In this document: positions 1 to 64,000 of the stretch, piece after piece
How the letters are laid out: every line of letters starts with the position of its first letter
How positions within the stretch are numbered: position 1 is the first letter of the stretch
NCBI GenBank assembly: GCA_913061235.1
Contig: CAJXTB010000011.1
Location: forward strand, 62,001-126,000
Direction: 5' to 3'
From: an uncultured Pseudomonadota bacterium
Lineage (GTDB): Bacteria; Myxococcota_A; UBA796; GCA-2862545
Length of the DNA stretch: 64,000 nt
Program-made: the position numbers and the translations under genes
Notes under the pieces: generated by a model
What the model saw: only the letters and a program-made list of their open reading frames with translations
Database searches by the model: none
Told to the model about the DNA's origin: nothing

Positions 1-1020
1 AACTTCGCGAAGCGCACGCAGACAGCGGACCTCACCGGACGCGTGGCCCTCGTCACCGGTAGTCGGGTCAAGATTGGCTACCAAGCCGCAATTCTCCTGC
101 TTCGCTCTGGTGCTCATGTCATCTGCACCACACGCTTCCCGGTGGATGCGGCGTCGCGCTACGCCCGTGAAGACGACTTTGACGACTGGAAAGACCGTAT
201 CGAAATCCACGGTATCGACCTGCGGCACACCCCGAGCGTTGAAGCCCTGTGCGCTGACCTCCTAGAGCGTCATGACCGTCTGGACGTCATCATCAACAAT
301 GCCTGCCAGACCGTGCGTCGTCCGCCTGCCTTCTACGAGCACATGATGGCAGGGGAGCTTGAAGCGTCAGAGGACTCGCCGGGTAGGGCGCTCGTTGCGT
401 CGTCTCGTGCAGCGGCGATGACGGCAGCCCAGCTGTCGCAAGTAGCCTTGTTGCCGGAAGACCGCGTCGACCCAACCGCTCTGTTCCCAGCGGACAAGTT
501 GGACGCAGACCTTCAACAGGTCGACCTACGCGACGTGAACAGCTGGCGCCTGAAGATGCATGAAGTTCCGGCCATTGAACTGTTGGAAGTCCACCTGGTC
601 AACGCCGTTGCGCCGTTCATCCTCAACGCGCGTCTCAAGCCGTTGATGGCCAAGGTACAGACCAACGACACGCATATTATCAACGTCTCAGCGATGGAGG
701 GCCAGTTCTACCGGACGTTCAAGAGCGACCGCCACCCGCACACGAATATGGCCAAGGCGTCTCTGAATATGATGACGCGGACGAGCGGCCAAGACTACGT
801 GGAGCACGGCATTCACATGAACAGCGTGGACACCGGGTGGGTGACGGACGAAGACCCTGCTGTGCATGCCGAGATCAAGAAGGCCATGCACGACTTCCAC
901 CCGCCTCTAGACATCGTAGACGGTGCCGCGCGCATTGTGGACCCCTTCATGGAAGGGCAACGCAGCGGCAAGCACGTGTGGGGACAGTTCCTCAAGGACT
1001 ACCGAGTCACGGACTGGTAG
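1..1020 (+). CDS. Short-chain dehydrogenase/reductase (SDR), 5' end outside window
   Basis: NAD(P)-dependent oxidoreductase of the SDR fold; substrate unknown. The frame is open to the left edge, and the residues before the GTG at 43 (NFAKRTQTADLTGR) read as a normal SDR lead-in, so the gene starts outside the window. A Rossmann nucleotide-binding turn (VTGSRVKIGY) and an NNAC motif equivalent to NNAG are visible, and a Ser stands in NVSAMEG. The catalytic YxxxK is not intact: the aligned stretch is HTNMAKASL, with Thr where Tyr is expected and the Lys retained. There is also a long insertion of about 90 residues after the NNAC motif. It ends 7 bp from the convergent gene at 1028. Family confident; activity uncertain because of the missing Tyr. 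Confidence 0.85.
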   Translation, partial: NFAKRTQTADLTGRVALVTGSRVKIGYQAAILLLRSGAHVICTTRFPVDAASRYAREDDFDDWKDRIEIHGIDLRHTPSVEALCADLLERHDRLDVIINNACQTVRRPPAFYEHMMAGELEASEDSPGRALVASSRAAAMTAAQLSQVALLPEDRVDPTALFPADKLDADLQQVDLRDVNSWRLKMHEVPAIELLEVHLVNAVAPFILNARLKPLMAKVQTNDTHIINVSAMEGQFYRTFKSDRHPHTNMAKASLNMMTRTSGQDYVEHGIHMNSVDTGWVTDEDPAVHAEIKKAMHDFHPPLDIVDGAARIVDPFMEGQRSGKHVWGQFLKDYRVTDW

Positions 1021-1027
1021 GAGCTAC

Positions 1028-4000
1028 CTAGTTCGCCTCGGCGGCGGACTTGGCGATGCTGGTCGTGACGCCTGCAATCCCCTTGGTAAGCTCGGACTTC
1101 TTGTTGGCTTCGTTGGCCTTGTTTTGCCATGCCTGCTGGGAGTACCCGTCTGAGTTGGGGTCTGCGTTGACGTCGTCGGAGATCCCACTGGTTCTCTTCG
1201 CTTCGCGTTCGTTGCCGGCAGTCATGGACTTCTTCAGCGCCCCGAAGGCCGCCGAGGTCGCAAGCTTGCCCTGCTTGTCGCTGAACTCGTTGGTGCCGTT
1301 GATGACGTCTCCGAGCAGCGTAGCGCCTTGCCCCTTGGTGTAGTCGACGGCGAAGGTCTGGCCGACGGTGAGCGCGTTCTTGGTGAACTCGTTCTTACCG
1401 TTCTTGATGGAATTCTCGAAGGCGGCATCTCCGACGCCGTCGATGAACGTGTTCAGCCAGACAACGCTGACATCCAGACCGACCTTCTTGACGCCCTTTT
1501 CAAGGCCCTCTTCGAAGCCCTTGTCGTACGTGGTCTCATCCAACATCACCTTGCCGGTGCTGCCAACGACGGTCTCACCCGTCTTGACCAACAGCTGTGT
1601 GCCCTTGGCCAGCTTGACCGTGCTCTCGGTCAAGTTGCCTGCCTTGCCAGCCTTCTGGAGATTCAGCAGTTCCTTGCCCTTGAGCGCCTTGGTCATCTTG
1701 TCTGCGAGACCGGCGGTGGCGACTTCGAGGGCTAGCACGGCCGAGTCGTGAGCCATCTCTTCCCATCCGTAGCGACCTCCCTTGAGAGCCGCCTTCGTAC
1801 CGATGGTGGCCAGTCCGCTGGCCAAGGCCAGAAGCATGGGCGATGCCGCGCCTGCGGTGACGACAGAGAGCACCGCAGCGACGACGAGTCCAACGACCGT
1901 TGCGATGAGCTCGGTGTACACGTCCATAGTGTTTTGGTACGCGCTCTCGGCGGCTTCAAGCGATGATTCCTGGCCGCGGAAGGCAGCGAGTTCTTCGGTG
2001 GCCGCGTCTGAACCGGGCTCGGAGAGTAGCTTGAGATTGCCCTTTTCGTCGAAGGCTTCGTCTTCGCCGCCACGGGCGTCGATCATGGCCTTGAGGGTCT
2101 CGTAGTTGTAGTCCATGAGCGTGCCCGAGCCGCTGATGCAGTCCCAGAACAGATTTGCGGAGACCTTGGGTACGGTGCCCGCAGGGAGCGCGTCAGACGC
2201 GATGCCCATGGCCGGGGAGACCAACCACAGCAGGTTGCCTGCGCCGGTACCACGGTTGAATTCCCAGCGAATCTTGGCAATGCGCCAGCGTTGGCTGTCT
2301 GTCGTGACCTTGCCAATCATCAGGATTTCGATTTCTTCGCGTTCGTCGCCAGAGAACTCGGACAGCAAGTTCTCTCGCGCTTCCGGGTGCGCCGTGAAGT
2401 AGGCGGCAATGTCTTTCTCGGAGCCGGATGTAAGCGCCTTCTTCGCCGCCCATTCCCGGGTACCGATGCCGTCGTTCTCGGCGTAGTCGAACATGGTCTC
2501 GGCGCTGGCCTGGCCGCCTACGCGGGTCTCGTTGAGGAGCTTCTGTTCGGTCTTGCTCATCTCCGACTTGTTGATGTCGCTGCTGGCTGAGGTGTTGTAC
2601 TGGTCTTGGTAGACGCCTTCGAACGCAGCGTTCCATTCGGCGTGGGACTTTTCGCGTTCTTCGGCAGTCTTGAATGCCGAGTTCGTTGATTCGCCGTTCT
2701 CGTCCTTGTGGTCGTAGGACATGGCGTCGTAGGCCTTCTCGGTGTCCTCGCCCTTGGTGGTTTCGTACCGAACGTCTGCTGCCCGACCTTGCAGCGATGT
2801 TGTACCGAACATGGCCTGCTGCTTGATGAGGTCGTTCTCTTCCTTGCCCAGAACGCGTTGGTCGCTTGTGTCGTTGGCGTTTGAGACCATTCCGCTTGCG
2901 ACGCCGTACCCCAATGCCAACGGATTTCCGGCGATTGTCATGCCCAGACCGGTCATACCAGCTTCGCTGGTAATCGCCTTCTTGATCTGGTTGCCGACCC
3001 CTGGACCGCCTTCCTTGTACAGGTCGTCGTTCTTCAGGTTGTCCTGCGAAGCCCAGTTGCCGAAACGCTGCTCTGCTTCAGTGAGGTTGCGCGTGGTGAG
3101 GTCGTCGTTGACGACGCTGATTGGCTTGCCCGACTCGTCCGTCGCGGCCTTGCCCATCTGCTCGGCGAGCTCTGGGTCGAGGTTCTTGTCCTTGAACTCA
3201 ACGGCGTCCAGGCCTCCTTCGCGTCCGGCCAGTTCTTGAAGAATGGCGAACTCGGTGAGAATCGCGACGCGCTTGTCGGCTGGAATGCCGGCGATTGCGG
3301 TCCGCAGGGCTTCTGTGTCTTCGTTCCACCGAGCGTCCGTGATCTTGTCGATGAGCTCCAGAGCTTCTGCACGGGCCTTGTTTCCGGCCACCAGTGACTT
3401 CACAACGCGGGAGTCGAGGTCGTCGTCCGCTAGGTTGGCGTACAAGTGCTCGGCCGCGGCTTCCCAGCCGGGCTGGCTCTTAAGGTCGGCCAGTTGGTCC
3501 TCGTTGAGGCTCTTGAGCAACGCTGTGATGGCGTCTTCGTCGTCTCCGAACCAACCGTCTTGGTAGTACGCGAGCTCGAGCTTGGCGCCCTTGCCGTCGT
3601 TTGCGTCCAAGTAGGCCTGGGCAATCTTGTGCTCACCCTTGGTGAGGTCGCTGCGCAGGTCGGCGTACAGATTGCGGTTGTCTTTCAGGTCGTAGTAGAT
3701 CTGCTTGAGCGCGCCGGCGCCGTATGGCCCAATGCCGCGTAGTGCTGTAAAGACGGCAGTTTCGTCGGTTCCGTTGAACAATCCCGCGTCGAACATGGCG
3801 GTGTACAGGGCGTCCGTACGGCCATCGAAGTCCCCGCGTAGGGTGTTGTACGCTTTTTGCCGCAGCGGTTCAATATTCTTGAGCTCCGCGGTGCCGAGCT
3901 TGGAATCCAGGCTCTTGATGAAGTCGGTGCCAATGCTGCGCAAGTTCTTGGTCTGCGACGTGACGGTTCTGGTGAGCGTGCCCTTGGCCGACTCTCCATT

Positions 4001-6061
4001 GTTACGCAGGTTGTCAGCGTGCTTCTGACTGCTCTCCTTCAAGCTCAAGATCGAGCTGGAGCCTGTGGACGCGACCGACTCCAGTGCCCGCGTCTCAGCG
4101 GTGGTGAGGAATGCGATGGCTTCGTCTCGCCAGCCCTCGGAGATTGTGGCGCCAGAGCCGTCAAGCTCGCCGCGTGTGGTGTTGTGGCCGCTGGACCACA
4201 GGTCCACGCTGGTGGTCGCACTGGCGCAGGCTGCGGAGATGTCGAGCTGTACGGCTTGTGCGGCTGAAAGGGAAGCGGTAACCGTCTTCTTCTTGGGCTT
4301 GAAGGCCAAGTCGACGGCTTCATTGCCGGTTGCAGCAACCATTCGCTGGGCTTCGCTACGGGCGCATCCCCACACGGCAGCGGTGACACGACGGCGAATC
4401 TGTTCGGCGTCCGCATTCGCTTGGTTTTCGGCGGCGTCAATGGCCGCGTTGCGGTTGGCTTCGGTGGCGTCTAGGCTTGCAGCGCCTTGCTCTGTGGCTG
4501 TCTGTAGCTGCCCTTCAATGCGGGTTGCCGTGATGTCGAGTGCGGCGAGTGAGCTGCGCTCTTGTGAGCGGATGGCTGAGGTTCCGACACTCTTCGCGGT
4601 GTCCGCCGCAGACTTGGCGTTGCTGGCTACAGTGCGGATCTTGCCCTGGCCTTCGCTGTACAGGTCCACCATGTTCTTTTCGGTGCCCTTGCGGAGCTTC
4701 TGGATGCCTTCCAAGATTGCGCCTGTAGCGCTGAACTTCTTGCCCAAGCTCTGACGCACTCGGTAGTGAACGCAGGTCCAGATTGGGTCTGATGCTGGAA
4801 TGGGAAGCTGGGAATTGGCCTGCTGCAAGCGCTCGGCCACGCTCAGCTGGAAGCCTTCGATTCCAGTGCCAATGTCTTCTTTCGAGCCTTCAAACCCGGT
4901 GCTGTAGTCGTTGAGTGCCTTGTCGCAGGACCGTTGAACACTGGACTTGAGCTGGGACGCGGCGTTTCGGATCTGGCCACGTGAGGCACCCGCTTGCGCG
5001 ATGATGGCTCCGCGTTGGGTTTCGATGGCTGCTTGTACGCGGCCAGATGCGAGGTCACGCTCGGCAAAGAGTGCGTCACGTGCGGACTGGATGTTGCCGG
5101 CCAGAATGCCGCGGCTGGCTTGCAGGCCGGCAATGTGGGCGTCGCGCTCGGCGTAGATGGTCGCGGTGAGCTGCGTCACCGTGGACTGAGCCTCTGCGAT
5201 GAGTGTCGACAGCTTTGCGTCGACGACCTGCTCCACCTGGGCGTACTGCTCAAGCGCCTTGCCGGCCTTGCGCTTGCTCTTGTACCCGGAGGTGTCCAGG
5301 TCCGGCATGTTGACTTCGTCTACCGTGAAGGCGGGACTGTCTGTCTCTGGGGCGTCGAGCTGGGGGACGTCTACGGAGACGGGGTCGACTCCAGGATTGG
5401 CGTTGGAGCCGCCCTTGGCGTCCTCTTTGCTGGGCTGAATGTCCGCAGGGTTGCCGATGGCGGGCGCGAGAGTGGGGTCGGTCGCTGAGACGGCCCCAGC
5501 GTCCGGGCCGGCGTCACCACCACCAATAGCGACGGTGGCATCTGCTGGTGCACTGGGGGTAGCTGGAGCGGGGCCAGACCCACCCTTTTTGTCCTCTTTC
5601 TTGTTGGTTGACTCTGGCGAACCGGCGTTCGGGTTGTCCGAGGACTCGTCGTCGTTCTCGTCTGGCGCATCGGCGGACTCGCCGCCCTCTGTCTCGGAGT
5701 TCTCCGCGGGGTTGCTCTCGCCGGCGTCGTCGTCGTCGTCGTCGTCAGCGGGTTCCTTGATCATCTGGCCAGGGGGCTTCGACATGTCTACGGAGAAGGA
5801 CTCGGCCTCAGGCTCTTCGGCCTGGGCTTCCGGCGGGGCCGCTTCAGTCGCAGCAGCGGCGGACATGCTTCCGCTGGCGATCAACGGGTCGACATCGCCG
5901 CCACCACTAAGGCCATCACCGAGGCCACCAGTCGCGAGTGGGTCGGCGTTCTCGCGGGACGAATCACGGCGTTTGCCCTTGTGTCCGTCGAGTGATGCTT
6001 TTTCGAAGCCGTATTCCATGCGATCGTCCCGTGTGCGAATTTGCGCCGCAAAGCGCGCCAT
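1028..6061 (-). CDS. Giant acidic, coiled-coil protein with annexin-like repeats
   Basis: A 1677-residue protein with no Sec signal. Residues 35-260 are low-complexity, rich in Asp, Glu, Pro, Gly and Ala, including a run of seven Asp. Residues about 265-720 are Ala/Gln/Arg-rich and helical, likely coiled coil. Residues about 745-820 match the annexin repeat pattern (FNGTDETAVFTALRGI, then LYADLRSDLTKGE). Weaker copies follow at about 828-895 and 905-970, and another at 1184-1255 (DGIGTREWAAKKAL, then LLSEFSGDEREE). A hydrophobic stretch at about 1380-1422 could span or insert into a membrane. The C-terminus is Lys/Gly-rich. Annexin repeats bind membranes in a calcium-dependent way in other proteins; that role here is inference. 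It could be a surface, adhesive or delivered effector protein. An alternative start is Met15 at 6019. Function unknown. Confidence 0.8.
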   Translation of the reverse strand: MARFAAQIRTRDDRMEYGFEKASLDGHKGKRRDSSRENADPLATGGLGDGLSGGGDVDPLIASGSMSAAAATEAAPPEAQAEEPEAESFSVDMSKPPGQMIKEPADDDDDDDAGESNPAENSETEGGESADAPDENDDESSDNPNAGSPESTNKKEDKKGGSGPAPATPSAPADATVAIGGGDAGPDAGAVSATDPTLAPAIGNPADIQPSKEDAKGGSNANPGVDPVSVDVPQLDAPETDSPAFTVDEVNMPDLDTSGYKSKRKAGKALEQYAQVEQVVDAKLSTLIAEAQSTVTQLTATIYAERDAHIAGLQASRGILAGNIQSARDALFAERDLASGRVQAAIETQRGAIIAQAGASRGQIRNAASQLKSSVQRSCDKALNDYSTGFEGSKEDIGTGIEGFQLSVAERLQQANSQLPIPASDPIWTCVHYRVRQSLGKKFSATGAILEGIQKLRKGTEKNMVDLYSEGQGKIRTVASNAKSAADTAKSVGTSAIRSQERSSLAALDITATRIEGQLQTATEQGAASLDATEANRNAAIDAAENQANADAEQIRRRVTAAVWGCARSEAQRMVAATGNEAVDLAFKPKKKTVTASLSAAQAVQLDISAACASATTSVDLWSSGHNTTRGELDGSGATISEGWRDEAIAFLTTAETRALESVASTGSSSILSLKESSQKHADNLRNNGESAKGTLTRTVTSQTKNLRSIGTDFIKSLDSKLGTAELKNIEPLRQKAYNTLRGDFDGRTDALYTAMFDAGLFNGTDETAVFTALRGIGPYGAGALKQIYYDLKDNRNLYADLRSDLTKGEHKIAQAYLDANDGKGAKLELAYYQDGWFGDDEDAITALLKSLNEDQLADLKSQPGWEAAAEHLYANLADDDLDSRVVKSLVAGNKARAEALELIDKITDARWNEDTEALRTAIAGIPADKRVAILTEFAILQELAGREGGLDAVEFKDKNLDPELAEQMGKAATDESGKPISVVNDDLTTRNLTEAEQRFGNWASQDNLKNDDLYKEGGPGVGNQIKKAITSEAGMTGLGMTIAGNPLALGYGVASGMVSNANDTSDQRVLGKEENDLIKQQAMFGTTSLQGRAADVRYETTKGEDTEKAYDAMSYDHKDENGESTNSAFKTAEEREKSHAEWNAAFEGVYQDQYNTSASSDINKSEMSKTEQKLLNETRVGGQASAETMFDYAENDGIGTREWAAKKALTSGSEKDIAAYFTAHPEARENLLSEFSGDEREEIEILMIGKVTTDSQRWRIAKIRWEFNRGTGAGNLLWLVSPAMGIASDALPAGTVPKVSANLFWDCISGSGTLMDYNYETLKAMIDARGGEDEAFDEKGNLKLLSEPGSDAATEELAAFRGQESSLEAAESAYQNTMDVYTELIATVVGLVVAAVLSVVTAGAASPMLLALASGLATIGTKAALKGGRYGWEEMAHDSAVLALEVATAGLADKMTKALKGKELLNLQKAGKAGNLTESTVKLAKGTQLLVKTGETVVGSTGKVMLDETTYDKGFEEGLEKGVKKVGLDVSVVWLNTFIDGVGDAAFENSIKNGKNEFTKNALTVGQTFAVDYTKGQGATLLGDVINGTNEFSDKQGKLATSAAFGALKKSMTAGNEREAKRTSGISDDVNADPNSDGYSQQAWQNKANEANKKSELTKGIAGVTTSIAKSAAEAN

Positions 6062-6286
6062 TACCGTTCTATAGCCACGAGAATCGCTCCGAACAGGTGG
6101 GTTTTTTAACTATTGGAGATTCGTTCCACAGATAAACCACTCGGTGGCCAAAGGAGAGGGAGCAACGCAGTTAACGATGCACTCTGTTTGGTCTCCTGTT
6201 CAAACAAAATTGATGACCTAGGTTACGGCACGCTTCCCGAGCAGATGGGCGGCGCTTGGGGGCTCTCAGTCCATCTGAGGCGCCCT

Positions 6287-7672
6287 ATGTCCGACACCCC
6301 CTCGATTGCTAGTGAACCTGAGCTTCAGGCCTGGTCGACGTTCTTCGACCGTGCAAGCGCGATGATGTCGGGCGAGGTCCAGGACTTGGTCCGCACACAA
6401 CGCAGCCCGAAGGCGTTGCGCGACCATCTCCAGCTTGGACTCCCCCGCACGCCGCGACCCCTGCCGCAGGTGGTGGATGCGTTGTTCGAGTTGGTGGAGC
6501 AGACGCCCTCCACCGCTTCACCTCGCTTCTTCAACCAGTTGTTCGGCGGGCGCACGGCTGCTGCGAGCATGGGCGAGATGCTCGCGGTGCTGCTGAACAA
6601 CTCCATGTATACCTTCAAGGCGGCAGGTGTTCAGGCCATCATTGAGCGAACGCTCAGCCAGCGCATGTGCGCTCTGGCCGGATTTACAGAAGGCGAAGGC
6701 TCGTTCACCCCCGGCGGTTCGCTGTCCAACCTGCTGTCGGTGATCTTGGCACGCGGCGAGCAGTTCGAAGGGTCGCGCGAACATGGCCTCGGCGCAGTTC
6801 GACCCATTCTCTACACCTCTGAGCTGGGCCACTACTCCATTCCGAAGAACGCCGGCCTGGCCGGAATTGGTCGTTCAAATGTCCGCTATGTGGCTACGGA
6901 TGCTCGTGGACGCATGCTTCCCGGTGATCTAGAGCGTCAGATCATCGCGGACCGGGCGCTGGGCCACACTCCGTTCTTCATCAATGCGACCGCCGGAACC
7001 ACGGTGCTTGGAGCGTTCGACCCACTTGTCGAACTGTCGCATATTGCCCGAGAAGCTGGTATTTGGCTGCATGTCGACGGCGCACTGGGAGGCTCCATGC
7101 TGCTGTCGGAGCGAACACGTCCGCTACTAGCTGGCCTTGAACACGCCGATAGCTTCACCTGGGACGCACACAAGATGATGGGGGTTCCGCTCACCTGCTC
7201 GGTGTTGCTGGTCCGCCAGCCCGGCATTCTGGGGCGTCACCTGTCGGAGAAAGCCGACTACCTGTTTCACGGCGACGACATGCATGACCGCGGACAGACC
7301 TCGTTGCAGTGCGGCCGTCGGAATGATGCCCTGAAGCTCTGGGCCGCGTGGCAGGCGCTTGGAGATACGGGCCTTGGCAAGCGCATTGATGACGCTGTCG
7401 GCAGCGCTACCCGTGCGGCACAACGGATTGAGCAGACCCCAGGACTGGTCCTCGTCAAGCCGCCCGAGTCGGTCAATGTGGTCTTTCAGCGAGACGGTGT
7501 CGACTCGAAAGCCCTGTGCAAGGCTCTGCAGACGCAAGCCTTGGCCGTTGTTGGAAGCGCCACAGTGGACGGGTCGACCGTCGTCCGTTTGTCCTGTGTG
7601 AACTCGAATATCGAGTCCACGGACATTGATGATTTTGTTCACGCTGCAGCTACGGTCGTGGTTCCCGTCTGA
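6287..7672 (+). CDS. PLP-dependent group II amino-acid decarboxylase (GAD/CSAD-like)
   Basis: Pyridoxal-phosphate enzyme of the glutamate/cysteine-sulfinate/aromatic amino-acid decarboxylase family; it removes the alpha-carboxyl group of an amino acid in the cytoplasm. With the ATG at 6287 it has 461 residues, the usual size. The open frame extends upstream to 6113, but those residues look non-coding. Seen: PRFFNQLFGG near the N-terminus, typical of the animal-like GAD/CSAD branch; HVDGALGG with the Asp that contacts the PLP ring nitrogen; and DAHKMMG with the Schiff-base Lys at residue 296. The upstream 225 bp separates it from the divergent giant gene and must hold both promoters. Substrate cannot be chosen between glutamate, aspartate and cysteine sulfinate by reading alone. 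Confidence 0.88.
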   Translation: MSDTPSIASEPELQAWSTFFDRASAMMSGEVQDLVRTQRSPKALRDHLQLGLPRTPRPLPQVVDALFELVEQTPSTASPRFFNQLFGGRTAAASMGEMLAVLLNNSMYTFKAAGVQAIIERTLSQRMCALAGFTEGEGSFTPGGSLSNLLSVILARGEQFEGSREHGLGAVRPILYTSELGHYSIPKNAGLAGIGRSNVRYVATDARGRMLPGDLERQIIADRALGHTPFFINATAGTTVLGAFDPLVELSHIAREAGIWLHVDGALGGSMLLSERTRPLLAGLEHADSFTWDAHKMMGVPLTCSVLLVRQPGILGRHLSEKADYLFHGDDMHDRGQTSLQCGRRNDALKLWAAWQALGDTGLGKRIDDAVGSATRAAQRIEQTPGLVLVKPPESVNVVFQRDGVDSKALCKALQTQALAVVGSATVDGSTVVRLSCVNSNIESTDIDDFVHAAATVVVPV

Positions 7673-7722
7673 CTTGCGCTCTGCATTGCCGCGATGGATA
7701 GTCAACCTGCCGCGGCGGAGGG

Positions 7723-8523
7723 CTACCGTCGCTCGCAGGCGTCAAAGTCCATGACCTCGCCGGTGTCGGCATGCTCGGCAAAGAAGGCTCGTGTCCGCGA
7801 GGCGGCATCGTTGGGGACCCAGTGCCCTAGACCGTGGTCGCACATCAACACGGTGTGCCCGTCGCCAACGAGTGCGTCGGAAAAGGTCTGCGTGGCGCTG
7901 TGGAAGCTGAAGCCACCGAAGCTGTCGAGTGTGCCTCCCCAGCTCAACATCACAGGAATGGGTGCGGCAGGCGTCTGGTAGGAGGTCCCGGGAGCGCCGC
8001 CGGAGAACGGCGCGGTCGCAGCGAGGCGGTCCGCGCGGTGGATGGTCAGAAGGCTGGTGAACAGGCCGCCCCCGCTAAAGCCAGTGGCGTAGATGCGGTC
8101 CTCATCGACCTGTTGGACGTCGAGCAAGCTGTCCAACAACGCGTCAAACAGGGCCATATCGACGTTGTTGGGTCCGGTTGCCGACACGTCCCACTCGGAT
8201 GCTGGTAGGCCGCGTGACTCGGGCACCACCACAACAAATCCGTCGTCTACGGCGCGCTCAACGGCCATGAAGCTCAGCAGACGCTCCGGCGAGCCGTTCA
8301 GACTGTGCCAGGCGAACAGAACGGGGGCGCCTTCCACGTCTTCCGGCATGTACACCAGGAGCCGTCGTGAAAAGTCGCCATCGTCGAATGTGTAGTTTCC
8401 TTCGTGTACGCAGTCGTCGGCTTCGCAGGACTTGGACGCCGGCGCGTCCTCGTCTGGGCCCACCGCCTCATCATCCACACCATTGCATCCAACCAACAAC
8501 ACCGACAAACAAAGGGCACGCAT
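7723..8523 (-). CDS. Secreted alpha/beta-hydrolase lipoprotein, PHB-depolymerase/feruloyl-esterase-like
   Basis: Predicted esterase of the LpqC/poly(3-hydroxybutyrate) depolymerase type. The ATG at 8523 gives a short lipoprotein signal (MRALCLSVLLVGC, lipid Cys13). The frame runs further upstream to 8625, but that stretch overlaps the start of the divergent LysR gene and lacks a signal. The nucleophile elbow is GFSGGG with Ser150; Asp200 (GGTLDSFG) and His234 (GLGHWVP) complete a plausible triad. Length 266 residues. It is divergent from the LysR-type regulator at 8616 across 92 bp, the usual arrangement for a regulator and its target. Substrate may be a short-chain ester, feruloyl ester or polyester; unresolved. 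Confidence 0.8.
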   Translation of the reverse strand: MRALCLSVLLVGCNGVDDEAVGPDEDAPASKSCEADDCVHEGNYTFDDGDFSRRLLVYMPEDVEGAPVLFAWHSLNGSPERLLSFMAVERAVDDGFVVVVPESRGLPASEWDVSATGPNNVDMALFDALLDSLLDVQQVDEDRIYATGFSGGGLFTSLLTIHRADRLAATAPFSGGAPGTSYQTPAAPIPVMLSWGGTLDSFGGFSFHSATQTFSDALVGDGHTVLMCDHGLGHWVPNDAASRTRAFFAEHADTGEVMDFDACERR

Positions 8524-8556
8524 ACAGACTCTCCAACAAGACGTTGGGTATAGTTG

Positions 8557-8612
8557 TTCGAAACACGCAATGATAGAGTCTACTTCGAACACTACTCGAT
8601 CGGTTTTTCGAA
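8557..8612. promoter_or_regulatory. Three TTCGAA boxes between divergent esterase and lysR genes
   Basis: TTCGAA occurs at 8557-8562, 8584-8589 and 8607-8612, each followed by AAC or CAC and spaced 27 and 23 bp apart, within the 92-bp gap between the two start codons. The third copy lies 3 bp before the lysR ATG. The arrangement fits an operator array for the LysR protein controlling the esterase and itself; this is inference. Confidence 0.55.
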
Positions 8613-8615
8613 CAA

Positions 8616-9515
8616 ATGCGCGCACAGAGTCCCCACTATGAAGCCTTTGTTGCCGTTGTCCGCTTGGGGACGGTGACCGAAGCGGCCAAGGTCCTGAACT
8701 TGCCGCGTCCCACCGTCAGTCGGCACATCGCGCGGCTGGAGTCGGACTTGGGTGTTGCCCTGCTGCACCGGACCACTCGCCGCATCACGCCCACAACCGC
8801 CGGACAGCAGCTCTTCGAGCGTGTAGAGCCTCTTTTGGAGCAATGGGACGCCGTTGAAGCCGACCTGCGCAATCAAGCTGGCTCTGTTCGCGGCACGGTG
8901 CGTATCTCCGTTCTTCCACTGGTTGCGCCAGCCATGGCCAGCGTGGTGGGACGCCTTCATCAGATGCACCCCGAGTTGATGGTGGATGTGGTCGCGAATG
9001 TTCGGTTGGTCGACCTGCGAACCGAGCAGTTCGATGCGGCAATCTGGGCCGGTGACCCGCGCGACCCTGACCTGGTGTCGCGGACGCTTACCGCCGGACA
9101 TGTAGGACTGGTTGCGGCTCCCACCTACATCAACCAGCATGGAACGCCTGCAGCCGTAGCGGACCTTGCGAGGCACACGCTGTTGCTCGGGCACAGTGGT
9201 GACGGGCGACCGCGCGCGTTTTGGCCCCTTCACGAAGGTGGACGCGTTCGTGTTCGTGGCACCTTTGCCACCAACGATGCCGCTCTCCTTCGCCAAGCAA
9301 CCCTGCTTGGGCAGGGCATCTGCCTGCTCAGCGACCTGAACGCCGGAGCCGCCCTAGACGACGGCCGCTTGGTGCGTGTTCTACCCGGTGTTGTGGGCAT
9401 CACCGCTGCCGTGCGCCTGTTGGTCGCTCAACAACGACGGATGCCCTCGCGCGTGCGGGTACTCATCGATGCCATCGCCGCCCACTTCGATGCTGTGCAG
9501 GCGACGGGAACGTAG
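8616..9515 (+). CDS. LysR-family transcriptional regulator
   Basis: A 299-residue transcription factor with the LysR layout. The N-terminal winged helix-turn-helix spans about residues 14-50, including AAKVLNLPRPTVSRHIARLE and LLHRTTR. An effector-binding domain of the periplasmic-binding-protein fold (about 88-290) starts at GSVRGTVRISVLPLVAP. It sits in the subfamily that includes many AaeR/DsdC-like single-target regulators; the inducer is not deducible. It is transcribed away from the esterase gene at 7723-8523, and the TTCGAA boxes in the shared promoter are its likely binding sites. It ends 18 bp from the convergent gene at 9534. Confidence 0.92.
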   Translation: MRAQSPHYEAFVAVVRLGTVTEAAKVLNLPRPTVSRHIARLESDLGVALLHRTTRRITPTTAGQQLFERVEPLLEQWDAVEADLRNQAGSVRGTVRISVLPLVAPAMASVVGRLHQMHPELMVDVVANVRLVDLRTEQFDAAIWAGDPRDPDLVSRTLTAGHVGLVAAPTYINQHGTPAAVADLARHTLLLGHSGDGRPRAFWPLHEGGRVRVRGTFATNDAALLRQATLLGQGICLLSDLNAGAALDDGRLVRVLPGVVGITAAVRLLVAQQRRMPSRVRVLIDAIAAHFDAVQATGT

Positions 9516-9533
9516 GACGTCTTGTGGGGGACG

Positions 9534-10469
9534 CTATCGGTCGCGTCTGCGCTGTCGCCGGGTGCGTCGGGTCTCTTCAGGCTGTGGCTCGGGCTCGGCT
9601 ACTTCGGGACGCACCCCGAGAAAGTGGACCGAGCCTTTGTCGTGTTCGTAGACCCAGAGTCTGCTCAGCTCGTCTTTTACGAAGATGGGCATCTGGTTCA
9701 TGATGGCCTGGAATCCATAGGATGCGACCGGGAATGCAATCCGTGGATTGCTCATGTACATCGAGGCTAGGTTCGGGTCGGGCTCGGGGTTGCGCAGCGT
9801 GAGCTCGGACACCTGCTGAAAGACGGGCTCTCCACCCATGCACCACAAGATTGAGCTTCCGCCGGTGATCTGTTCTCCCGTCACGGTCTTTGCAGGCAAG
9901 ATGAAGGCAGCGCCGCCGGGCACACCTCCAACGGACATGGGCACAACGGCGATGTTGACGGGGGCGTCGACAACAGCGTCTCCAGAGTTGATTCGGCGGG
10001 CCAGGTCCTGTCGGCAGTCCCATCGAGCGCGCGCCGCGGCCGGTAGCGGTGTGAGGGCTGGTTGTAGTGCTGGGCTTGGCTGCTCGGCAGTGGGCCAACC
10101 CACCACACTGTCGTTCTGCATGGTGACGGTCCATCCAATCACAGGTCCGTCGGGGCCATCCATCACCCAGTGGACAGGTACGGAACCCCCCGGGCCGGCT
10201 TCACCGGTGATGTACCCATGGACCGTCGAGTCGAGTGTCGAACCGACGTCCGACGCTAGGAACGCGTCGGTGGCATGGTGTGCTGCCATGTCCCGAAACC
10301 AAAGCTCGATAGCGAACCTGTCAGACATCGATACCCAGCTGGCCAGGTCTTCAGGGATGGGCAGCTCGGTACCGGAGTCGGTCCATTGCTGGATGGTCTC
10401 GGTGAGCCAGGGGTCTTCGGAATCGGGTGTGCCTGCCATGGCGAGGACGGCGAAGAGTAGCGTCAACAT
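9534..10469 (-). CDS. Hypothetical exported protein
   Basis: A 311-residue protein with a short Sec-type signal (MLTLLFAVLAMAGTPD) and no domain I recognise. The mature part is of mixed composition with several Trp-rich segments and two Cys (WDCRQDL, LWCMGGE), and ends in a strongly basic tail (TRRTRRQRRRDR). It may be periplasmic. It lies between the convergent LysR gene and the lipoprotein gene at 10575 on the same strand, 105 bp upstream. No function assigned. Confidence 0.65.
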   Translation of the reverse strand: MLTLLFAVLAMAGTPDSEDPWLTETIQQWTDSGTELPIPEDLASWVSMSDRFAIELWFRDMAAHHATDAFLASDVGSTLDSTVHGYITGEAGPGGSVPVHWVMDGPDGPVIGWTVTMQNDSVVGWPTAEQPSPALQPALTPLPAAARARWDCRQDLARRINSGDAVVDAPVNIAVVPMSVGGVPGGAAFILPAKTVTGEQITGGSSILWCMGGEPVFQQVSELTLRNPEPDPNLASMYMSNPRIAFPVASYGFQAIMNQMPIFVKDELSRLWVYEHDKGSVHFLGVRPEVAEPEPQPEETRRTRRQRRRDR

Positions 10470-10574
10470 GAAATCTCCAGACAGGGGCTAGCTGTATCTC
10501 AACAGGCTTGCAGCCGGCACGAAGACTCGCAGATGAGGGTGAGACAGCTGCGACGACAGCTCAGCATCCCCTCG

Positions 10575-11168
10575 TCACTCAGTCGCAGCATCCGAGCAGG
10601 AGAACAAGCCAAAGCGGTCCGCCGGTTCACCCAAGAGGGACCAGGTAATGTCGCTGCTACCGGACACCGAGTACCCAGGCAGGCTACCGACCTCGCACTC
10701 CAAGAGTTCGAACGCGTTCTGTGCAACATAGCTATCGCCGTTCGGGCAGGTCAGCGCCAGACCCACCATGCCAGACACAGCCGTTGAGGCCTCACCGCTC
10801 GCTGTCACCAGCGCAGTACTGGTTCCGTCTCCATGACGTGCACACTCCGCTCCGTCGCTGTCCTCGATGATGAAGCTCCAGAGGTAGTCTTCGTCTGCGA
10901 ATGAGTCGAGTGGGACCGGGTCATCGAAGCGGATGACCACGCCGTCGGACATTGTGCACGTAGAGCGGGTGGCGTCGAATAGGCCGTCTGAGGCGTTGGC
11001 GTCCACACAAGCGTAGGCCTCCTCAACCGCGACGGACCAGCAGAAATCGGGCTCGGCGATGACCTCGCAGGTCAGGGCAGGCGAGTCCTCGTCTACGCCT
11101 GAGTCCTCTCCATCACCGCCGCTACACCCTACTGCCCAGGCCAATGCCAACAATGCGTACCGGTTCAT
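10575..11168 (-). CDS. Small lipoprotein of unknown function
   Basis: A 197-residue lipoprotein. The ATG at 11168 places a clear signal and lipobox (LALAWAVGC) at the N-terminus, so the longer open frame to 11300 is rejected. The linker after the lipid Cys is Gly/Asp/Glu-rich. The mature part has about six Cys (for example LTCEVIAEPDFCWSV, YACVDAN, TCTMSDG), suggesting disulfides in an extracytoplasmic domain. No known domain recognised. Confidence 0.65.
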   Translation of the reverse strand: MNRYALLALAWAVGCSGGDGEDSGVDEDSPALTCEVIAEPDFCWSVAVEEAYACVDANASDGLFDATRSTCTMSDGVVIRFDDPVPLDSFADEDYLWSFIIEDSDGAECARHGDGTSTALVTASGEASTAVSGMVGLALTCPNGDSYVAQNAFELLECEVGSLPGYSVSGSSDITWSLLGEPADRFGLFSCSDAATE

Positions 11169-11280
11169 CTTGCACTCCTTGCCCGGGTCAGTGGGTCGGG
11201 TTCGTAGACTGTATTCCGATTGTCCGGCTGTGTTGTCGAACCGCGATGTGTGTGAAGAATCATCGCCACTCGTCTGACGG

Positions 11281-11757
11281 CTAGGGCACACCCATGGCAA
11301 TCTGCACGTTGGTGAGCATGTTGTCGATGGCTCTGCGCGTAGACCGGTTGATGATGAACTGCGGCACCACCATGCCTGTCTTCATGGCGAAGCTGTACTG
11401 GAGACGGGCGCCTTCATCGGCTTCGGTGACGGTCCACACTGCGCTGTAGGACTCAAAGGTGTCTGACTCGACAAGGTCGGAACGCCATCCGTTGTCCGTT
11501 GGGCACCATGTGACCGTGTAGTGAATGGTCTTCATGGCGGTGCGGGAGGTGTGCGCGTAAACGCCACACTCCCCCTGGGGAGCAAGGGCCACGATTTCCG
11601 TTCCCGAAGCGTCTGTCTCGCTGATCCAGCGAGGGTCCGAGAGCTTGGCGCGCGCCTCGTCTACGCCCATGGTGACCGTGACGTCGCCGCGGACGGTGTT
11701 GTCCGAGTCGATGACCACAACGGGTTCCGCGAGCGCGATGGCGACTAGGATGATCAT
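11281..11757 (-). CDS. Exported SRPBCC/START-like protein
   Basis: A 158-residue protein starting at ATG 11757 with a short hydrophobic N-terminus (MIILVAIALAEPVVV) that resembles a Sec signal cleaved after LAEP. The body has the character of a START/polyketide-cyclase-like helix-grip domain: alternating strands (IHYTVTWCP, YSAVWTVTEADEGARLQYSFAM) and a C-terminal amphipathic helix (RRAIDNMLTNVQIAMG). The frame continues upstream to 11904 but with no coding character. Such domains bind hydrophobic ligands; ligand unknown. Domain call is tentative. Confidence 0.55.
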   Translation of the reverse strand: MIILVAIALAEPVVVIDSDNTVRGDVTVTMGVDEARAKLSDPRWISETDASGTEIVALAPQGECGVYAHTSRTAMKTIHYTVTWCPTDNGWRSDLVESDTFESYSAVWTVTEADEGARLQYSFAMKTGMVVPQFIINRSTRRAIDNMLTNVQIAMGVP

Positions 11758-11941
11758 GGGTTCATTTAGCCGCTGTTCGTACCCACCCGACAGTGTCTGC
11801 GACGAGATGAGACAGCAACTCGAGACGGGTGGTGATGTCGCACCGTGCAATGGGCGTGGCCAGGGGCTCCGGCACCGTCGTTGTGTCGTCGACAGACTGA
11901 ACACCGCCGCTTAGGCTGCGCTCAACTTGATGGGAGTCGGT

Positions 11942-13039
11942 ATGCGTTCGTGCACTGTTCTGTTGGCGCTGTTCCCGTTGTTTGGGGTCGGCTGCGATGG
12001 GGGCGCGGACTCTGATTCGGACGTGGGTGTCGATTCAGGCACGGACACCGATGTCGACATCGGCTCCGACACGGACAGCGACAGCGACAGCGACACGGAC
12101 TCCGACAGCGACACGGACTCCGACAGCGACACGGACTCCGACAGCGACACGGACTCTGACAGCGGCACGGACAGCGACAGCGACACGGACTCTGACAGCG
12201 ACACGGACTCTGACAGCGACACGGACTCCGATTCGGACACCTACGACCCCAACACTGAGCTGTACTTCAACGACCTCGTCGACATTGCACAACCGCCTGT
12301 CGGCGACGACTTGGCATGCTGGGAACCCGGTGACTCTTGGCTGTCCGAGGTGGTTTCCGATGAGGGTGCCAACACGTATGTCGAGGTGGTTAACTTCCAG
12401 AATGGTGTGTGGGTAGAAGGGGCGACCATTGTCGCCTTCACTGGACCCACACCGGACATTGGGGTTGTCGCCTCCGCGGTCTCGGACGATAGGGGTGAGG
12501 CCGAACTCAGCGGGTCGTCCTGCACGCCCCTCAATATCGTAACGTCCGCTTCGGGGGCTCTAGATACCTACGAGTACAACGTGGTCTTGTCGCCGGTGTC
12601 CTCCCGCGGACGCATTCCCCTCGACAGTGTTTCACGGTCCACAGGTACCCTCATTCCTGCTCTTCTGACTGTTGACCAAATCGAAGGAACGGGATTTGTG
12701 CTCGGTGTTGTGAACGACTGTACGCAGGGTCGTGTTGAGAATGTCCAAATCGTGCTGCGAAACCGTAGCGGCAACATCCCCGAGAGCCTGTCGGTTCACT
12801 ACTTCCTCAACTCCTTCCCCAACCGGAATCAGTCCGCGACGTCGTCAGATGGCTGGTGGTACGCGACGAATGTTCCACCGGGCGAGTGGACGGCGGAGGC
12901 GTGGGCGTATGACGAGGTGCTGGGGAGTACGTTGGTGGGCAGCTCTCCGCTTGTCATCTTCGACGACTCGGCCACCATTTCCACTGTGGTGTGGGGAAGC
13001 GAACAGGGCTGGACTGTCCCGTCGTATTGTCTGCCATAA
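11942..13039 (+). CDS. Lipoprotein with Asp-Ser/Asp-Thr repeat linker
   Basis: A 365-residue surface lipoprotein. ATG 11942 is chosen because it gives [18 protein letters not shown] directly; upstream codons at 11927 and 11930 are also in frame. After the lipid Cys comes an extended acidic linker of alternating Asp with Ser or Thr to about residue 100, encoded by an 18-bp tandem repeat. The folded part (residues about 105-365) is rich in strands, with a carboxypeptidase-regulatory-like look ([33 protein letters not shown]). It may be an anchored Ig-like domain. Function unknown. Confidence 0.75.
12064..12237 (+). repeat. 18-bp tandem repeat coding for DSDTDS
   Basis: Units of GACAGCGACACGGACTCC with few changes, in frame inside the lipoprotein gene. 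Synonymous drift (TCC/TCT) and one GGC codon break the array. Length variation by slippage would change linker length without a frameshift, since the unit is a multiple of three. Confidence 0.9.
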
Positions 13040-13056
13040 GCGTGGCGTCTTCGGAC

Positions 13057-13731
13057 TCAGCGCTCTCGTTTCTTGACCTCAAACGGAAGCGCTGTCGTCA
13101 GAGCGTCTTGTCCCCTCGGCACGGTAAACGTCTCGGTGATTCGGCTGTACAAGCCGCCAGCCAGTCGTGCGAGTGGGGCCAGCTTGTCGGCATCGATGTG
13201 CATGCGTTCTCCGACCAACGCGTCATCCATCCAGACATGGACGACCTCGCCAATCACCACAACCCCGCTGGTTGGAACACCTGGGGCTAGCCGAATGACC
13301 TGCAGGGTCTTGCACTCAAAGCTGACCGGGCACTCGGCTACACGCGGCGGACGGACCACGGCGCACTCTGCAGGGGTCAAGCCCGTCAGGGTGAACTCGC
13401 TCTCGTCTGCAGGCAGGTTGGCGGAAGCGGCGTTGATCTCGCGTGCATGGTCCACGACGGATGCGTTGACAACGAACTCGCCAAGTCCGCCTTCTGCTTG
13501 TGGAAGCAGGTTGCGAAGGGTGTCCTTGTCCGAACCATCGTCCTTGGTCGTTGGACAGAACATCAACGCCATTGGGTCGGCGCCAGCTCCGCTGAAGAAG
13601 GAGTAGGGGGCCAAGTTGGGCACGCCGTCCGGCGACAACGTCGAGACGAACGCAATGGGCCGCGGGATGATGACGCCAGTGAGCAGCTTGTAGCGCTCTG
13701 TACGGCTGAGCTGTTTGGGGTCGAGCTGCAT
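13057..13731 (-). CDS. Flavin reductase-like domain protein (FMN-binding, DIM6/NTAB type)
   Basis: A 224-residue protein of the split-barrel flavoprotein family that binds FMN and either reduces flavin for a partner monooxygenase or acts directly. The family N-terminus is clear: ERYKLLTGVIIPRPIAFVST followed by DGVPNLAPYSFF, then FCPTTKDDG and DTLRNL. No signal peptide, so cytoplasmic. No partner oxygenase gene is adjacent, so the substrate is unknown. Convergent with the lipoprotein gene ending at 13039. Confidence 0.85.
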   Translation of the reverse strand: MQLDPKQLSRTERYKLLTGVIIPRPIAFVSTLSPDGVPNLAPYSFFSGAGADPMALMFCPTTKDDGSDKDTLRNLLPQAEGGLGEFVVNASVVDHAREINAASANLPADESEFTLTGLTPAECAVVRPPRVAECPVSFECKTLQVIRLAPGVPTSGVVVIGEVVHVWMDDALVGERMHIDADKLAPLARLAGGLYSRITETFTVPRGQDALTTALPFEVKKRER

Positions 13732-13889
13732 GGGGACCTCGTGCGTTCAGTTTGCGCGCATGCCGTGAGGACGACCCCGACGGAGCCCGGCACTGCCGCG
13801 TCTGGGTGTTGTGTGGCGCTCTATGGCGCGTTTTGCGAGCCGGGTACTCGCTTTCGATGTGATAGGCGCGGGGTCTGCTGGAGATAGTC

Positions 13890-14882
13890 ATGTACACACG
13901 CCACTTTATGCCTAAGATGGGTTCGGTCCGCTGGACGGCGCCTTCCGCTGTGGGCTTTGGGTTGTGGTCGGTCGTAGTGACCGCTGCGTTCACGTTTGGC
14001 GACCAGACGTGGCTGGCGTTCCCAGCGCTGCCCATCAGCATCTTGGGAACCGCGGTCTCTTTCTACTTGGGATTCAAGGGCAACGCCTCGTACGACCGAA
14101 TGTGGGAAGCACGGAAGATCTGGGGCGGAATCGTCAATACCAGCCGAACCTGGGGTACCCACGTCACTGCCTTCATCGACAACGCAGATGACGATGCCGT
14201 CCACACCGAGCTTGTCTACCGGCATGTTGCGTGGCTGACAGCGTTGCGCATTCGTCTACGACGCTCAAAGCCATGGGAGCATCGCGAGCCGATCAACGAC
14301 CACTACCGTGAGGCTTTCGGCACCTTGGACACCTCTGATGATGCCTTACGCCAGGGAATGACGCCGTTTGTCGACGCTACCGAGCTCGACTGGCTGATGC
14401 AGCGTCAGAACCACACCACGCAGCTCATTGCGACTCAGTCCCGGCGCCTGAAAGAGCTTCGGAACGATGGCGCGATGGACGACTTTCGCCACATGGAGCT
14501 GGCCAAGTTGCTCGAGACCTTTTTGACGCTTCAAGGCAAGGCCGAACGCATCAAGAACTTCCCTTTGCCTAGGCAATATGCAACGGTAAACCGGTGGTTT
14601 GTACAGTTGTTTTTGGTGCTCCTCCCCCTTGGTCTACTCGGCAGTTTCGAGTCGCTTGGGGAACATCGCGTCTGGCTGACCGTGCCCATTACCGTCACCT
14701 TGGCGTGGGTGTTCACCATGTGGGACCTGCTCCAGAACTACACCGAGAATCCTTTCGAGGGCCTGCTCAACGACATTCCAATGACGGCCATGTCTCGGGG
14801 TATCGAGATTGACCTGCGGGAAATCTTGGGTGAAACCGATCTTCCCGATGCACTCAAGCCGGTGAACGACCTGTTGTTCTAG
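13890..14882 (+). CDS. Bestrophin-like anion channel (UPF0187/YneE type)
   Basis: A 330-residue inner-membrane protein of the bestrophin family, pentameric chloride or small-cation channels. Membrane segments appear at about residues 20-40 (AVGFGLWSVVVTAAFTFG), 45-60 and two near 230-285 (FVQLFLVLLPLGLLGSF; VWLTVPITVTLAWVFTMWD). The hallmark FKGNASYDRMWEARKIWGG and the later NPFEGLLNDIP are present. The ATG at 13890 is preceded by GGAG at suitable spacing. Ion and physiological role are not deducible. It stands alone with the cytochrome gene 97 bp downstream. Confidence 0.9.
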   Translation: MYTRHFMPKMGSVRWTAPSAVGFGLWSVVVTAAFTFGDQTWLAFPALPISILGTAVSFYLGFKGNASYDRMWEARKIWGGIVNTSRTWGTHVTAFIDNADDDAVHTELVYRHVAWLTALRIRLRRSKPWEHREPINDHYREAFGTLDTSDDALRQGMTPFVDATELDWLMQRQNHTTQLIATQSRRLKELRNDGAMDDFRHMELAKLLETFLTLQGKAERIKNFPLPRQYATVNRWFVQLFLVLLPLGLLGSFESLGEHRVWLTVPITVTLAWVFTMWDLLQNYTENPFEGLLNDIPMTAMSRGIEIDLREILGETDLPDALKPVNDLLF

Positions 14883-14891
14883 GCGAGGTCG

Positions 14892-14910
14892 CACCGCTGT
14901 AGAGCGGGTG
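14892..14910 (+). terminator. Weak stem-loop after the bestrophin-like gene
   Basis: CACCGCT and AGCGGGTG pair around a GTAG loop with one bulged base, 9 bp after the stop codon. There is no T-run, so it is at best a pause or a Rho-assisted site. Confidence 0.25.
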
Positions 14911-14979
14911 ACACGGCGGTTACGGAGCGCTTACAAACCGAACCGGCGGTCCTCATAGACAAGTGCATGGAGGAGAACC

Positions 14980-16065
14980 ATGCGGACTGGACTTGTCATC
15001 GTCATCGCCCTGACCGGAGCAACAACGACGGTTGCATCGACCTTGTTGACCGCGGACTCTGCGGAACACGAGGTGGGGCGTGAGTTGTTCACGCGTGAAT
15101 GGGTTGCCAACGACCCGCGCTCCGCGGCCGGCGCTGGGCTTGGGGAGCAGGCCAACGCGGAGTCGTGTGTGGCCTGTCATTCCCTGGGAGGGGTGGGCGG
15201 TGCCGGAGGACGGTCACGAAACGTGGGAACGACCCTGGACGTTGGCAATGTGTTCGGCGGCATGCAGATGATGATGGTGCCTATGCCTGCGTTTGTGGGG
15301 TTGGAGGGCGAAGGCGGCCTGACCCTGGCGGACATTGGCTCACCGCGAAATCCGCCGGCGCTGTTTGGTGCTGGGCTCATCGACCGGGTGCCCGAGTCGG
15401 CGCTGCGCACCCTGGAATCCAAGACCTATGACGACCATCCGGCCATCTCGGGTCGGGTGTCTGAGACCGAAGACGGGCGTGTGGGGCGCTTTGCCTGGAA
15501 GGGCCATGTCCCGTCCCTCGCGGACTTTGTCGCCCAGGCGTGCGAGGTCGAGCTGGGCCTAGTTGTTGAGCGGCCGGGAGAAGAAACATTGGTCGCGGCC
15601 GCGGACTTACTGGCACCACAGACGGACGCCTTGACCCGGTACATTGGCGCGCTGGAGGCCCCACAGGAGCACGTGGGTCAGCCCTTCGCGGGTCGCGGAG
15701 AGTATGTGTTTAGCGAGGTTGGCTGTGCCTCATGCCATGTGGAGTCGGTCGGACCGGCCAAGCGCGTGTTCAGCGACCTGTTGCTACACGACATGGGGCC
15801 AGGCCTGTCAGACGCTGGCTTTGGCTATGCTCAAGTAGCGACTAGCGAGCTTGTAGCGGTGGCTCAAGAGTGGCGTACACCCCCTCTGTGGGGCATTCGG
15901 GACACCGCTCCGTACCTTCACGATGGCCGCGCAGATACCCTTGCTGACGCCATCTCTTTGCATGGCGGAGAGGCTGAGACGGTGGTGCTGGCTTGGAGTG
16001 CGTTGGAGAGCGAGGACCGTGCAGCCCTCGACAGCTTTCTGCGCTCACTCGTGGCGCCACTATAG
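14980..16065 (+). CDS. Di-haem c-type cytochrome, DHOR (DUF1111) family
   Basis: A 361-residue exported protein with two CxxCH haem sites: CVACHSLGG at about residue 65 and CASCHVESVG at about residue 250. A Sec signal covers the first about 20 residues. The C-terminal TPPLWGIRDTAPYLHDGR and LHGGEA are the family signature shared with di-haem peroxidase relatives such as the di-haem oxidoreductase (thiol oxidoreductase-like) group. It acts in the periplasm in electron transfer, possibly as a peroxidase; the donor is unknown. The ATG is preceded by GGAGGAGAACC, a strong ribosome site. It ends 5 bp from the convergent GH1 gene. Confidence 0.85.
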   Translation: MRTGLVIVIALTGATTTVASTLLTADSAEHEVGRELFTREWVANDPRSAAGAGLGEQANAESCVACHSLGGVGGAGGRSRNVGTTLDVGNVFGGMQMMMVPMPAFVGLEGEGGLTLADIGSPRNPPALFGAGLIDRVPESALRTLESKTYDDHPAISGRVSETEDGRVGRFAWKGHVPSLADFVAQACEVELGLVVERPGEETLVAAADLLAPQTDALTRYIGALEAPQEHVGQPFAGRGEYVFSEVGCASCHVESVGPAKRVFSDLLLHDMGPGLSDAGFGYAQVATSELVAVAQEWRTPPLWGIRDTAPYLHDGRADTLADAISLHGGEAETVVLAWSALESEDRAALDSFLRSLVAPL

Positions 16066-16070
16066 GTGGC

Positions 16071-17438
16071 CTACCACGTGGGTAGTGTGCCGGTCTTGGC
16101 TACCTCGGCGAAGAATCGAAAGCTGTCTTTCGGGCGCCGCTCGCCGGTCTCAAAGTCCACCCAGGTCAGCCCAAACCGCTTCTCATAGCCCTCAGCCCAC
16201 TCGAAATTGTCCAGCAGTGACCATGCGAAGTAGCCGGTGAGTGGGATGCCGTCGGTCACGCAGCGCAGGCACGCCCGCAAGTGACTGTCGAAATAGGAAA
16301 CGCGCCTTGCATCTTTGACCCGTCCGTCGTCGTCGGGTTCGGTGCTGTACGCACAGCCGTTCTCGGTCACGACCAAGTCGCCAGAGTCGTAGTCGTGGTG
16401 CAGGCGAGCCATGATGTCGTAGAGGCCGTCGGGCCAGACCTCCCAGCCAAAGTCGGTACAACGCTCGGGAGGGGGCACGGCCTGTGTGCGCGGGGCGTTG
16501 TCAGCCTCGTCGACCTTGTCGCTGCGAATGATGGCGCGGGAGTAGTAGTTGATGCCGAGAAAGTCGGTGTCGACGGCGATGGTCTCTAGGTCGCCGTCGT
16601 GAACAAAATCCAAGCCTTTCGGTAGGTGTCCCTCGTCTTCATAGTGAGCGACTTGATCGGCCGGGTAGCCGCGCTTGTGCAGTGGGTCGAGGTACCAACG
16701 GTTGAAGAAGCCGTCGAACTGCTGACACGCGATGCGGTCGGCTTCCGACCCCGATGCGGGGATGCCTGGGGTCAGGTTGAGGGTGATGCCGACTTGGCTG
16801 TCGGCACTGTTGGCCCGAATGACGGGGACGGCCTTCCCGTGAGACAGCAGGATGTGGTGTGCGGCTTTCAGGGCGGCGTTGGGGTCCTTGATGCCTGGCG
16901 CGTGTTCACCATTCCAGTAGCCAAGTGTGGCCACAACCCAGGGTTCGTTGTGGGTGATCCAGTGTTTGACCCGGTCACCGAGATGCCGGGACATGACGTC
17001 GGCAAAATGAACGAAGGGGTCGATGATGCCGCGGGACGGCCAGCCTCCGGCGTCTTGTAGCGCTTGTGGAAGGTCCCAATGGTACAGGGTGACCCACGGC
17101 GTGATTCCCGCTTCGAGCAGTCCGTCCACAATGCGGTCGTAGAAGGCCAGTCCTTTGGCGTTGGGCGTAGCCTCGCTGCCTGTGGGCAAGATGCGCGGCC
17201 AAGCAATCGATAGTCGGTATGCGTCTACGTTGAGTTTCTGGAGCAGGGCAATGTCTTCGGCAAAGCGGTGGTAGTGGTCGCAGGCGATGTCCCCGTTGTC
17301 TCCACCTTTGACCTTGCCGGGGGTGTGGCTGAATCGGTCCCAGATGCTCTCGCCACGTCCGTCTACGTCAACGGCGCCTTCGATCTGGTAGCTACTGGTT
17401 GCTGAGCCAAAGACGAAGCCCGGTGGAAAGCTGTTCAT
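16071..17438 (-). CDS. GH1 beta-glucosidase
   Basis: Retaining beta-glycosidase of family GH1, 455 residues, cytoplasmic (no signal). It releases glucose from the non-reducing end of imported beta-gluco-oligosaccharides. Seen: the N-terminal GH1 signature FVFGSATSSYQIEGA, the acid/base Glu in THNEPW at about residue 165, and the nucleophile Glu in VTENGCAY at about residue 360, followed by the usual GYFAWSLLDNFEWAEGY. It is the last gene of the glucan operon and overlaps the ATPase gene by 4 bp (ATGA), which points to translational coupling. The product glucose could feed glycogen synthesis via the neighbouring glgC-glgA after phosphorylation. Confidence 0.95.
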   Translation of the reverse strand: MNSFPPGFVFGSATSSYQIEGAVDVDGRGESIWDRFSHTPGKVKGGDNGDIACDHYHRFAEDIALLQKLNVDAYRLSIAWPRILPTGSEATPNAKGLAFYDRIVDGLLEAGITPWVTLYHWDLPQALQDAGGWPSRGIIDPFVHFADVMSRHLGDRVKHWITHNEPWVVATLGYWNGEHAPGIKDPNAALKAAHHILLSHGKAVPVIRANSADSQVGITLNLTPGIPASGSEADRIACQQFDGFFNRWYLDPLHKRGYPADQVAHYEDEGHLPKGLDFVHDGDLETIAVDTDFLGINYYSRAIIRSDKVDEADNAPRTQAVPPPERCTDFGWEVWPDGLYDIMARLHHDYDSGDLVVTENGCAYSTEPDDDGRVKDARRVSYFDSHLRACLRCVTDGIPLTGYFAWSLLDNFEWAEGYEKRFGLTWVDFETGERRPKDSFRFFAEVAKTGTLPTW

Positions 17439-18421
17439 TGATTAGAGTTCCTTTGCATTGAAGCGGAGAGGGCGTGGCACCGTACGAGGTGTCCGGGAGC
17501 CAAGACATGCTCCGGTAGGGGAGTCACACACGCCTCGTGAACGACTAGACACCGTTCGGCGAATGGGCAGCCAGGCGGCGGGTCAACATTGGGCGGGAGC
17601 CCAGGGCGTGCTGGGAGTTCCGCATCCAGGGTGCCTCCTGGCTTAGGGGCAGCGGCAACTAGAAGCTGGCTGTACGGATGGCGCGGATGTTTTGCCAGCT
17701 CGTCTGCCGGAGCAACTTCCATCAGTTTGCCGGCGTACAGCACGGCGATGTGGTCAGCCAGGTAGCGTGCGGCTGCAAGATCATGTGTGATGAGTACAAT
17801 GGCTACGCCGCGTTCGTGCCGCAGGCGTTCGAGCAGTCGCAGGACATCCATGCGAATGGAGACGTCGAGCATGGAGGTGGGCTCGTCAGCCACCAGCAGG
17901 TCGGGGTCAGGCGCCAACGCTCGGGCGATAGCGACGCGCTGCCGCTGACCGCCCGACAGGTCTTGGGGAAGCTTGTCGATGTACGCATCTGCAGGACGCA
18001 GTCCAACTTGGTCGAGCAGCTCCAGCACCCGCGCGCGGCGCTGTGCCTTTGGCACAATGTGGTGTACCGCCAACGGTCGTTCGACGTGATGTCCGACGGT
18101 GTGCACCGGATTGAGCGAGCCAAAGGGGTCCTGAAATACCATCTGAACGCGCTTGCGGTAGGCCTTGGAGGCACGTCTCTCGCGCTTGAGAACGTCGTCG
18201 CCGTCCAGCAGAATCTTGCCAGCAGTCGGCTGGAGAAGTCGCAGCAGCATCTTGGCAAAGGTCGATTTTCCGCTTCCCGATTCGCCGACGATTGCCATAA
18301 TCTCGCCGCGGTCGACGGTCAGCGTCAGCCCGCTCAGCGCGTGCAGCTTCTTGGGTCGCAGGCCGCCACCGGTGTCAAAGGTCACCGACAAGTCGGAGAC
18401 ATGCAGCAGGGGAGGACTCAT
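17435..18421 (-). CDS. Oligopeptide/oligosaccharide ABC transporter ATP-binding protein (OppF/DppF type)
   Basis: The second ATPase of a five-part importer, 328 residues from ATG 18421. That start overlaps the preceding stop by 4 bp (ATGA), so the longer frame to 18448 is not used. Walker A GESGSGKST, signature LSGGQRQRVAIARAL, Walker B LLVADEPTS and a switch His (LITHDL) are intact. The C-terminal Opp/HPY extension carries the family Cys pattern (CPFAERCLVVHEAC). It couples ATP hydrolysis to uptake with the partner at 18418. In Opp/Dpp-type systems linked to glycosidases the cargo is often cello- or laminari-oligosaccharides rather than peptides; that is the inference here. Confidence 0.93.
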   Translation of the reverse strand: MSPPLLHVSDLSVTFDTGGGLRPKKLHALSGLTLTVDRGEIMAIVGESGSGKSTFAKMLLRLLQPTAGKILLDGDDVLKRERRASKAYRKRVQMVFQDPFGSLNPVHTVGHHVERPLAVHHIVPKAQRRARVLELLDQVGLRPADAYIDKLPQDLSGGQRQRVAIARALAPDPDLLVADEPTSMLDVSIRMDVLRLLERLRHERGVAIVLITHDLAAARYLADHIAVLYAGKLMEVAPADELAKHPRHPYSQLLVAAAPKPGGTLDAELPARPGLPPNVDPPPGCPFAERCLVVHEACVTPLPEHVLAPGHLVRCHALSASMQRNSNQ

Positions 18422-19392
18422 GCGTCGGTTCCTGTGACAATCGGACAAGCGACGGTGTGGTTCGGCGCGCAGCGTGTGAGCGCCGGTACGTCGACTGAAC
18501 AGCTGGCAATGGCGTGGTCACAGCGAGGGTGAAAGCGGCAGCCAGACGGAGGGGCAGCGATGTTGGCGGCGTTCCCGCGAATGGAGGTGGGAATACGGTC
18601 TTCGCCGATGGCGGGGGGAATCGCGCCGAACAGTCCGTGCGTGTACGGATGCATCCCGCCGCCGCGAAATGCGGCCACGGGGGCGATTTCGGTCATCCGT
18701 CCGGCATACATGACGCCGATACGAGTGGCGAGCTCCATCAGCAGGGCCAGGTCGTGGGTGATGAATAGCATGGCAAAACCAAGGCGTTCCTGCAGCTCAC
18801 GGACCCGTCGCAAGATGCTGCGTTCAACCACTACATCGAGTGCTGTTGTGGGTTCGTCCATTACAATTAGCGGTGGCTCAAACAACAGAGCCAGCGCCAA
18901 GGCCACTCGCTGACGCATGCCACCGGACAGCTCATGGGGGTAGCTGGCCAAGTGTACAGGGTCAATGTCCACCATGCGGAGGAGCTCGGCGCCACGCCGC
19001 TCAGCGACGTCCCGCGAAAACTCGCCGTGGGCCACCAGGGTGTCGCGAACATGCGCCCGAATGGTCAGGACGGGATTGAGTGCGTTCAGAGCACTCTGGG
19101 GGACAATGGAAGCTGTCTTCCAGCGGAGCTTGCGCAGGCCTTCGTCGTGCATTGCCAGTAGGTCGTGTCCGTCGAGCATCACCGAGCCGCCGAGCACTGC
19201 ACCCGGAGCGGCCAACGTACGCAACAATCCGTATACGAGGGTAGACTTGCCGCAGCCGGACTCCCCACACAGGCCGAGGGTCTCGCCGCGATTCAGGGTG
19301 AACGAGATGTCTTCGACGGCGCGAATGACGCTGCCATCCCCCTGGACATAGCCAACGGAGAGGTCTTGTACGACAAGGAGGGGCTCAGCCAT
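18418..19392 (-). CDS. Oligopeptide/oligosaccharide ABC transporter ATP-binding protein (OppD/DppD type)
   Basis: First ATPase of the importer, 324 residues. Walker A GESGCGKST, signature LSGGMRQRVALALAL, Walker B LIVMDEPTT and LFITHDLALL are intact. The C-terminal extension has the CRFHPRCDHAIASC pattern typical of the Opp/Dpp group. Its start overlaps the permease gene by 8 bp, and its stop overlaps the second ATPase by 4 bp. A heterodimer with the 17435 product is expected. Confidence 0.93.
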   Translation of the reverse strand: MAEPLLVVQDLSVGYVQGDGSVIRAVEDISFTLNRGETLGLCGESGCGKSTLVYGLLRTLAAPGAVLGGSVMLDGHDLLAMHDEGLRKLRWKTASIVPQSALNALNPVLTIRAHVRDTLVAHGEFSRDVAERRGAELLRMVDIDPVHLASYPHELSGGMRQRVALALALLFEPPLIVMDEPTTALDVVVERSILRRVRELQERLGFAMLFITHDLALLMELATRIGVMYAGRMTEIAPVAAFRGGGMHPYTHGLFGAIPPAIGEDRIPTSIRGNAANIAAPPSGCRFHPRCDHAIASCSVDVPALTRCAPNHTVACPIVTGTDA

Positions 19393-20272
19393 TGGAGCTC
19401 CGCAGCACTGGTGTAGGGCCTGGTGGTTGCCCCGGCTTTCCTACAGCGCGTTGGGCGGTCAAGCGGGGGTTCGTGACCTCATCAATGCCGAAGTTCACTA
19501 GGGTCAGGCCGAACCCGACCAGAGCCACACCAAGGCCGGTGGGTGCGAAGGTCCACCAGCTTCCTGTCAGCAAGGCCGCATCATTGCTCGCCCAATACAG
19601 GTTCGTTCCCCAGGTGACGGCGGAGACGTCTCCTAGGCCCAGAAACTCCAGGCCGACCTGGGCACCAATCGCGTACACCGTGGCCCCAATGAAGCTGCTG
19701 ACCAGCAATGATGCGAGGTTCGGAAGAATCTCGACCGCGACAATTCGGAGGGAGCTTTCACCAGTGACGCGAGCGGCGGCCACAAAATCTCGCTTGGCGA
19801 TAGACAAGACCTGGGCGCGAATGACCCGAGCCTGCCACGCCCAACCGGTGAGGGACAGCACCGCGAACATGGTCAGCGGACCCGGCGGAAGCCATGCGGC
19901 AATGACCACCATGAGCGGTAGTCCCGGCAGGACCAAGAACACGTTGATGAGGAGGGAGAGGCCGTCATCCCAGCGCCCACCGAGGTAGCCTGCTGCACCT
20001 CCCGCCAGCGCGCCGAGACCGACGACGGCAATGCCGGTGGCGACGGCTACTGTGAGCGTCAGACGAGCGCCGACCACGGTCTGTGCGAGCACATCTTGTC
20101 CTTGGCCTGTGGTTCCAAGCCAGTGGTCCCAGTTTGGCGGCAGAAGAGGACGCGCGAGGAACGCGGTAGGGTCTTGGACAAGGAAGGGGCCGATGAGCGC
20201 TGTGAGCGCAATCGCGCACACCACGACGAGCCCAGCCAGGGCCTTCTTATTGGTCAGGAAACCGCGAATCAT
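19385..20272 (-). CDS. ABC transporter permease (OppC/DppC type)
   Basis: Inner-membrane permease of 295 residues with an N-terminal membrane helix (KALAGLVVVCAIALTALIGP) and five further hydrophobic segments. The coupling (EAA) loop lies near residues 160-180 (KRDFVAAARVTGESSLRIV). The pattern NWDHWLGTTGQGQDVLAQ before helix 2 is the family landmark. It pairs with the OppB-type permease at 20269, with which it shares a 4-bp ATGA overlap. Confidence 0.92.
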   Translation of the reverse strand: MIRGFLTNKKALAGLVVVCAIALTALIGPFLVQDPTAFLARPLLPPNWDHWLGTTGQGQDVLAQTVVGARLTLTVAVATGIAVVGLGALAGGAAGYLGGRWDDGLSLLINVFLVLPGLPLMVVIAAWLPPGPLTMFAVLSLTGWAWQARVIRAQVLSIAKRDFVAAARVTGESSLRIVAVEILPNLASLLVSSFIGATVYAIGAQVGLEFLGLGDVSAVTWGTNLYWASNDAALLTGSWWTFAPTGLGVALVGFGLTLVNFGIDEVTNPRLTAQRAVGKPGQPPGPTPVLRSSNG

Positions 20273-21243
20273 CGGGTCCTCGGGTCGAGCAGAGCCGTGA
20301 GTAGGTCAACCAGCCAGTTGGCACCGAGAACGGCGAAGGTAATGGTCAGAAAGATCCCCTGCATGAGTGGGTAATCCTGGCCGCGAACCGCTTGAATCAG
20401 CAGGTAGCCTTGCCCTGGATAGCTAAACACAATCTCGGTGAGCAGGGCGCCCGACAGCACAAAGCCCAGCGCCATGCCGAAGCCGGCCACATTGGGAAGA
20501 AGGGCGTTTCGTGCAGCGTAGTGGACGAGGATGCGGCGCTTGGACAGGCCGCGGGCTTGGGCGTAGTTGACGAAGTCTTCTCCCAGGGTGCCGAGCATGA
20601 CGTTTCGCATGGACAATAACCAGCCACCGAGGGCCACAACGACCATGGTCAGCGCCGGCAGAAAGGCGTGCTTGAGGACGCTGCCGAAGAAGGCGAGGTG
20701 AAAACCGGGCTCAATGTCGAGACCGTAGGCATGGCGGACGGGGAACCAGCCGAGCTCAAAGCCGAAGAGCCAGGCTGCAGCCATGGCCAACCAGAAGTAC
20801 GGAAAGGCGCCAATGAACGACAAGATGGGCGGCGCCAAACTGTCCAGGAATCCGCCACGCCACCAGGCGGATAGCGCGCCCAGGGTGCTGCCGATGACGA
20901 AGGCCAAAACCACCGCGATTCCTGCGAGAAATACGGTCCACATCAGCCCGGACCCGATGACTTCGGAAACGGGGGCGGGAAAGTAGACCACCGAGGTACC
21001 GAAATCGCCTTGTGCGACGTGTGCTAGGTAGGAAAAATATTGCTGCCACAGGGGGGCATCTGTCAGGCCGAAGGTCTCGCGCAGAGCGTCGATGGCTTCG
21101 GGGTCTAGCTCACCTTGAAACCGGGCGAACATCACGCTTGCAGGGTCGCCAGGCATCAGACGCGGAACCAAGAAGTTTAGCGTCAGCGCCACCCAAGCGG
21201 CGAGTGCATAGAACCCGGCACGTCGCAGTAGGTATCGCGTCAC
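20269..21243 (-). CDS. ABC transporter permease (OppB/DppB type)
   Basis: Inner-membrane permease of 324 residues. I choose the GTG at 21243 because it overlaps the preceding stop (GTGA) and begins the family N-terminus TRYLLRRAGFYALAAWVALT; the open frame runs on to 21672 inside the binding-protein gene and is not real there. Family landmarks: LNFLVPRLMPGDPAS after helix 1, the EAA loop at EDFVNYAQARGLSKRRILV, and the late FSYPGQGYLLIQAV. It forms the channel with the OppC-type partner. Confidence 0.92.
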   Translation of the reverse strand: MTRYLLRRAGFYALAAWVALTLNFLVPRLMPGDPASVMFARFQGELDPEAIDALRETFGLTDAPLWQQYFSYLAHVAQGDFGTSVVYFPAPVSEVIGSGLMWTVFLAGIAVVLAFVIGSTLGALSAWWRGGFLDSLAPPILSFIGAFPYFWLAMAAAWLFGFELGWFPVRHAYGLDIEPGFHLAFFGSVLKHAFLPALTMVVVALGGWLLSMRNVMLGTLGEDFVNYAQARGLSKRRILVHYAARNALLPNVAGFGMALGFVLSGALLTEIVFSYPGQGYLLIQAVRGQDYPLMQGIFLTITFAVLGANWLVDLLTALLDPRTR

Positions 21244-22886
21244 TGGGTCGCCACTCGGTTCTCTCGCGGCATGATCCGAGTCATCACGAGTAGTGGGTCT
21301 GGTGTGAGGTTTGGGGACAACCTGGCATAGGGGTTGTCGGCACTCGGCCAGCCAACGAAGCGGGTCGTGTTGTACTCTCCCCAGCTCGGGTTTGGAAAAA
21401 GCGGAAGAGCTGGTGCTTCGGTCACAAAGCGCATCTGTAGGGCGTTGATGGCCTGATGCTGCAGTGCTTCTTCCGTGGCGTCTTCGAAGGCGGCGAGCAG
21501 GGCGTCTGCATTGGGGTCTGGGTAGCGGTGCCAGTTGCGAATCGCAGGCTCGCCGACTGGCTCGACGGCTTTGGCGGACAGCAGACCCTTGTATAGACCA
21601 TACGGTGTGGAGCCTTCTTCGGACCAGGCAATGGAGAGGTCGAAATCGCCGCGTCCGAGGCTGTCGAACCACGCCGAGAAGTCTCGGCTCTTGACGTTGC
21701 AGCGTACCCCTACCGCCTCAAGATTGCGCGAGGCGACTTGTGCTGCACGGACCCAGTCGCTCCAGCCGGATACCACAGATAACGACAGCTCTAGCGGCTC
21801 GCCGGCTGAGTTGTAGCGCACGCCGTCGTCTCGGAGGGTCCATCCGGCAGCGTCGAGCGCGGCTGCAGCGCCCTCGGGATTGTAGGTCATCCACTCGGCC
21901 CCGATGGCCTCAGCAGCTGGGTCTCGCCAGTCGGCGTAGCTGTCCGACATGCCAGTGGGATTTGCGGGTTGGGTGTAGCCATACATGGCCACATTCACAA
22001 TGAGCTCACGGTCCAAGGCCATGGACAGCGCCTTGCGGACGTCCGCGTTGTCCAGCGGGGGCTTGGTGGTGTTGGGGTAGAGAAACACCATGCCGCCTGT
22101 CTGGGGGAACCAGTATTTGTGATGCTCGGGGTCTCGCCCCACATACACTCGCTCGATGGCGGGTATAAACGTGCCCGCCCAGTCGACTTCACCCTGGACG
22201 ATGGACCATGCTGCCTGCTCGTTACTTCCCACTGCGGGAAAGCGAAGCGCGTCTACGTGTGGCAAGCCTTCCTGCCAGTAGTTGGGGTTCTTGCCCAGCT
22301 CAAAGACCTGTGAACGGAACACGTTGATTTCGGTGAAGGGGCCTGTTGCCACGGGGTCTGGGTTGGCCCAGGTGCTCGGGTCTTCGACCTGACTCCAGAT
22401 GTGTTCGGGGACGATCGGCTGGTGGGCGATGTCCGCTAGACCAGGGCTGTAGCGACGTTGAAAGCTGACGACCACCGTGTCGGCGTCAGGCGCCTCGACC
22501 GACTCGACGAAGCCCCACAAACCACCAAGGTCCAGGCTGGAGTTGTCTCGCAGCAGGTGGAAGGTGGCTACGACATCGTCGGCAGCGAAGGTCTCCCCGT
22601 CGGACCACAGGACGTCGTCGCGTAGATCGAAGGTGAGTGCCATGCCGTCGTCGGACCAGGACCACGCCTCAGCGAGCCAGGGCGTCCACTCGCCGGTAGC
22701 ACCGTTGAAGATGAGCAAGGGCTCGTAGATTCCACTGCGTGTTGGCCAGCGGGTGCCTCCTGTGGTGAGCAGGGGATTGAAGTTGCGAATCCACGTCGCT
22801 TGCTGTTCTTGCAGCACGGTGACGACACCGGGGTCGGCCTTTGGGGCCGGTGCGCAGCCCAGCAGGGTGAAGAGCAGTGGAAACAC
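21240..22886 (-). CDS. Family 5 extracellular solute-binding lipoprotein
   Basis: Substrate receptor of the ABC importer, 548 residues, starting at GTG 22886 (2 bp after the GH16 stop). A very short lipoprotein signal MFPLLFTLLGC anchors it. Family 5 (SBP_bac_5) features: LAEAWSWSDDGMALTFDLRD, VLWSDGETFAADDV and a DVRKALSMALDRELI block near residue 280. The opening QQATWIRNFNPLL is a pattern shared with sugar-binding members of this family such as the cellobiose-binding proteins. Given GH16 and GH1 genes in the same operon, a beta-gluco-oligosaccharide ligand is more likely than a peptide; the ligand is inferred. Confidence 0.88.
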   Translation of the reverse strand: MFPLLFTLLGCAPAPKADPGVVTVLQEQQATWIRNFNPLLTTGGTRWPTRSGIYEPLLIFNGATGEWTPWLAEAWSWSDDGMALTFDLRDDVLWSDGETFAADDVVATFHLLRDNSSLDLGGLWGFVESVEAPDADTVVVSFQRRYSPGLADIAHQPIVPEHIWSQVEDPSTWANPDPVATGPFTEINVFRSQVFELGKNPNYWQEGLPHVDALRFPAVGSNEQAAWSIVQGEVDWAGTFIPAIERVYVGRDPEHHKYWFPQTGGMVFLYPNTTKPPLDNADVRKALSMALDRELIVNVAMYGYTQPANPTGMSDSYADWRDPAAEAIGAEWMTYNPEGAAAALDAAGWTLRDDGVRYNSAGEPLELSLSVVSGWSDWVRAAQVASRNLEAVGVRCNVKSRDFSAWFDSLGRGDFDLSIAWSEEGSTPYGLYKGLLSAKAVEPVGEPAIRNWHRYPDPNADALLAAFEDATEEALQHQAINALQMRFVTEAPALPLFPNPSWGEYNTTRFVGWPSADNPYARLSPNLTPDPLLVMTRIMPRENRVATQ

Positions 22887-22888
22887 GC

Positions 22889-23695
22889 CTACTCCGTAGC
22901 TACAAGCGGGGTTGTTCTCTGATATACGCGCACGTAGTCTACACCCATGACTGCGGGAAATACGGTGGTGTCATCGGGATCACCGAGGAAGTTGCCGCCC
23001 ACCGCGACATTCAAGATCAGGAAGAAGTCGTGGTCAAACACCCAAGTGCCAGGCACGTCGCCGGGGTTGACGGTGTGCACGAGCTGGTCGTCGAAAAACC
23101 AGGTGATGTGGTCGGGGTCCCACTCAATCGCGTAGGTGTGGAATTCGTTGGTGACTGGTTCGTCCAGGACAATCTCACCACCGATGCTGTTGCCACCGGC
23201 ATACCCGGGGCCGTGTACCGTTCCGAGAACACGGTTGGGTTGTTGCCCGCGAAGCTCTAGAATGTCAATCTCACCACACGCGGGCCAGCTCACTTCGCTG
23301 ATGTCGCTGCCGAGCATCCAGAAGGCTGGCCAGATGCCTTGGCCGTCTGGCAGGCGGATTCTGGCTTCGATGCGGCCGTAGGTGGTTGCGAAGAGCCCTT
23401 GGGTCTTTATGCGACCGGACGTGTAGGCATTGTCTTGAAAGGCTTCTTCACGCGCCGTTATGCGCAAGAACCCGTTGCCGTCTAGGTCCACGTTGTTGGT
23501 GCGGTCGGTATTGAACTCGAGTTGGTCGTTGCCCCAGCCGTCGCCGCCGACGTCATACGTCCAGCGAGAGGCGTCCGGTGCCGTTCCAGCGGGGCCGTCG
23601 AACGCATCTTCCCAGACCAGGGTCCAGGGCTCGGGCTCGGACGTTCCGCCGCACGCGGTACACAGCGCGATGAGGGTACAGACAACGGTACGCAT
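22889..23695 (-). CDS. GH16 endo-beta-glucanase (laminarinase-like) lipoprotein
   Basis: Secreted endo-glycosidase of family GH16, 268 residues from ATG 23695 (a GTG at 23701 is the alternative). The signal ends in a lipobox-like CTACGG, so it is probably anchored in a membrane or on the surface. The catalytic block is GEIDILELRG with nucleophile Glu142, Asp144 and acid/base Glu147; the extra residue in ExDxxE is typical of the laminarinase branch. Upstream GRIEARIRLPDGQGIWPAFW and downstream FHTYAIEWDPDHITWFFDD are family motifs. It cuts internal beta-1,3 or mixed beta-1,3/1,4 bonds and would supply oligosaccharides to the ABC importer. Confidence 0.93.
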   Translation of the reverse strand: MRTVVCTLIALCTACGGTSEPEPWTLVWEDAFDGPAGTAPDASRWTYDVGGDGWGNDQLEFNTDRTNNVDLDGNGFLRITAREEAFQDNAYTSGRIKTQGLFATTYGRIEARIRLPDGQGIWPAFWMLGSDISEVSWPACGEIDILELRGQQPNRVLGTVHGPGYAGGNSIGGEIVLDEPVTNEFHTYAIEWDPDHITWFFDDQLVHTVNPGDVPGTWVFDHDFFLILNVAVGGNFLGDPDDTTVFPAVMGVDYVRVYQRTTPLVATE

Positions 23696-23697
23696 GG

Positions 23698-24318
23698 TCA
23701 CTCCTGGTTCAGGTAGACATCGTCGACAAGAAGGCTCGCGCCTCCGCCGACGCCGTCCGCCAATAGGATGAGGGCAACACCGACTTGGGTGATGTCTACA
23801 CCGTTAAAATCGCCCAGCGGAATGGTCACGTCGTGCCAGTCGCCGTCTGCGACAAATCCGTAATCCGACGCATTGACGCTGACTTCAACCTCCCCGCCGT
23901 TCATCCCGATGGTCAGGGCGTTGTAGTCGGTATTGTCCGACTGTAGCGCCAGGTGCATGGTGGTCCAGTCGGACAGGTCGTTCGGACTGTCCCAATGGAT
24001 TCCGCCACCGATCCAGCCCACATTGCTCGCCACGATTTCGTCCGCCGATAGGCCTTCGACGCGGTCGGTCGACAGGTTCACTAAGAAGGTGCTGGAGTAC
24101 ACGTAGAAGTGGTTGACGACGTCGTCAATCACGACCGTCTCTGTGGCTCCGCCCTCGTAGAATGCCCCTAGGCTCAAGCGAGGTTGACCTTCCCAGGGGG
24201 TTGAGCCGTCGAAGAAGTCATCTCCGACGTCCACGAATATGGGCCGGTCTGGGTAGACGGCGACACCGGGGTCGTCACGACAGGCTCCTAGTGCCATCAG
24301 CAGGATGAGTCCTCGCAT
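23698..24318 (-). CDS. Lipoprotein with carbohydrate-binding-module-like beta-sandwich
   Basis: A 206-residue lipoprotein (MRGLILLMALGAC, lipid Cys13). The mature part reads as one jelly-roll: TETVVIDDVVNHFYVYSS, DWTTMHLALQSD, DWHDVTIPLGDF and a final ASLLVDDVYLNQE, a pattern seen in CBM11-like and related glucan-binding modules. It precedes the GH16 gene by 2 bp, so a role in holding glucan near the enzyme is likely but inferred. Confidence 0.65.
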   Translation of the reverse strand: MRGLILLMALGACRDDPGVAVYPDRPIFVDVGDDFFDGSTPWEGQPRLSLGAFYEGGATETVVIDDVVNHFYVYSSTFLVNLSTDRVEGLSADEIVASNVGWIGGGIHWDSPNDLSDWTTMHLALQSDNTDYNALTIGMNGGEVEVSVNASDYGFVADGDWHDVTIPLGDFNGVDITQVGVALILLADGVGGGASLLVDDVYLNQE

Positions 24319-24321
24319 GGT

Positions 24322-24870
24322 TCAGCCTCCCTGGGCGACAGCGCCGCCGTCTTCGGTTGGGATGAAAATCCAGCCGCCCTGGACGTCTCCACCTAGTGCC
24401 TCGATGCCCAAGTAGGCCTGGGGGGCGAGGTCGAAGATCAGCCGTCCGTCCGCGCTGTACGTCACGGCTCCTGGGAAGACATCCAGCACATTTTGGTAGC
24501 CGCGAATCGCAATGTCTCGTACGAATACAAGGTCTTCGGGGTGGGCTAGCCCTGCGTCGTACATCGCATGTGCATTGGCCGCTGCGTAGAACTGGTGCTC
24601 GCCGGTGGGCTCTCCAACAAGTGCGGTGGACCACCCGTAGAAGGCGGCAATGGGGCCATCTTGGGCAACGTCGAACTTGGTGCTGGCGCTAATTCCTTGG
24701 GAGAACGGGTTGTTTGGGTCGTTCATAACGGACGTGTCCGGATGCACTCCCATGTCTCGGCTGTACAGCTCGAACTCCAATGGGCCCAACGACTCGCCGT
24801 AGACAAAGTCAGGCGCTTCTACGCAGCCGACGGCGAGCATCGCCACAATGAACAGTCGTGGTGTGTTCAT
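24322..24870 (-). CDS. Lipoprotein of the glucan operon, unknown function
   Basis: A 182-residue lipoprotein (FIVAMLAVGC lipobox). The mature protein has no domain I recognise; it contains NPFSQGISASTKFDV, an Ala/Tyr-rich helix (QFYAAANAHAMYDAGLA) and a Gly-rich end. The start overlaps the glycosidase/beta-barrel gene by 4 bp (ATGA), so it is translated with it. It may be an accessory part of an outer-membrane complex with that protein; this is inference. Confidence 0.65.
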   Translation of the reverse strand: MNTPRLFIVAMLAVGCVEAPDFVYGESLGPLEFELYSRDMGVHPDTSVMNDPNNPFSQGISASTKFDVAQDGPIAAFYGWSTALVGEPTGEHQFYAAANAHAMYDAGLAHPEDLVFVRDIAIRGYQNVLDVFPGAVTYSADGRLIFDLAPQAYLGIEALGGDVQGGWIFIPTEDGGAVAQGG

Positions 24871-27800
24871 AGGGACACCCTCACGTAGGTTCGCAGTTCA
24901 AGTTCACTGCCCCAAGTATCGGTTGGCGGTGGCTCAGGTGAGTTTTCATCTGTCGCGCGTGCCTTGACTGACAGGCCGAAGCGCGTGCCGTTTCCGAGCA
25001 GACTTGGGCGGCCTAGACCGCCAGAGAAGTCGGTGATGAGTTGGACAGGGAAGGTCAGGTTGTAGTCACGATGGAAGTCGTACGGACCCCAGTCGTTGAC
25101 TTTGACGGTGGTGTCGAGCAACCACGGGCCACGATAAACGCGGACAGTAGCGCCGGTACGGGTGAGTAGGCGGTCGCTGATGCCGGTGGATTGGGCCTGT
25201 CCGACGTACACATTCGTGATGACTCGGTCTTTGCCATTGGCGAAGACCATGCGGCTTGAGAGCTGCCATTCGTCGCGAGCTTGTGGACTGCCTGGGAAGG
25301 CGAACAGGAAGCCTTCTTCGGTAAAGCCAAAGTTGGCGTCACGCACGGTGGGTTGGTGGCGGTAGACAAAGTCGAGGCTGGCGGCGAAGCTTGCATCCTC
25401 CCTGTAGTCTGAGTCCCACAGCCAGAACCACGAGCCTGGTGTGGGGTCGTAGACAATGAGCATTTCGCCGGCGATTGTCTCGCGGTTGTCTAGAACGGCG
25501 AAGGGGTCGTCGCGGAAGTTGCGGGCCCGTACTTGGGGTGAATACCAGCGACTTCCTGGCTCGTAGCCGTCTGCAATCGGTGTATTGGGGCCGACGAGGG
25601 GACGCTGCGCCATGAAGCGGGGAGCGATGGAGAACGCGCCCACGTTGTACCGGGCGCCAGCCGCGGCACTCATCACGTTTCCGCGACCCGATGGCTTGAG
25701 TGTCCAGCCGGTCAGCGTGATGGGCGCGTCATAGCCACCGTCGGCGACGAGCCCCTTCACAGCGGCTTCGGTACTCCAGGACAGGGCGGGGCCGTCGATG
25801 GTCAAGCGAGCCCGGCCGCCAAAAGTATCCGCAATGCCGATCTGGTCTCGTAGGACGTCGAATCCGCTGTCCTGGTAGCTGTCTTCAGCGTCTGTTTCCC
25901 GCTCGTATAGGAACTCTTGGCCAATCTTGTTGGACCCCGAGAACAAGCCGCCGGCCTCGAGGGTGGTCACGCCCTTGCGCCAGGCAACAGACAGCCCTGT
26001 ACGCCGGGTGAGCTGCTCGGACACCGCTACCGTAGACGCGATGTTCGGCAGGGGCGCAATGTCTTCATGGTGAACCAAGGTTGCGGTGATGTGGTTACCA
26101 AAGCGGCGCTGGAACTTGCCGATGACTAGTGGGTTCGCCCCCCACCAGACCTGTGGACCGAAGGCGATGTCGATGCCTTTCAGGTCGCCCTTGCCGGAGA
26201 GGGTGACACCGATGGGCGCGTCCGCGTTGTAGGTGTCGACGGAGGGGCCGTAGTTGGCTTCTTGGTACAGGCCAAAGAAGTCGCCTTCGTTGCCCCAGTG
26301 GTAGTGGCCGGTGCGGAAGTACGCGTGGGCGTCGAAGGCCTTTCCGGTCCATTCGACCTCCGCTTGGTACAGCCGCACACGGTCCAGGGATACTGGATCG
26401 ACGGTCTCTTCGGCGGGATCGACGTCAACACGCCGGCCACGGTTTTCGTAGAAGATGGTGTCAATGCGGTTGCTCGCCACATTGCCAAGGACATTGACTG
26501 TTGCCCACGCGTCTAGGTTGTCGGTCGGGCGTACGCCGAGGCCCAAGTAGGCCGACTGGGTATGGTCGAAGGTAGTGTTGAGCGGTCCACGGCCTACAAC
26601 CTCGCTTCCACCGGATACGGTTGCAGAGAGGTCAATGCGCGCGGTGTGTACGTAGGCACGCTGTTGTCGGACACGCGAGGCGGCGCTGACTGCGGCAACA
26701 TTGGGTGTGTAAGTCGCCGCGTTGAACTGACCGAACCAGCGGCGAATGGCAGCATCGTCTGAGTTCGGGTCGTAGGGGTCTAGCTTCCACGCGTCTTGCA
26801 GCAGGTAGTACGACTCGCGAGGCTGGATTTCGTACAGGCCGGAGGGGTCGGGTGCTGTCTTGGCGGTGATGCCGAACCATTCCTCGTTCATGTTGTTTTG
26901 ACCGGGGACATGGTCGGCTGGGTAGCCATTATTTTCCCATGATGCGTTGGTGTCGTGGACCTCTAAGTTCTCTTCTTGTTTGTACTTCCACCAGCCGTCA
27001 GACCACTGAAAGACGTAGCCTCCAATCGCGTTGCCGACGCCGTGTCCAGCCGCATTCAGGTACAGGTCTTCCCACTGCCGCCGCAGGTATTCGCCTTGCG
27101 CGACCCCGTCTTCGCGGCCCCGTGCGGCGTCGTAGGCATCCGCGCCAAACTCGGTGTACAGAACCGGGACGCCTAGGCTGTCTTCAACGACTTGGTACAG
27201 GTCGCGTGCACTGTACCCACGGTAGACATTGGTGCCGAAAATATCCAGGTTCGGTGCGAGTTCTGCGACCAGGTCGATGTATTGAACGTCTCCATTGCAG
27301 ATGGCAACGGGGTGATGGGTGTCCATGGCGTGAATGGCGTCCACCGCCTCGCCCCACAGACTGTACAAGGGCCTGGCGCGGGCCTCGTCGCGTCCGCCTG
27401 CCGGTAGGTCTTCAATCTCGAAGCTGGTCCAGGCCAAGCCGTAGTTGTTCTCGTTACCGAGCAGGAACAGGGACACGCCTCGCACGTCCTTGTAGGTCTC
27501 GACCACGGCGAGGGTCTCGTCAAGGATGGCTTGGCGGGTCTTGGGGTCGCTGTAGTCAGTGTTCGGCGTCCACCGTCCCTCTACCTGCAGGCCATAGCGG
27601 CCGAAGGTGGGGTTGATCATCGTGGTGATGCCGTATTCATCGTAGATGTACTCGACCCACTTGGCGGGGATGCCGGGGTACTGGCGAATCGAGTTGGCAC
27701 CCATGCCGGCGAGCAGCGGCATCTCTTGTGCGAGCACTGTTTGGATGAAGGCGTCGTCTTCATTCCATAGTGAGTAGCCATAGTTTGTGCCGATTGGGAC

Positions 27801-27940
27801 GTAGCCCCAGTTCATGCCGTACAACAGGGTCGGCTCGCCTTCTACGCGCAGCACCATGCCACCGTCTTGTTCGGCGACGTCTACGTGAAGGGGTTCGGCC
27901 CACGCGGCGGTCACAAGCCATGAAGCGAGAATGAGAAGGG

Positions 27941-27944
<4 letters not shown>
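24867..27944 (-). CDS. Clan GH-A (GH2-like) glycosidase fused to outer-membrane beta-barrel
   Basis: A 1025-residue two-part protein. ATG 27944 overlaps the previous stop (ATGA) and gives a Sec signal ending TAAWA. Residues about 18-400 form a TIM-barrel glycosidase of GH2 character: LYGMNWGYVP at the start, acid/base Glu165 in LLGNENN, and nucleophile Glu265 in LYTEFGADA. From about residue 430 to the end the sequence alternates amphipathic strands with polar turns (YLGLGVRPTDNLDAWATVNV; FSIAPRFMAQRPLVG; WLLDTTVKVNDWGP), ending in ELRTYVRVSL, as in outer-membrane beta-barrels. It may bind or trim glucan at the cell surface and give a pore for oligosaccharides. The exact GH family is uncertain. 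Confidence 0.8.
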
Positions 27945-29299
<1,355 letters not shown>

Positions 29300-29307
29300 T
29301 GGGGACC

Positions 29308-30591
29308 TCACTTTGCTACAGCGACGAACGCTGCGAGTTTTGGATCAGACTCGGTAAACAGCGTGGGTGTGTCCAGCGCATGTTTGAGAACGAGAGTGGC
29401 GGCGCCGCGAGCGAACGGCTCGTTGTCGAGCAACGACAGGACGATTTCGGCATGTTCAATCGACGAAGACAGGGCCCGACTCGACGCCGCTGCACGTACG
29501 GCGGCGACGAGCGGTTCTCCGGCTTCGGTCACCCGTCCACCGAGAATGACTCGGCTTGGATTGAGTAGATTTAGGAGGTTTGCGATGGCAATGCCTAGGT
29601 AGCGGCCGACCTCGTCGATGACGGCCAATGCAACCGGATCATGCTGACGTGCTGCCGCCACGACATCCGCCAGCGTGGGATTTGCGACAGGACTTAGGCA
29701 GCTTGTTTGTCCTGTTGCGAGTGCATGGCGGACGCGGTCAACGATGGACTGTGAGCCGACCTCGGCTTCGAGGCATCCGAGCATTCCGCAGCGACAGAGG
29801 CGGCCGTTTGGGTCCACCGTCGTATGGCCGATTTCGCCTGCCATGCCTGAAGAACCACCGAAGATCTCGCCGTCGACGACGATCCCGGCACCCACGCCTG
29901 TGGCGATCTTGACGAACACCAGGGACTCTTGGTCCTTGCCGGCGCCCCACCAGGCCTCTGCGAGCGCACCGAGGTTGGCGTCATTGTCGATTAACAGAGG
30001 AACGTTGAGCTGGGCGTGGAGCTCGCGTCCAATGTCTACTTGGCTCCATGCGGGGAGAATCCTCTCCGACAGACGACCGGGCTGATTCTGGTCGAGGGGA
30101 CAGGGCACGCCCACCCCCACTCCGAGGAGCGAATCCACGGGAACGTCCGCAGCACCGCACAAAGACCTCACGTCTTGAATGACGCGGGCCATCGTTGATT
30201 CGGGGTCCACTTGGACGGCCTCATCACTGCGTCGCGTGCCGAGCACGCACCCTCGTAGATCCATGAGTACTGTAGAGACGTGCGAACAGCCGATTTCGAC
30301 ACCGGCAATCAGCTGACGCTTGTGGTTGAACTGCAGCACCATCGGCGGCCTGCCGCTCCGGTGCCGTTCGATGTGAGACTCGAGGACAAGGCCACAATCC
30401 ACAAGATCGGCGACGATGGCCGAGACGGTCGACCGAGACAAACCAGAGAGTCGCGCCAAGTCGGCGCGCGACACACCCGATGGGTCGTCCCACAACATCC
30501 GCAGCAACATGCCAGCGTTGTGCTGACGGACCTGAGCCCCGCCAGCACCCTGGCCTGCTGCATTTTGTTCGGCCTGTGGATAAATGAACAT
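29308..30591 (-). CDS. ROK-family transcriptional regulator
   Basis: A 427-residue repressor of the NagC/XylR/Mlc type. The N-terminal winged helix (about residues 40-75) includes SRADLARLSGLSRSTVSAIV. The ROK sugar-kinase-like domain follows, with LLIDNDANLGALAEAWWG, the GIVVDGEIFGGSSGMAGEIGH block and the zinc-binding CRCGMLGCLE. As the second gene of the operon it probably controls the operon itself, released by a sugar such as glucose or a gluco-oligosaccharide; effector inferred. A palindrome at 31333-31351 near the promoter is a candidate operator. It starts 6 bp after the upstream lipoprotein stop. Confidence 0.92.
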   Translation of the reverse strand: MFIYPQAEQNAAGQGAGGAQVRQHNAGMLLRMLWDDPSGVSRADLARLSGLSRSTVSAIVADLVDCGLVLESHIERHRSGRPPMVLQFNHKRQLIAGVEIGCSHVSTVLMDLRGCVLGTRRSDEAVQVDPESTMARVIQDVRSLCGAADVPVDSLLGVGVGVPCPLDQNQPGRLSERILPAWSQVDIGRELHAQLNVPLLIDNDANLGALAEAWWGAGKDQESLVFVKIATGVGAGIVVDGEIFGGSSGMAGEIGHTTVDPNGRLCRCGMLGCLEAEVGSQSIVDRVRHALATGQTSCLSPVANPTLADVVAAARQHDPVALAVIDEVGRYLGIAIANLLNLLNPSRVILGGRVTEAGEPLVAAVRAAASSRALSSSIEHAEIVLSLLDNEPFARGAATLVLKHALDTPTLFTESDPKLAAFVAVAK

Positions 30592-30597
30592 GGGTTC

Positions 30598-31308
30598 CTA
30601 GCGAGTGACGCATGCGTCCGGGGATTCGAAGAACTCGATGTCATCGAAGTACACCGCGCCGTCGGACGCGCATCCGCGGTCGCCGGGCGGGCACTCCCAC
30701 AGCTCAAGCGCCGGTTGGACGTTGACAAACCCAGTTGGTACTTCTCCAATCACGGTCAGCTGGGTCCACTCATCCTGGGTCGACGTTGACGTGACTCGGG
30801 TGGACTCTTGTGCCGAGAAGCCGCCGAAGTCTGCGGTGAAGAACTTGATGGATAGCCATGCATCCGTATTGTCCAGCGGTTCGGCGGACGGTGCGTAGAC
30901 CCAGCCGCGCATCGTGAAGCAGGTGCCTTCAGTGGATGTGATCTGCTGGTAGACCGGCGTTTCGCCTCCTGTTCCATCGGCGCGAGCAAACAAGCTGGCA
31001 GCGGCAGCTCCGGTTCGTGCAGTGGTTGTGATTTCGCGATTCGTTAGTTCACCTGGGAAGATAAACCAGTCTTGAAATCCTGGCGTGGCCTCAAATCCAG
31101 GGTTGGTCAGTAGGTTGGTCGGTGCCTCGGTGTCCACGTCAGTGTCCACGTCAGTGTCCATGTCAGTGTCCATGTCAGTATCGGCGTCAGTGTCGACGTC
31201 TGTGCCGGGGTCGAAGGTGTCCGTATCCATGTCGGTATCGTCGGTTTTATCTGTACATGCAGCGAAAGCGAGAGCTGCGATCATGCACAAGCGGAAGGGG
31301 TGACTCAT
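30598..31308 (-). CDS. First operon gene: carbohydrate-binding-like lipoprotein
   Basis: A 236-residue lipoprotein (ALAFAACT lipobox) with an Asp-Thr/Asp-Met linker to about residue 62. The mature domain has NPGFEATPGFQDWFIFPGEL, TPVYQQITSTEGTCFTMRGW, SIKFFTADFGG and YFDDIEFFESPDAC. These line up piece by piece with the C-terminal domain of the 27941 protein, so the two are paralogues flanking the ROK gene. The jelly-roll resembles CBM4/9. As first gene of the operon it may be the most abundant glucan binder; inference. Confidence 0.75.
   Translation of the reverse strand: MSHPFRLCMIAALAFAACTDKTDDTDMDTDTFDPGTDVDTDADTDMDTDMDTDVDTDVDTEAPTNLLTNPGFEATPGFQDWFIFPGELTNREITTTARTGAAAASLFARADGTGGETPVYQQITSTEGTCFTMRGWVYAPSAEPLDNTDAWLSIKFFTADFGGFSAQESTRVTSTSTQDEWTQLTVIGEVPTGFVNVQPALELWECPPGDRGCASDGAVYFDDIEFFESPDACVTR
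31130..31203 (-). repeat. 12-bp tandem repeat coding for the acidic linker
   Basis: Units of GTCCACGTCAGT and near copies (GTCCATGTCAGT) on the plus strand. They encode alternating Asp with Val, Met or Thr directly after the lipobox region of the first operon gene. Confidence 0.85.
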
Positions 31309-31332
31309 TGGGGTTCTCCACAGTCGATGGGT

Positions 31333-31351
31333 GTTCGTTCGGGAAGCGAAC
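31333..31351. promoter_or_regulatory. Candidate ROK operator
   Basis: Inverted repeat GTTCGTTCGGGAAGCGAAC, 25 bp upstream of the first operon start and just downstream of the predicted promoter. The outer arms GTTCG/CGAAC are perfect. The position suits a repressor blocking initiation. ROK binding is inferred. Confidence 0.5.
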
Positions 31352-31357
31352 TAAGTA

Positions 31358-31386
31358 AGTGTGCCGCAGGAACACTCAAACGTCAA
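31358..31386 (-). promoter_or_regulatory. Candidate promoter of the glucan operon
   Basis: On the minus strand TTGACG (31386-31381) is followed after 17 bp by CACACT (31363-31358). The -35 is close to consensus, the -10 is poor. It lies between the glgA stop and the first operon gene, so the operon need not depend on glgCA transcription. Confidence 0.4.
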
Positions 31387-31425
31387 GCCATCACATTAAT
31401 GGTCCTGTCGTTCGGTTCTCTGTGG

Positions 31426-32838
31426 CTATTTCGCTGCCGCAATTTCCGAGTAGATAGCTGCATACTCAGCAGAAGAGGCTTGCCAGCTCACAGACTGGCT
31501 CATGGCGTTCAGCTGCATGCGGCGCCAGATCGCGGGGCGTGAGAACTGGTCGCACATGTGGCTCAACATGCCGCAGAGTGCCTCGGAATCGATAGGATTA
31601 AACTGGAATCCAGTGCTGATTCCTGCCCTTAGTCCGGCTGCGTTGGCATGCACGATGGTGTCGGCGAGGCCGCCGGTCAGGGCGACCAAAGGCAGCGTGC
31701 CGAAGCGTAGTCCATACAGCTGCGTCAGGCCGCAGGGCTCAAAGCGGGACGGAACCAAGATCACGTCTGCCCCGGCCAGGTAGCGTCGTGCTCGGGGCTC
31801 GTCGTAGCCGATGTGAACGGAGACGCTGCTGTGTCGCGCTGCACGGCGAAATGCAGCCTCCAGCGCGCGATCGCCGTTTCCGAGGATGGCGATTTGTCCG
31901 CCATGGCGCAGAAGGGTCGGGAGGGCTTGTAGGAGCAGGTCCATGCCCTTTTGTTCGGAGAAGCGCGAAATGACGACGCAGAGCGGGCCGTCGGCCTCAG
32001 GCAGTCCGACCTCTTTACGCAGTGCTGCCTTGTGGGACGCCTTGTCTGCCGGGTCTGTGTACGGCGGCTGCCACGCGTCGGTGTCGATACCGTTGAGGAT
32101 TCCGGTGAACACATCACGACGTTGGTGGAGCACACCCTGCATGCCCCGGCCAAACTCGGGACGCATGAGCTCTTGGGCGTACGTGGGGCTGACTGTGCTG
32201 ATGCGGTCGGAGAACACCAAGCCTGCCTTGAGCGAGCTGATGTGGCCGTAGTACTCAAAGCCGTCCATCGTGAAGTCTTCGCCGCGCAGTCGCAGCCAGA
32301 ACAGCTCTTGTCCACCCACAACGCCCTGAAACGCGATGTTGTGAATCGTGAAGAGCGTGCCCACGCGTGACGCTCCGCCCATCTGGCGCAGGTAGACGGG
32401 GGCAAAGCCGGTCTGCCAGTCGTGAAGGTGCAGGACCTGCGGCGACCAGCCGTCGAGGCCGTGTGTACCAATGAGCGCTGCGACCCAAGACAAGGCGGCG
32501 AATCGCGAGGCGTTGTCTCCCCAGTCCGAGCCGTTGGTGTTGTGGTACGGATTGCCGGGGCGGTCGTACAAGTGGGGGGCTTCGAGCACCAATAGTGGGT
32601 GTCCGTCGACCTGTCCGCTGCGTATGCGCGCGGTGCCCCCAAAGATATCGGTCAGCGTTGCACGAATCGGTGCATCGTGACCGATAGCGTGCATGACCGC
32701 CGGATACCCAGGAACCAACGTGTGCATGTCGACATCATGCGTTGCGAGCGCCGCGGGTAGGGCGCCAACGACGTCTGCTAGGCCTCCGGTCTTGACGAGT
32801 GGAAAGCACTCCGAGGCCACCGATAGGACGCGGGTCAC
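31426..32838 (-). CDS. glgA: Glycogen synthase (ADP-glucose)
   Basis: Adds glucose from ADP-glucose to the alpha-1,4 chain of glycogen; a GT5 enzyme of 470 residues, normal length. Seen: the N-terminal substrate loop [13 protein letters not shown], the [12 protein letters not shown] and TIHNIAFQG blocks, [14 protein letters not shown], and the C-terminal catalytic [14 protein letters not shown]. The start overlaps glgC by 4 bp, so the two are translated together. It stands directly upstream of the glucan operon on the same strand, with about 117 bp between, which links glucan uptake to storage. Confidence 0.97.
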
Positions 32839-34100
32839 AGGCTCTCCGCACGCAGGTTCAGCATCTTCTGGGTGATGAGGGTGATGCCGCCCGGACTGAC
32901 TCGGAACCAGCGTCTGTCTTCGATGGGGTCTTCGCCAACGACCAGTCCTTCGGGAATGTGGACGCCGCGGTCAATGACCACATTCTGTAGGCGGGCAGAG
33001 CGCGCCACGTTCACGTAAGGCAGCACCACCGCACGGGTGAGGGACGAGTATGAGTTGGTGTGTACCTGCGTAAACAGCAGTGATTCACGGATCTTACTGC
33101 CCGAGATTATGCATCCACCGGCAATCAGGGACTGGATGGCATGACCCCGGCGGTCTTCGTCATCGTGGACGAACTTCGCGGGAGGGACGGACTCGGCGTA
33201 CGTCCAGATGGGCCAGTCGCGGTCCCACAGGTCGAGCTCAGGAACCATGGCTGTCAGGTCGATATTCGCCTGCCAGAAGGCATCGACCGTTCCGACGTCT
33301 CGCCAGTAGACCGGTGAGTGTTCGTCGTGCCGCACACAGCTCTGGTCGAAGCGGTGGGCCACGGCCTTTCCGTGCTTGACGACGTACGGAATCAGGTCTG
33401 CGCCAAAGTCATGGGAGGTGTCTTTGAGGTCGTGGTCGCGCAGAAGCAGGTCGCGCAGGAAGGTCCACTTGAAGACGTAGATACCCATGGATGCCAAGGT
33501 GCGGTCGGGATCGCCAGGCATGCCGGGTGGGTTGTCAGGCTTCTCCAAGAAGTGGGTGATTACGTCGTTATCGTCGACGTCCATCACCCCAAACGCTTTG
33601 GCGTCTTCACGCGGAACCGTCAGGCAGCCCACGGTCACATCGGCATCTTGGTCGACATGCTGGCGCAGCATCAGCTCGTAGTCCATCTTGTAGATGTGGT
33701 CGCCGGCGAGGATCAGCACGTAGTCGACGTCGTAGCTGTCGACGATGTCGATGTTCTGATAGACGGCGTCTGCCGTGCCTAAGTACCACTGGGTGCCACC
33801 TCCGCGTTGAGAGGCAGGCAAGATGTCTAGGTACTCGTTGCGTTCTGCGCGAAAGAAGGACCAGCCGCGCTGACAGTGACGAATCAGGCTGTGTGCCTTG
33901 TATTGGGTCGCAATCGCCATCTTCCGAATGCCTGAGTTCAGGGCATTCGACAGGGCAAAGTCGATGATTCGCGACTTGCCTCCAAAGTAGACGGCCGGCT
34001 TCGCGCGGTTGTCCGTCAACTCTTTGAGTCGACTGCCCCGTCCTCCGGCAAGTACGAAGGCCATGGTGCGGCTGGCGAGCTGGGTGGCGGAGCGGGTCAT
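32835..34100 (-). CDS. glgC: Glucose-1-phosphate adenylyltransferase (ADP-glucose pyrophosphorylase)
   Basis: Makes ADP-glucose from glucose-1-phosphate and ATP, the committed step of bacterial glycogen synthesis. Length 421 residues, as usual. Seen: the nucleotide-binding [13 protein letters not shown] with [19 protein letters not shown], the [10 protein letters not shown] metal/substrate site, and FLEKP. The C-terminal half is the left-handed beta-helix. Start at 34100; MAFVLAGG at residue 13 is a possible shorter start. Usually allosterically controlled by glycolytic intermediates. Confidence 0.97.
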
Positions 34101-34181
34101 GCGGTCTCCTTTGCTACGTTGGGCATAGCCTACGTCAGAGCGTCGCGTCGGGGTGAGAAGCGGTTGTGTCGGGAGCCCGAA

Positions 34182-34817
34182 CTACTGCTCGTCAAACTCG
34201 GGGTAGCACAGCTCTGTCTCGCCGCCGACCACCCGGAAGCGCAGTCCTGCAGACGTCGCCAGTCGGTGCGCGTAGCGAACTTCTACCGGGTACACGCCGG
34301 GGCGAAGACTGATGGTGTAGACCTCCGGCATAAGGACCTCGGAGTCGGTCTGTGTGGCCACGCGCTCGTCTCCAATCCACACCCAGGCGTCGTCTGCTGC
34401 ACCGAGCAAGACGTCCACCGAGGTGTTGCTACGAACCCGTAGCCAGGCGGTCCACTGCACCGCGAACTGCTCGGGGTCGCCGTCGATTCCGTTGTCGACA
34501 GGCCACCAGTTCTCGCCGAACTCCAGGCTCGGGTCGTAGCGACTGAAGGCAATGCGCTCGTCGTCGAACCAGTCCACCGTCTCCGGGTCTTCGGGGGCGA
34601 GCAAGCCGAGGTCGGGGTGCGTCGCTTCGAGGTTGAAGTACCGGCCCAAAAACCCTGACGCACAAGCGTTCCAGTCGGATGGCGGCTCGCCTTGGGCATC
34701 GGGCAGACGCTCTGGAGGGTCGGCTGGCGGGACGGGGTCGCGGCCTGTGACGCGGAACTCAGAGCAGGCGCCGACTAAGAACAACACCACGATGCTGGCG
34801 GATAGGGCTCGCATCAT
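34182..34817 (-). CDS. PA14-domain-like lipoprotein
   Basis: A 211-residue lipoprotein (VVLFLVGAC). The mature part looks like a PA14 domain: GFLGRYFNLEATHPD, an EQFAVQWTAWLRVRSNTSVDV strand pair, the LLGAADDAWVWIGDERV centre, and YPVEVRYAHRLATSAGLRF. PA14 modules often bind carbohydrate. It is the last gene of the DUF1549/DUF1501/cytochrome operon and overlaps the cytochrome gene by 4 bp. Confidence 0.75.
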   Translation of the reverse strand: MMRALSASIVVLFLVGACSEFRVTGRDPVPPADPPERLPDAQGEPPSDWNACASGFLGRYFNLEATHPDLGLLAPEDPETVDWFDDERIAFSRYDPSLEFGENWWPVDNGIDGDPEQFAVQWTAWLRVRSNTSVDVLLGAADDAWVWIGDERVATQTDSEVLMPEVYTISLRPGVYPVEVRYAHRLATSAGLRFRVVGGETELCYPEFDEQ

Positions 34818-35182
34818 TGCTCGCGCTCCTGGCCGTAGCGCCGTGCCTCATCAATGACTGTACACTCAATCCACTCGGCCAGTAGATCACGTTCTACCTG
34901 TGTTGTTCCCCCACCAGGGGGCATGGTCGGTACGTCTGGTGTGGCCTCTTCGTGAATCTCCAGCACCCACTCCAAGACTCCGACATAGCTGTCGAGATTA
35001 ACGACCTCTGGGGCGTCGTTTCGCTGACTCGACGGGATGTTCGTGCTGTGGCATCCCGTGCAATACTGCTCGACAAGACCACGACCGAAGTTGTCGTAGG
35101 TCAGGTCGTTTGGACAGGGGTCCACTTCGTCTGCCGCACAGGCAGCGACGAGCAGTCCAGCAATGGGGAGCAATCGGTTCAC
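34814..35182 (-). CDS. Small mono-haem c-type cytochrome lipoprotein
   Basis: A 122-residue lipoprotein with one haem site CTGCHSTN at about residue 41 and a later Met in PTMPPGGG that suits the axial ligand. It begins with GTG at 35182, sharing one base with the DUF1501 stop (TAGTG). The lipobox is LLVAAC. The fold matches the short planctomycete-type cytochromes that accompany DUF1501/DUF1549 proteins. Electron partner unknown. Confidence 0.8.
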   Translation of the reverse strand: MNRLLPIAGLLVAACAADEVDPCPNDLTYDNFGRGLVEQYCTGCHSTNIPSSQRNDAPEVVNLDSYVGVLEWVLEIHEEATPDVPTMPPGGGTTQVERDLLAEWIECTVIDEARRYGQEREQ

Positions 35183-36471
35183 TACGGGTTCCGCAGCAGG
35201 GCATCGAGCGGTTGAATGCCAGGCAGGAAGCGCTCGGGGTCCACGCCACCTAGCTTGAGCAGGGCTGTTCCGACGTGCTCGGTACCGATGACATCTCCAC
35301 TTGAGCTGGCTTCACCGGTGCTGAAGTTGACCGGCTCGCTGACAAAGCCCTCATCTGTCTTTCCAACAACGCGATTGCCTGCAATGCCGCTTCCGACAGC
35401 AATCATCGACGTGTACGGCCAGTGGTCACGACCCATGGCACCGTTGAACTTCGGTGTGCGTCCCAGCTCGCTGGCAGCAACGATGGTGACCTCGTCGGAC
35501 AGGTAGTTTCCAAGGTTTCCAGGAGTGGACGCCATGTGGCTCATCAGCTCGTCAAGTCCTTGGAAGAACGCGTCCATCTGCCGGCCAACAGCGCCGTTTC
35601 CGCCATGGGTGTCCCACCCGCCAGGAATGCGAATCATGGCGCAGCGGCACAGGCCCAGACGCATGACTTCAAGGGCGAGCATGGCCTGGTCCACCATGGT
35701 GCGGCCGCCACCGTCGAGACCTGCTTCAAAGCGGCGTCCCTCCAACTCCATGGAGCGCTCGATGTTGCTGCGCAGGTCTTCCACACGAGCGCGTCCCAGT
35801 CCGGTCTTGCTCGCAGCAAAGCGGGCGGTGCGGTCGTGTACGAAGCGGTCCATGGCTTCGTCCATGGGGACGGGGACGACGGGCGCTCGAACGTCAGCAC
35901 GGCCGTTGATTGAGCCGTCCATCAGCTCAAGTAGCGTGCCGCCGCCACCGCGAACGACTGCGGCGCCGAAGGGGCCTGGGTAGGCGGGTCCGCCGAAGAC
36001 CAAGTGCGGCATGGGGTACTCGGCCACACCGTTGCTCGCGAGGATGCTCGGCCAGTCTGGAACCGAGCTTGCACTCGTGCCGGTCATGACCCACTTACGA
36101 CCGGCTTCATGGCCCGCCGAGTGAACGTTCACGCCACGCATGATGGCCGTGCGACTGCCCCAGCGGGTGAAGAAGCGGTCCATATTGGGGCGGTCGTCGC
36201 CACTGGACCACGACAAGTTGCCGACGGAGCCCAGCATGGTGCCGGGGTCCATGTCGGTGCCGCCGACCGGTGACAGGCCGTCGGTGCCGAACTTGGGGTC
36301 CAGCGGTGTTGCGTCCCATCCGCCACCGGCGAAGAAGAACAGGAACTTTCGGTCCCCGGTCGCAGCCTTGGCTTGGCGGCTGACCGCGGCCATGCTTCCC
36401 AATGTGCCGAGGGCAGCGGCATGTGCCACACCCTTGAGGAGACCTCTACGCGTTAAAGCGAGCTTGCTCAT
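35182..36471 (-). CDS. DUF1501 protein with Tat signal
   Basis: A 429-residue exported protein of the DUF1501 (sulfatase/alkaline-phosphatase-fold) family. The twin-arginine signal TRRGLLKGVAHAAALGTLGS is clear, which suggests a folded or cofactor-bearing protein. Family features: FLFFFAGGGWDATPLDP, RGVNVHSAGHEAG, GGWDTHGGNG and ELGRTPKFNGAMGRDHWPYT. Its molecular job is not established. It regularly sits beside DUF1549/DUF1588-type proteins, as here (9 bp downstream). Confidence 0.9.
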   Translation of the reverse strand: MSKLALTRRGLLKGVAHAAALGTLGSMAAVSRQAKAATGDRKFLFFFAGGGWDATPLDPKFGTDGLSPVGGTDMDPGTMLGSVGNLSWSSGDDRPNMDRFFTRWGSRTAIMRGVNVHSAGHEAGRKWVMTGTSASSVPDWPSILASNGVAEYPMPHLVFGGPAYPGPFGAAVVRGGGGTLLELMDGSINGRADVRAPVVPVPMDEAMDRFVHDRTARFAASKTGLGRARVEDLRSNIERSMELEGRRFEAGLDGGGRTMVDQAMLALEVMRLGLCRCAMIRIPGGWDTHGGNGAVGRQMDAFFQGLDELMSHMASTPGNLGNYLSDEVTIVAASELGRTPKFNGAMGRDHWPYTSMIAVGSGIAGNRVVGKTDEGFVSEPVNFSTGEASSSGDVIGTEHVGTALLKLGGVDPERFLPGIQPLDALLRNP

Positions 36472-36480
36472 GATGGCCTC

Positions 36481-38124
36481 CTAGTACAGCACAATGGATG
36501 GATCGCGGAGCACAACCGACACAATGCCGGCCCATGCACTCACGGGACTCTCGTCGATAGACAGGAGCGTCTTGTACAGCGCCACCAGCTCCGCGGGCTC
36601 GGTGGCATCTTCTGCGAGTGGCATGCCGGTGATGTCCAGGTACAGCTGCCGCATCTGCGCGTCGAAGGCCTCTGGGGCGTTGTCCGGGTTGTCCTCCACT
36701 GTGACTAAGCTCAATAGGATGGGGTCGTCTGGCCGTTCGCGCGCCAGGTCATGACTGGCGACGTGCCAAGCAGCGGCCTGAGCGAGGCGTTCCTGAACGA
36801 ATGCGAGGCCAACAGACGGGTCGCGGCTGGGGTTGGTGACGAAGCGACTGTCGGTGCCGCCGGCCAAGACTGCGAGGCCCCGAGCGCCAGTGACCAAGCC
36901 CTCTTCGCCGCCAAAGGTCCACCGGTAGCCGGTCTTCGCTGAGACAATGCCAGCAAGCTGCCGTGGGGAGACCATCTTGACGGTCGGGATGGTGTCTACG
37001 CGGGCGTCTGCGAAGGAGTCTGCACGGTATTCGCGGCTCAACACCACGGACTTGACCAGCTCGCGAACGGTCAGGCCGCCAGCAACAAAGGCGTCATGGT
37101 GAAGGGCGAGCTCGTCGCGTGTCACCGATGAGGTGTCGCGATGGGTGAGGGCCTCGAAGACCTGCCGGGTAGCGCACTCAGTGAAGCGTGGGTCGTCCGC
37201 GATGTGCTCGGCCATCTCGCGGATGCCCGTCGTGGCTACGCCGTAGTAGGCCGGGCTCTTGCCCGAGTAGTAGCGCCACAGGCCTTCGTCTTCGGCGCGG
37301 TAGGTGGTCTGGTCTTCCATGTCGCCGTCGATTTCCCACCAGAAGCCGAAGAAGTGCGCAGACAGCGGGTCCAGGCTTGCGTGGCAGGACTGACAGATCT
37401 GAGTCTCGCGAATGATGGTCTCTGGGTTGCCACCCACGATGGAGTCGACCTCCGACCGTGCAAAGCTGACGGGTCGGGCCAGGTAGTCTTCGCACAGCAG
37501 CATGCGGGAGACGTTGTTGGCGCGGTGGCGGTTGCCGTTGATGCCCGTGGATGGGTAGCGCTGCCAGAGCGTGGTGCTGGACAGCACGCCTGCGTGGGGC
37601 CGGCCATCTCTGTAGCGGGCGCGCTGGTAGCCGGGCTCACCGTCGAGCAGGTCCATGTCCCACATGAAGGCGGTGAGGGGGTCGGCCATGGAGTAGTCGG
37701 CCAGGACAACCTCGGTCCACGGCAGGTCGTTCTCGGCCACGTGACGAATGAGCTTGAGCGGCTCGTCGTTGGTGGAGCGTGCGACCTCGTCTTGGCTGAC
37801 GCCTAGCAGTCCGGCGTCTTCGGCACTGAAGTAGGCTTCTCCGGTGCGCGTTCGGTACTGCAGGTTGAACCACTCTTCTACGGTGTCTCCGAAGCGCGGG
37901 TCCGCCAGGTAGCGGTCGGCAAAGGCTTCGTACAAGGACGCGTCGGCCTCAATGGCGTCGAGCTCGGCGGCACTCGGATGCACGCCGCGAAGGTCCACAG
38001 ACAAGCGAATGAGCTGCCGTCGTGCTTCCAACAACACGACACCATCCTCGATGTCCTCTGGGGCTGTAGGTTCTGGCTCACACGCGGGCAGCGCGAGTAG
38101 GCAGAGCAGCGAGAGGTATTTCAT
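36481..38124 (-). CDS. DUF1549/DUF1588-like lipoprotein with CxxCH site
   Basis: A 547-residue lipoprotein (LCLLALPAC). The N-terminal part LIRLSVDLRGVHPSAAELDAI with ADRYLADPRFGDTVEEWF resembles DUF1549. A haem-type site CQSCHASLDPL at about residue 245 sits in a DUF1588-like block, and the C-terminal half continues with the usual VSPRQLAGIVSAKTGYRW region. First gene of the operon 38124-34182. Such proteins are common in planctomycetes and thought to act with DUF1501 partners in surface redox or polysaccharide processing; not proven. Confidence 0.8.
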   Translation of the reverse strand: MKYLSLLCLLALPACEPEPTAPEDIEDGVVLLEARRQLIRLSVDLRGVHPSAAELDAIEADASLYEAFADRYLADPRFGDTVEEWFNLQYRTRTGEAYFSAEDAGLLGVSQDEVARSTNDEPLKLIRHVAENDLPWTEVVLADYSMADPLTAFMWDMDLLDGEPGYQRARYRDGRPHAGVLSSTTLWQRYPSTGINGNRHRANNVSRMLLCEDYLARPVSFARSEVDSIVGGNPETIIRETQICQSCHASLDPLSAHFFGFWWEIDGDMEDQTTYRAEDEGLWRYYSGKSPAYYGVATTGIREMAEHIADDPRFTECATRQVFEALTHRDTSSVTRDELALHHDAFVAGGLTVRELVKSVVLSREYRADSFADARVDTIPTVKMVSPRQLAGIVSAKTGYRWTFGGEEGLVTGARGLAVLAGGTDSRFVTNPSRDPSVGLAFVQERLAQAAAWHVASHDLARERPDDPILLSLVTVEDNPDNAPEAFDAQMRQLYLDITGMPLAEDATEPAELVALYKTLLSIDESPVSAWAGIVSVVLRDPSIVLY

Positions 38125-38230
38125 GATGGCCTCGGTGGTTGCGGTTTACAGGGAGTGTTGGGCGATTGTGAGCTTGGTGTTGCGGTGATTTTCGCGTTTC
38201 GGGTCTTGGCGTTGCAAAGATTTTGCGCAG

Positions 38231-38445
38231 TTCGGAAGTCAGAAGTCAGGAGTCAGATGTCAGAGCAGGCCAGGCGAGCTCGCCGGCGTTGCGGAGATTC
38301 GTAGTAGCGCCAACGGTCTGGGTTGTTGCTGAGTCCGCCGAGTGCACAGCACAGGCGGAGGTAGGGAACGATTCGTTGTCTCTCGACTGTCTGCAAGGCG
38401 AGACGTCAGTCTGACCTCTGACCTCTGACCTCTCGGCCCGCCGAA
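38231..38445. repeat. Inverted heptamer-array element (MITE-like)
   Basis: Left end: TTCGG followed by four heptamers ending GTCAG (AAGTCAG, AAGTCAG, GAGTCAG, ATGTCAG) at 38231-38265. Right end, on the other strand: TTCGG, then three AGGTCAG-type heptamers (38411-38445). The arrays point inward around a 145-bp centre with no coding potential. The layout is that of a small non-autonomous mobile or structural repeat. It fills most of the 343-bp gene-free gap 38125-38467. Confidence 0.6.
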
Positions 38446-38467
38446 ATCCTGTTCGAAGCAACAATCA

Positions 38468-39502
38468 TCATGGGGATTGCTCAGCGAGCAGCGTGCGCAT
38501 GTCCAGCGCATAGGCATTGGCTTCCGGAGCCGACAGGCCGCCGTCCCAGAGGAACGAGAAGTCTGGGCACACGGTGAAGTCTTGCAGAACACCGCGAATG
38601 TAGACGTTTGCGCAGCCATCACAGCGGTTGAAGGGGTCGTTGTCGTAAGGGTCGTCGGTCACGTCATCGTCGTAGCGGGGCTGGAAGATGAGCTCGGTCC
38701 AGAAGGCGTTCTCGTCGCGAACCCCAATCCAGCCGGCAGGCTCATCTGCACAGACATCTGGGGCGGTACTCCCCGGCGCTGCCCACAACAAGTCCACGGT
38801 CATGCTGTCGTAGCGGTCGCGCAGCAGGTGGTCGAACAGGTGCACATTGCCGCGCATCTCGAGGGTGTCGGCGTCTCCACCGGTCGCTCGGGTGAACAAC
38901 TCAGCGCGCAGACCGCCTGGCGCGATGGGGTCGATGAGCGCCCCGGTCATCGTGGCGTCGACAAGGGACGAATAGGACCAGGATGAGTAGTCCGTCGCAT
39001 CTACGCGTAGGACAGAGTCGCTGGCTTCTCCGTCGAACTCCAGCTGGATGTCTTCGCCTAGCGCAACGAGTCCGTCGGCAACAATGCGTCGTGAGCCTTC
39101 TGCGGTGGCTCCGATGTTGCTGTCCGAGTCACCTTGGACAGAGATGCGGTTGTCCCACCATGACCAGCCGGCGTAGCGACGACCGCCAGTCGCAGTACAT
39201 AAGTCAGACCATGCATACCCGGCTTCTTCGGGAATCTCGTTGTTGTCCAAGTCAGGAGTTCCAGCGAAGAAGTTGGGGCACCCGGTCGATGCCAGCTCCA
39301 GCGTTTCCACATGGGCAGGCCACACTTCACGCAGGTCGACCGCAAGGGCCAATCGCAGCGCGTCTTCGGCGCCGAGTGCGACTTCGTCTGGGGACACATC
39401 TGGGATGAGCAGCTCAACCGGCGGCTCGCCAAAGTCCAGGGGGTCTTCGTCTTCGGCACAGCCCAACAGGGCGAGCGGTACAAGGAGGAGTACGCCGCGC
39501 AT
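38468..39502 (-). CDS. Lipoprotein of unknown function
   Basis: A 344-residue lipoprotein. ATG 39502 follows the previous stop as TGATG, and gives MRGVLLLVPLALLGC. No domain recognised. The mature part mentions no catalytic motif; it holds beta-rich stretches (SRRIVADGLVALGEDIQLEF, SVLRVDATDYSSWSYSS) and a Cys pair near the end (RCDGCANVYIRG, TVCPDFSF). It is co-transcribed with the lipoprotein at 39502. Confidence 0.65.
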   Translation of the reverse strand: MRGVLLLVPLALLGCAEDEDPLDFGEPPVELLIPDVSPDEVALGAEDALRLALAVDLREVWPAHVETLELASTGCPNFFAGTPDLDNNEIPEEAGYAWSDLCTATGGRRYAGWSWWDNRISVQGDSDSNIGATAEGSRRIVADGLVALGEDIQLEFDGEASDSVLRVDATDYSSWSYSSLVDATMTGALIDPIAPGGLRAELFTRATGGDADTLEMRGNVHLFDHLLRDRYDSMTVDLLWAAPGSTAPDVCADEPAGWIGVRDENAFWTELIFQPRYDDDVTDDPYDNDPFNRCDGCANVYIRGVLQDFTVCPDFSFLWDGGLSAPEANAYALDMRTLLAEQSP

Positions 39503-40182
39503 CACATCTCCTCGTCTTCAATGGAGATGCCCATCGTGGCTTGCCATTCGTAGGTCAGAGCGTCGTCTTCTAGGGTTGCGTTGTACCAAGGCAGCCAGGT
39601 TCCGCTGTCGCCAACATTGCGTAGGACTTGGCCGGTTGTGGGGTTGAAGCCCAGGGTCCAGGTGTCGCCGGTCTGCGGCAAGAACGGGTCGTGGCACTGG
39701 TCGCGCATGCCGGATGTCAGTGAGAACTGAACATCGAAGACCACCTCACATCCGCTGCAGGTCTGGTCAGAGGGCACGCCGGCCAGGGCGTATAGAAGGT
39801 CGCAGTCCAGCGGGGCTTCGTCTGTGTCGCTGTCGGTGTCTAGGTCGGTATCGTCTTCGAGGTCCGGGTCAGGAATGTCGCCGTCTAGGTACTCTTGAAC
39901 GGTGAGCTCGCCGGCGAAACTTGTGTAGGGACCGCCATTGGGAGCCAGTGCGGCCTCCCCCCATTGGCGAATGGTGACGGTGTGCAGCGGAACTTCATCG
40001 AGCACCACGTCGCCGGTATCCAGCGGCTCAAATCCGCCGCCAGTGTCGGGAATGAACCCGCTCGTGTCTATGTCTGGAAGGGTGCCCGCTGTGTCTTCCA
40101 CTGTCCCCGTACATGCAGCAATGACCGCCAAGGATGCCGCGGCCCACAAATGTGACTGATAGACAGGAGAGAGTTTCGCCAT
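39502..40182 (-). CDS. Lipoprotein with short Asp-Thr linker
   Basis: A 226-residue lipoprotein (LAVIAACTG). Residues about 105-118 are an internal Asp-Thr stretch (DDTDLDTDSDTD). Four Cys near residues 120-165 (LDCDLLY, TCSGCEVVF, DQCHDPF) may form disulfides. The protein is first of a two-gene operon with 38468. A dyad GAAAAATTTTC lies 41 bp upstream of its start. Function unknown. Confidence 0.65.
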   Translation of the reverse strand: MAKLSPVYQSHLWAAASLAVIAACTGTVEDTAGTLPDIDTSGFIPDTGGGFEPLDTGDVVLDEVPLHTVTIRQWGEAALAPNGGPYTSFAGELTVQEYLDGDIPDPDLEDDTDLDTDSDTDEAPLDCDLLYALAGVPSDQTCSGCEVVFDVQFSLTSGMRDQCHDPFLPQTGDTWTLGFNPTTGQVLRNVGDSGTWLPWYNATLEDDALTYEWQATMGISIEDEEM

Positions 40183-40223
40183 GCAGCCTCCACATTAGGG
40201 GTAGCTCATTGTCACAGCCTGTC

Positions 40224-40234
40224 GAAAAATTTTC
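40224..40234. promoter_or_regulatory. GAAAAWTTTTC dyad, site 1
   Basis: GAAAAATTTTC, 41 bp upstream of the leftward lipoprotein gene (start 40182). It reads equally on both strands. Three similar sites lie at 40368, 50594 and 51059. Confidence 0.55.
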
Positions 40235-40367
40235 ACGAGGTTGACCCTTGCCGGTTTTCCATGGGTGTATAGATTGCCGCCTTGGATGGTCGGTTGCGGA
40301 CGTAGAGCGGCCTGGGCTCTGACTTGTGTCGACCGTGATCGAATCGGCATTGGACCGTTGGTAGTGG

Positions 40368-40379
40368 GAAAATTTTTTC
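40368..40379. promoter_or_regulatory. GAAAAWTTTTC dyad, site 2
   Basis: GAAAATTTTTTC, one base longer than the other copies, 47 bp upstream of the beta-helix gene (ATG 40427). TAGAAT about 20 bp further on could be its -10. Confidence 0.5.
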
Positions 40380-40426
40380 GCTGACGGGCTGGCGCTGTGT
40401 AGAATGCGCGCTACCGTTGACAGGTG

Positions 40427-42511
40427 ATGACACTCCCCCGACTCTCCGCTTGCGTGCTCTGTGTTGCTCTGATGGCGTGCACGTCAGAGGAGGAACGCCC
40501 GGCTACGGTGTCTCTCAGCACGGTGTCCATTGCCTTTGGTAATGTCCCGCTAGAGCAGACGGACGTGCAGACCGTTCAGCTCTCCAACACCGGCACTGAC
40601 CCGCTCTCGCTGTTCAGTGTGACCCTCGTTCAGGGGGCCAGTCGTGTGTTCGGTGCCGATGGACCCGGCTCTGTCGAGATTGCTGGCGGTGAGAGTGTGG
40701 ACTTGATGTTCACCTTTGAGCCGGATGACCTGGGTGATGTCAGTGGTCGTTTTCAGGTGCGCACATCCGACGAGCTCACGGGACCTGTCGCGGTTGAGGT
40801 CACGGGAACGGGCACCCCATCCATCGCAGACAACGACGAGGACGGCGTTACCGGCTCCGATGGTGACTGTGATGACAGCCGAGCAGATGTGTACCCGGGG
40901 GCCCCAGAGCTGTGTGACGGGCGAGACAACGACTGCGACGGAACCATTCCGGCGAATGAAGCGGATGCGGACCGTGACGGCGTGCGGCTGTGTGCGGACG
41001 ACTGTGATGACGACGATGACAACGTGTTTCCCGGTGCGGACGAGATCTGCGACGGCAAAGACAGTGACTGCGACGGCGTGAACCAAGATTCCGCAGACGG
41101 CGACAACGACGGCATCAGCATCTGCGACGGTGACTGCGATGACGCTGAGCCGCGCACCGCACCGGGACTCACTGAGGTCTGCGACGGTATCGACAACGAC
41201 TGCCTCGCCGGCATTGATGATGTTGATGAAGACGACGATGGCCACACCACATGCGGCGTGGTTCCGGACTGCGATGACGGCTCGTCAGCCATTCATCCAT
41301 CCATCGTGGACCCCACCGCGCCGGACGGTGGCGCTGGCACCCAGGACAGCCCGTTCAATACCTTGGCCGCAGGCATCCTGGACGCCACGGACGACTGCCG
41401 TGTGGTCTTTGTGGGCGCGGGTTCCCAAGACGTCGCACTGACCATCACACAGGACGTGGAGCTGGTTGGCGACCCTGCCGGTGGCACCGAGCTGACCGCT
41501 GTTGAAGGAAGCCGATTGTTCTCGGTCAACGCCGGTACCTTGACCCTGCGCGACATGACACTGACCGGTGCACGCGTGTCCGGAGACGGTGCCGCAGCGC
41601 TCATCATGGCACAGGGCGCCTTGGTCGCCGACGGCGTGTCCTTCGTGGACAACCAATCCACAGGGGGAGATGGTGGTGCCCTCTCCTTTGGAAGCAACTC
41701 GGCGTCGTCCCTCACTAACTGTCTCTTCACGGACAACGTGGCCAGCGATGACGGCGGTGCGGTCACGGTAGGCGACTTCACCGAAGTCACGATTTCGGAC
41801 AGCACCTTCTCGAACAATAGCGCATCCGATGGTGGTGCGATTCACGCGGAACTGGGCGGTCTTTCGCTGTTTGACTCTGACCTTGAGGGCAACTCTGCAT
41901 CCGGTCGTGGCGGCGGTCTGTTCGCCTCTGGCTTTGAGCTGGACGCCCAGCGGGTCACGTTTACGGCGAACACGTCCTCCGGCAACGGCGGCGGGGCGGC
42001 CCTAGCAACCGGCTTGGTCGGTGACCTCTCAGCGTCTGTCTTCCAGCACAATAGCGCTGTGGATGGCGGTGCAGTTCATGTGGCCAATGTCTTCGATGTG
42101 GCGCTGTCCAACCTCACCTTGGTCAACAACACCGCCTCTGGCAATGGTGCTGCGGTCTACGTTCAAGACGAAGGCGTTGTCCTCACCAACCTGCTCGGCA
42201 TGTTCAATACCGGTACCACCGGCTGCTTCCAGCAAGGCGAACTCGATACCTTCGCGGTCACCTACTCCACGTTCTTCTCGACCGTCGGCCAAGACTGGGG
42301 TGGGGGATGCGGTGCGGATGGGACTGGAAATACCACCGTCAACCCTCTGTTCACGTCTGTCGATGACGACGCCGACTGGGACGATGACACGCTGACGCTT
42401 CAGTCCGGGTCTCCAGCACGCAACAGCGGCGACCCCGACAATTCCTTTGACGACGCTGACGGCAGCCGGAATGACCGCGGTCACACCGGTGGTCCGAACG
42501 CTGCTCCCTGA
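40427..42511 (+). CDS. Lipoprotein with ASH-like domain, MopE repeats and beta-helix
   Basis: A 694-residue surface lipoprotein (LCVALMAC). ATG 40427 is preferred to the GTG one codon earlier. Residues about 20-125 form an Ig-like ASH/HYDIN-type domain (STVSIAFGNVPLEQTDVQTV). Residues 128-280 hold four MopE-type units of the form DxDxDG...DCDD...CDGxDNDCDG, likely calcium-binding. Residues about 300-660 are right-handed beta-helix coils with repeated DGGA, NNSASDGGA and SGNGGG turns. The C-terminus ends SRNDRGHTGG as in outer-surface beta-helix proteins. Likely a cell-surface structural or polysaccharide-binding protein. The next gene starts 17 bp on. Confidence 0.82.
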   Translation: MTLPRLSACVLCVALMACTSEEERPATVSLSTVSIAFGNVPLEQTDVQTVQLSNTGTDPLSLFSVTLVQGASRVFGADGPGSVEIAGGESVDLMFTFEPDDLGDVSGRFQVRTSDELTGPVAVEVTGTGTPSIADNDEDGVTGSDGDCDDSRADVYPGAPELCDGRDNDCDGTIPANEADADRDGVRLCADDCDDDDDNVFPGADEICDGKDSDCDGVNQDSADGDNDGISICDGDCDDAEPRTAPGLTEVCDGIDNDCLAGIDDVDEDDDGHTTCGVVPDCDDGSSAIHPSIVDPTAPDGGAGTQDSPFNTLAAGILDATDDCRVVFVGAGSQDVALTITQDVELVGDPAGGTELTAVEGSRLFSVNAGTLTLRDMTLTGARVSGDGAAALIMAQGALVADGVSFVDNQSTGGDGGALSFGSNSASSLTNCLFTDNVASDDGGAVTVGDFTEVTISDSTFSNNSASDGGAIHAELGGLSLFDSDLEGNSASGRGGGLFASGFELDAQRVTFTANTSSGNGGGAALATGLVGDLSASVFQHNSAVDGGAVHVANVFDVALSNLTLVNNTASGNGAAVYVQDEGVVLTNLLGMFNTGTTGCFQQGELDTFAVTYSTFFSTVGQDWGGGCGADGTGNTTVNPLFTSVDDDADWDDDTLTLQSGSPARNSGDPDNSFDDADGSRNDRGHTGGPNAAP

Positions 42512-42528
42512 ACGCTGTACGAGGCTCT

Positions 42529-43953
42529 ATGCGCCCAATTCTGATTTCCAGTGCTTTGCTATGGGCGTCGTCTGCGAGCGCGGTCACCGTTGAGCTGGAA
42601 CCCGGCGCAGACATCGCCGCATTGACCACTGCAATGGCCCCCGGTGACGAGTTCATCTTTCACGCTGGGACCTACGAGCTCGCCGGTCAGCTCAACTGGA
42701 CAGCGGTCGGAACCGAGGCCGACCCCATCTCGATTCGGACCGCCGGTGATGGCGTGGTCACCTTTGAGTTGGCCGACGGTGGGCACGTTGTGCGCTTCAG
42801 CGACAGCGCCTTCGTCATCTTTCAGGACTTCGTGCTGCGCGGGACCGATGACCGCTACGAAAACAGCAACCACTCCGGGCTTGTCATCTCCAACAGCGCC
42901 GACGTCACTGTTGAGAGCGTTCGCATTGAGCACGTCGGCGGCACGGGACTTGTGCTGGGTGGGGACAACCAACGCATTCATGTGGAAGGGGTTGAGATCT
43001 CCGACACACGGACCGGCGCTGGCATCCAGATGGGCTGTGGCAATGCGAGCTGTTGGACCAGCGACTCTGTGTTCACCGGCAACCTGGTCCACGATGTGCT
43101 GGGGGAGAACCGATACGGCATTGAGCTGTTGCCCGGCGGTCAAGGCAACACCTTCACCAACAACGTCATCTACAACGTGGGCGGCGTGGGGATTGGGGTC
43201 AGCAGCACTGAGTTTGGACCGTCGAATACCGTAGAAGGCAACGTGGTGTGGGACGCGTTTGACGCCGGTATCCGCGTGGCTGGAGCGGCCACTGTTCGCA
43301 ACAACATCGTGTTTCGCATTCAGGGCAACGGCATCCGCAGCTCAGACCAGTTTCCGGACTCGCTGCAAGATGTGGTGATTGCCAACAACACCATCGTGGA
43401 CACCAGCGACTGGGGCGTGCGCCTACAGCAGTGGAACGAGAAGCAGGGAATGGTGCTAACGAACAACGCCGTCGCCAACCCCACCGGGCGTGCCTTCACC
43501 GTAGACGCTGAAGAGTGGGACGATGGCAACTACATCGCTGGCAACGTCATGACCGGCCTTGTGGAGAAGATCGACTCCGAGCTCGGACAGTTCACTCCAG
43601 GCTTTGGCTACGGCGACTTTGAAGATGCCGCAGTCTGGGACTTCTACCCCACGCCTGGCTCCGCACTCATTGGTGTGGGAGACGCCGCTGCTGACGCCTT
43701 CGTACCGGCCAATGACTTCAGTGACTTTGCCCGCGACGGTTCCGCACCCGACGTCGGCGCATACGAGTACACCGGCGAGGGAAACCCAGGCTGGACCCTT
43801 CAGGAAGACTTCAAGGGGCCGCCCACCGAGCGGACGGTTGGCGAGGACGTAGGCGGCGGTTGCTGTGGCGACAAGGGCAGTGATGCCGGCGTGTTTCTGT
43901 GGCCACTGCTCGCCCTGTTTGCCCTGCGTCGTCGTCGCACATTCGCCGAATAG
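42529..43953 (+). CDS. Right-handed beta-helix protein with MYXO-CTERM-type tail
   Basis: A 474-residue exported protein (Sec signal SSALLWASSASA). Residues about 25-420 form a right-handed parallel beta-helix of the NosD/pectate-lyase-like type, with coils such as NHSGLVISNSADVTVESVRI and NNVIYNVGGVGIGVSS. The C-terminus GGGCCGDKGSDAGVFLWP then hydrophobic residues and RRRR fits the MYXO-CTERM sorting tail, so surface anchoring is expected. No catalytic carbohydrate-lyase residues can be assigned with confidence. It follows the beta-helix lipoprotein by 17 bp and is likely co-transcribed. Confidence 0.83.
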   Translation: MRPILISSALLWASSASAVTVELEPGADIAALTTAMAPGDEFIFHAGTYELAGQLNWTAVGTEADPISIRTAGDGVVTFELADGGHVVRFSDSAFVIFQDFVLRGTDDRYENSNHSGLVISNSADVTVESVRIEHVGGTGLVLGGDNQRIHVEGVEISDTRTGAGIQMGCGNASCWTSDSVFTGNLVHDVLGENRYGIELLPGGQGNTFTNNVIYNVGGVGIGVSSTEFGPSNTVEGNVVWDAFDAGIRVAGAATVRNNIVFRIQGNGIRSSDQFPDSLQDVVIANNTIVDTSDWGVRLQQWNEKQGMVLTNNAVANPTGRAFTVDAEEWDDGNYIAGNVMTGLVEKIDSELGQFTPGFGYGDFEDAAVWDFYPTPGSALIGVGDAAADAFVPANDFSDFARDGSAPDVGAYEYTGEGNPGWTLQEDFKGPPTERTVGEDVGGGCCGDKGSDAGVFLWPLLALFALRRRRTFAE

Positions 43954-43956
43954 CGC

Positions 43957-44508
43957 TCAGCGATTGCCAGTTGCGTTCGCACAGGCGCCCTGACCCGTGA
44001 CGCCCACCGCGACCGTGAATCGAGCGGCGATATCGGTAGTCTGTTCAGGACGATTGCCCGAGACGTCCGTGTCGAAGGTCATGCGCTCGGACACCACGTA
44101 GTCGGTGAGATCGACGTCTTCGAGGTCGAAGGCGACGAGCGCTTGTCCTTCGGGAAAGTCGTCCTGCGAGGCGACTAGAACGCGTGGAAGGTCCGGGGCT
44201 TCCACGTAGACATCTACCGAACTGATGAACGCCAGGTCGCTCCCGTCGGGGCTGACGGCCTCCAGCTCCAGGTTCTCCATGTACACCTCGCTGATGTCAC
44301 CAGGCTCCACTCCTTGATTTGCCAGCTCAGCGCTGGAGGTCAGGTCCATAGAGACGAACTCGCCAAATCCCATGTCTCCGGCGAACTGTTCGAGAAGCGT
44401 GCCTTGTTCCACAGTGGTGATGCTCTCGTCGCTGATGCGAATTCGGAACAGGCTGCTGCAGGCCATCCAGAGCAACATGGAGCTGATGGCGAGTACGCGA
44501 GTGTTCAT
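43957..44508 (-). CDS. Lipoprotein, unknown function
   Basis: A 183-residue lipoprotein. ATG 44508 gives MNTRVLAISSMLLWMAC; the frame upstream to 44658 has no signal. The mature part has alternating hydrophobic strands (YMENLELEAV, AFISSVDVYVEAPDLPRVLV) and two Cys near the C-terminus (GACANATGNR). No domain recognised. Its last codons come 3 bp after the convergent beta-helix gene. Confidence 0.65.
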   Translation of the reverse strand: MNTRVLAISSMLLWMACSSLFRIRISDESITTVEQGTLLEQFAGDMGFGEFVSMDLTSSAELANQGVEPGDISEVYMENLELEAVSPDGSDLAFISSVDVYVEAPDLPRVLVASQDDFPEGQALVAFDLEDVDLTDYVVSERMTFDTDVSGNRPEQTTDIAARFTVAVGVTGQGACANATGNR

Positions 44509-44669
44509 CGATAGTCCTAGTGTAGAAGCGTTGCCTGGGTAACCGGCGTGTCCTGGGAGAGGTGTCAGGTGTGCTGTCCTCCTTCTTAGCCAAGGAGTCA
44601 ACGCGCTTCTTTCCTGCGTGTCCGCTCGAACCGGGCTAATCTGCCGCCGATTTTGCATTTGGAGGGTCT

Positions 44670-46511
44670 GTGACTCGTTTGTCTACTGTGTTGTTCGGTC
44701 TGTCTACCTTGGCATTGGTTGGTTGTAAGTCTACTTTGGCCGTGGATGACGACGGTGATGGCTTCACCGCTGTTGAAGACTGCAACGACTCGAGTGCCGC
44801 AACCTACCCAGGCGCACCAGAAGCCTGTGACGGCGTCGACAACAACTGTGACGGCGCAATCGACGAGACCGACGAGTGCATGGACATGGACGGTGACGGC
44901 TCGCCATCGACCGTCGACTGTGACGACGAAGACAGCTCTAGCTTCCCCGGTGCCGCAGAGCGCTGTGACGGCGTGGACAACGACTGCGACGGCACTGTTG
45001 ATGAAGGCACTGAGTGCTTTGATGACGACGGTGATGGTGCCAGCGAAGACGAAGGCGACTGCAACGACGCCAACGCCAACACCTTCCCCGGTGCCATTGA
45101 AGTCTGTGACGGCCTCGACAACGACTGCGACGGCGAAGAAGACGAAGGCGTCGACTGCTCCAACGATGGCGACAACGACGGCTTTACCGTTGACCAGGGT
45201 GACTGCGACGACACGTCAGCCGCAGTGTTCCCAGATGCCCCTGAGATCTGCGACACACTCGACAACAACTGCAACAACACCATCGACGAAGGCACCAGCT
45301 GCTTTGATGATGACCGCGACGGCCAGACCGAAGACGAAGGCGACTGTGATGACGCCAATCCGGCGACCTTCACCGGTGCCTTGGAAGTCTGCGACGGCAT
45401 CGACAACAACTGCGACACCGTTGCCGACGAAGGCATTGACTGCTCTGGCGACGGCGACGGCGACGGCTTCACCGTTGACGAAGGCGACTGCGATGACACG
45501 GACGCGCTGATCAACCCAGACGCCGTTGAGATCTGCAACGAACAAGACGACAACTGCAACGAGTCCATCGATGAGATGACCGAGTGCTCGGACGACGACA
45601 ACGACGGGTTCACCGAGAATGCGGGTGACTGTGACGACACGGACCCGGCTATCAACCCCGGTGCTCCAGAAGTCACAGACGGCATTGACAACGACTGTGA
45701 CGAAGTCATCGACGAGAACATCGCGGTGTGCGACGTGGACGAGTTCGAGCCGAATGACTTCTTCAACCAGTCAGACGCTGTTGGCATCGACGCTCAAGTC
45801 TGCGGCACCATTGGCGAACCCGGCGACGTTGACTGGTTCAGCATTGCAGTCGACGACTGGTCCTACTTGTCCCTCGACATTGACGCCAATGTGCTCGATT
45901 CAGAGCTCGACAGCGTGGTCACCTTGTTCCAGGCAACGGCCGATGGCCCTGTCGAAGTGGCGTCGAATGATGACGATGAGTTCGGTAGCGACTTCGACTC
46001 CTACCTAGACATCTTCTTGCCGGTTGGCGGAACGTACTACGCGGTGGTCACGGACTACTTCGACGACGGTGGCGACCCGTACAACTACGAGATGTTCACC
46101 TTCGGCGCCGCTATCTGTGACGTAATCGAGGGCGAAGGCATCGACAGCGCAACGGACACAAACCGGACCCCAGAAACTGCTGAGGCCGTTGGGCCGAACG
46201 ACATTGCGTGTGGCTACACGCGCGCTTGGAACGACTTCGACTACTACGCAGTCACGGTCAATGCTGGCGACACGGTCACCTTCGACCTGGATGCCTTCGA
46301 GTACAACACCGGCCTCGAAGCACAGATGACCCTACGCGGTACCGACGGCATTTCCATCCTGTTGGAACAGCGTCCGGATGAGACAGCCGACCCCTTCTTC
46401 AGCTGGACCTTCGAAGATGGCGGCACCTACTACATTGAAGTGGAGTCGGACCTGATCAACATCCGTGACCAGGGCGCCTACGCGCTGTGGATGTTCCGCA
46501 CCCCAGCGTAG
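44670..46511 (+). CDS. MopE-repeat protein with two PPC-like domains, lipoprotein
   Basis: A 613-residue lipoprotein (STLALVGC), starting at GTG 44670. Residues about 25-345 are seven MopE-type units, each an Asp-rich loop (DDDGDGF or DGDNDGF), DCDD or DCND, and CDGxDNNCD. They resemble the metal-binding repeats of the methanotroph surface protein MopE and probably bind calcium. After residue 350 come two pre-peptidase C-terminal (PPC)-like beta domains (EPNDFFNQSDAVG...GDVDWFSIAV and PNDIACGYTRAWNDFDYYAV). Likely a surface matrix protein. Confidence 0.85.
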   Translation: MTRLSTVLFGLSTLALVGCKSTLAVDDDGDGFTAVEDCNDSSAATYPGAPEACDGVDNNCDGAIDETDECMDMDGDGSPSTVDCDDEDSSSFPGAAERCDGVDNDCDGTVDEGTECFDDDGDGASEDEGDCNDANANTFPGAIEVCDGLDNDCDGEEDEGVDCSNDGDNDGFTVDQGDCDDTSAAVFPDAPEICDTLDNNCNNTIDEGTSCFDDDRDGQTEDEGDCDDANPATFTGALEVCDGIDNNCDTVADEGIDCSGDGDGDGFTVDEGDCDDTDALINPDAVEICNEQDDNCNESIDEMTECSDDDNDGFTENAGDCDDTDPAINPGAPEVTDGIDNDCDEVIDENIAVCDVDEFEPNDFFNQSDAVGIDAQVCGTIGEPGDVDWFSIAVDDWSYLSLDIDANVLDSELDSVVTLFQATADGPVEVASNDDDEFGSDFDSYLDIFLPVGGTYYAVVTDYFDDGGDPYNYEMFTFGAAICDVIEGEGIDSATDTNRTPETAEAVGPNDIACGYTRAWNDFDYYAVTVNAGDTVTFDLDAFEYNTGLEAQMTLRGTDGISILLEQRPDETADPFFSWTFEDGGTYYIEVESDLINIRDQGAYALWMFRTPA

Positions 46512-46522
46512 ACGACCGCTCG

Positions 46523-48616
46523 TTAGGACCGGCGTCTTCGGACGATGAACGGCAAGAACAGCAGCGGCAACGCCCATCCGGCGGAGCCGCTGTTTGTGCA
46601 TGCGCAGTCTCCTACGATCTCCCCGGTGTTTTGGGGCGGTGTGTAGACCGCACAGTCGACCTCACCGGCGGGACCGACCTGCACCGAGACCTCGTCGACA
46701 AAGCTCCCCGTCGATGCTGTCCCGGTTCGCGTGAGCTCGATGGAGAGCTGTCGTGTGCCAACGGGCAGTGCCACGGCTTCGCTGACCTGGCTCCAGATGG
46801 ACGGCGTAGCGGTAATGCCGTCTGTGCGGCCCAGCTCGGTGCCGTCGGTCGCCAAGAAGACGACGGTGAGGGCTGTAGAGTCCCCTGGATAGGACAGGAA
46901 CGACGCGGAGAGGTGAGCGAACCAGGTTCCGCTGTCGATGTCCTCGGCGTATTGGCCGATTCCGGTGACGGTTGTATCGGTGGCCTGCTCTTGGCCCTCA
47001 CACACGCCAATCCCGAGGGTGTACGCGCCGTCTACGGGCGGCGGAGCTCCACACTGATCGGTTCCGATGGGCCGTGATTGCCAGTCGGATTCCTCGATGA
47101 GATTGGGGGAACGAACTTGAGTTCCCACGGTAAAGGGGGTTGCGTCAGACCACTCACTCCATCCGAGCGCATCGTCGCGGTAGCGCACGCGCCAGCACAG
47201 CGCACGGTCGCTGGCGACGTGCCGGATGGTCTCCGTCGTCAATCCATTCGCCAGGTTTACCTTGAAGAAGCGGTCTTCCGACTGTTCGAGTCGTTCCCAC
47301 AGTGGGTCGTCGAAATCACCACACGAGGTGTCGACCTGCCAGTGTGTTGCGGCGTGCCGGTCACCGTCGTCGTCGGAAAAATCGCTCGCGGTCAGCTCTA
47401 TGCAGTCGGGAGCGACGGTCCCGGTCGGGAACAAGGCTTGAATGGGGCTAGGCGGGACATTGCGCGTGCGAATCGAGACGGTGTCGGTGAGCACGTTGTC
47501 GAAGGGCGTGTCGGGTGTGCCTAGGCTGTAGCGCCTAGCGGTAAGGCTTGGGTCGTCACCTACAACAGTGTCAATGACGACGTAGCCGTAGTCGTCTGTG
47601 GACACGGCGTACTCGGGGTAGTTCTCCTGCGGTTGCTCACCCCAGCGGTCGAGGGCTCCGCCACCACTCGCGACGTTCATCATGAGGTGGTTGTGCTCTG
47701 GATGGGCGCCGCGGCTGTATCCATGGGTGTGTCCGAACAAGTGAACGCTGGGAATACCGCACTCGGTGGAGAAGGCGCCGAGGGCGTCGGCGACCAGACC
47801 AGTGAACGGGTTGTTGCCGGGGGTCCACAGCTCAGACCGGTGGGGATGGTGTAGCTGGGCAATCACAAAGTCGACGTCGGCCGTGCAGGTCTCGGCCAAC
47901 ACGCGGTCCATCCACTCGAGCTGGGCGCCGTACAGACCCGGCGTGTTGCTGTCGAAGCCGATGAGTCGCACACGGCCCACGTCATGGGTCCAGTAGCCTT
48001 CGGCTTTGATGCCTTGACCCGCGCCCGGAAGCACCATGTACTCGTAGTACAGCGGGTCATCGAGCTCGTGGTTGCCCAGCACTGAGTACAGCGGCACACG
48101 GGCGAGAAGGGGGGCGCCTTGGCCAAAGAAGTCGTCTGTCCAGTCTTCATGGTCGTCGCCGTTTGCGACCAGGTCTCCTGGAATGAGGAGGCCGTGAAGC
48201 GGGCCTTCCACGTTGGGCAGCACACCGTTGTCGATGACGTGCTGAAAGGCGAACGGAGCCGCACTGTCCTGCTGCATGTCGCTCATGGCGACGAAGCGTG
48301 CCGCAGTGGTGTTGTCGATGAGGTCGACAGACACGGGCTCAGAGTCGTATCCATCACCGGAGATGGCGTAGAATAGTGGGCCACCGGGTGTGTCTACCTG
48401 TGCGGTCGCTTGATGCAGAGTGGTACCGACACTGCTGGTGGACAGCGTGCTCGTGGTGAGGGTACCCAGCGCCGCTGTAGCGCCGAAGTTGACCTCACCA
48501 GGTGCGTTGTCGTCCGTCTCCCAGACCACCACCACGCTTGTTGGGGTTGCGGACTGGAGGAACGGACCTGAGAGCAGCTCGCTCGCTTGGCTAAGAGCAA
48601 TCAACCAAATGAGCAT
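46523..48616 (-). CDS. Metallophosphoesterase with MYXO-CTERM-type tail
   Basis: A 697-residue exported enzyme of the purple-acid-phosphatase-like type. A short Sec signal is followed by an Fn3-like domain (VVVWETDDNAPGEV). The calcineurin-like core shows, in order, the LIPGDLVANG, GNHELDD, QLHHPHRSE and GHTHGYSRG metal-ligand motifs. The last part has a beta-domain and ends GDCACTNSGSAGW, a hydrophobic run and RRRR, the MYXO-CTERM pattern. Its natural substrate may be a phosphomonoester or phosphodiester. Third gene of the operon starting at 50546. Confidence 0.88.
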   Translation of the reverse strand: MLIWLIALSQASELLSGPFLQSATPTSVVVVWETDDNAPGEVNFGATAALGTLTTSTLSTSSVGTTLHQATAQVDTPGGPLFYAISGDGYDSEPVSVDLIDNTTAARFVAMSDMQQDSAAPFAFQHVIDNGVLPNVEGPLHGLLIPGDLVANGDDHEDWTDDFFGQGAPLLARVPLYSVLGNHELDDPLYYEYMVLPGAGQGIKAEGYWTHDVGRVRLIGFDSNTPGLYGAQLEWMDRVLAETCTADVDFVIAQLHHPHRSELWTPGNNPFTGLVADALGAFSTECGIPSVHLFGHTHGYSRGAHPEHNHLMMNVASGGGALDRWGEQPQENYPEYAVSTDDYGYVVIDTVVGDDPSLTARRYSLGTPDTPFDNVLTDTVSIRTRNVPPSPIQALFPTGTVAPDCIELTASDFSDDDGDRHAATHWQVDTSCGDFDDPLWERLEQSEDRFFKVNLANGLTTETIRHVASDRALCWRVRYRDDALGWSEWSDATPFTVGTQVRSPNLIEESDWQSRPIGTDQCGAPPPVDGAYTLGIGVCEGQEQATDTTVTGIGQYAEDIDSGTWFAHLSASFLSYPGDSTALTVVFLATDGTELGRTDGITATPSIWSQVSEAVALPVGTRQLSIELTRTGTASTGSFVDEVSVQVGPAGEVDCAVYTPPQNTGEIVGDCACTNSGSAGWALPLLFLPFIVRRRRS

Positions 48617-48630
48617 GCGTCTCTTCCTCG

Positions 48631-49806
48631 CTAGATAGGATTACAGGAGCTGGGCACGACGGCGGCAGCATCTTCGCCGATGGACGTGTCGATGACTCCT
48701 TCTACGAAGTAGCACATCCGGTCGAGTTCCTCATCGGACAGCACCTGGCCCGCATTGATTTGTCGCGCGCCGGTGTTGTCATCGAGCGGCCCAACAAACG
48801 GAAGCTGCGGGTTCGCGACCAAGTCTTGGCGCAGTGCTGCCTGATCTCCACGAATCTGTGCGGACACGGATGCGTTGACCGGCGCCAAGTCCACGACGGA
48901 CTGGTTCGAGTCTTCGAGTGAATGCCATTCGTTATCGGTTGGGTCGAGGGCTCCGTCAAAGACCGATTGAACCTGGGACTCGTACAGCGACTCCCAGCGC
49001 CAGTGTGCGGAGGTCAGGCATTGGGTCGGGTTGGCGTCGCAGGCATCTGGGCTGTGGTAGCCGACGCGCCAGATGGGAGTGTCCTCACCGTCGCAATCGA
49101 TAGTCTCGCCGACGCGACGGAGTAGGGGCTCGGTGCTGTTGCTCTGGGCCAAGATGACGTCTGCACCGTTGTCCATGAGCTCTTCGGCGAGGTCGCCTTC
49201 CACCTGCGGGTTGAAGAATGCACCCACGTAGCGGACGTCTACCTTGATGTTCGGATTGGCTGCTTGTGCGCCGAGGGTAAACGCGTTGATGTGGCGAATG
49301 AACTGTGGAAGTGGCAGCGCCGCAACCACGCCGAGCTGCTCGGTGCAGCTCTGTGCCCCTGCGATGTAGCCGGCGAGGTAGATCGGCTGATACATGCGGC
49401 CGAAGTACGACTGTAGGTTAGCGCTCTCGGCCTTTCCGCAACAGCTGAAGAAGTCGACGTCTGGGTAGTCGATTGCAGCCTGGAGGGTGGCTCCAATGTA
49501 GCCAGAGGACGTTGTGTAGACGATGGTGGCACCGTCGTCGTTGATGAGCGACTCGATCGCTGCAGTGACGTCCGCGCTTTGAACGGCTGGACGGAACTCA
49601 AGCGGAATATCAAAGGTCTCCGCGGTGGCGGTTGCGGCTTCGTGGTGGGTTTGTGCCCAGCCGCCGTCGTTCTGTGCGCTGGAGTAGACGAAGCCGAGCA
49701 CGGCGTCGTCTGGAGTGATGACCTCGGTGGTGTCATCGGTACCCGGCCAAGGGCCTAGGCATGCGGTGAGGGAGAGGGTCGCGAGGGTGAGAATTCGGGT
49801 GTTCAT
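48631..49806 (-). CDS. BMP-family (PnrA-like) substrate-binding lipoprotein
   Basis: A 391-residue lipoprotein (ATLSLTAC) of the basic-membrane-protein family, receptors that often bind nucleosides. ATG 49806 is used; the frame to 50001 upstream has no signal. Family features: GFVYSSAQNDGGWAQTHHEA, TTSSGYIGATLQAAIDYPDV, YLAGYIAGAQ and VILAQSNSTEPLLRRV. No permease or ATPase gene is next to it, so it may serve a distant transporter or act as a sensor. It lies between the TPR and metallophosphoesterase genes with gaps of 11 and 14 bp. Confidence 0.88.
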   Translation of the reverse strand: MNTRILTLATLSLTACLGPWPGTDDTTEVITPDDAVLGFVYSSAQNDGGWAQTHHEAATATAETFDIPLEFRPAVQSADVTAAIESLINDDGATIVYTTSSGYIGATLQAAIDYPDVDFFSCCGKAESANLQSYFGRMYQPIYLAGYIAGAQSCTEQLGVVAALPLPQFIRHINAFTLGAQAANPNIKVDVRYVGAFFNPQVEGDLAEELMDNGADVILAQSNSTEPLLRRVGETIDCDGEDTPIWRVGYHSPDACDANPTQCLTSAHWRWESLYESQVQSVFDGALDPTDNEWHSLEDSNQSVVDLAPVNASVSAQIRGDQAALRQDLVANPQLPFVGPLDDNTGARQINAGQVLSDEELDRMCYFVEGVIDTSIGEDAAAVVPSSCNPI

Positions 49807-49817
49807 GCGGTTTGCCT

Positions 49818-50546
49818 CTACTGACGGGCGACGGGGAGGGGTTGTTCGAACTGCGCGGCGCGCGCTTGGGCACGGGCCTTCTTCTTCGGCAACAGCAGTC
49901 CGGTCAAGGCAACAGCGGCACCGGTGCCTGCAAGAATGACCGAGGCATTGTTGACGGGACGCCAGGTGTCCCAAGCGTCGCGGTTGCCTTCGTCTTCCCA
50001 CTTGGAGCCCTGCGCGAATGTCACCGCGGCGACGGTGCCGAACGCAACGGCCGCGGCTCCACCGATAGGAGTCATGAGACGGCCGGGGCTGCGACCCACA
50101 CTCTCGATGGGCGGACGTTCGGGAACGGCGTCGGGGGAGAGAGTGGGCACGGCTGCTGCTGTAGCGGCGTCTCGCTCAGAGATGCGACGCTGAAGAGCTG
50201 AGACCCGTCGTGAAAGACTCTCTCGCTCCTCTGCGGGGGCGAAAGCCCGGTACTCGTTGAAGCTCGACAGGGCGGCGTCCAACTCGCCTTGGCGCTCTTG
50301 CGCATTTCCGATGTTGAATAAAAGTGCCTTGCGACCCGACAGCCGGTACGCTTCTTGAAACGCCCCGATTGCTGGCCCGTAGGAGCCTTCGTCGTAGAGG
50401 TCTTGACCATTCTGGTAAAGCTCACGAGCTCGCGATTGGTCAGCATCTTCGGATGTTTCAGAGGACGGTGTTGCCGGCTCTGTGGGCTGTGGGGCTTGGG
50501 CCCACGCAGTGGACGTGAGGGCGAAGAGTATGAAACAGGTACGCAT
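49818..50546 (-). CDS. TPR-repeat exported protein
   Basis: A 242-residue protein with a Sec signal (FALTSTAWA) from ATG 50546. Residues about 35-105 hold two TPR units (ARELYQNGQDLYDEGSYGPA; ALLFNIGNAQERQGELDAAL). The C-terminal half has two hydrophobic helices (GGAAAVAFGTVAAVTFAQG; VILAGTGAAVALTGLLL) and a basic end. The layout fits the many myxobacterial TPR/PEGA-like envelope proteins. First gene of the operon with the BMP lipoprotein and the metallophosphoesterase. Function unknown. Confidence 0.72.
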   Translation of the reverse strand: MRTCFILFALTSTAWAQAPQPTEPATPSSETSEDADQSRARELYQNGQDLYDEGSYGPAIGAFQEAYRLSGRKALLFNIGNAQERQGELDAALSSFNEYRAFAPAEERESLSRRVSALQRRISERDAATAAAVPTLSPDAVPERPPIESVGRSPGRLMTPIGGAAAVAFGTVAAVTFAQGSKWEDEGNRDAWDTWRPVNNASVILAGTGAAVALTGLLLPKKKARAQARAAQFEQPLPVARQ

Positions 50547-50593
50547 TGGAATCCTTCGTCTTGGCGATGGGTATACCCTCATTGAGGAAAGAT

Positions 50594-50604
50594 GAAAAAT
50601 TTTC
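50594..50604. promoter_or_regulatory. GAAAAWTTTTC dyad, site 3
   Basis: GAAAAATTTTC within TGAAAAATTTTCA, a perfect 13-bp dyad, 47 bp upstream of the TPR gene start (50546). GTATACC on the leftward strand about 18 bp nearer the gene is a possible -10. Confidence 0.55.
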
Positions 50605-51058
50605 ACCGACTGTTCTTCAGATTCGGCTACCCTTGCTCCCATCTGCGCGAAGCCCGACTGGCCCTACGTTCGCAGACGAACATGGCCGGTTGAGTAGAGT
50701 TTTCGACGATTGAAAGGTCTTCGGAGGCGGGAACTTTTTGGGGAAAAGCGGTAATTTTCACTTACTTTCATCTGCCTAACAGGGCAAATTACTGCGTCTA
50801 GCCGGTCAAGTCTGTAAAGCATAGCGAAATCTGTGCGCGGAGCAGCTCGGGCACGCTAGGAACTCGAAGACGAATCGGAGGATTGACTGATGAGTTTAGT
50901 GACGATCTTACGCCCAATCGAGGTTCGGCACGACCAAACACGGAAATGGGGTGTCGTTGATCGCTGATGAGCATCACTGCTGTCACTCTCGGAGCAGGCG
51001 CGATGGGCCTCGCCTGCGCCATTCGACAACGCCTGCATGGGTTGTAATGGGAAGTTGA

Positions 51059-51069
51059 GAAAATTTTTC
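51059..51069. promoter_or_regulatory. GAAAAWTTTTC dyad, site 4
   Basis: GAAAATTTTTC within AGAAAATTTTTCT, a perfect 13-bp dyad, 113 bp upstream of the kinase gene start. The distance is longer than at the other three sites. Confidence 0.5.
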
Positions 51070-51182
51070 TTCGGCAAGGTGGCTCACATGCACTTTTTTG
51101 GTGGTACAAGTGGAAGCCGAGTCCGGCGTCGTCCTCCATTTGTCGCTACACTCTGCCCCCATCGAACCGAAACGGAACAGTC

Positions 51183-52664
51183 ATGTCGGAACCACGACCA
51201 CCAGATCCACTCATTGGGACAAAGCTCGCCGAGCGTTTCCGCATCCTGTCGTTGATAGCGACGGGTGGTCAGAGCCGTGTGTATCGGGCTGAGCAGATTC
51301 CTTTGGGGCGAGAAGTTGCGGTGAAGGTGCTGAGTGTCCCGCATGGGACCGAGGGCCAAGAGTTCCGCGAGCGCTTTTTTAAGGAAGCTGCGCTGTCCGC
51401 AAAGCTGACCCACCCGAACACGGTGCGCATTTTCGAGCACGGAGAAGCCAACGGTCAGTGCTTCATCGCCATGGAGTTGTTGAAGGGGGTTCCGCTCAAA
51501 GACCTAATCAGCGCCGGTGAGCCCATGCCCGCTTGGCGCGCGATCGAGATTTTGCTGCAAGTGTGTGGTGGTTTGCAGTCGGCTCACAACGAAGGGTTGA
51601 TTCATCGAGATTTGAAGCCCTCCAACCTGTTGGTCAGCTCGCCCAGTAGGGGACAGGACTTTGTTCGAATCCTCGATTTTGGACTTGCTAAGGACACTCG
51701 GGGCGAAGGCTCCATCGTAAGCCAGACCAACACGCTCGTCGGTTCTCCCCGCTACATGTCGCCCGAGCAAATCGAAGGACGCCCGGTCACTCCGCGTACG
51801 GACATCTACGCGCTTGGTGTCGTGCTCTTTGAGATGCTGACAGCAAATGCTGTCTTCGCGCAGTCCAGCACGATGGGTCTGCTGAACTGCCACTTGAATG
51901 TTGAGCCGCGGATGTTCAGGGATGTGGCTCCGAACCACGACCTGTCTGCCTCGTTGGAGTGGGTCACGATGACCTGCTTGAAGAAGGACCCGAGCGAGCG
52001 ATTTGCAACTGCCGCGGAGCTTGCGAAGGCTCTACGCGCCTGCCGTCTCGAGCTTCGTGGAGCGGCGTCAGACCTACGATTGAGTATTGAGAACGGGCAC
52101 TTGGTCCTCCCAATGGGTCTCGTTGAGTTGTTGAGTGACACGGCGGACCCTGGCGCTTCGGTCAGTGTGACGGGCGGCGTCATGCCTATGTCGACGGCTG
52201 GTGGAGGCGGTCGCGGTCCGTTGCCCTTTGTGGTCGCGGGTGTGTTGATCGTTTTGGCTATCGTGTTGTGCGGTAGCTACTCGATGTTCGGTGGTGGCGG
52301 TGGTGGTGATGAACCGCCGGCTCCGGTTGAGGGAGACCTCGGCGCTGCGTTGGCTCCGGCCGGCGTCGATACCGAAGCTGGGGTGGGTACCGAGGCGGGC
52401 CAGGACAGCGAGGCTGAGCCTGAAACGGACACGGAAGCACAGGTCCAACCGGACGCCGCGCAGGAACCTACTCCGGCCCCTGCTGTGGTGTCTCCACGTC
52501 CACGTCCACGTCCACGTCCACGTCCTGCTCCTGCTCCCGCGCCAGCACCCCCTCCAGCACTCGTTCCAGTTGCTGCACCTGCACCGGCTCCGGTGACGCC
52601 GGCACCGAGTGATGATTGGGGAACCCCAGAGCCCGACCTTATCGACCCATGGGACAACGAATGA
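51183..52664 (+). CDS. Membrane eukaryotic-like Ser/Thr protein kinase
   Basis: A 493-residue kinase. Kinase core at residues about 18-300: Gly loop IATGGQSRVYRAE, VAVKVL with the ATP-contact Lys, catalytic loop HRDLKPSN at about 141, metal-binding DFGLAK at about 165, and the activation segment with SPRYMSPEQ. All key residues are present. A single membrane helix at about 348-370 (LPFVVAGVLIVLAIVLCGSY) divides it from an extracytoplasmic tail rich in Glu, Pro and Ala with a PR repeat (52490-52530). There is no PASTA domain. It shares a 4-bp ATGA overlap with the DUF4139 gene. Confidence 0.93.
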   Translation: MSEPRPPDPLIGTKLAERFRILSLIATGGQSRVYRAEQIPLGREVAVKVLSVPHGTEGQEFRERFFKEAALSAKLTHPNTVRIFEHGEANGQCFIAMELLKGVPLKDLISAGEPMPAWRAIEILLQVCGGLQSAHNEGLIHRDLKPSNLLVSSPSRGQDFVRILDFGLAKDTRGEGSIVSQTNTLVGSPRYMSPEQIEGRPVTPRTDIYALGVVLFEMLTANAVFAQSSTMGLLNCHLNVEPRMFRDVAPNHDLSASLEWVTMTCLKKDPSERFATAAELAKALRACRLELRGAASDLRLSIENGHLVLPMGLVELLSDTADPGASVSVTGGVMPMSTAGGGGRGPLPFVVAGVLIVLAIVLCGSYSMFGGGGGGDEPPAPVEGDLGAALAPAGVDTEAGVGTEAGQDSEAEPETDTEAQVQPDAAQEPTPAPAVVSPRPRPRPRPRPAPAPAPAPPPALVPVAAPAPAPVTPAPSDDWGTPEPDLIDPWDNE

Positions 52665-54898
52665 GTTGGTTTCAGCGGCTGACAGGACGTGCTCGAAACA
52701 CCGATGTCGGTCATCCCATGGCCACGTCCATGTTCGGACAAACGGCCGGCAGCGTGGTGCAAAATCCCGAGATGCTTTGGAATCCGGGTACCGGCGGTAC
52801 TGGAGGCCTCAAGGCGCACTTGGCCAAACATCCGACTCTGTTTACCGACGTCGTTATCGTGCTGAATCGGCAGGACCGCGCACGAACGCTCAACGTCAAT
52901 GGGGAGCCTTGGGTGGCCCGGGTTCGTCGCGCGTTCCGTGCGGCTTGGTCCCTTCAGCCCGGCCGTCCAGACGTTCGACTGAATGTGCGTTTGGTGACGG
53001 ATGGTGCGGAACTGGGTGAGTTTGAGCTGGACCCCGGGCAGTTTGTGACCGTGGTCGCTCCGTACTTATGGGCGGGTGCGACGAGTCGGTCTCGCGCGGT
53101 GGCGCATGTGGAATTGCGAACGGTCGGAGCGCCGGATGTCTCGCTAGGTACGTTGTACGACGACCAACTTGGCGTCAGCATTGGTGGGCATTCGCTCGAC
53201 ACCATCGCGTTGCCCCGCATTGACGTGCCAGCCGTCTTACTCGTCTCTCGAACGCTGGACGGTGATGCGTTGGAGTTCGCTCTGCGCGACTCGGTTCAAG
53301 GTGACTTCGCGCTGTCAGAAGAGACGAGCGGCGCCACCGCCGTATTGAGACTCAGCACGCCGTCGGGTGAGACCCTGACGTTGTGCATCCGTCCGGTAGA
53401 CGAGTCGCAGGTCGACGAGTCTAAGAGCTTTCTGTCCAGTTTCTCGCGCCAGGACCTCCAAGAGCGCATCGATGCGCTGGATAAGGCCCGAACCGCTCGC
53501 GACACCGTTCGGAGCAACACCACCGTCGACCGCGTCTTGCTACGTCCGAGTGGTGCTTGGGTAGAGCGCATGCATCGCATGCCGCGAGTCCAGATTGGTG
53601 AGCCGACAGACGTTGTTCTGACTGGTTTTCCAGCAGACCTTGACCCGCGCCGAATCCAGTTGACGGCGGATACTGCCGGCGTGACCATCAAGTCGTTTGT
53701 CTATGAGGTAGGTACCAGCGACGACTGGTCGGACCTGACTCGGATTCAGGACGTCTTGGCTACCTTCGACGGGCTGGAGAATGACTTTCGGACATTGGTG
53801 GATGCAAGCTCCACCCAGTCGAGTCTTGTGTTCCGTGCTTCGCCCTCTGGCCGCAGCGGTTCGAACTCGCGGACAGGCGGGTTGAGTCGCCTGCGTGGCG
53901 CCTATGACGCAAAGGTGCGTCAGCTACGGGAGGAGGGGGCGCGACTTGAAGACGAATTGCACGAGCTACTTGTCCGCGCCGAGTCCACAGTGGGCACCGG
54001 ACCTCGACTGCGCGTTCACTTCACGAGTACCGAGAGAGTTGTCCGCCTTCGTGCCCGATACGCCAGCTCGCAAGTGACGTGGGACCTGTCGTACGATGTC
54101 GACTTGTCGAGCGACGACGGCGAGTCGGTCGCCATTTCGCTGTTGGGACAGATTGCACAGACCACCCAGGATGACTGGCGAAACGTGCAACTGTCGGTTG
54201 AGCTCGGTGAGCCGGAGCCGCGATTGGCTCCCCCGGCGTCCAGCTGGCCGATTGCCCAGAACGCTGAGAGTGTCACAGACTGGATGGTCCCCGTCGTGTC
54301 CGAGGACTCCGATCAGGTGTTTGAGATTCCAGGGCGTCATGATCTGCGCTGGGGCGAGCCGTTGCGGCTTACTCTCAAGGCCTGGATCACCAGTTGCAAC
54401 ATGCTGTTTGTCGCGAATCCGCGGATCGACCCTCGCGTGTTTCAGATGGCTGAGATCACGGCATGGTCCGGGCCTCCGCTACCACCGGGCCCTTCGCGTG
54501 TGCTGGTGGATGATGAATTGGTGGGGCATGGCCACCTGTCAGCCATTGAACCTGGCGAACGGTGCCGGGTTGGTCTGGGAGCAGCCAAGGGCTTTGTGGT
54601 TGCTAGGCGCCGCATTGAGCAGGATGGGCATCATCCCGGCAGTGTCGTCTACGAGACCAAAGTACGGTCCGTGCGTAGTGAGCCTGTGCACTTGGAGGTC
54701 TTTGAAGATGTTCCGTTCGTGGACAAGACAGATGAGCCCACTCTGGCAACCCATGCGCGGGGAGCAGAGGTGGTCATCAGCAATCGGCGGTTGACCTTCC
54801 GCGCGCTGCTCACGGCGAGCGACCCTGTCACACTGGACTTCGGGTTCATGCTGCCCGGCCAAGGCGCGGGCCTGGAGATGGCGGACACTGCCCAGTAG
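52661..54898 (+). CDS. DUF4140/DUF4139 (mucoidy-inhibitor-like) protein with long N-terminal extension
   Basis: A 745-residue cytoplasmic protein (no signal) starting at ATG 52661, translationally coupled to the kinase. Residues about 290-360 match the DUF4140 module (RVLLRPSGAWVERMHRMPRV). Residues about 410-440 form a coiled coil. Residues about 455-735 match DUF4139 (DLSYDVDLSSDDGESVAISL, then a VFEIPGRHDL region and EDVPF near the end). Most members are exported and about 200 residues shorter; the N-terminal 285 residues here are extra and of unknown fold. A kinase substrate role is plausible because of the coupling, but inferred. Confidence 0.82.
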   Translation: MSWFQRLTGRARNTDVGHPMATSMFGQTAGSVVQNPEMLWNPGTGGTGGLKAHLAKHPTLFTDVVIVLNRQDRARTLNVNGEPWVARVRRAFRAAWSLQPGRPDVRLNVRLVTDGAELGEFELDPGQFVTVVAPYLWAGATSRSRAVAHVELRTVGAPDVSLGTLYDDQLGVSIGGHSLDTIALPRIDVPAVLLVSRTLDGDALEFALRDSVQGDFALSEETSGATAVLRLSTPSGETLTLCIRPVDESQVDESKSFLSSFSRQDLQERIDALDKARTARDTVRSNTTVDRVLLRPSGAWVERMHRMPRVQIGEPTDVVLTGFPADLDPRRIQLTADTAGVTIKSFVYEVGTSDDWSDLTRIQDVLATFDGLENDFRTLVDASSTQSSLVFRASPSGRSGSNSRTGGLSRLRGAYDAKVRQLREEGARLEDELHELLVRAESTVGTGPRLRVHFTSTERVVRLRARYASSQVTWDLSYDVDLSSDDGESVAISLLGQIAQTTQDDWRNVQLSVELGEPEPRLAPPASSWPIAQNAESVTDWMVPVVSEDSDQVFEIPGRHDLRWGEPLRLTLKAWITSCNMLFVANPRIDPRVFQMAEITAWSGPPLPPGPSRVLVDDELVGHGHLSAIEPGERCRVGLGAAKGFVVARRRIEQDGHHPGSVVYETKVRSVRSEPVHLEVFEDVPFVDKTDEPTLATHARGAEVVISNRRLTFRALLTASDPVTLDFGFMLPGQGAGLEMADTAQ

Positions 54899-54933
54899 TA
54901 CGAGGGGGGACTGGTAAGGCGGCGACCTCGACA

Positions 54934-54962
54934 CAACGGCCTGTCCAGTGACTGGTCCGTTG
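54934..54962. terminator. Stem-loop between convergent genes
   Basis: CAACGG...CCAG pairs with CTGG...CCGTTG around a TGA loop, with a bulge. It lies midway between the stops at 54898 and 54987 and could serve both genes. No T-run either side. Confidence 0.35.
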
Positions 54963-54986
54963 CGTCGTGGGGCTGCGACGCCTCGC

Positions 54987-56915
54987 TTATTGCTCTACTT
55001 CAACCTGACGATCGAGTTGAATACTCTCAACGCTATCCTGTCCCGGGCGGCCGTCATGGCAAGGAACGCCGTCTGCTGGAGCGGGATCGGTGATGAAGAA
55101 CTGCACGCGGCGGTTCTTGGCACGACCGGCGACGGTTCCATTGTTCGCAATGGAGCAGTCTTCACCGAACCCAACAGCACTCAATCGGCTCGTTGCTACG
55201 CCGCGAGAGACCATGGCCGCCATCACACTGTCAACGCGTCGCTGAGACAGGTCGCGGTTGTACGAGCTGCTGCCCTGGCTATCGGTGTGGCCTTGCACTT
55301 CAAGGTTCACAATCTCTGGCGTGAGGAGCAAGTTGGTCGCGACTTCTTCAACGATTACCTGCGATTCCGCTGTGATCTCAGCCGAGTTCACTTCAAAGTT
55401 GATCGCTTCCAAGATGACGATGGACGTCTCGGTCACAACGGTTGTTGCAGGGATGAGCGACAGCTCAATGACCTGCAAGGAGTGCTCATTGGGAGCGAGC
55501 TCTACTGCGCGTCGTTCCGGGCGGAATCCGTCTGCGCGGGCGAACAGGTCCCACGTTCCTGGTCCGAGCACGAGAATCTCGTTGCCGTCTGCCCCGAGCA
55601 TGCCGTCGCCCGTGCCTTCGTCTCCAGTCCAGGAGATAGCGGCGTCTACCGGATCACCGCTGCCGTCGCGGGCCATGATCATGATGGTGCCTGGACGCCA
55701 GATCTGTCCAAACTCTGCATTGCTGCTTCCTTCGGGTAGGTCCATGGTCTGCGTCTCGGACTCGGTCTGTCCGGTTGGGTCGGTGACTGTGATTTCGGCG
55801 TTGCCGGGAATACGGTCGCTCACCATCAGCTGTCCGCTGTCATCCGTGACTCCGAGCATGACGCCGTCTACGCGGACTTCAACACCTGGCATTGGGTCGT
55901 TGTTCGGGTTGAGAACGGTGACAGCCAGGCTGGCCAGTTGGTCAGGACAGCCGTCGTCATCCTTGTAGTTGTTGGCGGTCTCGGGCTCGGTTGGACAGAC
56001 GTCGATGTCGTCGACGATACCGTCTCTATCCGTGTCCATTGCCCTGCCCTTGTTGTTGACGACCACGCCCGCCAGCAGACGGAACTGGCTCGCACCGGCA
56101 CCCGGGGTCACTGCTGTCTGAAGGGACAGAGTTCCGGTGAGGGCGTCGAGCAGCTTGCCACGTGCGGAGAGCGCGATTTCTCCGGGGCTGCCCTTGCCGC
56201 TGACTTCGCTTCCCTTGAGAGCGGGATTCATCCAGGCCTCAACCTGAATGCCGTAGCGGTCCTCGAAGTGCCAGCCACCGGCCAATCCCAGCATGAGGTG
56301 GTTGCCTGGGTTGAGGTTTTCGAACGGCTCGCTTGAACCGAATCCAGCACCGATGTTGCCGGTGATGGACCAGGTGTCGTTGCCCCAGCCTGGAGCGAGG
56401 ATGATTTCGCCGCCCACACCTGGGTCGCCAAGGAGACGGTCGTTGTTGCCCGTTGGCAACCGAAGGGCGGGAACCACGGACAGGCCGAAGCTTGATGCAT
56501 CGGGGTCGCGTAGGACAATTCCGACGGGCACGGCAAGGCGCAAGTCACCGACCGTTGGGCCGCCGTCACCCATGTCACCACCTGCGGTGAACCAGAGGGG
56601 CATGGAGAGACCGGCTGCGATGCGTTCGTGTAGCGAGACATGACCACCGAGATTCACGCCCACCGTGTTGGTGAGCAGCGAAGTACGGCTCTCGTTGTCG
56701 CCTGCGCCGCGAATGAGCACGACGTTGTTCTTCGAGTACTCGAAGAGTGCTTCGATGCCCCAGGTACCGGATTCTTGGGCTTCGGGAACCCAGAGATTGA
56801 CCGCATCGGTCACGTCGCCGTCGGATGGCACCTGGGTGTAGCCGTGGCCATCGAATCCGCCATCTTGGGCGTTGGCGGCGGTGGTCAGAGCAGCAATGAG
56901 TAGAAGACTGGACAT
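54987..56915 (-). CDS. OmpA-family outer-membrane protein
   Basis: A 642-residue exported protein (signal LLIAALTTAANA). Residues about 20-290 read as an outer-membrane beta-barrel (HVSLHERIAAGLSMPLWFTA; LMLGLAGGWHFEDRYGIQVE). A calcium-type TSP3-like loop follows at about 293-318 (DTDRDGIVDDIDVCP), then Ig-like modules (VTVLNPNNDPMPGVEVRVDG). The C-terminal OmpA domain (about 510-615) carries INFEVNSAEITAESQ, the peptidoglycan-contact LEVQGHTDSQGSSSYN and LSQRRVDSVMAAMVSRG. It would tie the outer membrane to the wall. Residues after the OmpA domain form a short acidic tail. Confidence 0.9.
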   Translation of the reverse strand: MSSLLLIAALTTAANAQDGGFDGHGYTQVPSDGDVTDAVNLWVPEAQESGTWGIEALFEYSKNNVVLIRGAGDNESRTSLLTNTVGVNLGGHVSLHERIAAGLSMPLWFTAGGDMGDGGPTVGDLRLAVPVGIVLRDPDASSFGLSVVPALRLPTGNNDRLLGDPGVGGEIILAPGWGNDTWSITGNIGAGFGSSEPFENLNPGNHLMLGLAGGWHFEDRYGIQVEAWMNPALKGSEVSGKGSPGEIALSARGKLLDALTGTLSLQTAVTPGAGASQFRLLAGVVVNNKGRAMDTDRDGIVDDIDVCPTEPETANNYKDDDGCPDQLASLAVTVLNPNNDPMPGVEVRVDGVMLGVTDDSGQLMVSDRIPGNAEITVTDPTGQTESETQTMDLPEGSSNAEFGQIWRPGTIMIMARDGSGDPVDAAISWTGDEGTGDGMLGADGNEILVLGPGTWDLFARADGFRPERRAVELAPNEHSLQVIELSLIPATTVVTETSIVILEAINFEVNSAEITAESQVIVEEVATNLLLTPEIVNLEVQGHTDSQGSSSYNRDLSQRRVDSVMAAMVSRGVATSRLSAVGFGEDCSIANNGTVAGRAKNRRVQFFITDPAPADGVPCHDGRPGQDSVESIQLDRQVEVEQ

Positions 56916-57155
56916 AGGGAACTCCGATATGGCGGGGTCTTACCACGAATCCAATCGACTGCTAGGAAAGCATCGCATCATTGTGCGGGACCTTCGCCAT
57001 GACCTGCAAGCAGACATTTGCGTATGCAAGGTATCAAAGGAGTTTTTGGAGAGTGGCTCTTCCGAAGACTGTGCTCTGTCTTCCTCCTTCTCTTTGATTC
57101 TTTCGGGGATGCAACGTGGTGTATACACTCGTATAGTCCACCCTGTGGAGACTCC

Positions 57156-58154
57156 ATGCGACTGCCGATTTCCGCGCTGCTCTTGTTGGTGGCGTGTCCT
57201 GCAGATCAGGACTCGGACAGCGGTGGCGGCACGGACGGTACCGACGCCCCTGAGACCATCTACGACTGTGCCGCACTGCCCGACGAACCCACCCAGACGC
57301 GTGTGGTTCCCGGTGCAAGCGGCTACCACGGACTTGCCTTCGATAGCTCGGGCCGGTTGGTGGGAAGCGATGGCAATGCCTTGATTCGAACCCAGTCCGA
57401 TGGAACCCGAGAGATCTGGATTCCGGGCTTAGGGGAGCTTGAGCAGATCGCTTTCTTGCCCTCGGGTGAGCTGGTGGTGTCCGCGGCCGAGAATGGCGCC
57501 CTGTGGAAGCTCTCGGAAGAAGGAGGGCGAGAGTTGTTGGTAGGCGACCTGTTTGCCTATGGGGTGGTGCTTGGACCCGACGGCTTCATCTACACATCTG
57601 GGTGGCGCGGCATCTCCCGAGTGGACCCCGCAGATGGAACCGTTGAGGTGCTCGGCAGCGTGGACGCAACGCTAGGAAGTGAGCCCCATGCCATCGGTTT
57701 TGGTCTGGGCAATGACCGCTTCTACGCGGGAGTCATTTCTTACACAGAGGAAGGTGTTGATCCGCACCTGGCTCCCGTTTTTGAGTGGACCGTAGACGGA
57801 GCTCAGCGGTTTTCAACCGAACCATCGGTCCTGGTGAGCGCACTTGGCCTTGGCTGGCATGACACCATGGGCGTTGATGTGTGTGGGAATCTGTACGTGG
57901 CCGACTTTCGGACGACCAACCTGTACCGAATCACACCGCTCGGAGCTGTGACGACCCTTATCGACTGGCAATACCCGTATGGAGACAATGAGGGCAGGTC
58001 CGAGTACGGACATGCGTTGTTGTGGGGCAGCGGGGAAGACGGGTGGCGAGAAGACGCTCTGTACATGACCATGCCGTACAGCGACAACCAAGTTCAGGAG
58101 ATTGTTTTGGGCATTCCTGGCAAAGATTGGGACGGTGAGGTCCTGAATCGGTGA
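57156..58154 (+). CDS. Beta-propeller (SMP-30/gluconolactonase-like) lipoprotein
   Basis: A 332-residue lipoprotein from ATG 57156 (SALLLLVAC), with a short Asp/Ser/Gly linker. The mature part is a beta-propeller: repeats such as GLAFDSSGRLVGSDGN, IAFLPSGELVVSAAENG, VVLGPDGFIYTSGWRG and MGVDVCGNLYVADFR match the SMP-30/NHL type. Key residues for lactonase activity cannot be confirmed by eye, so an enzyme role is uncertain. Upstream 240 bp separates it from the divergent OmpA gene. Confidence 0.75.
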   Translation: MRLPISALLLLVACPADQDSDSGGGTDGTDAPETIYDCAALPDEPTQTRVVPGASGYHGLAFDSSGRLVGSDGNALIRTQSDGTREIWIPGLGELEQIAFLPSGELVVSAAENGALWKLSEEGGRELLVGDLFAYGVVLGPDGFIYTSGWRGISRVDPADGTVEVLGSVDATLGSEPHAIGFGLGNDRFYAGVISYTEEGVDPHLAPVFEWTVDGAQRFSTEPSVLVSALGLGWHDTMGVDVCGNLYVADFRTTNLYRITPLGAVTTLIDWQYPYGDNEGRSEYGHALLWGSGEDGWREDALYMTMPYSDNQVQEIVLGIPGKDWDGEVLNR

Positions 58155-58223
58155 GACCAACAGCGAATCGCCCTTGGGGACTGGCCCTCAATTACTTGCC
58201 TACGGCCGGAACGATTCACGGCA

Positions 58224-59195
58224 TTACTCGCAGACCTGATTGACGGTGTCACAGGTCAGACCTTCCGGGCAATCATCTTGGCTATTGCAGGGAGTGAAGC
58301 CGGATACCCGCACACTCGGAGTTCTTTGGGACTGGGTGATGAGGTCCACGCATCCACCGCCCGTTTGTGCGTTGTCGACGGTTCGACGGGACAGCGAGCC
58401 GCTAGGAAAGCCGGTGACGCCGGCATCGATAAGGTCATCCACGATGGCCGCTGGGATGGTGCCGTTGCCGTCGTCATCAAAGTCGCAGAAGACGGTTGCT
58501 GGTGAGGCGCCGTGCTGGTCAATGCGCATGGCTAGCTGCACGTGTGCGCGCCCTGCGGCGGGTGTCCAGGCGACCTGCATGTCTACGCCACGAGCCATCA
58601 GCCACTCACTCGCGGGCATCACGAGGGGCTCAACCCCAATGCCGTGTAGGTCGAACGCGCCATCCTCGGCGCTGTCGGCGCGAAGCTGAAGCAGGTCTCC
58701 CGCTTCAAACGCGGGGTGGGGAAGTGAGGTGTTGAAGTAGCGAAACCCTGGTTGCACAGGGTCCATTCGGACATCGACACGAAGGCCTGCAACAGTGACT
58801 TGACCTAGGTCTTGTGCCTCTGGGTATGGCAAGCAGATCCCGTCGAAGTCGCAGGTCTCGTCAGGCGCACACCCTCCTTCACAGAAGGGATTGTTGCGAA
58901 CCAACAGTCGACAGTCTCCTTCAGCCGATACTTCTGGGGTGATTGTTACGGGAACAACGCCGTTGGTGACGGCGCCATCGACGACCGTGTACGTGTCAAA
59001 GTCGGAGATGGTGAACTCGCCATAGTGGTCAGTCAAGGCACAATCGCCGGCAAGCTCCACGGTTGCTGCATCTCCCTCGGGTGGGTCGAGGGGTTCGGAG
59101 GTACCCGAGTCGGTGTCGGTGTCCGTGTCGGTGTCTAGGGCTGGAGCTGGGCAGGCGGCTAGGAGAAGCAGCGAGAGGATGAGCTGGGCTTTCAC
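58224..59195 (-). CDS. Lipoprotein with Asp-Thr linker and Cys-rich end
   Basis: A 323-residue lipoprotein. GTG 59195 gives VKAQLILSLLLLAAC; the frame to 59309 upstream lacks a signal. An Asp-Thr linker follows. The mature part has Cys clusters in the middle (NPFCEGGCAPDETCDFDGIC) and at the end (CNSQDDCPEGLTCDTVNQVC), similar to the Cys knots seen in many Myxococcota surface proteins. It is divergent from the PEP/pyruvate-binding gene. Function unknown. Confidence 0.68.
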   Translation of the reverse strand: MKAQLILSLLLLAACPAPALDTDTDTDTDSGTSEPLDPPEGDAATVELAGDCALTDHYGEFTISDFDTYTVVDGAVTNGVVPVTITPEVSAEGDCRLLVRNNPFCEGGCAPDETCDFDGICLPYPEAQDLGQVTVAGLRVDVRMDPVQPGFRYFNTSLPHPAFEAGDLLQLRADSAEDGAFDLHGIGVEPLVMPASEWLMARGVDMQVAWTPAAGRAHVQLAMRIDQHGASPATVFCDFDDDGNGTIPAAIVDDLIDAGVTGFPSGSLSRRTVDNAQTGGGCVDLITQSQRTPSVRVSGFTPCNSQDDCPEGLTCDTVNQVCE

Positions 59196-59328
59196 ATGAC
59201 CTTCGATTGCATACAGGGGACGATGTCGATCACCGTAGACCCAAAGTGAACGCTTCGCTCGCGTCCGCTCACGTTTCCGGCGATGACGGTCCACGCGCCC
59301 TAAGGCCATACTCTATGCTGGAGACTGC

Positions 59329-61347
59329 ATGCGCCGCCTAACTGCCATCTCATTGACTGCCGTTCTTTCGGCATGCCCTGGCCCAGACAACGACACTGTG
59401 GACCCGGATACCGATGGGCCGCTGGTCTGTGAGATTGAAGACGGCGAGCAGCCCGATTCCGCCTCCCGGTTGGGCTGCCCAGAGGACTTTGACGCGCTGG
59501 CGGCAGCTCCGTTGGACGCCAGCATTCCGGGCGCTCGCTCGGCCAAGACCCTTGTTGACCGCTCTGACAGCAACGCGCTGTACTTCATGAACAGCACTCG
59601 CTACCCGATTCACTGGGACTTCGCGTCGGCCAACCTGTCCGGTGGCGGGCTGCCGTTTGTTCCCGAACTCTCCACGTTTAACCAGACTGAGTACACCAGT
59701 CCGGACCGTCGTTTCGTGTTGGGGGCCGTGACCTACTACGCGGGGCCGGATGTGTGGACCTACGAGCTAGCGCCGTACGACACCGCCAGTGTTGAGATGA
59801 TTGAGATGGCCTTCGACGCGATTCGGGACAACGCGTGGATGGGGGCGGACCTCATGCTGCACCCCTCGTCGGACGTTGTCCTGCGAAACACGGTGGACCT
59901 TCCCGATGACATCCCCATCATCACGACGGACGAGCTGTTCGACGGCATCGACTACCAGCCGCTGAACCTGGGCGAGACGGTCGCTCAGCTGTCGTTTCAC
60001 CGTGCTGCAGACGTTGACGAGTCCTTCGTCAATCCGCGTGAGCTGGTGGTCCTCGACGCGATTCCCAACGACATCTCGGTGGTTGCAGGCATCATTACTG
60101 GTGCGTTTCAGACGCCGCTGTCGCACATCAATGTGTTGTCCCAGAACCGGGGCACTCCGAACATGGCGTTGCGCGGTGCCTTCGACAACGAAGAGCTGCG
60201 CGCGTTGGATGGTGCTTGGGTTCGGCTGACCGTGAGCGCGAACGACTGGACCGTACAAGAGGTCACCCTTGCGGAAGCGGACGCCTGGTGGCTCGAAAAT
60301 CGGCCCGATCCGCTTGATATTGGCACAATGAACCTGGCCGTCACCGCCATTACTGACGACGTTGACCTCTTGAATCTTGAAGGACAGTCCTTGTCCGTGG
60401 CCTTGTCGGAAGCAGTGCCGGCTTTCGGTGGAAAGGCGGCTCACTATGGTGGTTTGTCCTTGATCGGAGACACCGTTCCGGCGCCACCTGGCTTCGCGAT
60501 TCCGGTGTACTACTACAACGAGCACATGCTGACCCACGACCTGTGGGACAGGGTCGATGAGATGCTTGCGGACGACGCCTTTCGCTCGGACCCAGCAGTA
60601 CGCGCCGTCCAGCTACAGTCCCTCCGCGACGCCATCACCGACGCGCCAATCGATGCGGACTTGCTGGCGGAAATCACCGCCAAGATCTTGGACGGCCCCT
60701 ACGGAACCACCCGTATGCGGTTCCGCTCCAGCACCAATGCGGAGGACCTCGGCACCTTCACAGGAGCGGGATTGTACACATCCAAGACGGGCGACCCCAC
60801 AGACCCAGACAAGCCCGTGGACGAGGCCATGAAGAAGGTCTGGGCGAGCGTGTGGGGCCAGCGCGCCTTTGAGGAGCGGGAGTACTGGGGCATTGACCAT
60901 ACGCAGGTCGGCATGGCTCTGCTGTCACACCGTTCCTTCCCGGATGAAGAGGCCAACGGCGTTGCGATTACGGCGAATCTGTTCAACCCGTCTGGGCTAG
61001 AGCCGGCCTTCTACGTCAACGTGCAGCAGGGCGAAGAGTCGGTGGTCGAGCCAGAACCGGGCGTCATCAGCGACCAGTTTTTGTACTACTTCGACCTGCC
61101 CGGTCAGCCGAGTGTCTATCTGGCGCACAGCAGCCTGATTGCTGACGGCGAGACCGTCTTGTCCGATGCACAGACATTTGAGCTCGGTGGAGCCCTACGT
61201 GCCGTTCACAACTACTTCGCCCCGGCGTACGGAAGTGCCGTGTTCTACGCCATGGACACGGAGTTCAAGTTTGACGACGATGGCCTGGACCAAGAGCCCA
61301 TCCTGTACGTCAAACAAGCGCGTCCCTACCCGGGACGCGGTGAGTAG
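59329..61347 (+). CDS. PEP/pyruvate-binding domain lipoprotein with permuted domains
   Basis: A 672-residue lipoprotein (LTAVLSACPGP). Residues about 240-310 resemble the swivelling phosphohistidine domain of PEP-utilising enzymes (TGAFQTPLSHINVLSQNRGT, with the His), and residues about 355-665 resemble the ATP-grasp PEP/pyruvate-binding domain (AFGGKAAHYGGLSLI; MRFRSSTNAEDLGTFTGAGL). In pyruvate-phosphate dikinase the ATP-grasp domain comes first; the order here is like plant glucan-water dikinases. The lipobox places it outside the cytoplasm, where ATP is not expected, so its present activity is unclear. Confidence 0.8.
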   Translation: MRRLTAISLTAVLSACPGPDNDTVDPDTDGPLVCEIEDGEQPDSASRLGCPEDFDALAAAPLDASIPGARSAKTLVDRSDSNALYFMNSTRYPIHWDFASANLSGGGLPFVPELSTFNQTEYTSPDRRFVLGAVTYYAGPDVWTYELAPYDTASVEMIEMAFDAIRDNAWMGADLMLHPSSDVVLRNTVDLPDDIPIITTDELFDGIDYQPLNLGETVAQLSFHRAADVDESFVNPRELVVLDAIPNDISVVAGIITGAFQTPLSHINVLSQNRGTPNMALRGAFDNEELRALDGAWVRLTVSANDWTVQEVTLAEADAWWLENRPDPLDIGTMNLAVTAITDDVDLLNLEGQSLSVALSEAVPAFGGKAAHYGGLSLIGDTVPAPPGFAIPVYYYNEHMLTHDLWDRVDEMLADDAFRSDPAVRAVQLQSLRDAITDAPIDADLLAEITAKILDGPYGTTRMRFRSSTNAEDLGTFTGAGLYTSKTGDPTDPDKPVDEAMKKVWASVWGQRAFEEREYWGIDHTQVGMALLSHRSFPDEEANGVAITANLFNPSGLEPAFYVNVQQGEESVVEPEPGVISDQFLYYFDLPGQPSVYLAHSSLIADGETVLSDAQTFELGGALRAVHNYFAPAYGSAVFYAMDTEFKFDDDGLDQEPILYVKQARPYPGRGE

Positions 61348-61350
61348 TCT

Positions 61351-63060
61351 CTACTGACCGGCCGGGTCGAACACAACGATGGCGGGGTGACTTGGGCACT
61401 CGGAGCCGCCGGGCAAGTTCGCTGTGGCCAGGACCTGCTCACCGACGTTGGCCGGTGTGGTGACGTCGATGTCATCTGTGTAGAGGAAGGTTGTTCCCTC
61501 AAGACCGGCAAGTACCGGGTGGTCTGAACCCATGGTGACTTCGTACGCGTTGCCAGTGTTGTTGTTGATGCGTACGCCACAGTACGGTGTGCCGTTGTTC
61601 ACATGCTCAAGCTTGGTCAGCGGCGTCATGGTGAATGCCTGGCCCAATGCCCAGGTGATGTCGTCACCCTGGAGAACCAAGCCGCCTCCGAGAGCTTGAA
61701 ACTGGAGCAACGTGTCACGGCTGGCGAGGTCATCGACGGGCCAGCCTGGGTTGCTGAACCAGACGACGTCGTAGCCTACGAGGTCTGCGGGCTGGATTCC
61801 CTGCTCCGGTTCTTCGAGGACATCGACGCTCAAGCCAGTGGCGAGTAGCGTGTCTTCCACAAAGCCGGGGTCGGTGGGGAACTCAAAGCGACGGCCGTCA
61901 TCCAAGACGACGAGCACCTTCGGGTCTTCGATTGGGGCGACCCAATCAACCGCATTGGTGACCAAGCGCTGTGAGGTGGTTTCTCCGATACTTGGCTTGC
62001 TAATCGTGAGGATGAACGTGACCATCCGACCGACCTGCTGTTGCTGGTCTGCGGGGCAGGGGGCAGTGACGGTGCTCAGCTCGGTTCCGGTGACAACCTC
62101 TTCGCCGCGGGTCCATGTCCAGTTCAGCTCGACTTCCAGAGTGCCGCAGGCAGCGCTTGGCATGGCAGCACAGACCTGTGAGGTACTGGAGAAGTAGTCG
62201 GTGAAGTCAGCGAACACGCCCTCAACCTGCGACGGCTCATCAACGCGAACGTGCCGGCCACCGGTGACGGAGGCGAGCTCCGCGAGTGCTGCGTGGTCGG
62301 GTTCGTCGCCCAAGCCCACGGTGTAGATGGGCGTGGTGACACCCATGACGCGCAGGTTGTACAGGTCTGTCAGGCGCGTATCCAGGCCGTCTCCTGGGTA
62401 GCGGTCCTTGTCGTAGTCCTGCTGTTCGGCGGAGTTGTTCTCGCGGCCATCCGTGAAGGCGACGATGCCGAGGGGCTCTTGGGCCGAGCAGAAGGTGTCT
62501 AGGTCCGGCCAGATGCCAGCGACCTGACGGTCTTGAACTGCGCCGCCGAGGGTCTCGTTGCCCATGCGCACGCCGTCATACAGAGCGGTCCATCCGTTGG
62601 TGCTCGCCAGACCATCAATGGCTGCGGTGAGCGCGGCAGCGTCATCTGTGACGGGGGACAGGACTTCCGAGTTGGTACTGACGCGAACCAGCGACGCTTG
62701 GCCGCCTTGGCCAAGAACGCCGTCAACCATGGTCTGGGCGCCGGCTTGTACCGAGGGCACGTAGCCGGACTCAGAGCCCGAGTTGTCCAAGACTAGAGCA
62801 ACGTCTCCGTTGGCGGCTTCCGTACAGCGAGCGGTCACGGTGCCTTGGGGAAGGTCTGCCCAGTCGGCGCCCGGTCGGCGGTAGCGGATGGCGGCTTCGA
62901 TGCTGCCTTCATCACACGGAATGGCGGCGCTGCCGTCTGTCGCCAGAAGGTGGAAGGAGAGGAATGACCCCTGCTGCGCGGAGACTCCGACACGCACACG
63001 CTGCGGCTGAAGGGTTTCTTGAGGTGCCTCAATTTCTGTGGCACATCCAGCAACAACCAA
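61351..63060 (-). CDS. VWA-domain lipoprotein, signal peptide interrupted by TGA
   Basis: A 569-codon frame. A VWA domain spans about residues 105-300 with MIDAS residues in VALVLDNSGSESG, TNGWTALYDGV and AFTDGRENN. The rest has a Cys pair (AACGTLEVELNW) and a DUF-like end. The lipobox AGC appears only 6 residues after the first usable codon, TTG 63060. The natural start is ATG 63087: it has GGGGGAAG ribosome-site spacing and reads MTRFVGL, then TGA, then ALVVAGC. So a full signal peptide is broken by one stop codon. It could be a recent pseudogene, a sequencing error, readthrough or reassigned TGA. Confidence 0.7.
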   Translation of the reverse strand: MVVAGCATEIEAPQETLQPQRVRVGVSAQQGSFLSFHLLATDGSAAIPCDEGSIEAAIRYRRPGADWADLPQGTVTARCTEAANGDVALVLDNSGSESGYVPSVQAGAQTMVDGVLGQGGQASLVRVSTNSEVLSPVTDDAAALTAAIDGLASTNGWTALYDGVRMGNETLGGAVQDRQVAGIWPDLDTFCSAQEPLGIVAFTDGRENNSAEQQDYDKDRYPGDGLDTRLTDLYNLRVMGVTTPIYTVGLGDEPDHAALAELASVTGGRHVRVDEPSQVEGVFADFTDYFSSTSQVCAAMPSAACGTLEVELNWTWTRGEEVVTGTELSTVTAPCPADQQQQVGRMVTFILTISKPSIGETTSQRLVTNAVDWVAPIEDPKVLVVLDDGRRFEFPTDPGFVEDTLLATGLSVDVLEEPEQGIQPADLVGYDVVWFSNPGWPVDDLASRDTLLQFQALGGGLVLQGDDITWALGQAFTMTPLTKLEHVNNGTPYCGVRINNNTGNAYEVTMGSDHPVLAGLEGTTFLYTDDIDVTTPANVGEQVLATANLPGGSECPSHPAIVVFDPAGQ

Positions 63061-63087
63061 GGCTCACAGGCCTACAAAGCGAGTCAT
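63061..63087 (-). other. Disrupted signal-peptide segment of the VWA lipoprotein
   Basis: Nine codons from ATG 63087: seven sense codons (MTRFVGL), TGA at 63066-63064, and GCC. The frame continues directly into the 569-codon gene below it. TGG in place of TGA would restore a normal signal. Confidence 0.75.
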
Positions 63088-63238
63088 GTTTCTTCCCCCG
63101 AAGATGCTCTGGACCTAATGGTTCCCGACACTAATCGCCACCGAAACCCCGATGGTAGCGGTGTGTAGGACTCGCGTAGGATTACGATATGAGGGTGTCG
63201 ATGTATGAGGTGGGTGTACGAATCAAACGGAGGCTTCA

Positions 63239-64000
63239 ATGCCGCGGCTCATACTTCCAGCGCTATTGTTGTTTATCGGATGTGACACAGATGTCGGCAT
63301 CACCAACTTGCCGGATGTTCAGGCCGAGGCGCCGGTGGCCGTGTTGTCCGTGACGCCAACCTCTCTCCACTTCGACAGTCCACAGATTGGCAGCAGCCAA
63401 GACGTTGTGGTGGCCAATATCGGTGGCGACGACTTGCTCATCGAGAACATCGAGGTGTTCTTAGCCGAAGACCGATTCATCGTCTCCGATGCGCCGCTTC
63501 GGGTTGTGGAACCCGGTCAATCAACCACCATCACGGTGTCTTGGGTCGGAACGGACTCTGCTGACGCCTCGGGGCTCATTGTCGTCCACACAGATGCCCC
63601 AGAGGCGGGCTCGATTGAAGTAAGCGTCACTGTCGCGGCCCCAGATGTCGTGGGCTGCGACCCGCTCGGCACTCCCTTCGGTGGCGGAGACGGAACATCC
63701 GCTGAGCCTTGGCGTCTGTGTTCTGTTGACCAGTTCGACGCCATACGAACCGCTCCAGAGGCCGCGTTCCGTCTGTACAGCGACATTGATCTGTCTGCCG
63801 CGTCGCTCGCTCCAATCCCTGTGTTTAGCGGTGTTCTTGACGGTGCCAACTACACGCTTTCTGACTGGTCGCACACTGACCCGGCTGGGCAGCTGGCCCT
63901 CATTCGCCGGCTGGAGGGAGGCCATGTTCATGATCTGAACATCCTCCGTCCCGTGCTGAACGCTGGGCAGGGGGAAGCGGTTCTGGCGCTTGCGGTCATA
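63239..64000 (+). CDS. Lipoprotein with ASH-like domain, 3' end outside window
   Basis: ATG 63239 opens a 254-codon frame to the right edge. A lipoprotein signal PRLILPALLLFIGC is followed by an Ig-like ASH/HYDIN-type domain, about residues 30-140 (VTPTSLHFDSPQIGSSQDVV; VVEPGQSTTITVSWVG), like the one at 40427. From about residue 150 the sequence has short repeats typical of GLUG or beta-helix modules (LYSDIDLSAASLAPIPVFSG; LIRRLEGGHVHDLNI). A surface protein related to the 40427 protein is likely; the C-terminal part is unseen. Confidence 0.75.
   Translation, partial: MPRLILPALLLFIGCDTDVGITNLPDVQAEAPVAVLSVTPTSLHFDSPQIGSSQDVVVANIGGDDLLIENIEVFLAEDRFIVSDAPLRVVEPGQSTTITVSWVGTDSADASGLIVVHTDAPEAGSIEVSVTVAAPDVVGCDPLGTPFGGGDGTSAEPWRLCSVDQFDAIRTAPEAAFRLYSDIDLSAASLAPIPVFSGVLDGANYTLSDWSHTDPAGQLALIRRLEGGHVHDLNILRPVLNAGQGEAVLALAVI

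Follow-up and report, generated by a model that had tools for sequence, protein, structure and literature searches.

Gram-negative bacteria must carry large glucans across the outer membrane, and the known solution of the Bacteroidota is the energised SusCD pair, in which SusC is a barrel of 22 strands with a TonB plug and a lipoprotein lid. Bacteroidota gene clusters that encode GH149 and other beta-1,3-glucan CAZymes and lack susCD have been noted, with the route by which the glucan crosses left unstated (PMC5827456). Among the enzymes described so far, BuGH158 (PDB 6PAL) carries an Ig-like domain as a partner, and its N136, E137 and E220 alanine mutants are inactive (PMC7157763). FbGH17b (FORMB_24740), found in the laminarin clusters of Formosa, is a fusion of an MFS transporter with a GH17 enzyme (PMC6246565), and two reports (PMC10971235, PMC11821767) describe GluM of Corallococcus, a myxobacterial glucanase, as an outer-membrane beta-barrel protein.

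The gene analysed here lies in a DNA stretch of 64,000 nucleotides (hereafter the window; all coordinates are positions in it), and its product is predicted to join a glycosidase to an outer-membrane barrel. The nearest concept is the Formosa fusion: in both cases, by prediction for the present protein, a laminarin-cutting enzyme and a transporter share one chain in a laminarin pathway, but FbGH17b combines an inner-membrane MFS protein with GH17, and in the present protein a GH157/158-like domain is joined to a barrel of the outer membrane. With BuGH158 and LaGH157 (PDB 9G4N) it shares the TIM-barrel fold (VIA Z 24.9–27.6), the aligned Asn-Glu acid/base and Glu nucleophile, and a beta-1,3-glucan gene context, although the partner of its enzyme is a barrel and not an Ig-like domain. 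Like SusC (with SusD), it places a large outer-membrane barrel within a glycan-use locus; unlike SusC, it has about 26 predicted strands, no plug or SusC model match, and a tethered enzyme. GluM (Li et al. 2019) is a possible relative; it is a smaller protein that is not known to have a separate TIM-barrel domain. Literature searches found no glycosidase-porin fusion of a comparable kind.

The fusion gene and its operon

The open reading frame on the minus strand is real. It encodes 1029 amino acids from a GTG codon, or 1025 from the in-frame ATG at 27944, the start given by the sequence-only reading; the ATG is the likelier start, because its ATGA overlaps the stop codon of the upstream gene. 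Pfam, NCBIfam and single-sequence PDB searches with the whole protein returned only sub-threshold GH2 and chance matches. That a clan GH-A enzyme and an outer-membrane barrel are combined in one chain, as the earlier reading proposed, is supported by fold searches, by two predicted structures and by the conservation of the sequence. The arrangement had also been called unusual, and this part did not stand, since the protein represents a conserved family of several phyla and is not rare.

The gene belongs to a tightly coupled operon on one strand (Table 1). Upstream of the fusion the operon encodes a ROK regulator and two D/T-linker lipoproteins; downstream come two small lipoproteins, a GH16 enzyme, all components of an Opp-type importer and a GH1 enzyme. 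Homology of the OppB-like frame begins at about residue 145, hence its true start is probably near 21246. The D/T-linker lipoproteins lie on either side of the ROK regulator, and their C-terminal domains look like paralogous surface domains. Among the scanned flanking genes of the window locus there was no susC-susD pair.

Table 1. Features of the fusion gene and of its operon, with window positions and the basis of each assignment.
Feature	Position	Strand	Basis
GH-A glycosidase / outer-membrane beta-barrel fusion (predicted)	24867..27956	minus	ORF and full-length homologues, 44–58% identity
Sec signal peptide, residues 1–20 (...LVTAAWA/EP)	27897..27956	minus	cleavage site by eye; helix 4–18 in model
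TIM-barrel catalytic domain, residues 24–423	26688..27887	minus	GH158 profile match, Foldseek, VIA-align
N168-E169, predicted acid/base and preceding Asn	27450..27455	minus	invariant 131/131; aligns with BuGH158 N136/E137
E269, predicted nucleophile	27150..27152	minus	invariant 131/131; aligns with BuGH158 E220
Outer-membrane beta-barrel, residues 434–1029, ~26 predicted strands	24870..26657	minus	AF2 and fold matches
C-terminal strand, beta-signal-like ending (GSELELRTYVRVSL)	24870..24911	minus	consensus across homologues
182-aa lipoprotein, cluster C11, directly downstream	24322..24870	minus	ATGA overlap with fusion; same position directly after the fusion at 12 of 81 loci in one set
206-aa lipoprotein, cluster C12, possible carbohydrate-binding jelly roll	23698..24318	minus	conserved position; one cluster member weakly matches PF18559
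GH16 beta-glucanase, EIDILE motif	22889..23701	minus	PF00722 E 6e-28
Family-5 solute-binding protein, OppA-like	21240..22886	minus	PF00496 E 4.5e-75
OppB-like permease (ORF as listed)	20269..21672	minus	PF00528 E 1.6e-38
OppC-like permease	19385..20272	minus	PF00528
Opp ATPase	18418..19392	minus	PF00005, PF08352
Opp ATPase	17435..18448	minus	PF00005, PF08352
GH1 beta-glucosidase	16071..17438	minus	PF00232 E 3.8e-162
Lipoprotein, D/T-rich linker, directly upstream	27941..29311	minus	ORF and sequence; overlaps fusion start
ROK-family transcriptional regulator, NagC/Mlc-like	29308..30591	minus	PF00480 E 3.6e-61; cut-off of the NagC model not reached (E 7e-64)
Second D/T-linker lipoprotein, paralogous C-terminal domain	30598..31308	minus	37% identity over 186 aa to the 27941..29311 lipoprotein

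The enzyme half

The AF2 model of the full chain (pLDDT 84.6, pTM 0.74, the latter below the 0.87 of the barrel modelled alone) contains a TIM barrel that matches the catalytic domains of GH157, GH158 and GH2 with Z of 25–28. In the model, the nearest fold is that of the endo-beta-1,3-glucanase families GH157 (VIA-align Z 27.6, rmsd 3.3, 319 residues) and GH158 (Z 27.1, rmsd 3.0, 291 residues), both equally near. Foldseek matched the model to 6pal (E 2.8e-13), and the family profile matched the solved GH158 enzymes 6pal (E 4.5e-8) and 9oro (E 8.5e-7), from which the fusion enzyme differs in that only about 18–22% of the aligned residues are identical.

N168, E169 and E269 are unchanged in all 131 distinct full-length homologues. 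N168-E169 comes after strand 161–166 of the model and E269 ends strand 265–270, which is the clan GH-A layout with Asn-Glu after strand 4 and the Glu nucleophile after strand 7; all three residues align with the catalytic residues of BuGH158 (chain numbering offset by 22). The motifs LLGNENN (N168/E169) and YTEFGADA (E269), picked out from the letters alone, are at these sites, and the distance from E169 to E269 is exactly 100 residues. Of the label "GH2-like" given with them, the catalytic Glu pair and the GH-A fold hold, but membership of GH2 proper was rejected: Pfam PF02836 (Glyco_hydro_2_C) scored 13.2 bits against a cut-off of 21, and the nearest structures are GH157 and GH158. Because of the fold, the invariant residues and their alignment with the catalytic residues of BuGH158, the enzyme half is very probably an active clan GH-A enzyme. 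Its substrate is likely a beta-glucan, whose linkage is suggested by the gene context. Members of the same family could include the "GH0" enzymes that PMC10108472 reports from laminarin clusters.

Residues 320–360 (window 26877–26999) are rich in Trp and Asn and strongly conserved (~0.77), yet the full-chain model has low confidence there. This stretch may become ordered only when it touches the barrel or a partner.

The barrel half and its topology

Residues 424–1029 modelled alone by AF2 gave a closed barrel of 26 strands (pLDDT 88.7, pTM 0.87), a count that could change if hairpin 681–705 lies outside the barrel wall. A predicted structure without closure, which the sequence-only reading had named as a refutation, was therefore not obtained. 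The amphipathic strands that the sequence-only reading saw in the last 600 or so residues correspond to these predicted strands, and their hydrophobic alternation was beaten by none of 5000 within-strand shuffles. As judged from predictions, the features of an outer-membrane barrel are all present: an even number of strands, closure, short periplasmic turns, a beta-signal and a signal peptide. The C-terminal consensus G-x-E-W-E-I-R-T-Y-x-x-x-x-hydrophobic is common to the homologues.

The barrel resembles in fold AlgE, OprD/Occ porins, Wzi and the FimD/PapC ushers (Z about 13–17). AlgE was the top match in VIA-align (Z 17.1, 270 residues), OprD-type porins scored about 16 and Wzi 14.9, and maltoporin was also matched; the ushers (Z ~13–14) aligned over 352–374 residues, that is, nearly the whole barrel. 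However, AlgE, the OprD/Occ porins, Wzi and the ushers have fewer strands and no fused glycosidase, and kinship in sequence to solved barrels was detected neither by the profile against PDB sequences nor by Pfam. LptD was absent from the VIA-align barrel matches, which excludes nothing. Identity as a TonB-dependent receptor or SusC was rejected, as the window protein had no TonB plug or TonB_dep_Rec match at E<=1 and its strand number differs. A classical (type Va) autotransporter was likewise rejected, with no Pfam autotransporter match and about 26 strands against a 12-strand domain.

Segments between strands average 18.8 amino acids on the side away from both termini and 5.6 on the near side (p = 7e-4). 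In known outer-membrane proteins the short turns are the periplasmic ones, and both termini, together with the N-terminal enzyme domain, are therefore predicted to be on the periplasmic side. The most conserved parts of the barrel include the outer loops 548–581, 603–609, 735–760 and 957–967 and the near-side segment 837–856, the last being a candidate docking site for the enzyme. Coevolution by MI-APC (131 sequences, effective ~50) showed an approximately threefold enrichment of adjacent strand pairs, with one pair linking strands 1 and 26 at rank 7; at this depth the signal was too weak for domain docking.

Distribution of the family

A protein search in 379 genomes of the Myxococcota phylum returned long full-length matches with 44–58% identity, and a scan of GTDB genomes found at least 529 relatives, the best 80 of which belong to Myxococcota, Bacteroidota, Gemmatimonadota, Krumholzibacteriota, Eisenbacteria, Zixibacteriota, Ignavibacteria and others. 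A profile of the barrel alone matched 33 of the 379 Myxococcota-phylum genomes, 59 of the 299 genomes from a flavobacterial family, and all 11 named genomes, with one copy in each of the latter; one copy per genome is usual. The plasmid collection held two long relatives, both from Bacteroidota, and the phages searched held none.

In the Myxococcota, flavobacterial-family and named genomes a barrel lacking the enzyme turned up only where a contig ended or the gene was broken: all candidates for a standalone barrel proved to be of these two kinds (e.g. genome G200, whose contig ends at 5354, and locus L143). Since the barrel otherwise always lies in a frame long enough for the enzyme, the fusion is an old and stable unit. 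At locus L143 (G450) the gene is split into frames of 300 and 765 aa and at L114 (G064) it is interrupted by a TAG, either as assembly errors or as pseudogenes. Some loci have a TIM-only relative of the enzyme domain adjoining the fusion, as at L150 (440-aa ORF) and L115 (G216:C389; partial match).

Gene neighbourhood and the SusCD question

The conserved neighbours of the fusion are beta-1,3-glucan genes, encoding GH16, GH149 phosphorylase, GH17, GH30, GH1 and Opp or MFS importers. In Bacteroidota loci the fusion is recurrently followed by a lipoprotein and GH16, often with GH149, GH17 and GH30; the neighbour of about 1147 aa is a GH149 beta-1,3-oligoglucan phosphorylase (6hq6, E 0). Within the Myxococcota, the fusion occurs in 10 of 11 GH149-positive genomes versus 23 of 368 without GH149 (Fisher p 6e-11). 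All 32 flavobacterial loci keep the order fusion-lipoprotein-GH16, and GH149 adjoins in 27 of them. Evidence that the lipoprotein of the Myxococcota (C12) is linked to that of the Bacteroidota (C0) is only suggestive (hhalign P 0.0027, probability 11%).

The sequence-only reading suggested that the barrel could replace a SusC-type receptor. In its favour, SusCD was not found within about 10 kb at 22 of the 32 flavobacterial loci, where the fusion-lipoprotein-GH16 core is nevertheless kept. However, SusC and/or SusD stand beside the fusion at the other 10, as they do at L102, a single locus in the first set; strict replacement is therefore unsupported, and at about a third of the flavobacterial loci import does not have to run through the fusion.

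A proposed role in beta-glucan uptake and its alternatives

The fusion and its conservation, the intact catalytic residues, the topology, the gene context and a barrel predicted to be closed were computed; a location in the membrane, a pore, its substrate and cutting during passage are what we infer. Other products of the operon serve the cell surface, with GH16 and the lipoproteins, the periplasm and inner membrane, with the solute-binding protein and the Opp importer, and the cytoplasm, with GH1; the step left over is passage of the outer membrane, which the barrel fits. We regard it as moderately probable that the fusion is a beta-glucan uptake protein, whose chain ties an endo-beta-1,3-glucanase-like domain to a large outer-membrane channel, at the mouth that faces the periplasm. 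The task of GH16 and the lipoproteins would be to open beta-1,3-glucan and hold it at the cell surface, and oligosaccharides would cross the barrel past its conserved, aromatic-rich outer loops. On emergence they would be cut by the tethered domain, which would prevent back-diffusion and size them for the inner-membrane importer (Opp-type in the window, MFS elsewhere), and cytoplasmic GH1 or GH149 would complete the breakdown. The earlier suggestion that the protein could both cut and admit oligosaccharides fits such a scheme as cutting at the inner mouth, given the predicted periplasmic position of the enzyme.

In classical autotransporters the passenger precedes the barrel, and here too the enzyme domain is N-terminal. 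The barrel might accordingly be a mere anchor that displays the glycosidase at the surface, autotransporter-like or GluM-like, for digesting glucan outside the cell during predation or grazing, with no import through the barrel; PMC10971235 and PMC11821767 report that myxobacteria use GluM, an outer-membrane beta-barrel beta-1,6-glucanase, against fungi. We consider this rather unlikely, as an anchor would need far less than some 26 strands whose outer loops are long and conserved, both termini are predicted to be periplasmic, no autotransporter family was matched, and importers are encoded in the same operon. A barrel serving only as a scaffold or general porin, with the real import through SusCD or TonB-dependent receptors encoded locally or elsewhere, would agree with the loci that have SusC and/or SusD beside the fusion (10 of 32 flavobacterial ones and L102), but the retention of the core at the 22 loci lacking SusCD makes such an accessory role quite improbable.

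Among the barrel folds nearest to it is that of an exporter, since AlgE is the top structural match, and this counts against uptake. A periplasmic hydrolase beside an export barrel is, moreover, a known arrangement (PMC9384988, PMC12022489), and the fusion could trim and secrete a self-made beta-glucan as PgaB/PgaA or PelA/PelB do for exopolysaccharides. Yet the neighbourhood is catabolic: the scanned neighbours include no polysaccharide synthase, and the conserved ones are GH16, GH149, GH17, GH30, GH1 and importers, so that we hold export to be highly improbable.

Extending the uptake role to the whole multi-phylum family, as one-chain beta-1,3-glucan channels with a glycosidase at the periplasmic mouth that work without TonB or SusCD in most bearers, is plausible but tentative. 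For the Myxococcota, the Bacteroidota and several phyla that are less studied, the family is a concrete candidate for the missing outer-membrane step. If the proposal is correct, the fusion would correspond, at the outer membrane, to the MFS-GH17 fusion, and a single gene is enough to test the question. A major flow of marine carbon passes through laminarin, and such an uptake route would for this reason be ecologically relevant.

Other genes of the window

Directly upstream of the glucan operon lie genes for a GlgA glycogen synthase and a GlgC-like nucleotidyl transferase (31426–34100, minus), an adjacency which suggests that imported glucose may feed storage. Farther along, a DUF1501 protein adjoins a PSCyt2-like lipoprotein (35182–38124, minus), and another lipoprotein (40424–42511, plus) combines MopE-type metal-binding motifs with PMP/right-handed-helix repeats.
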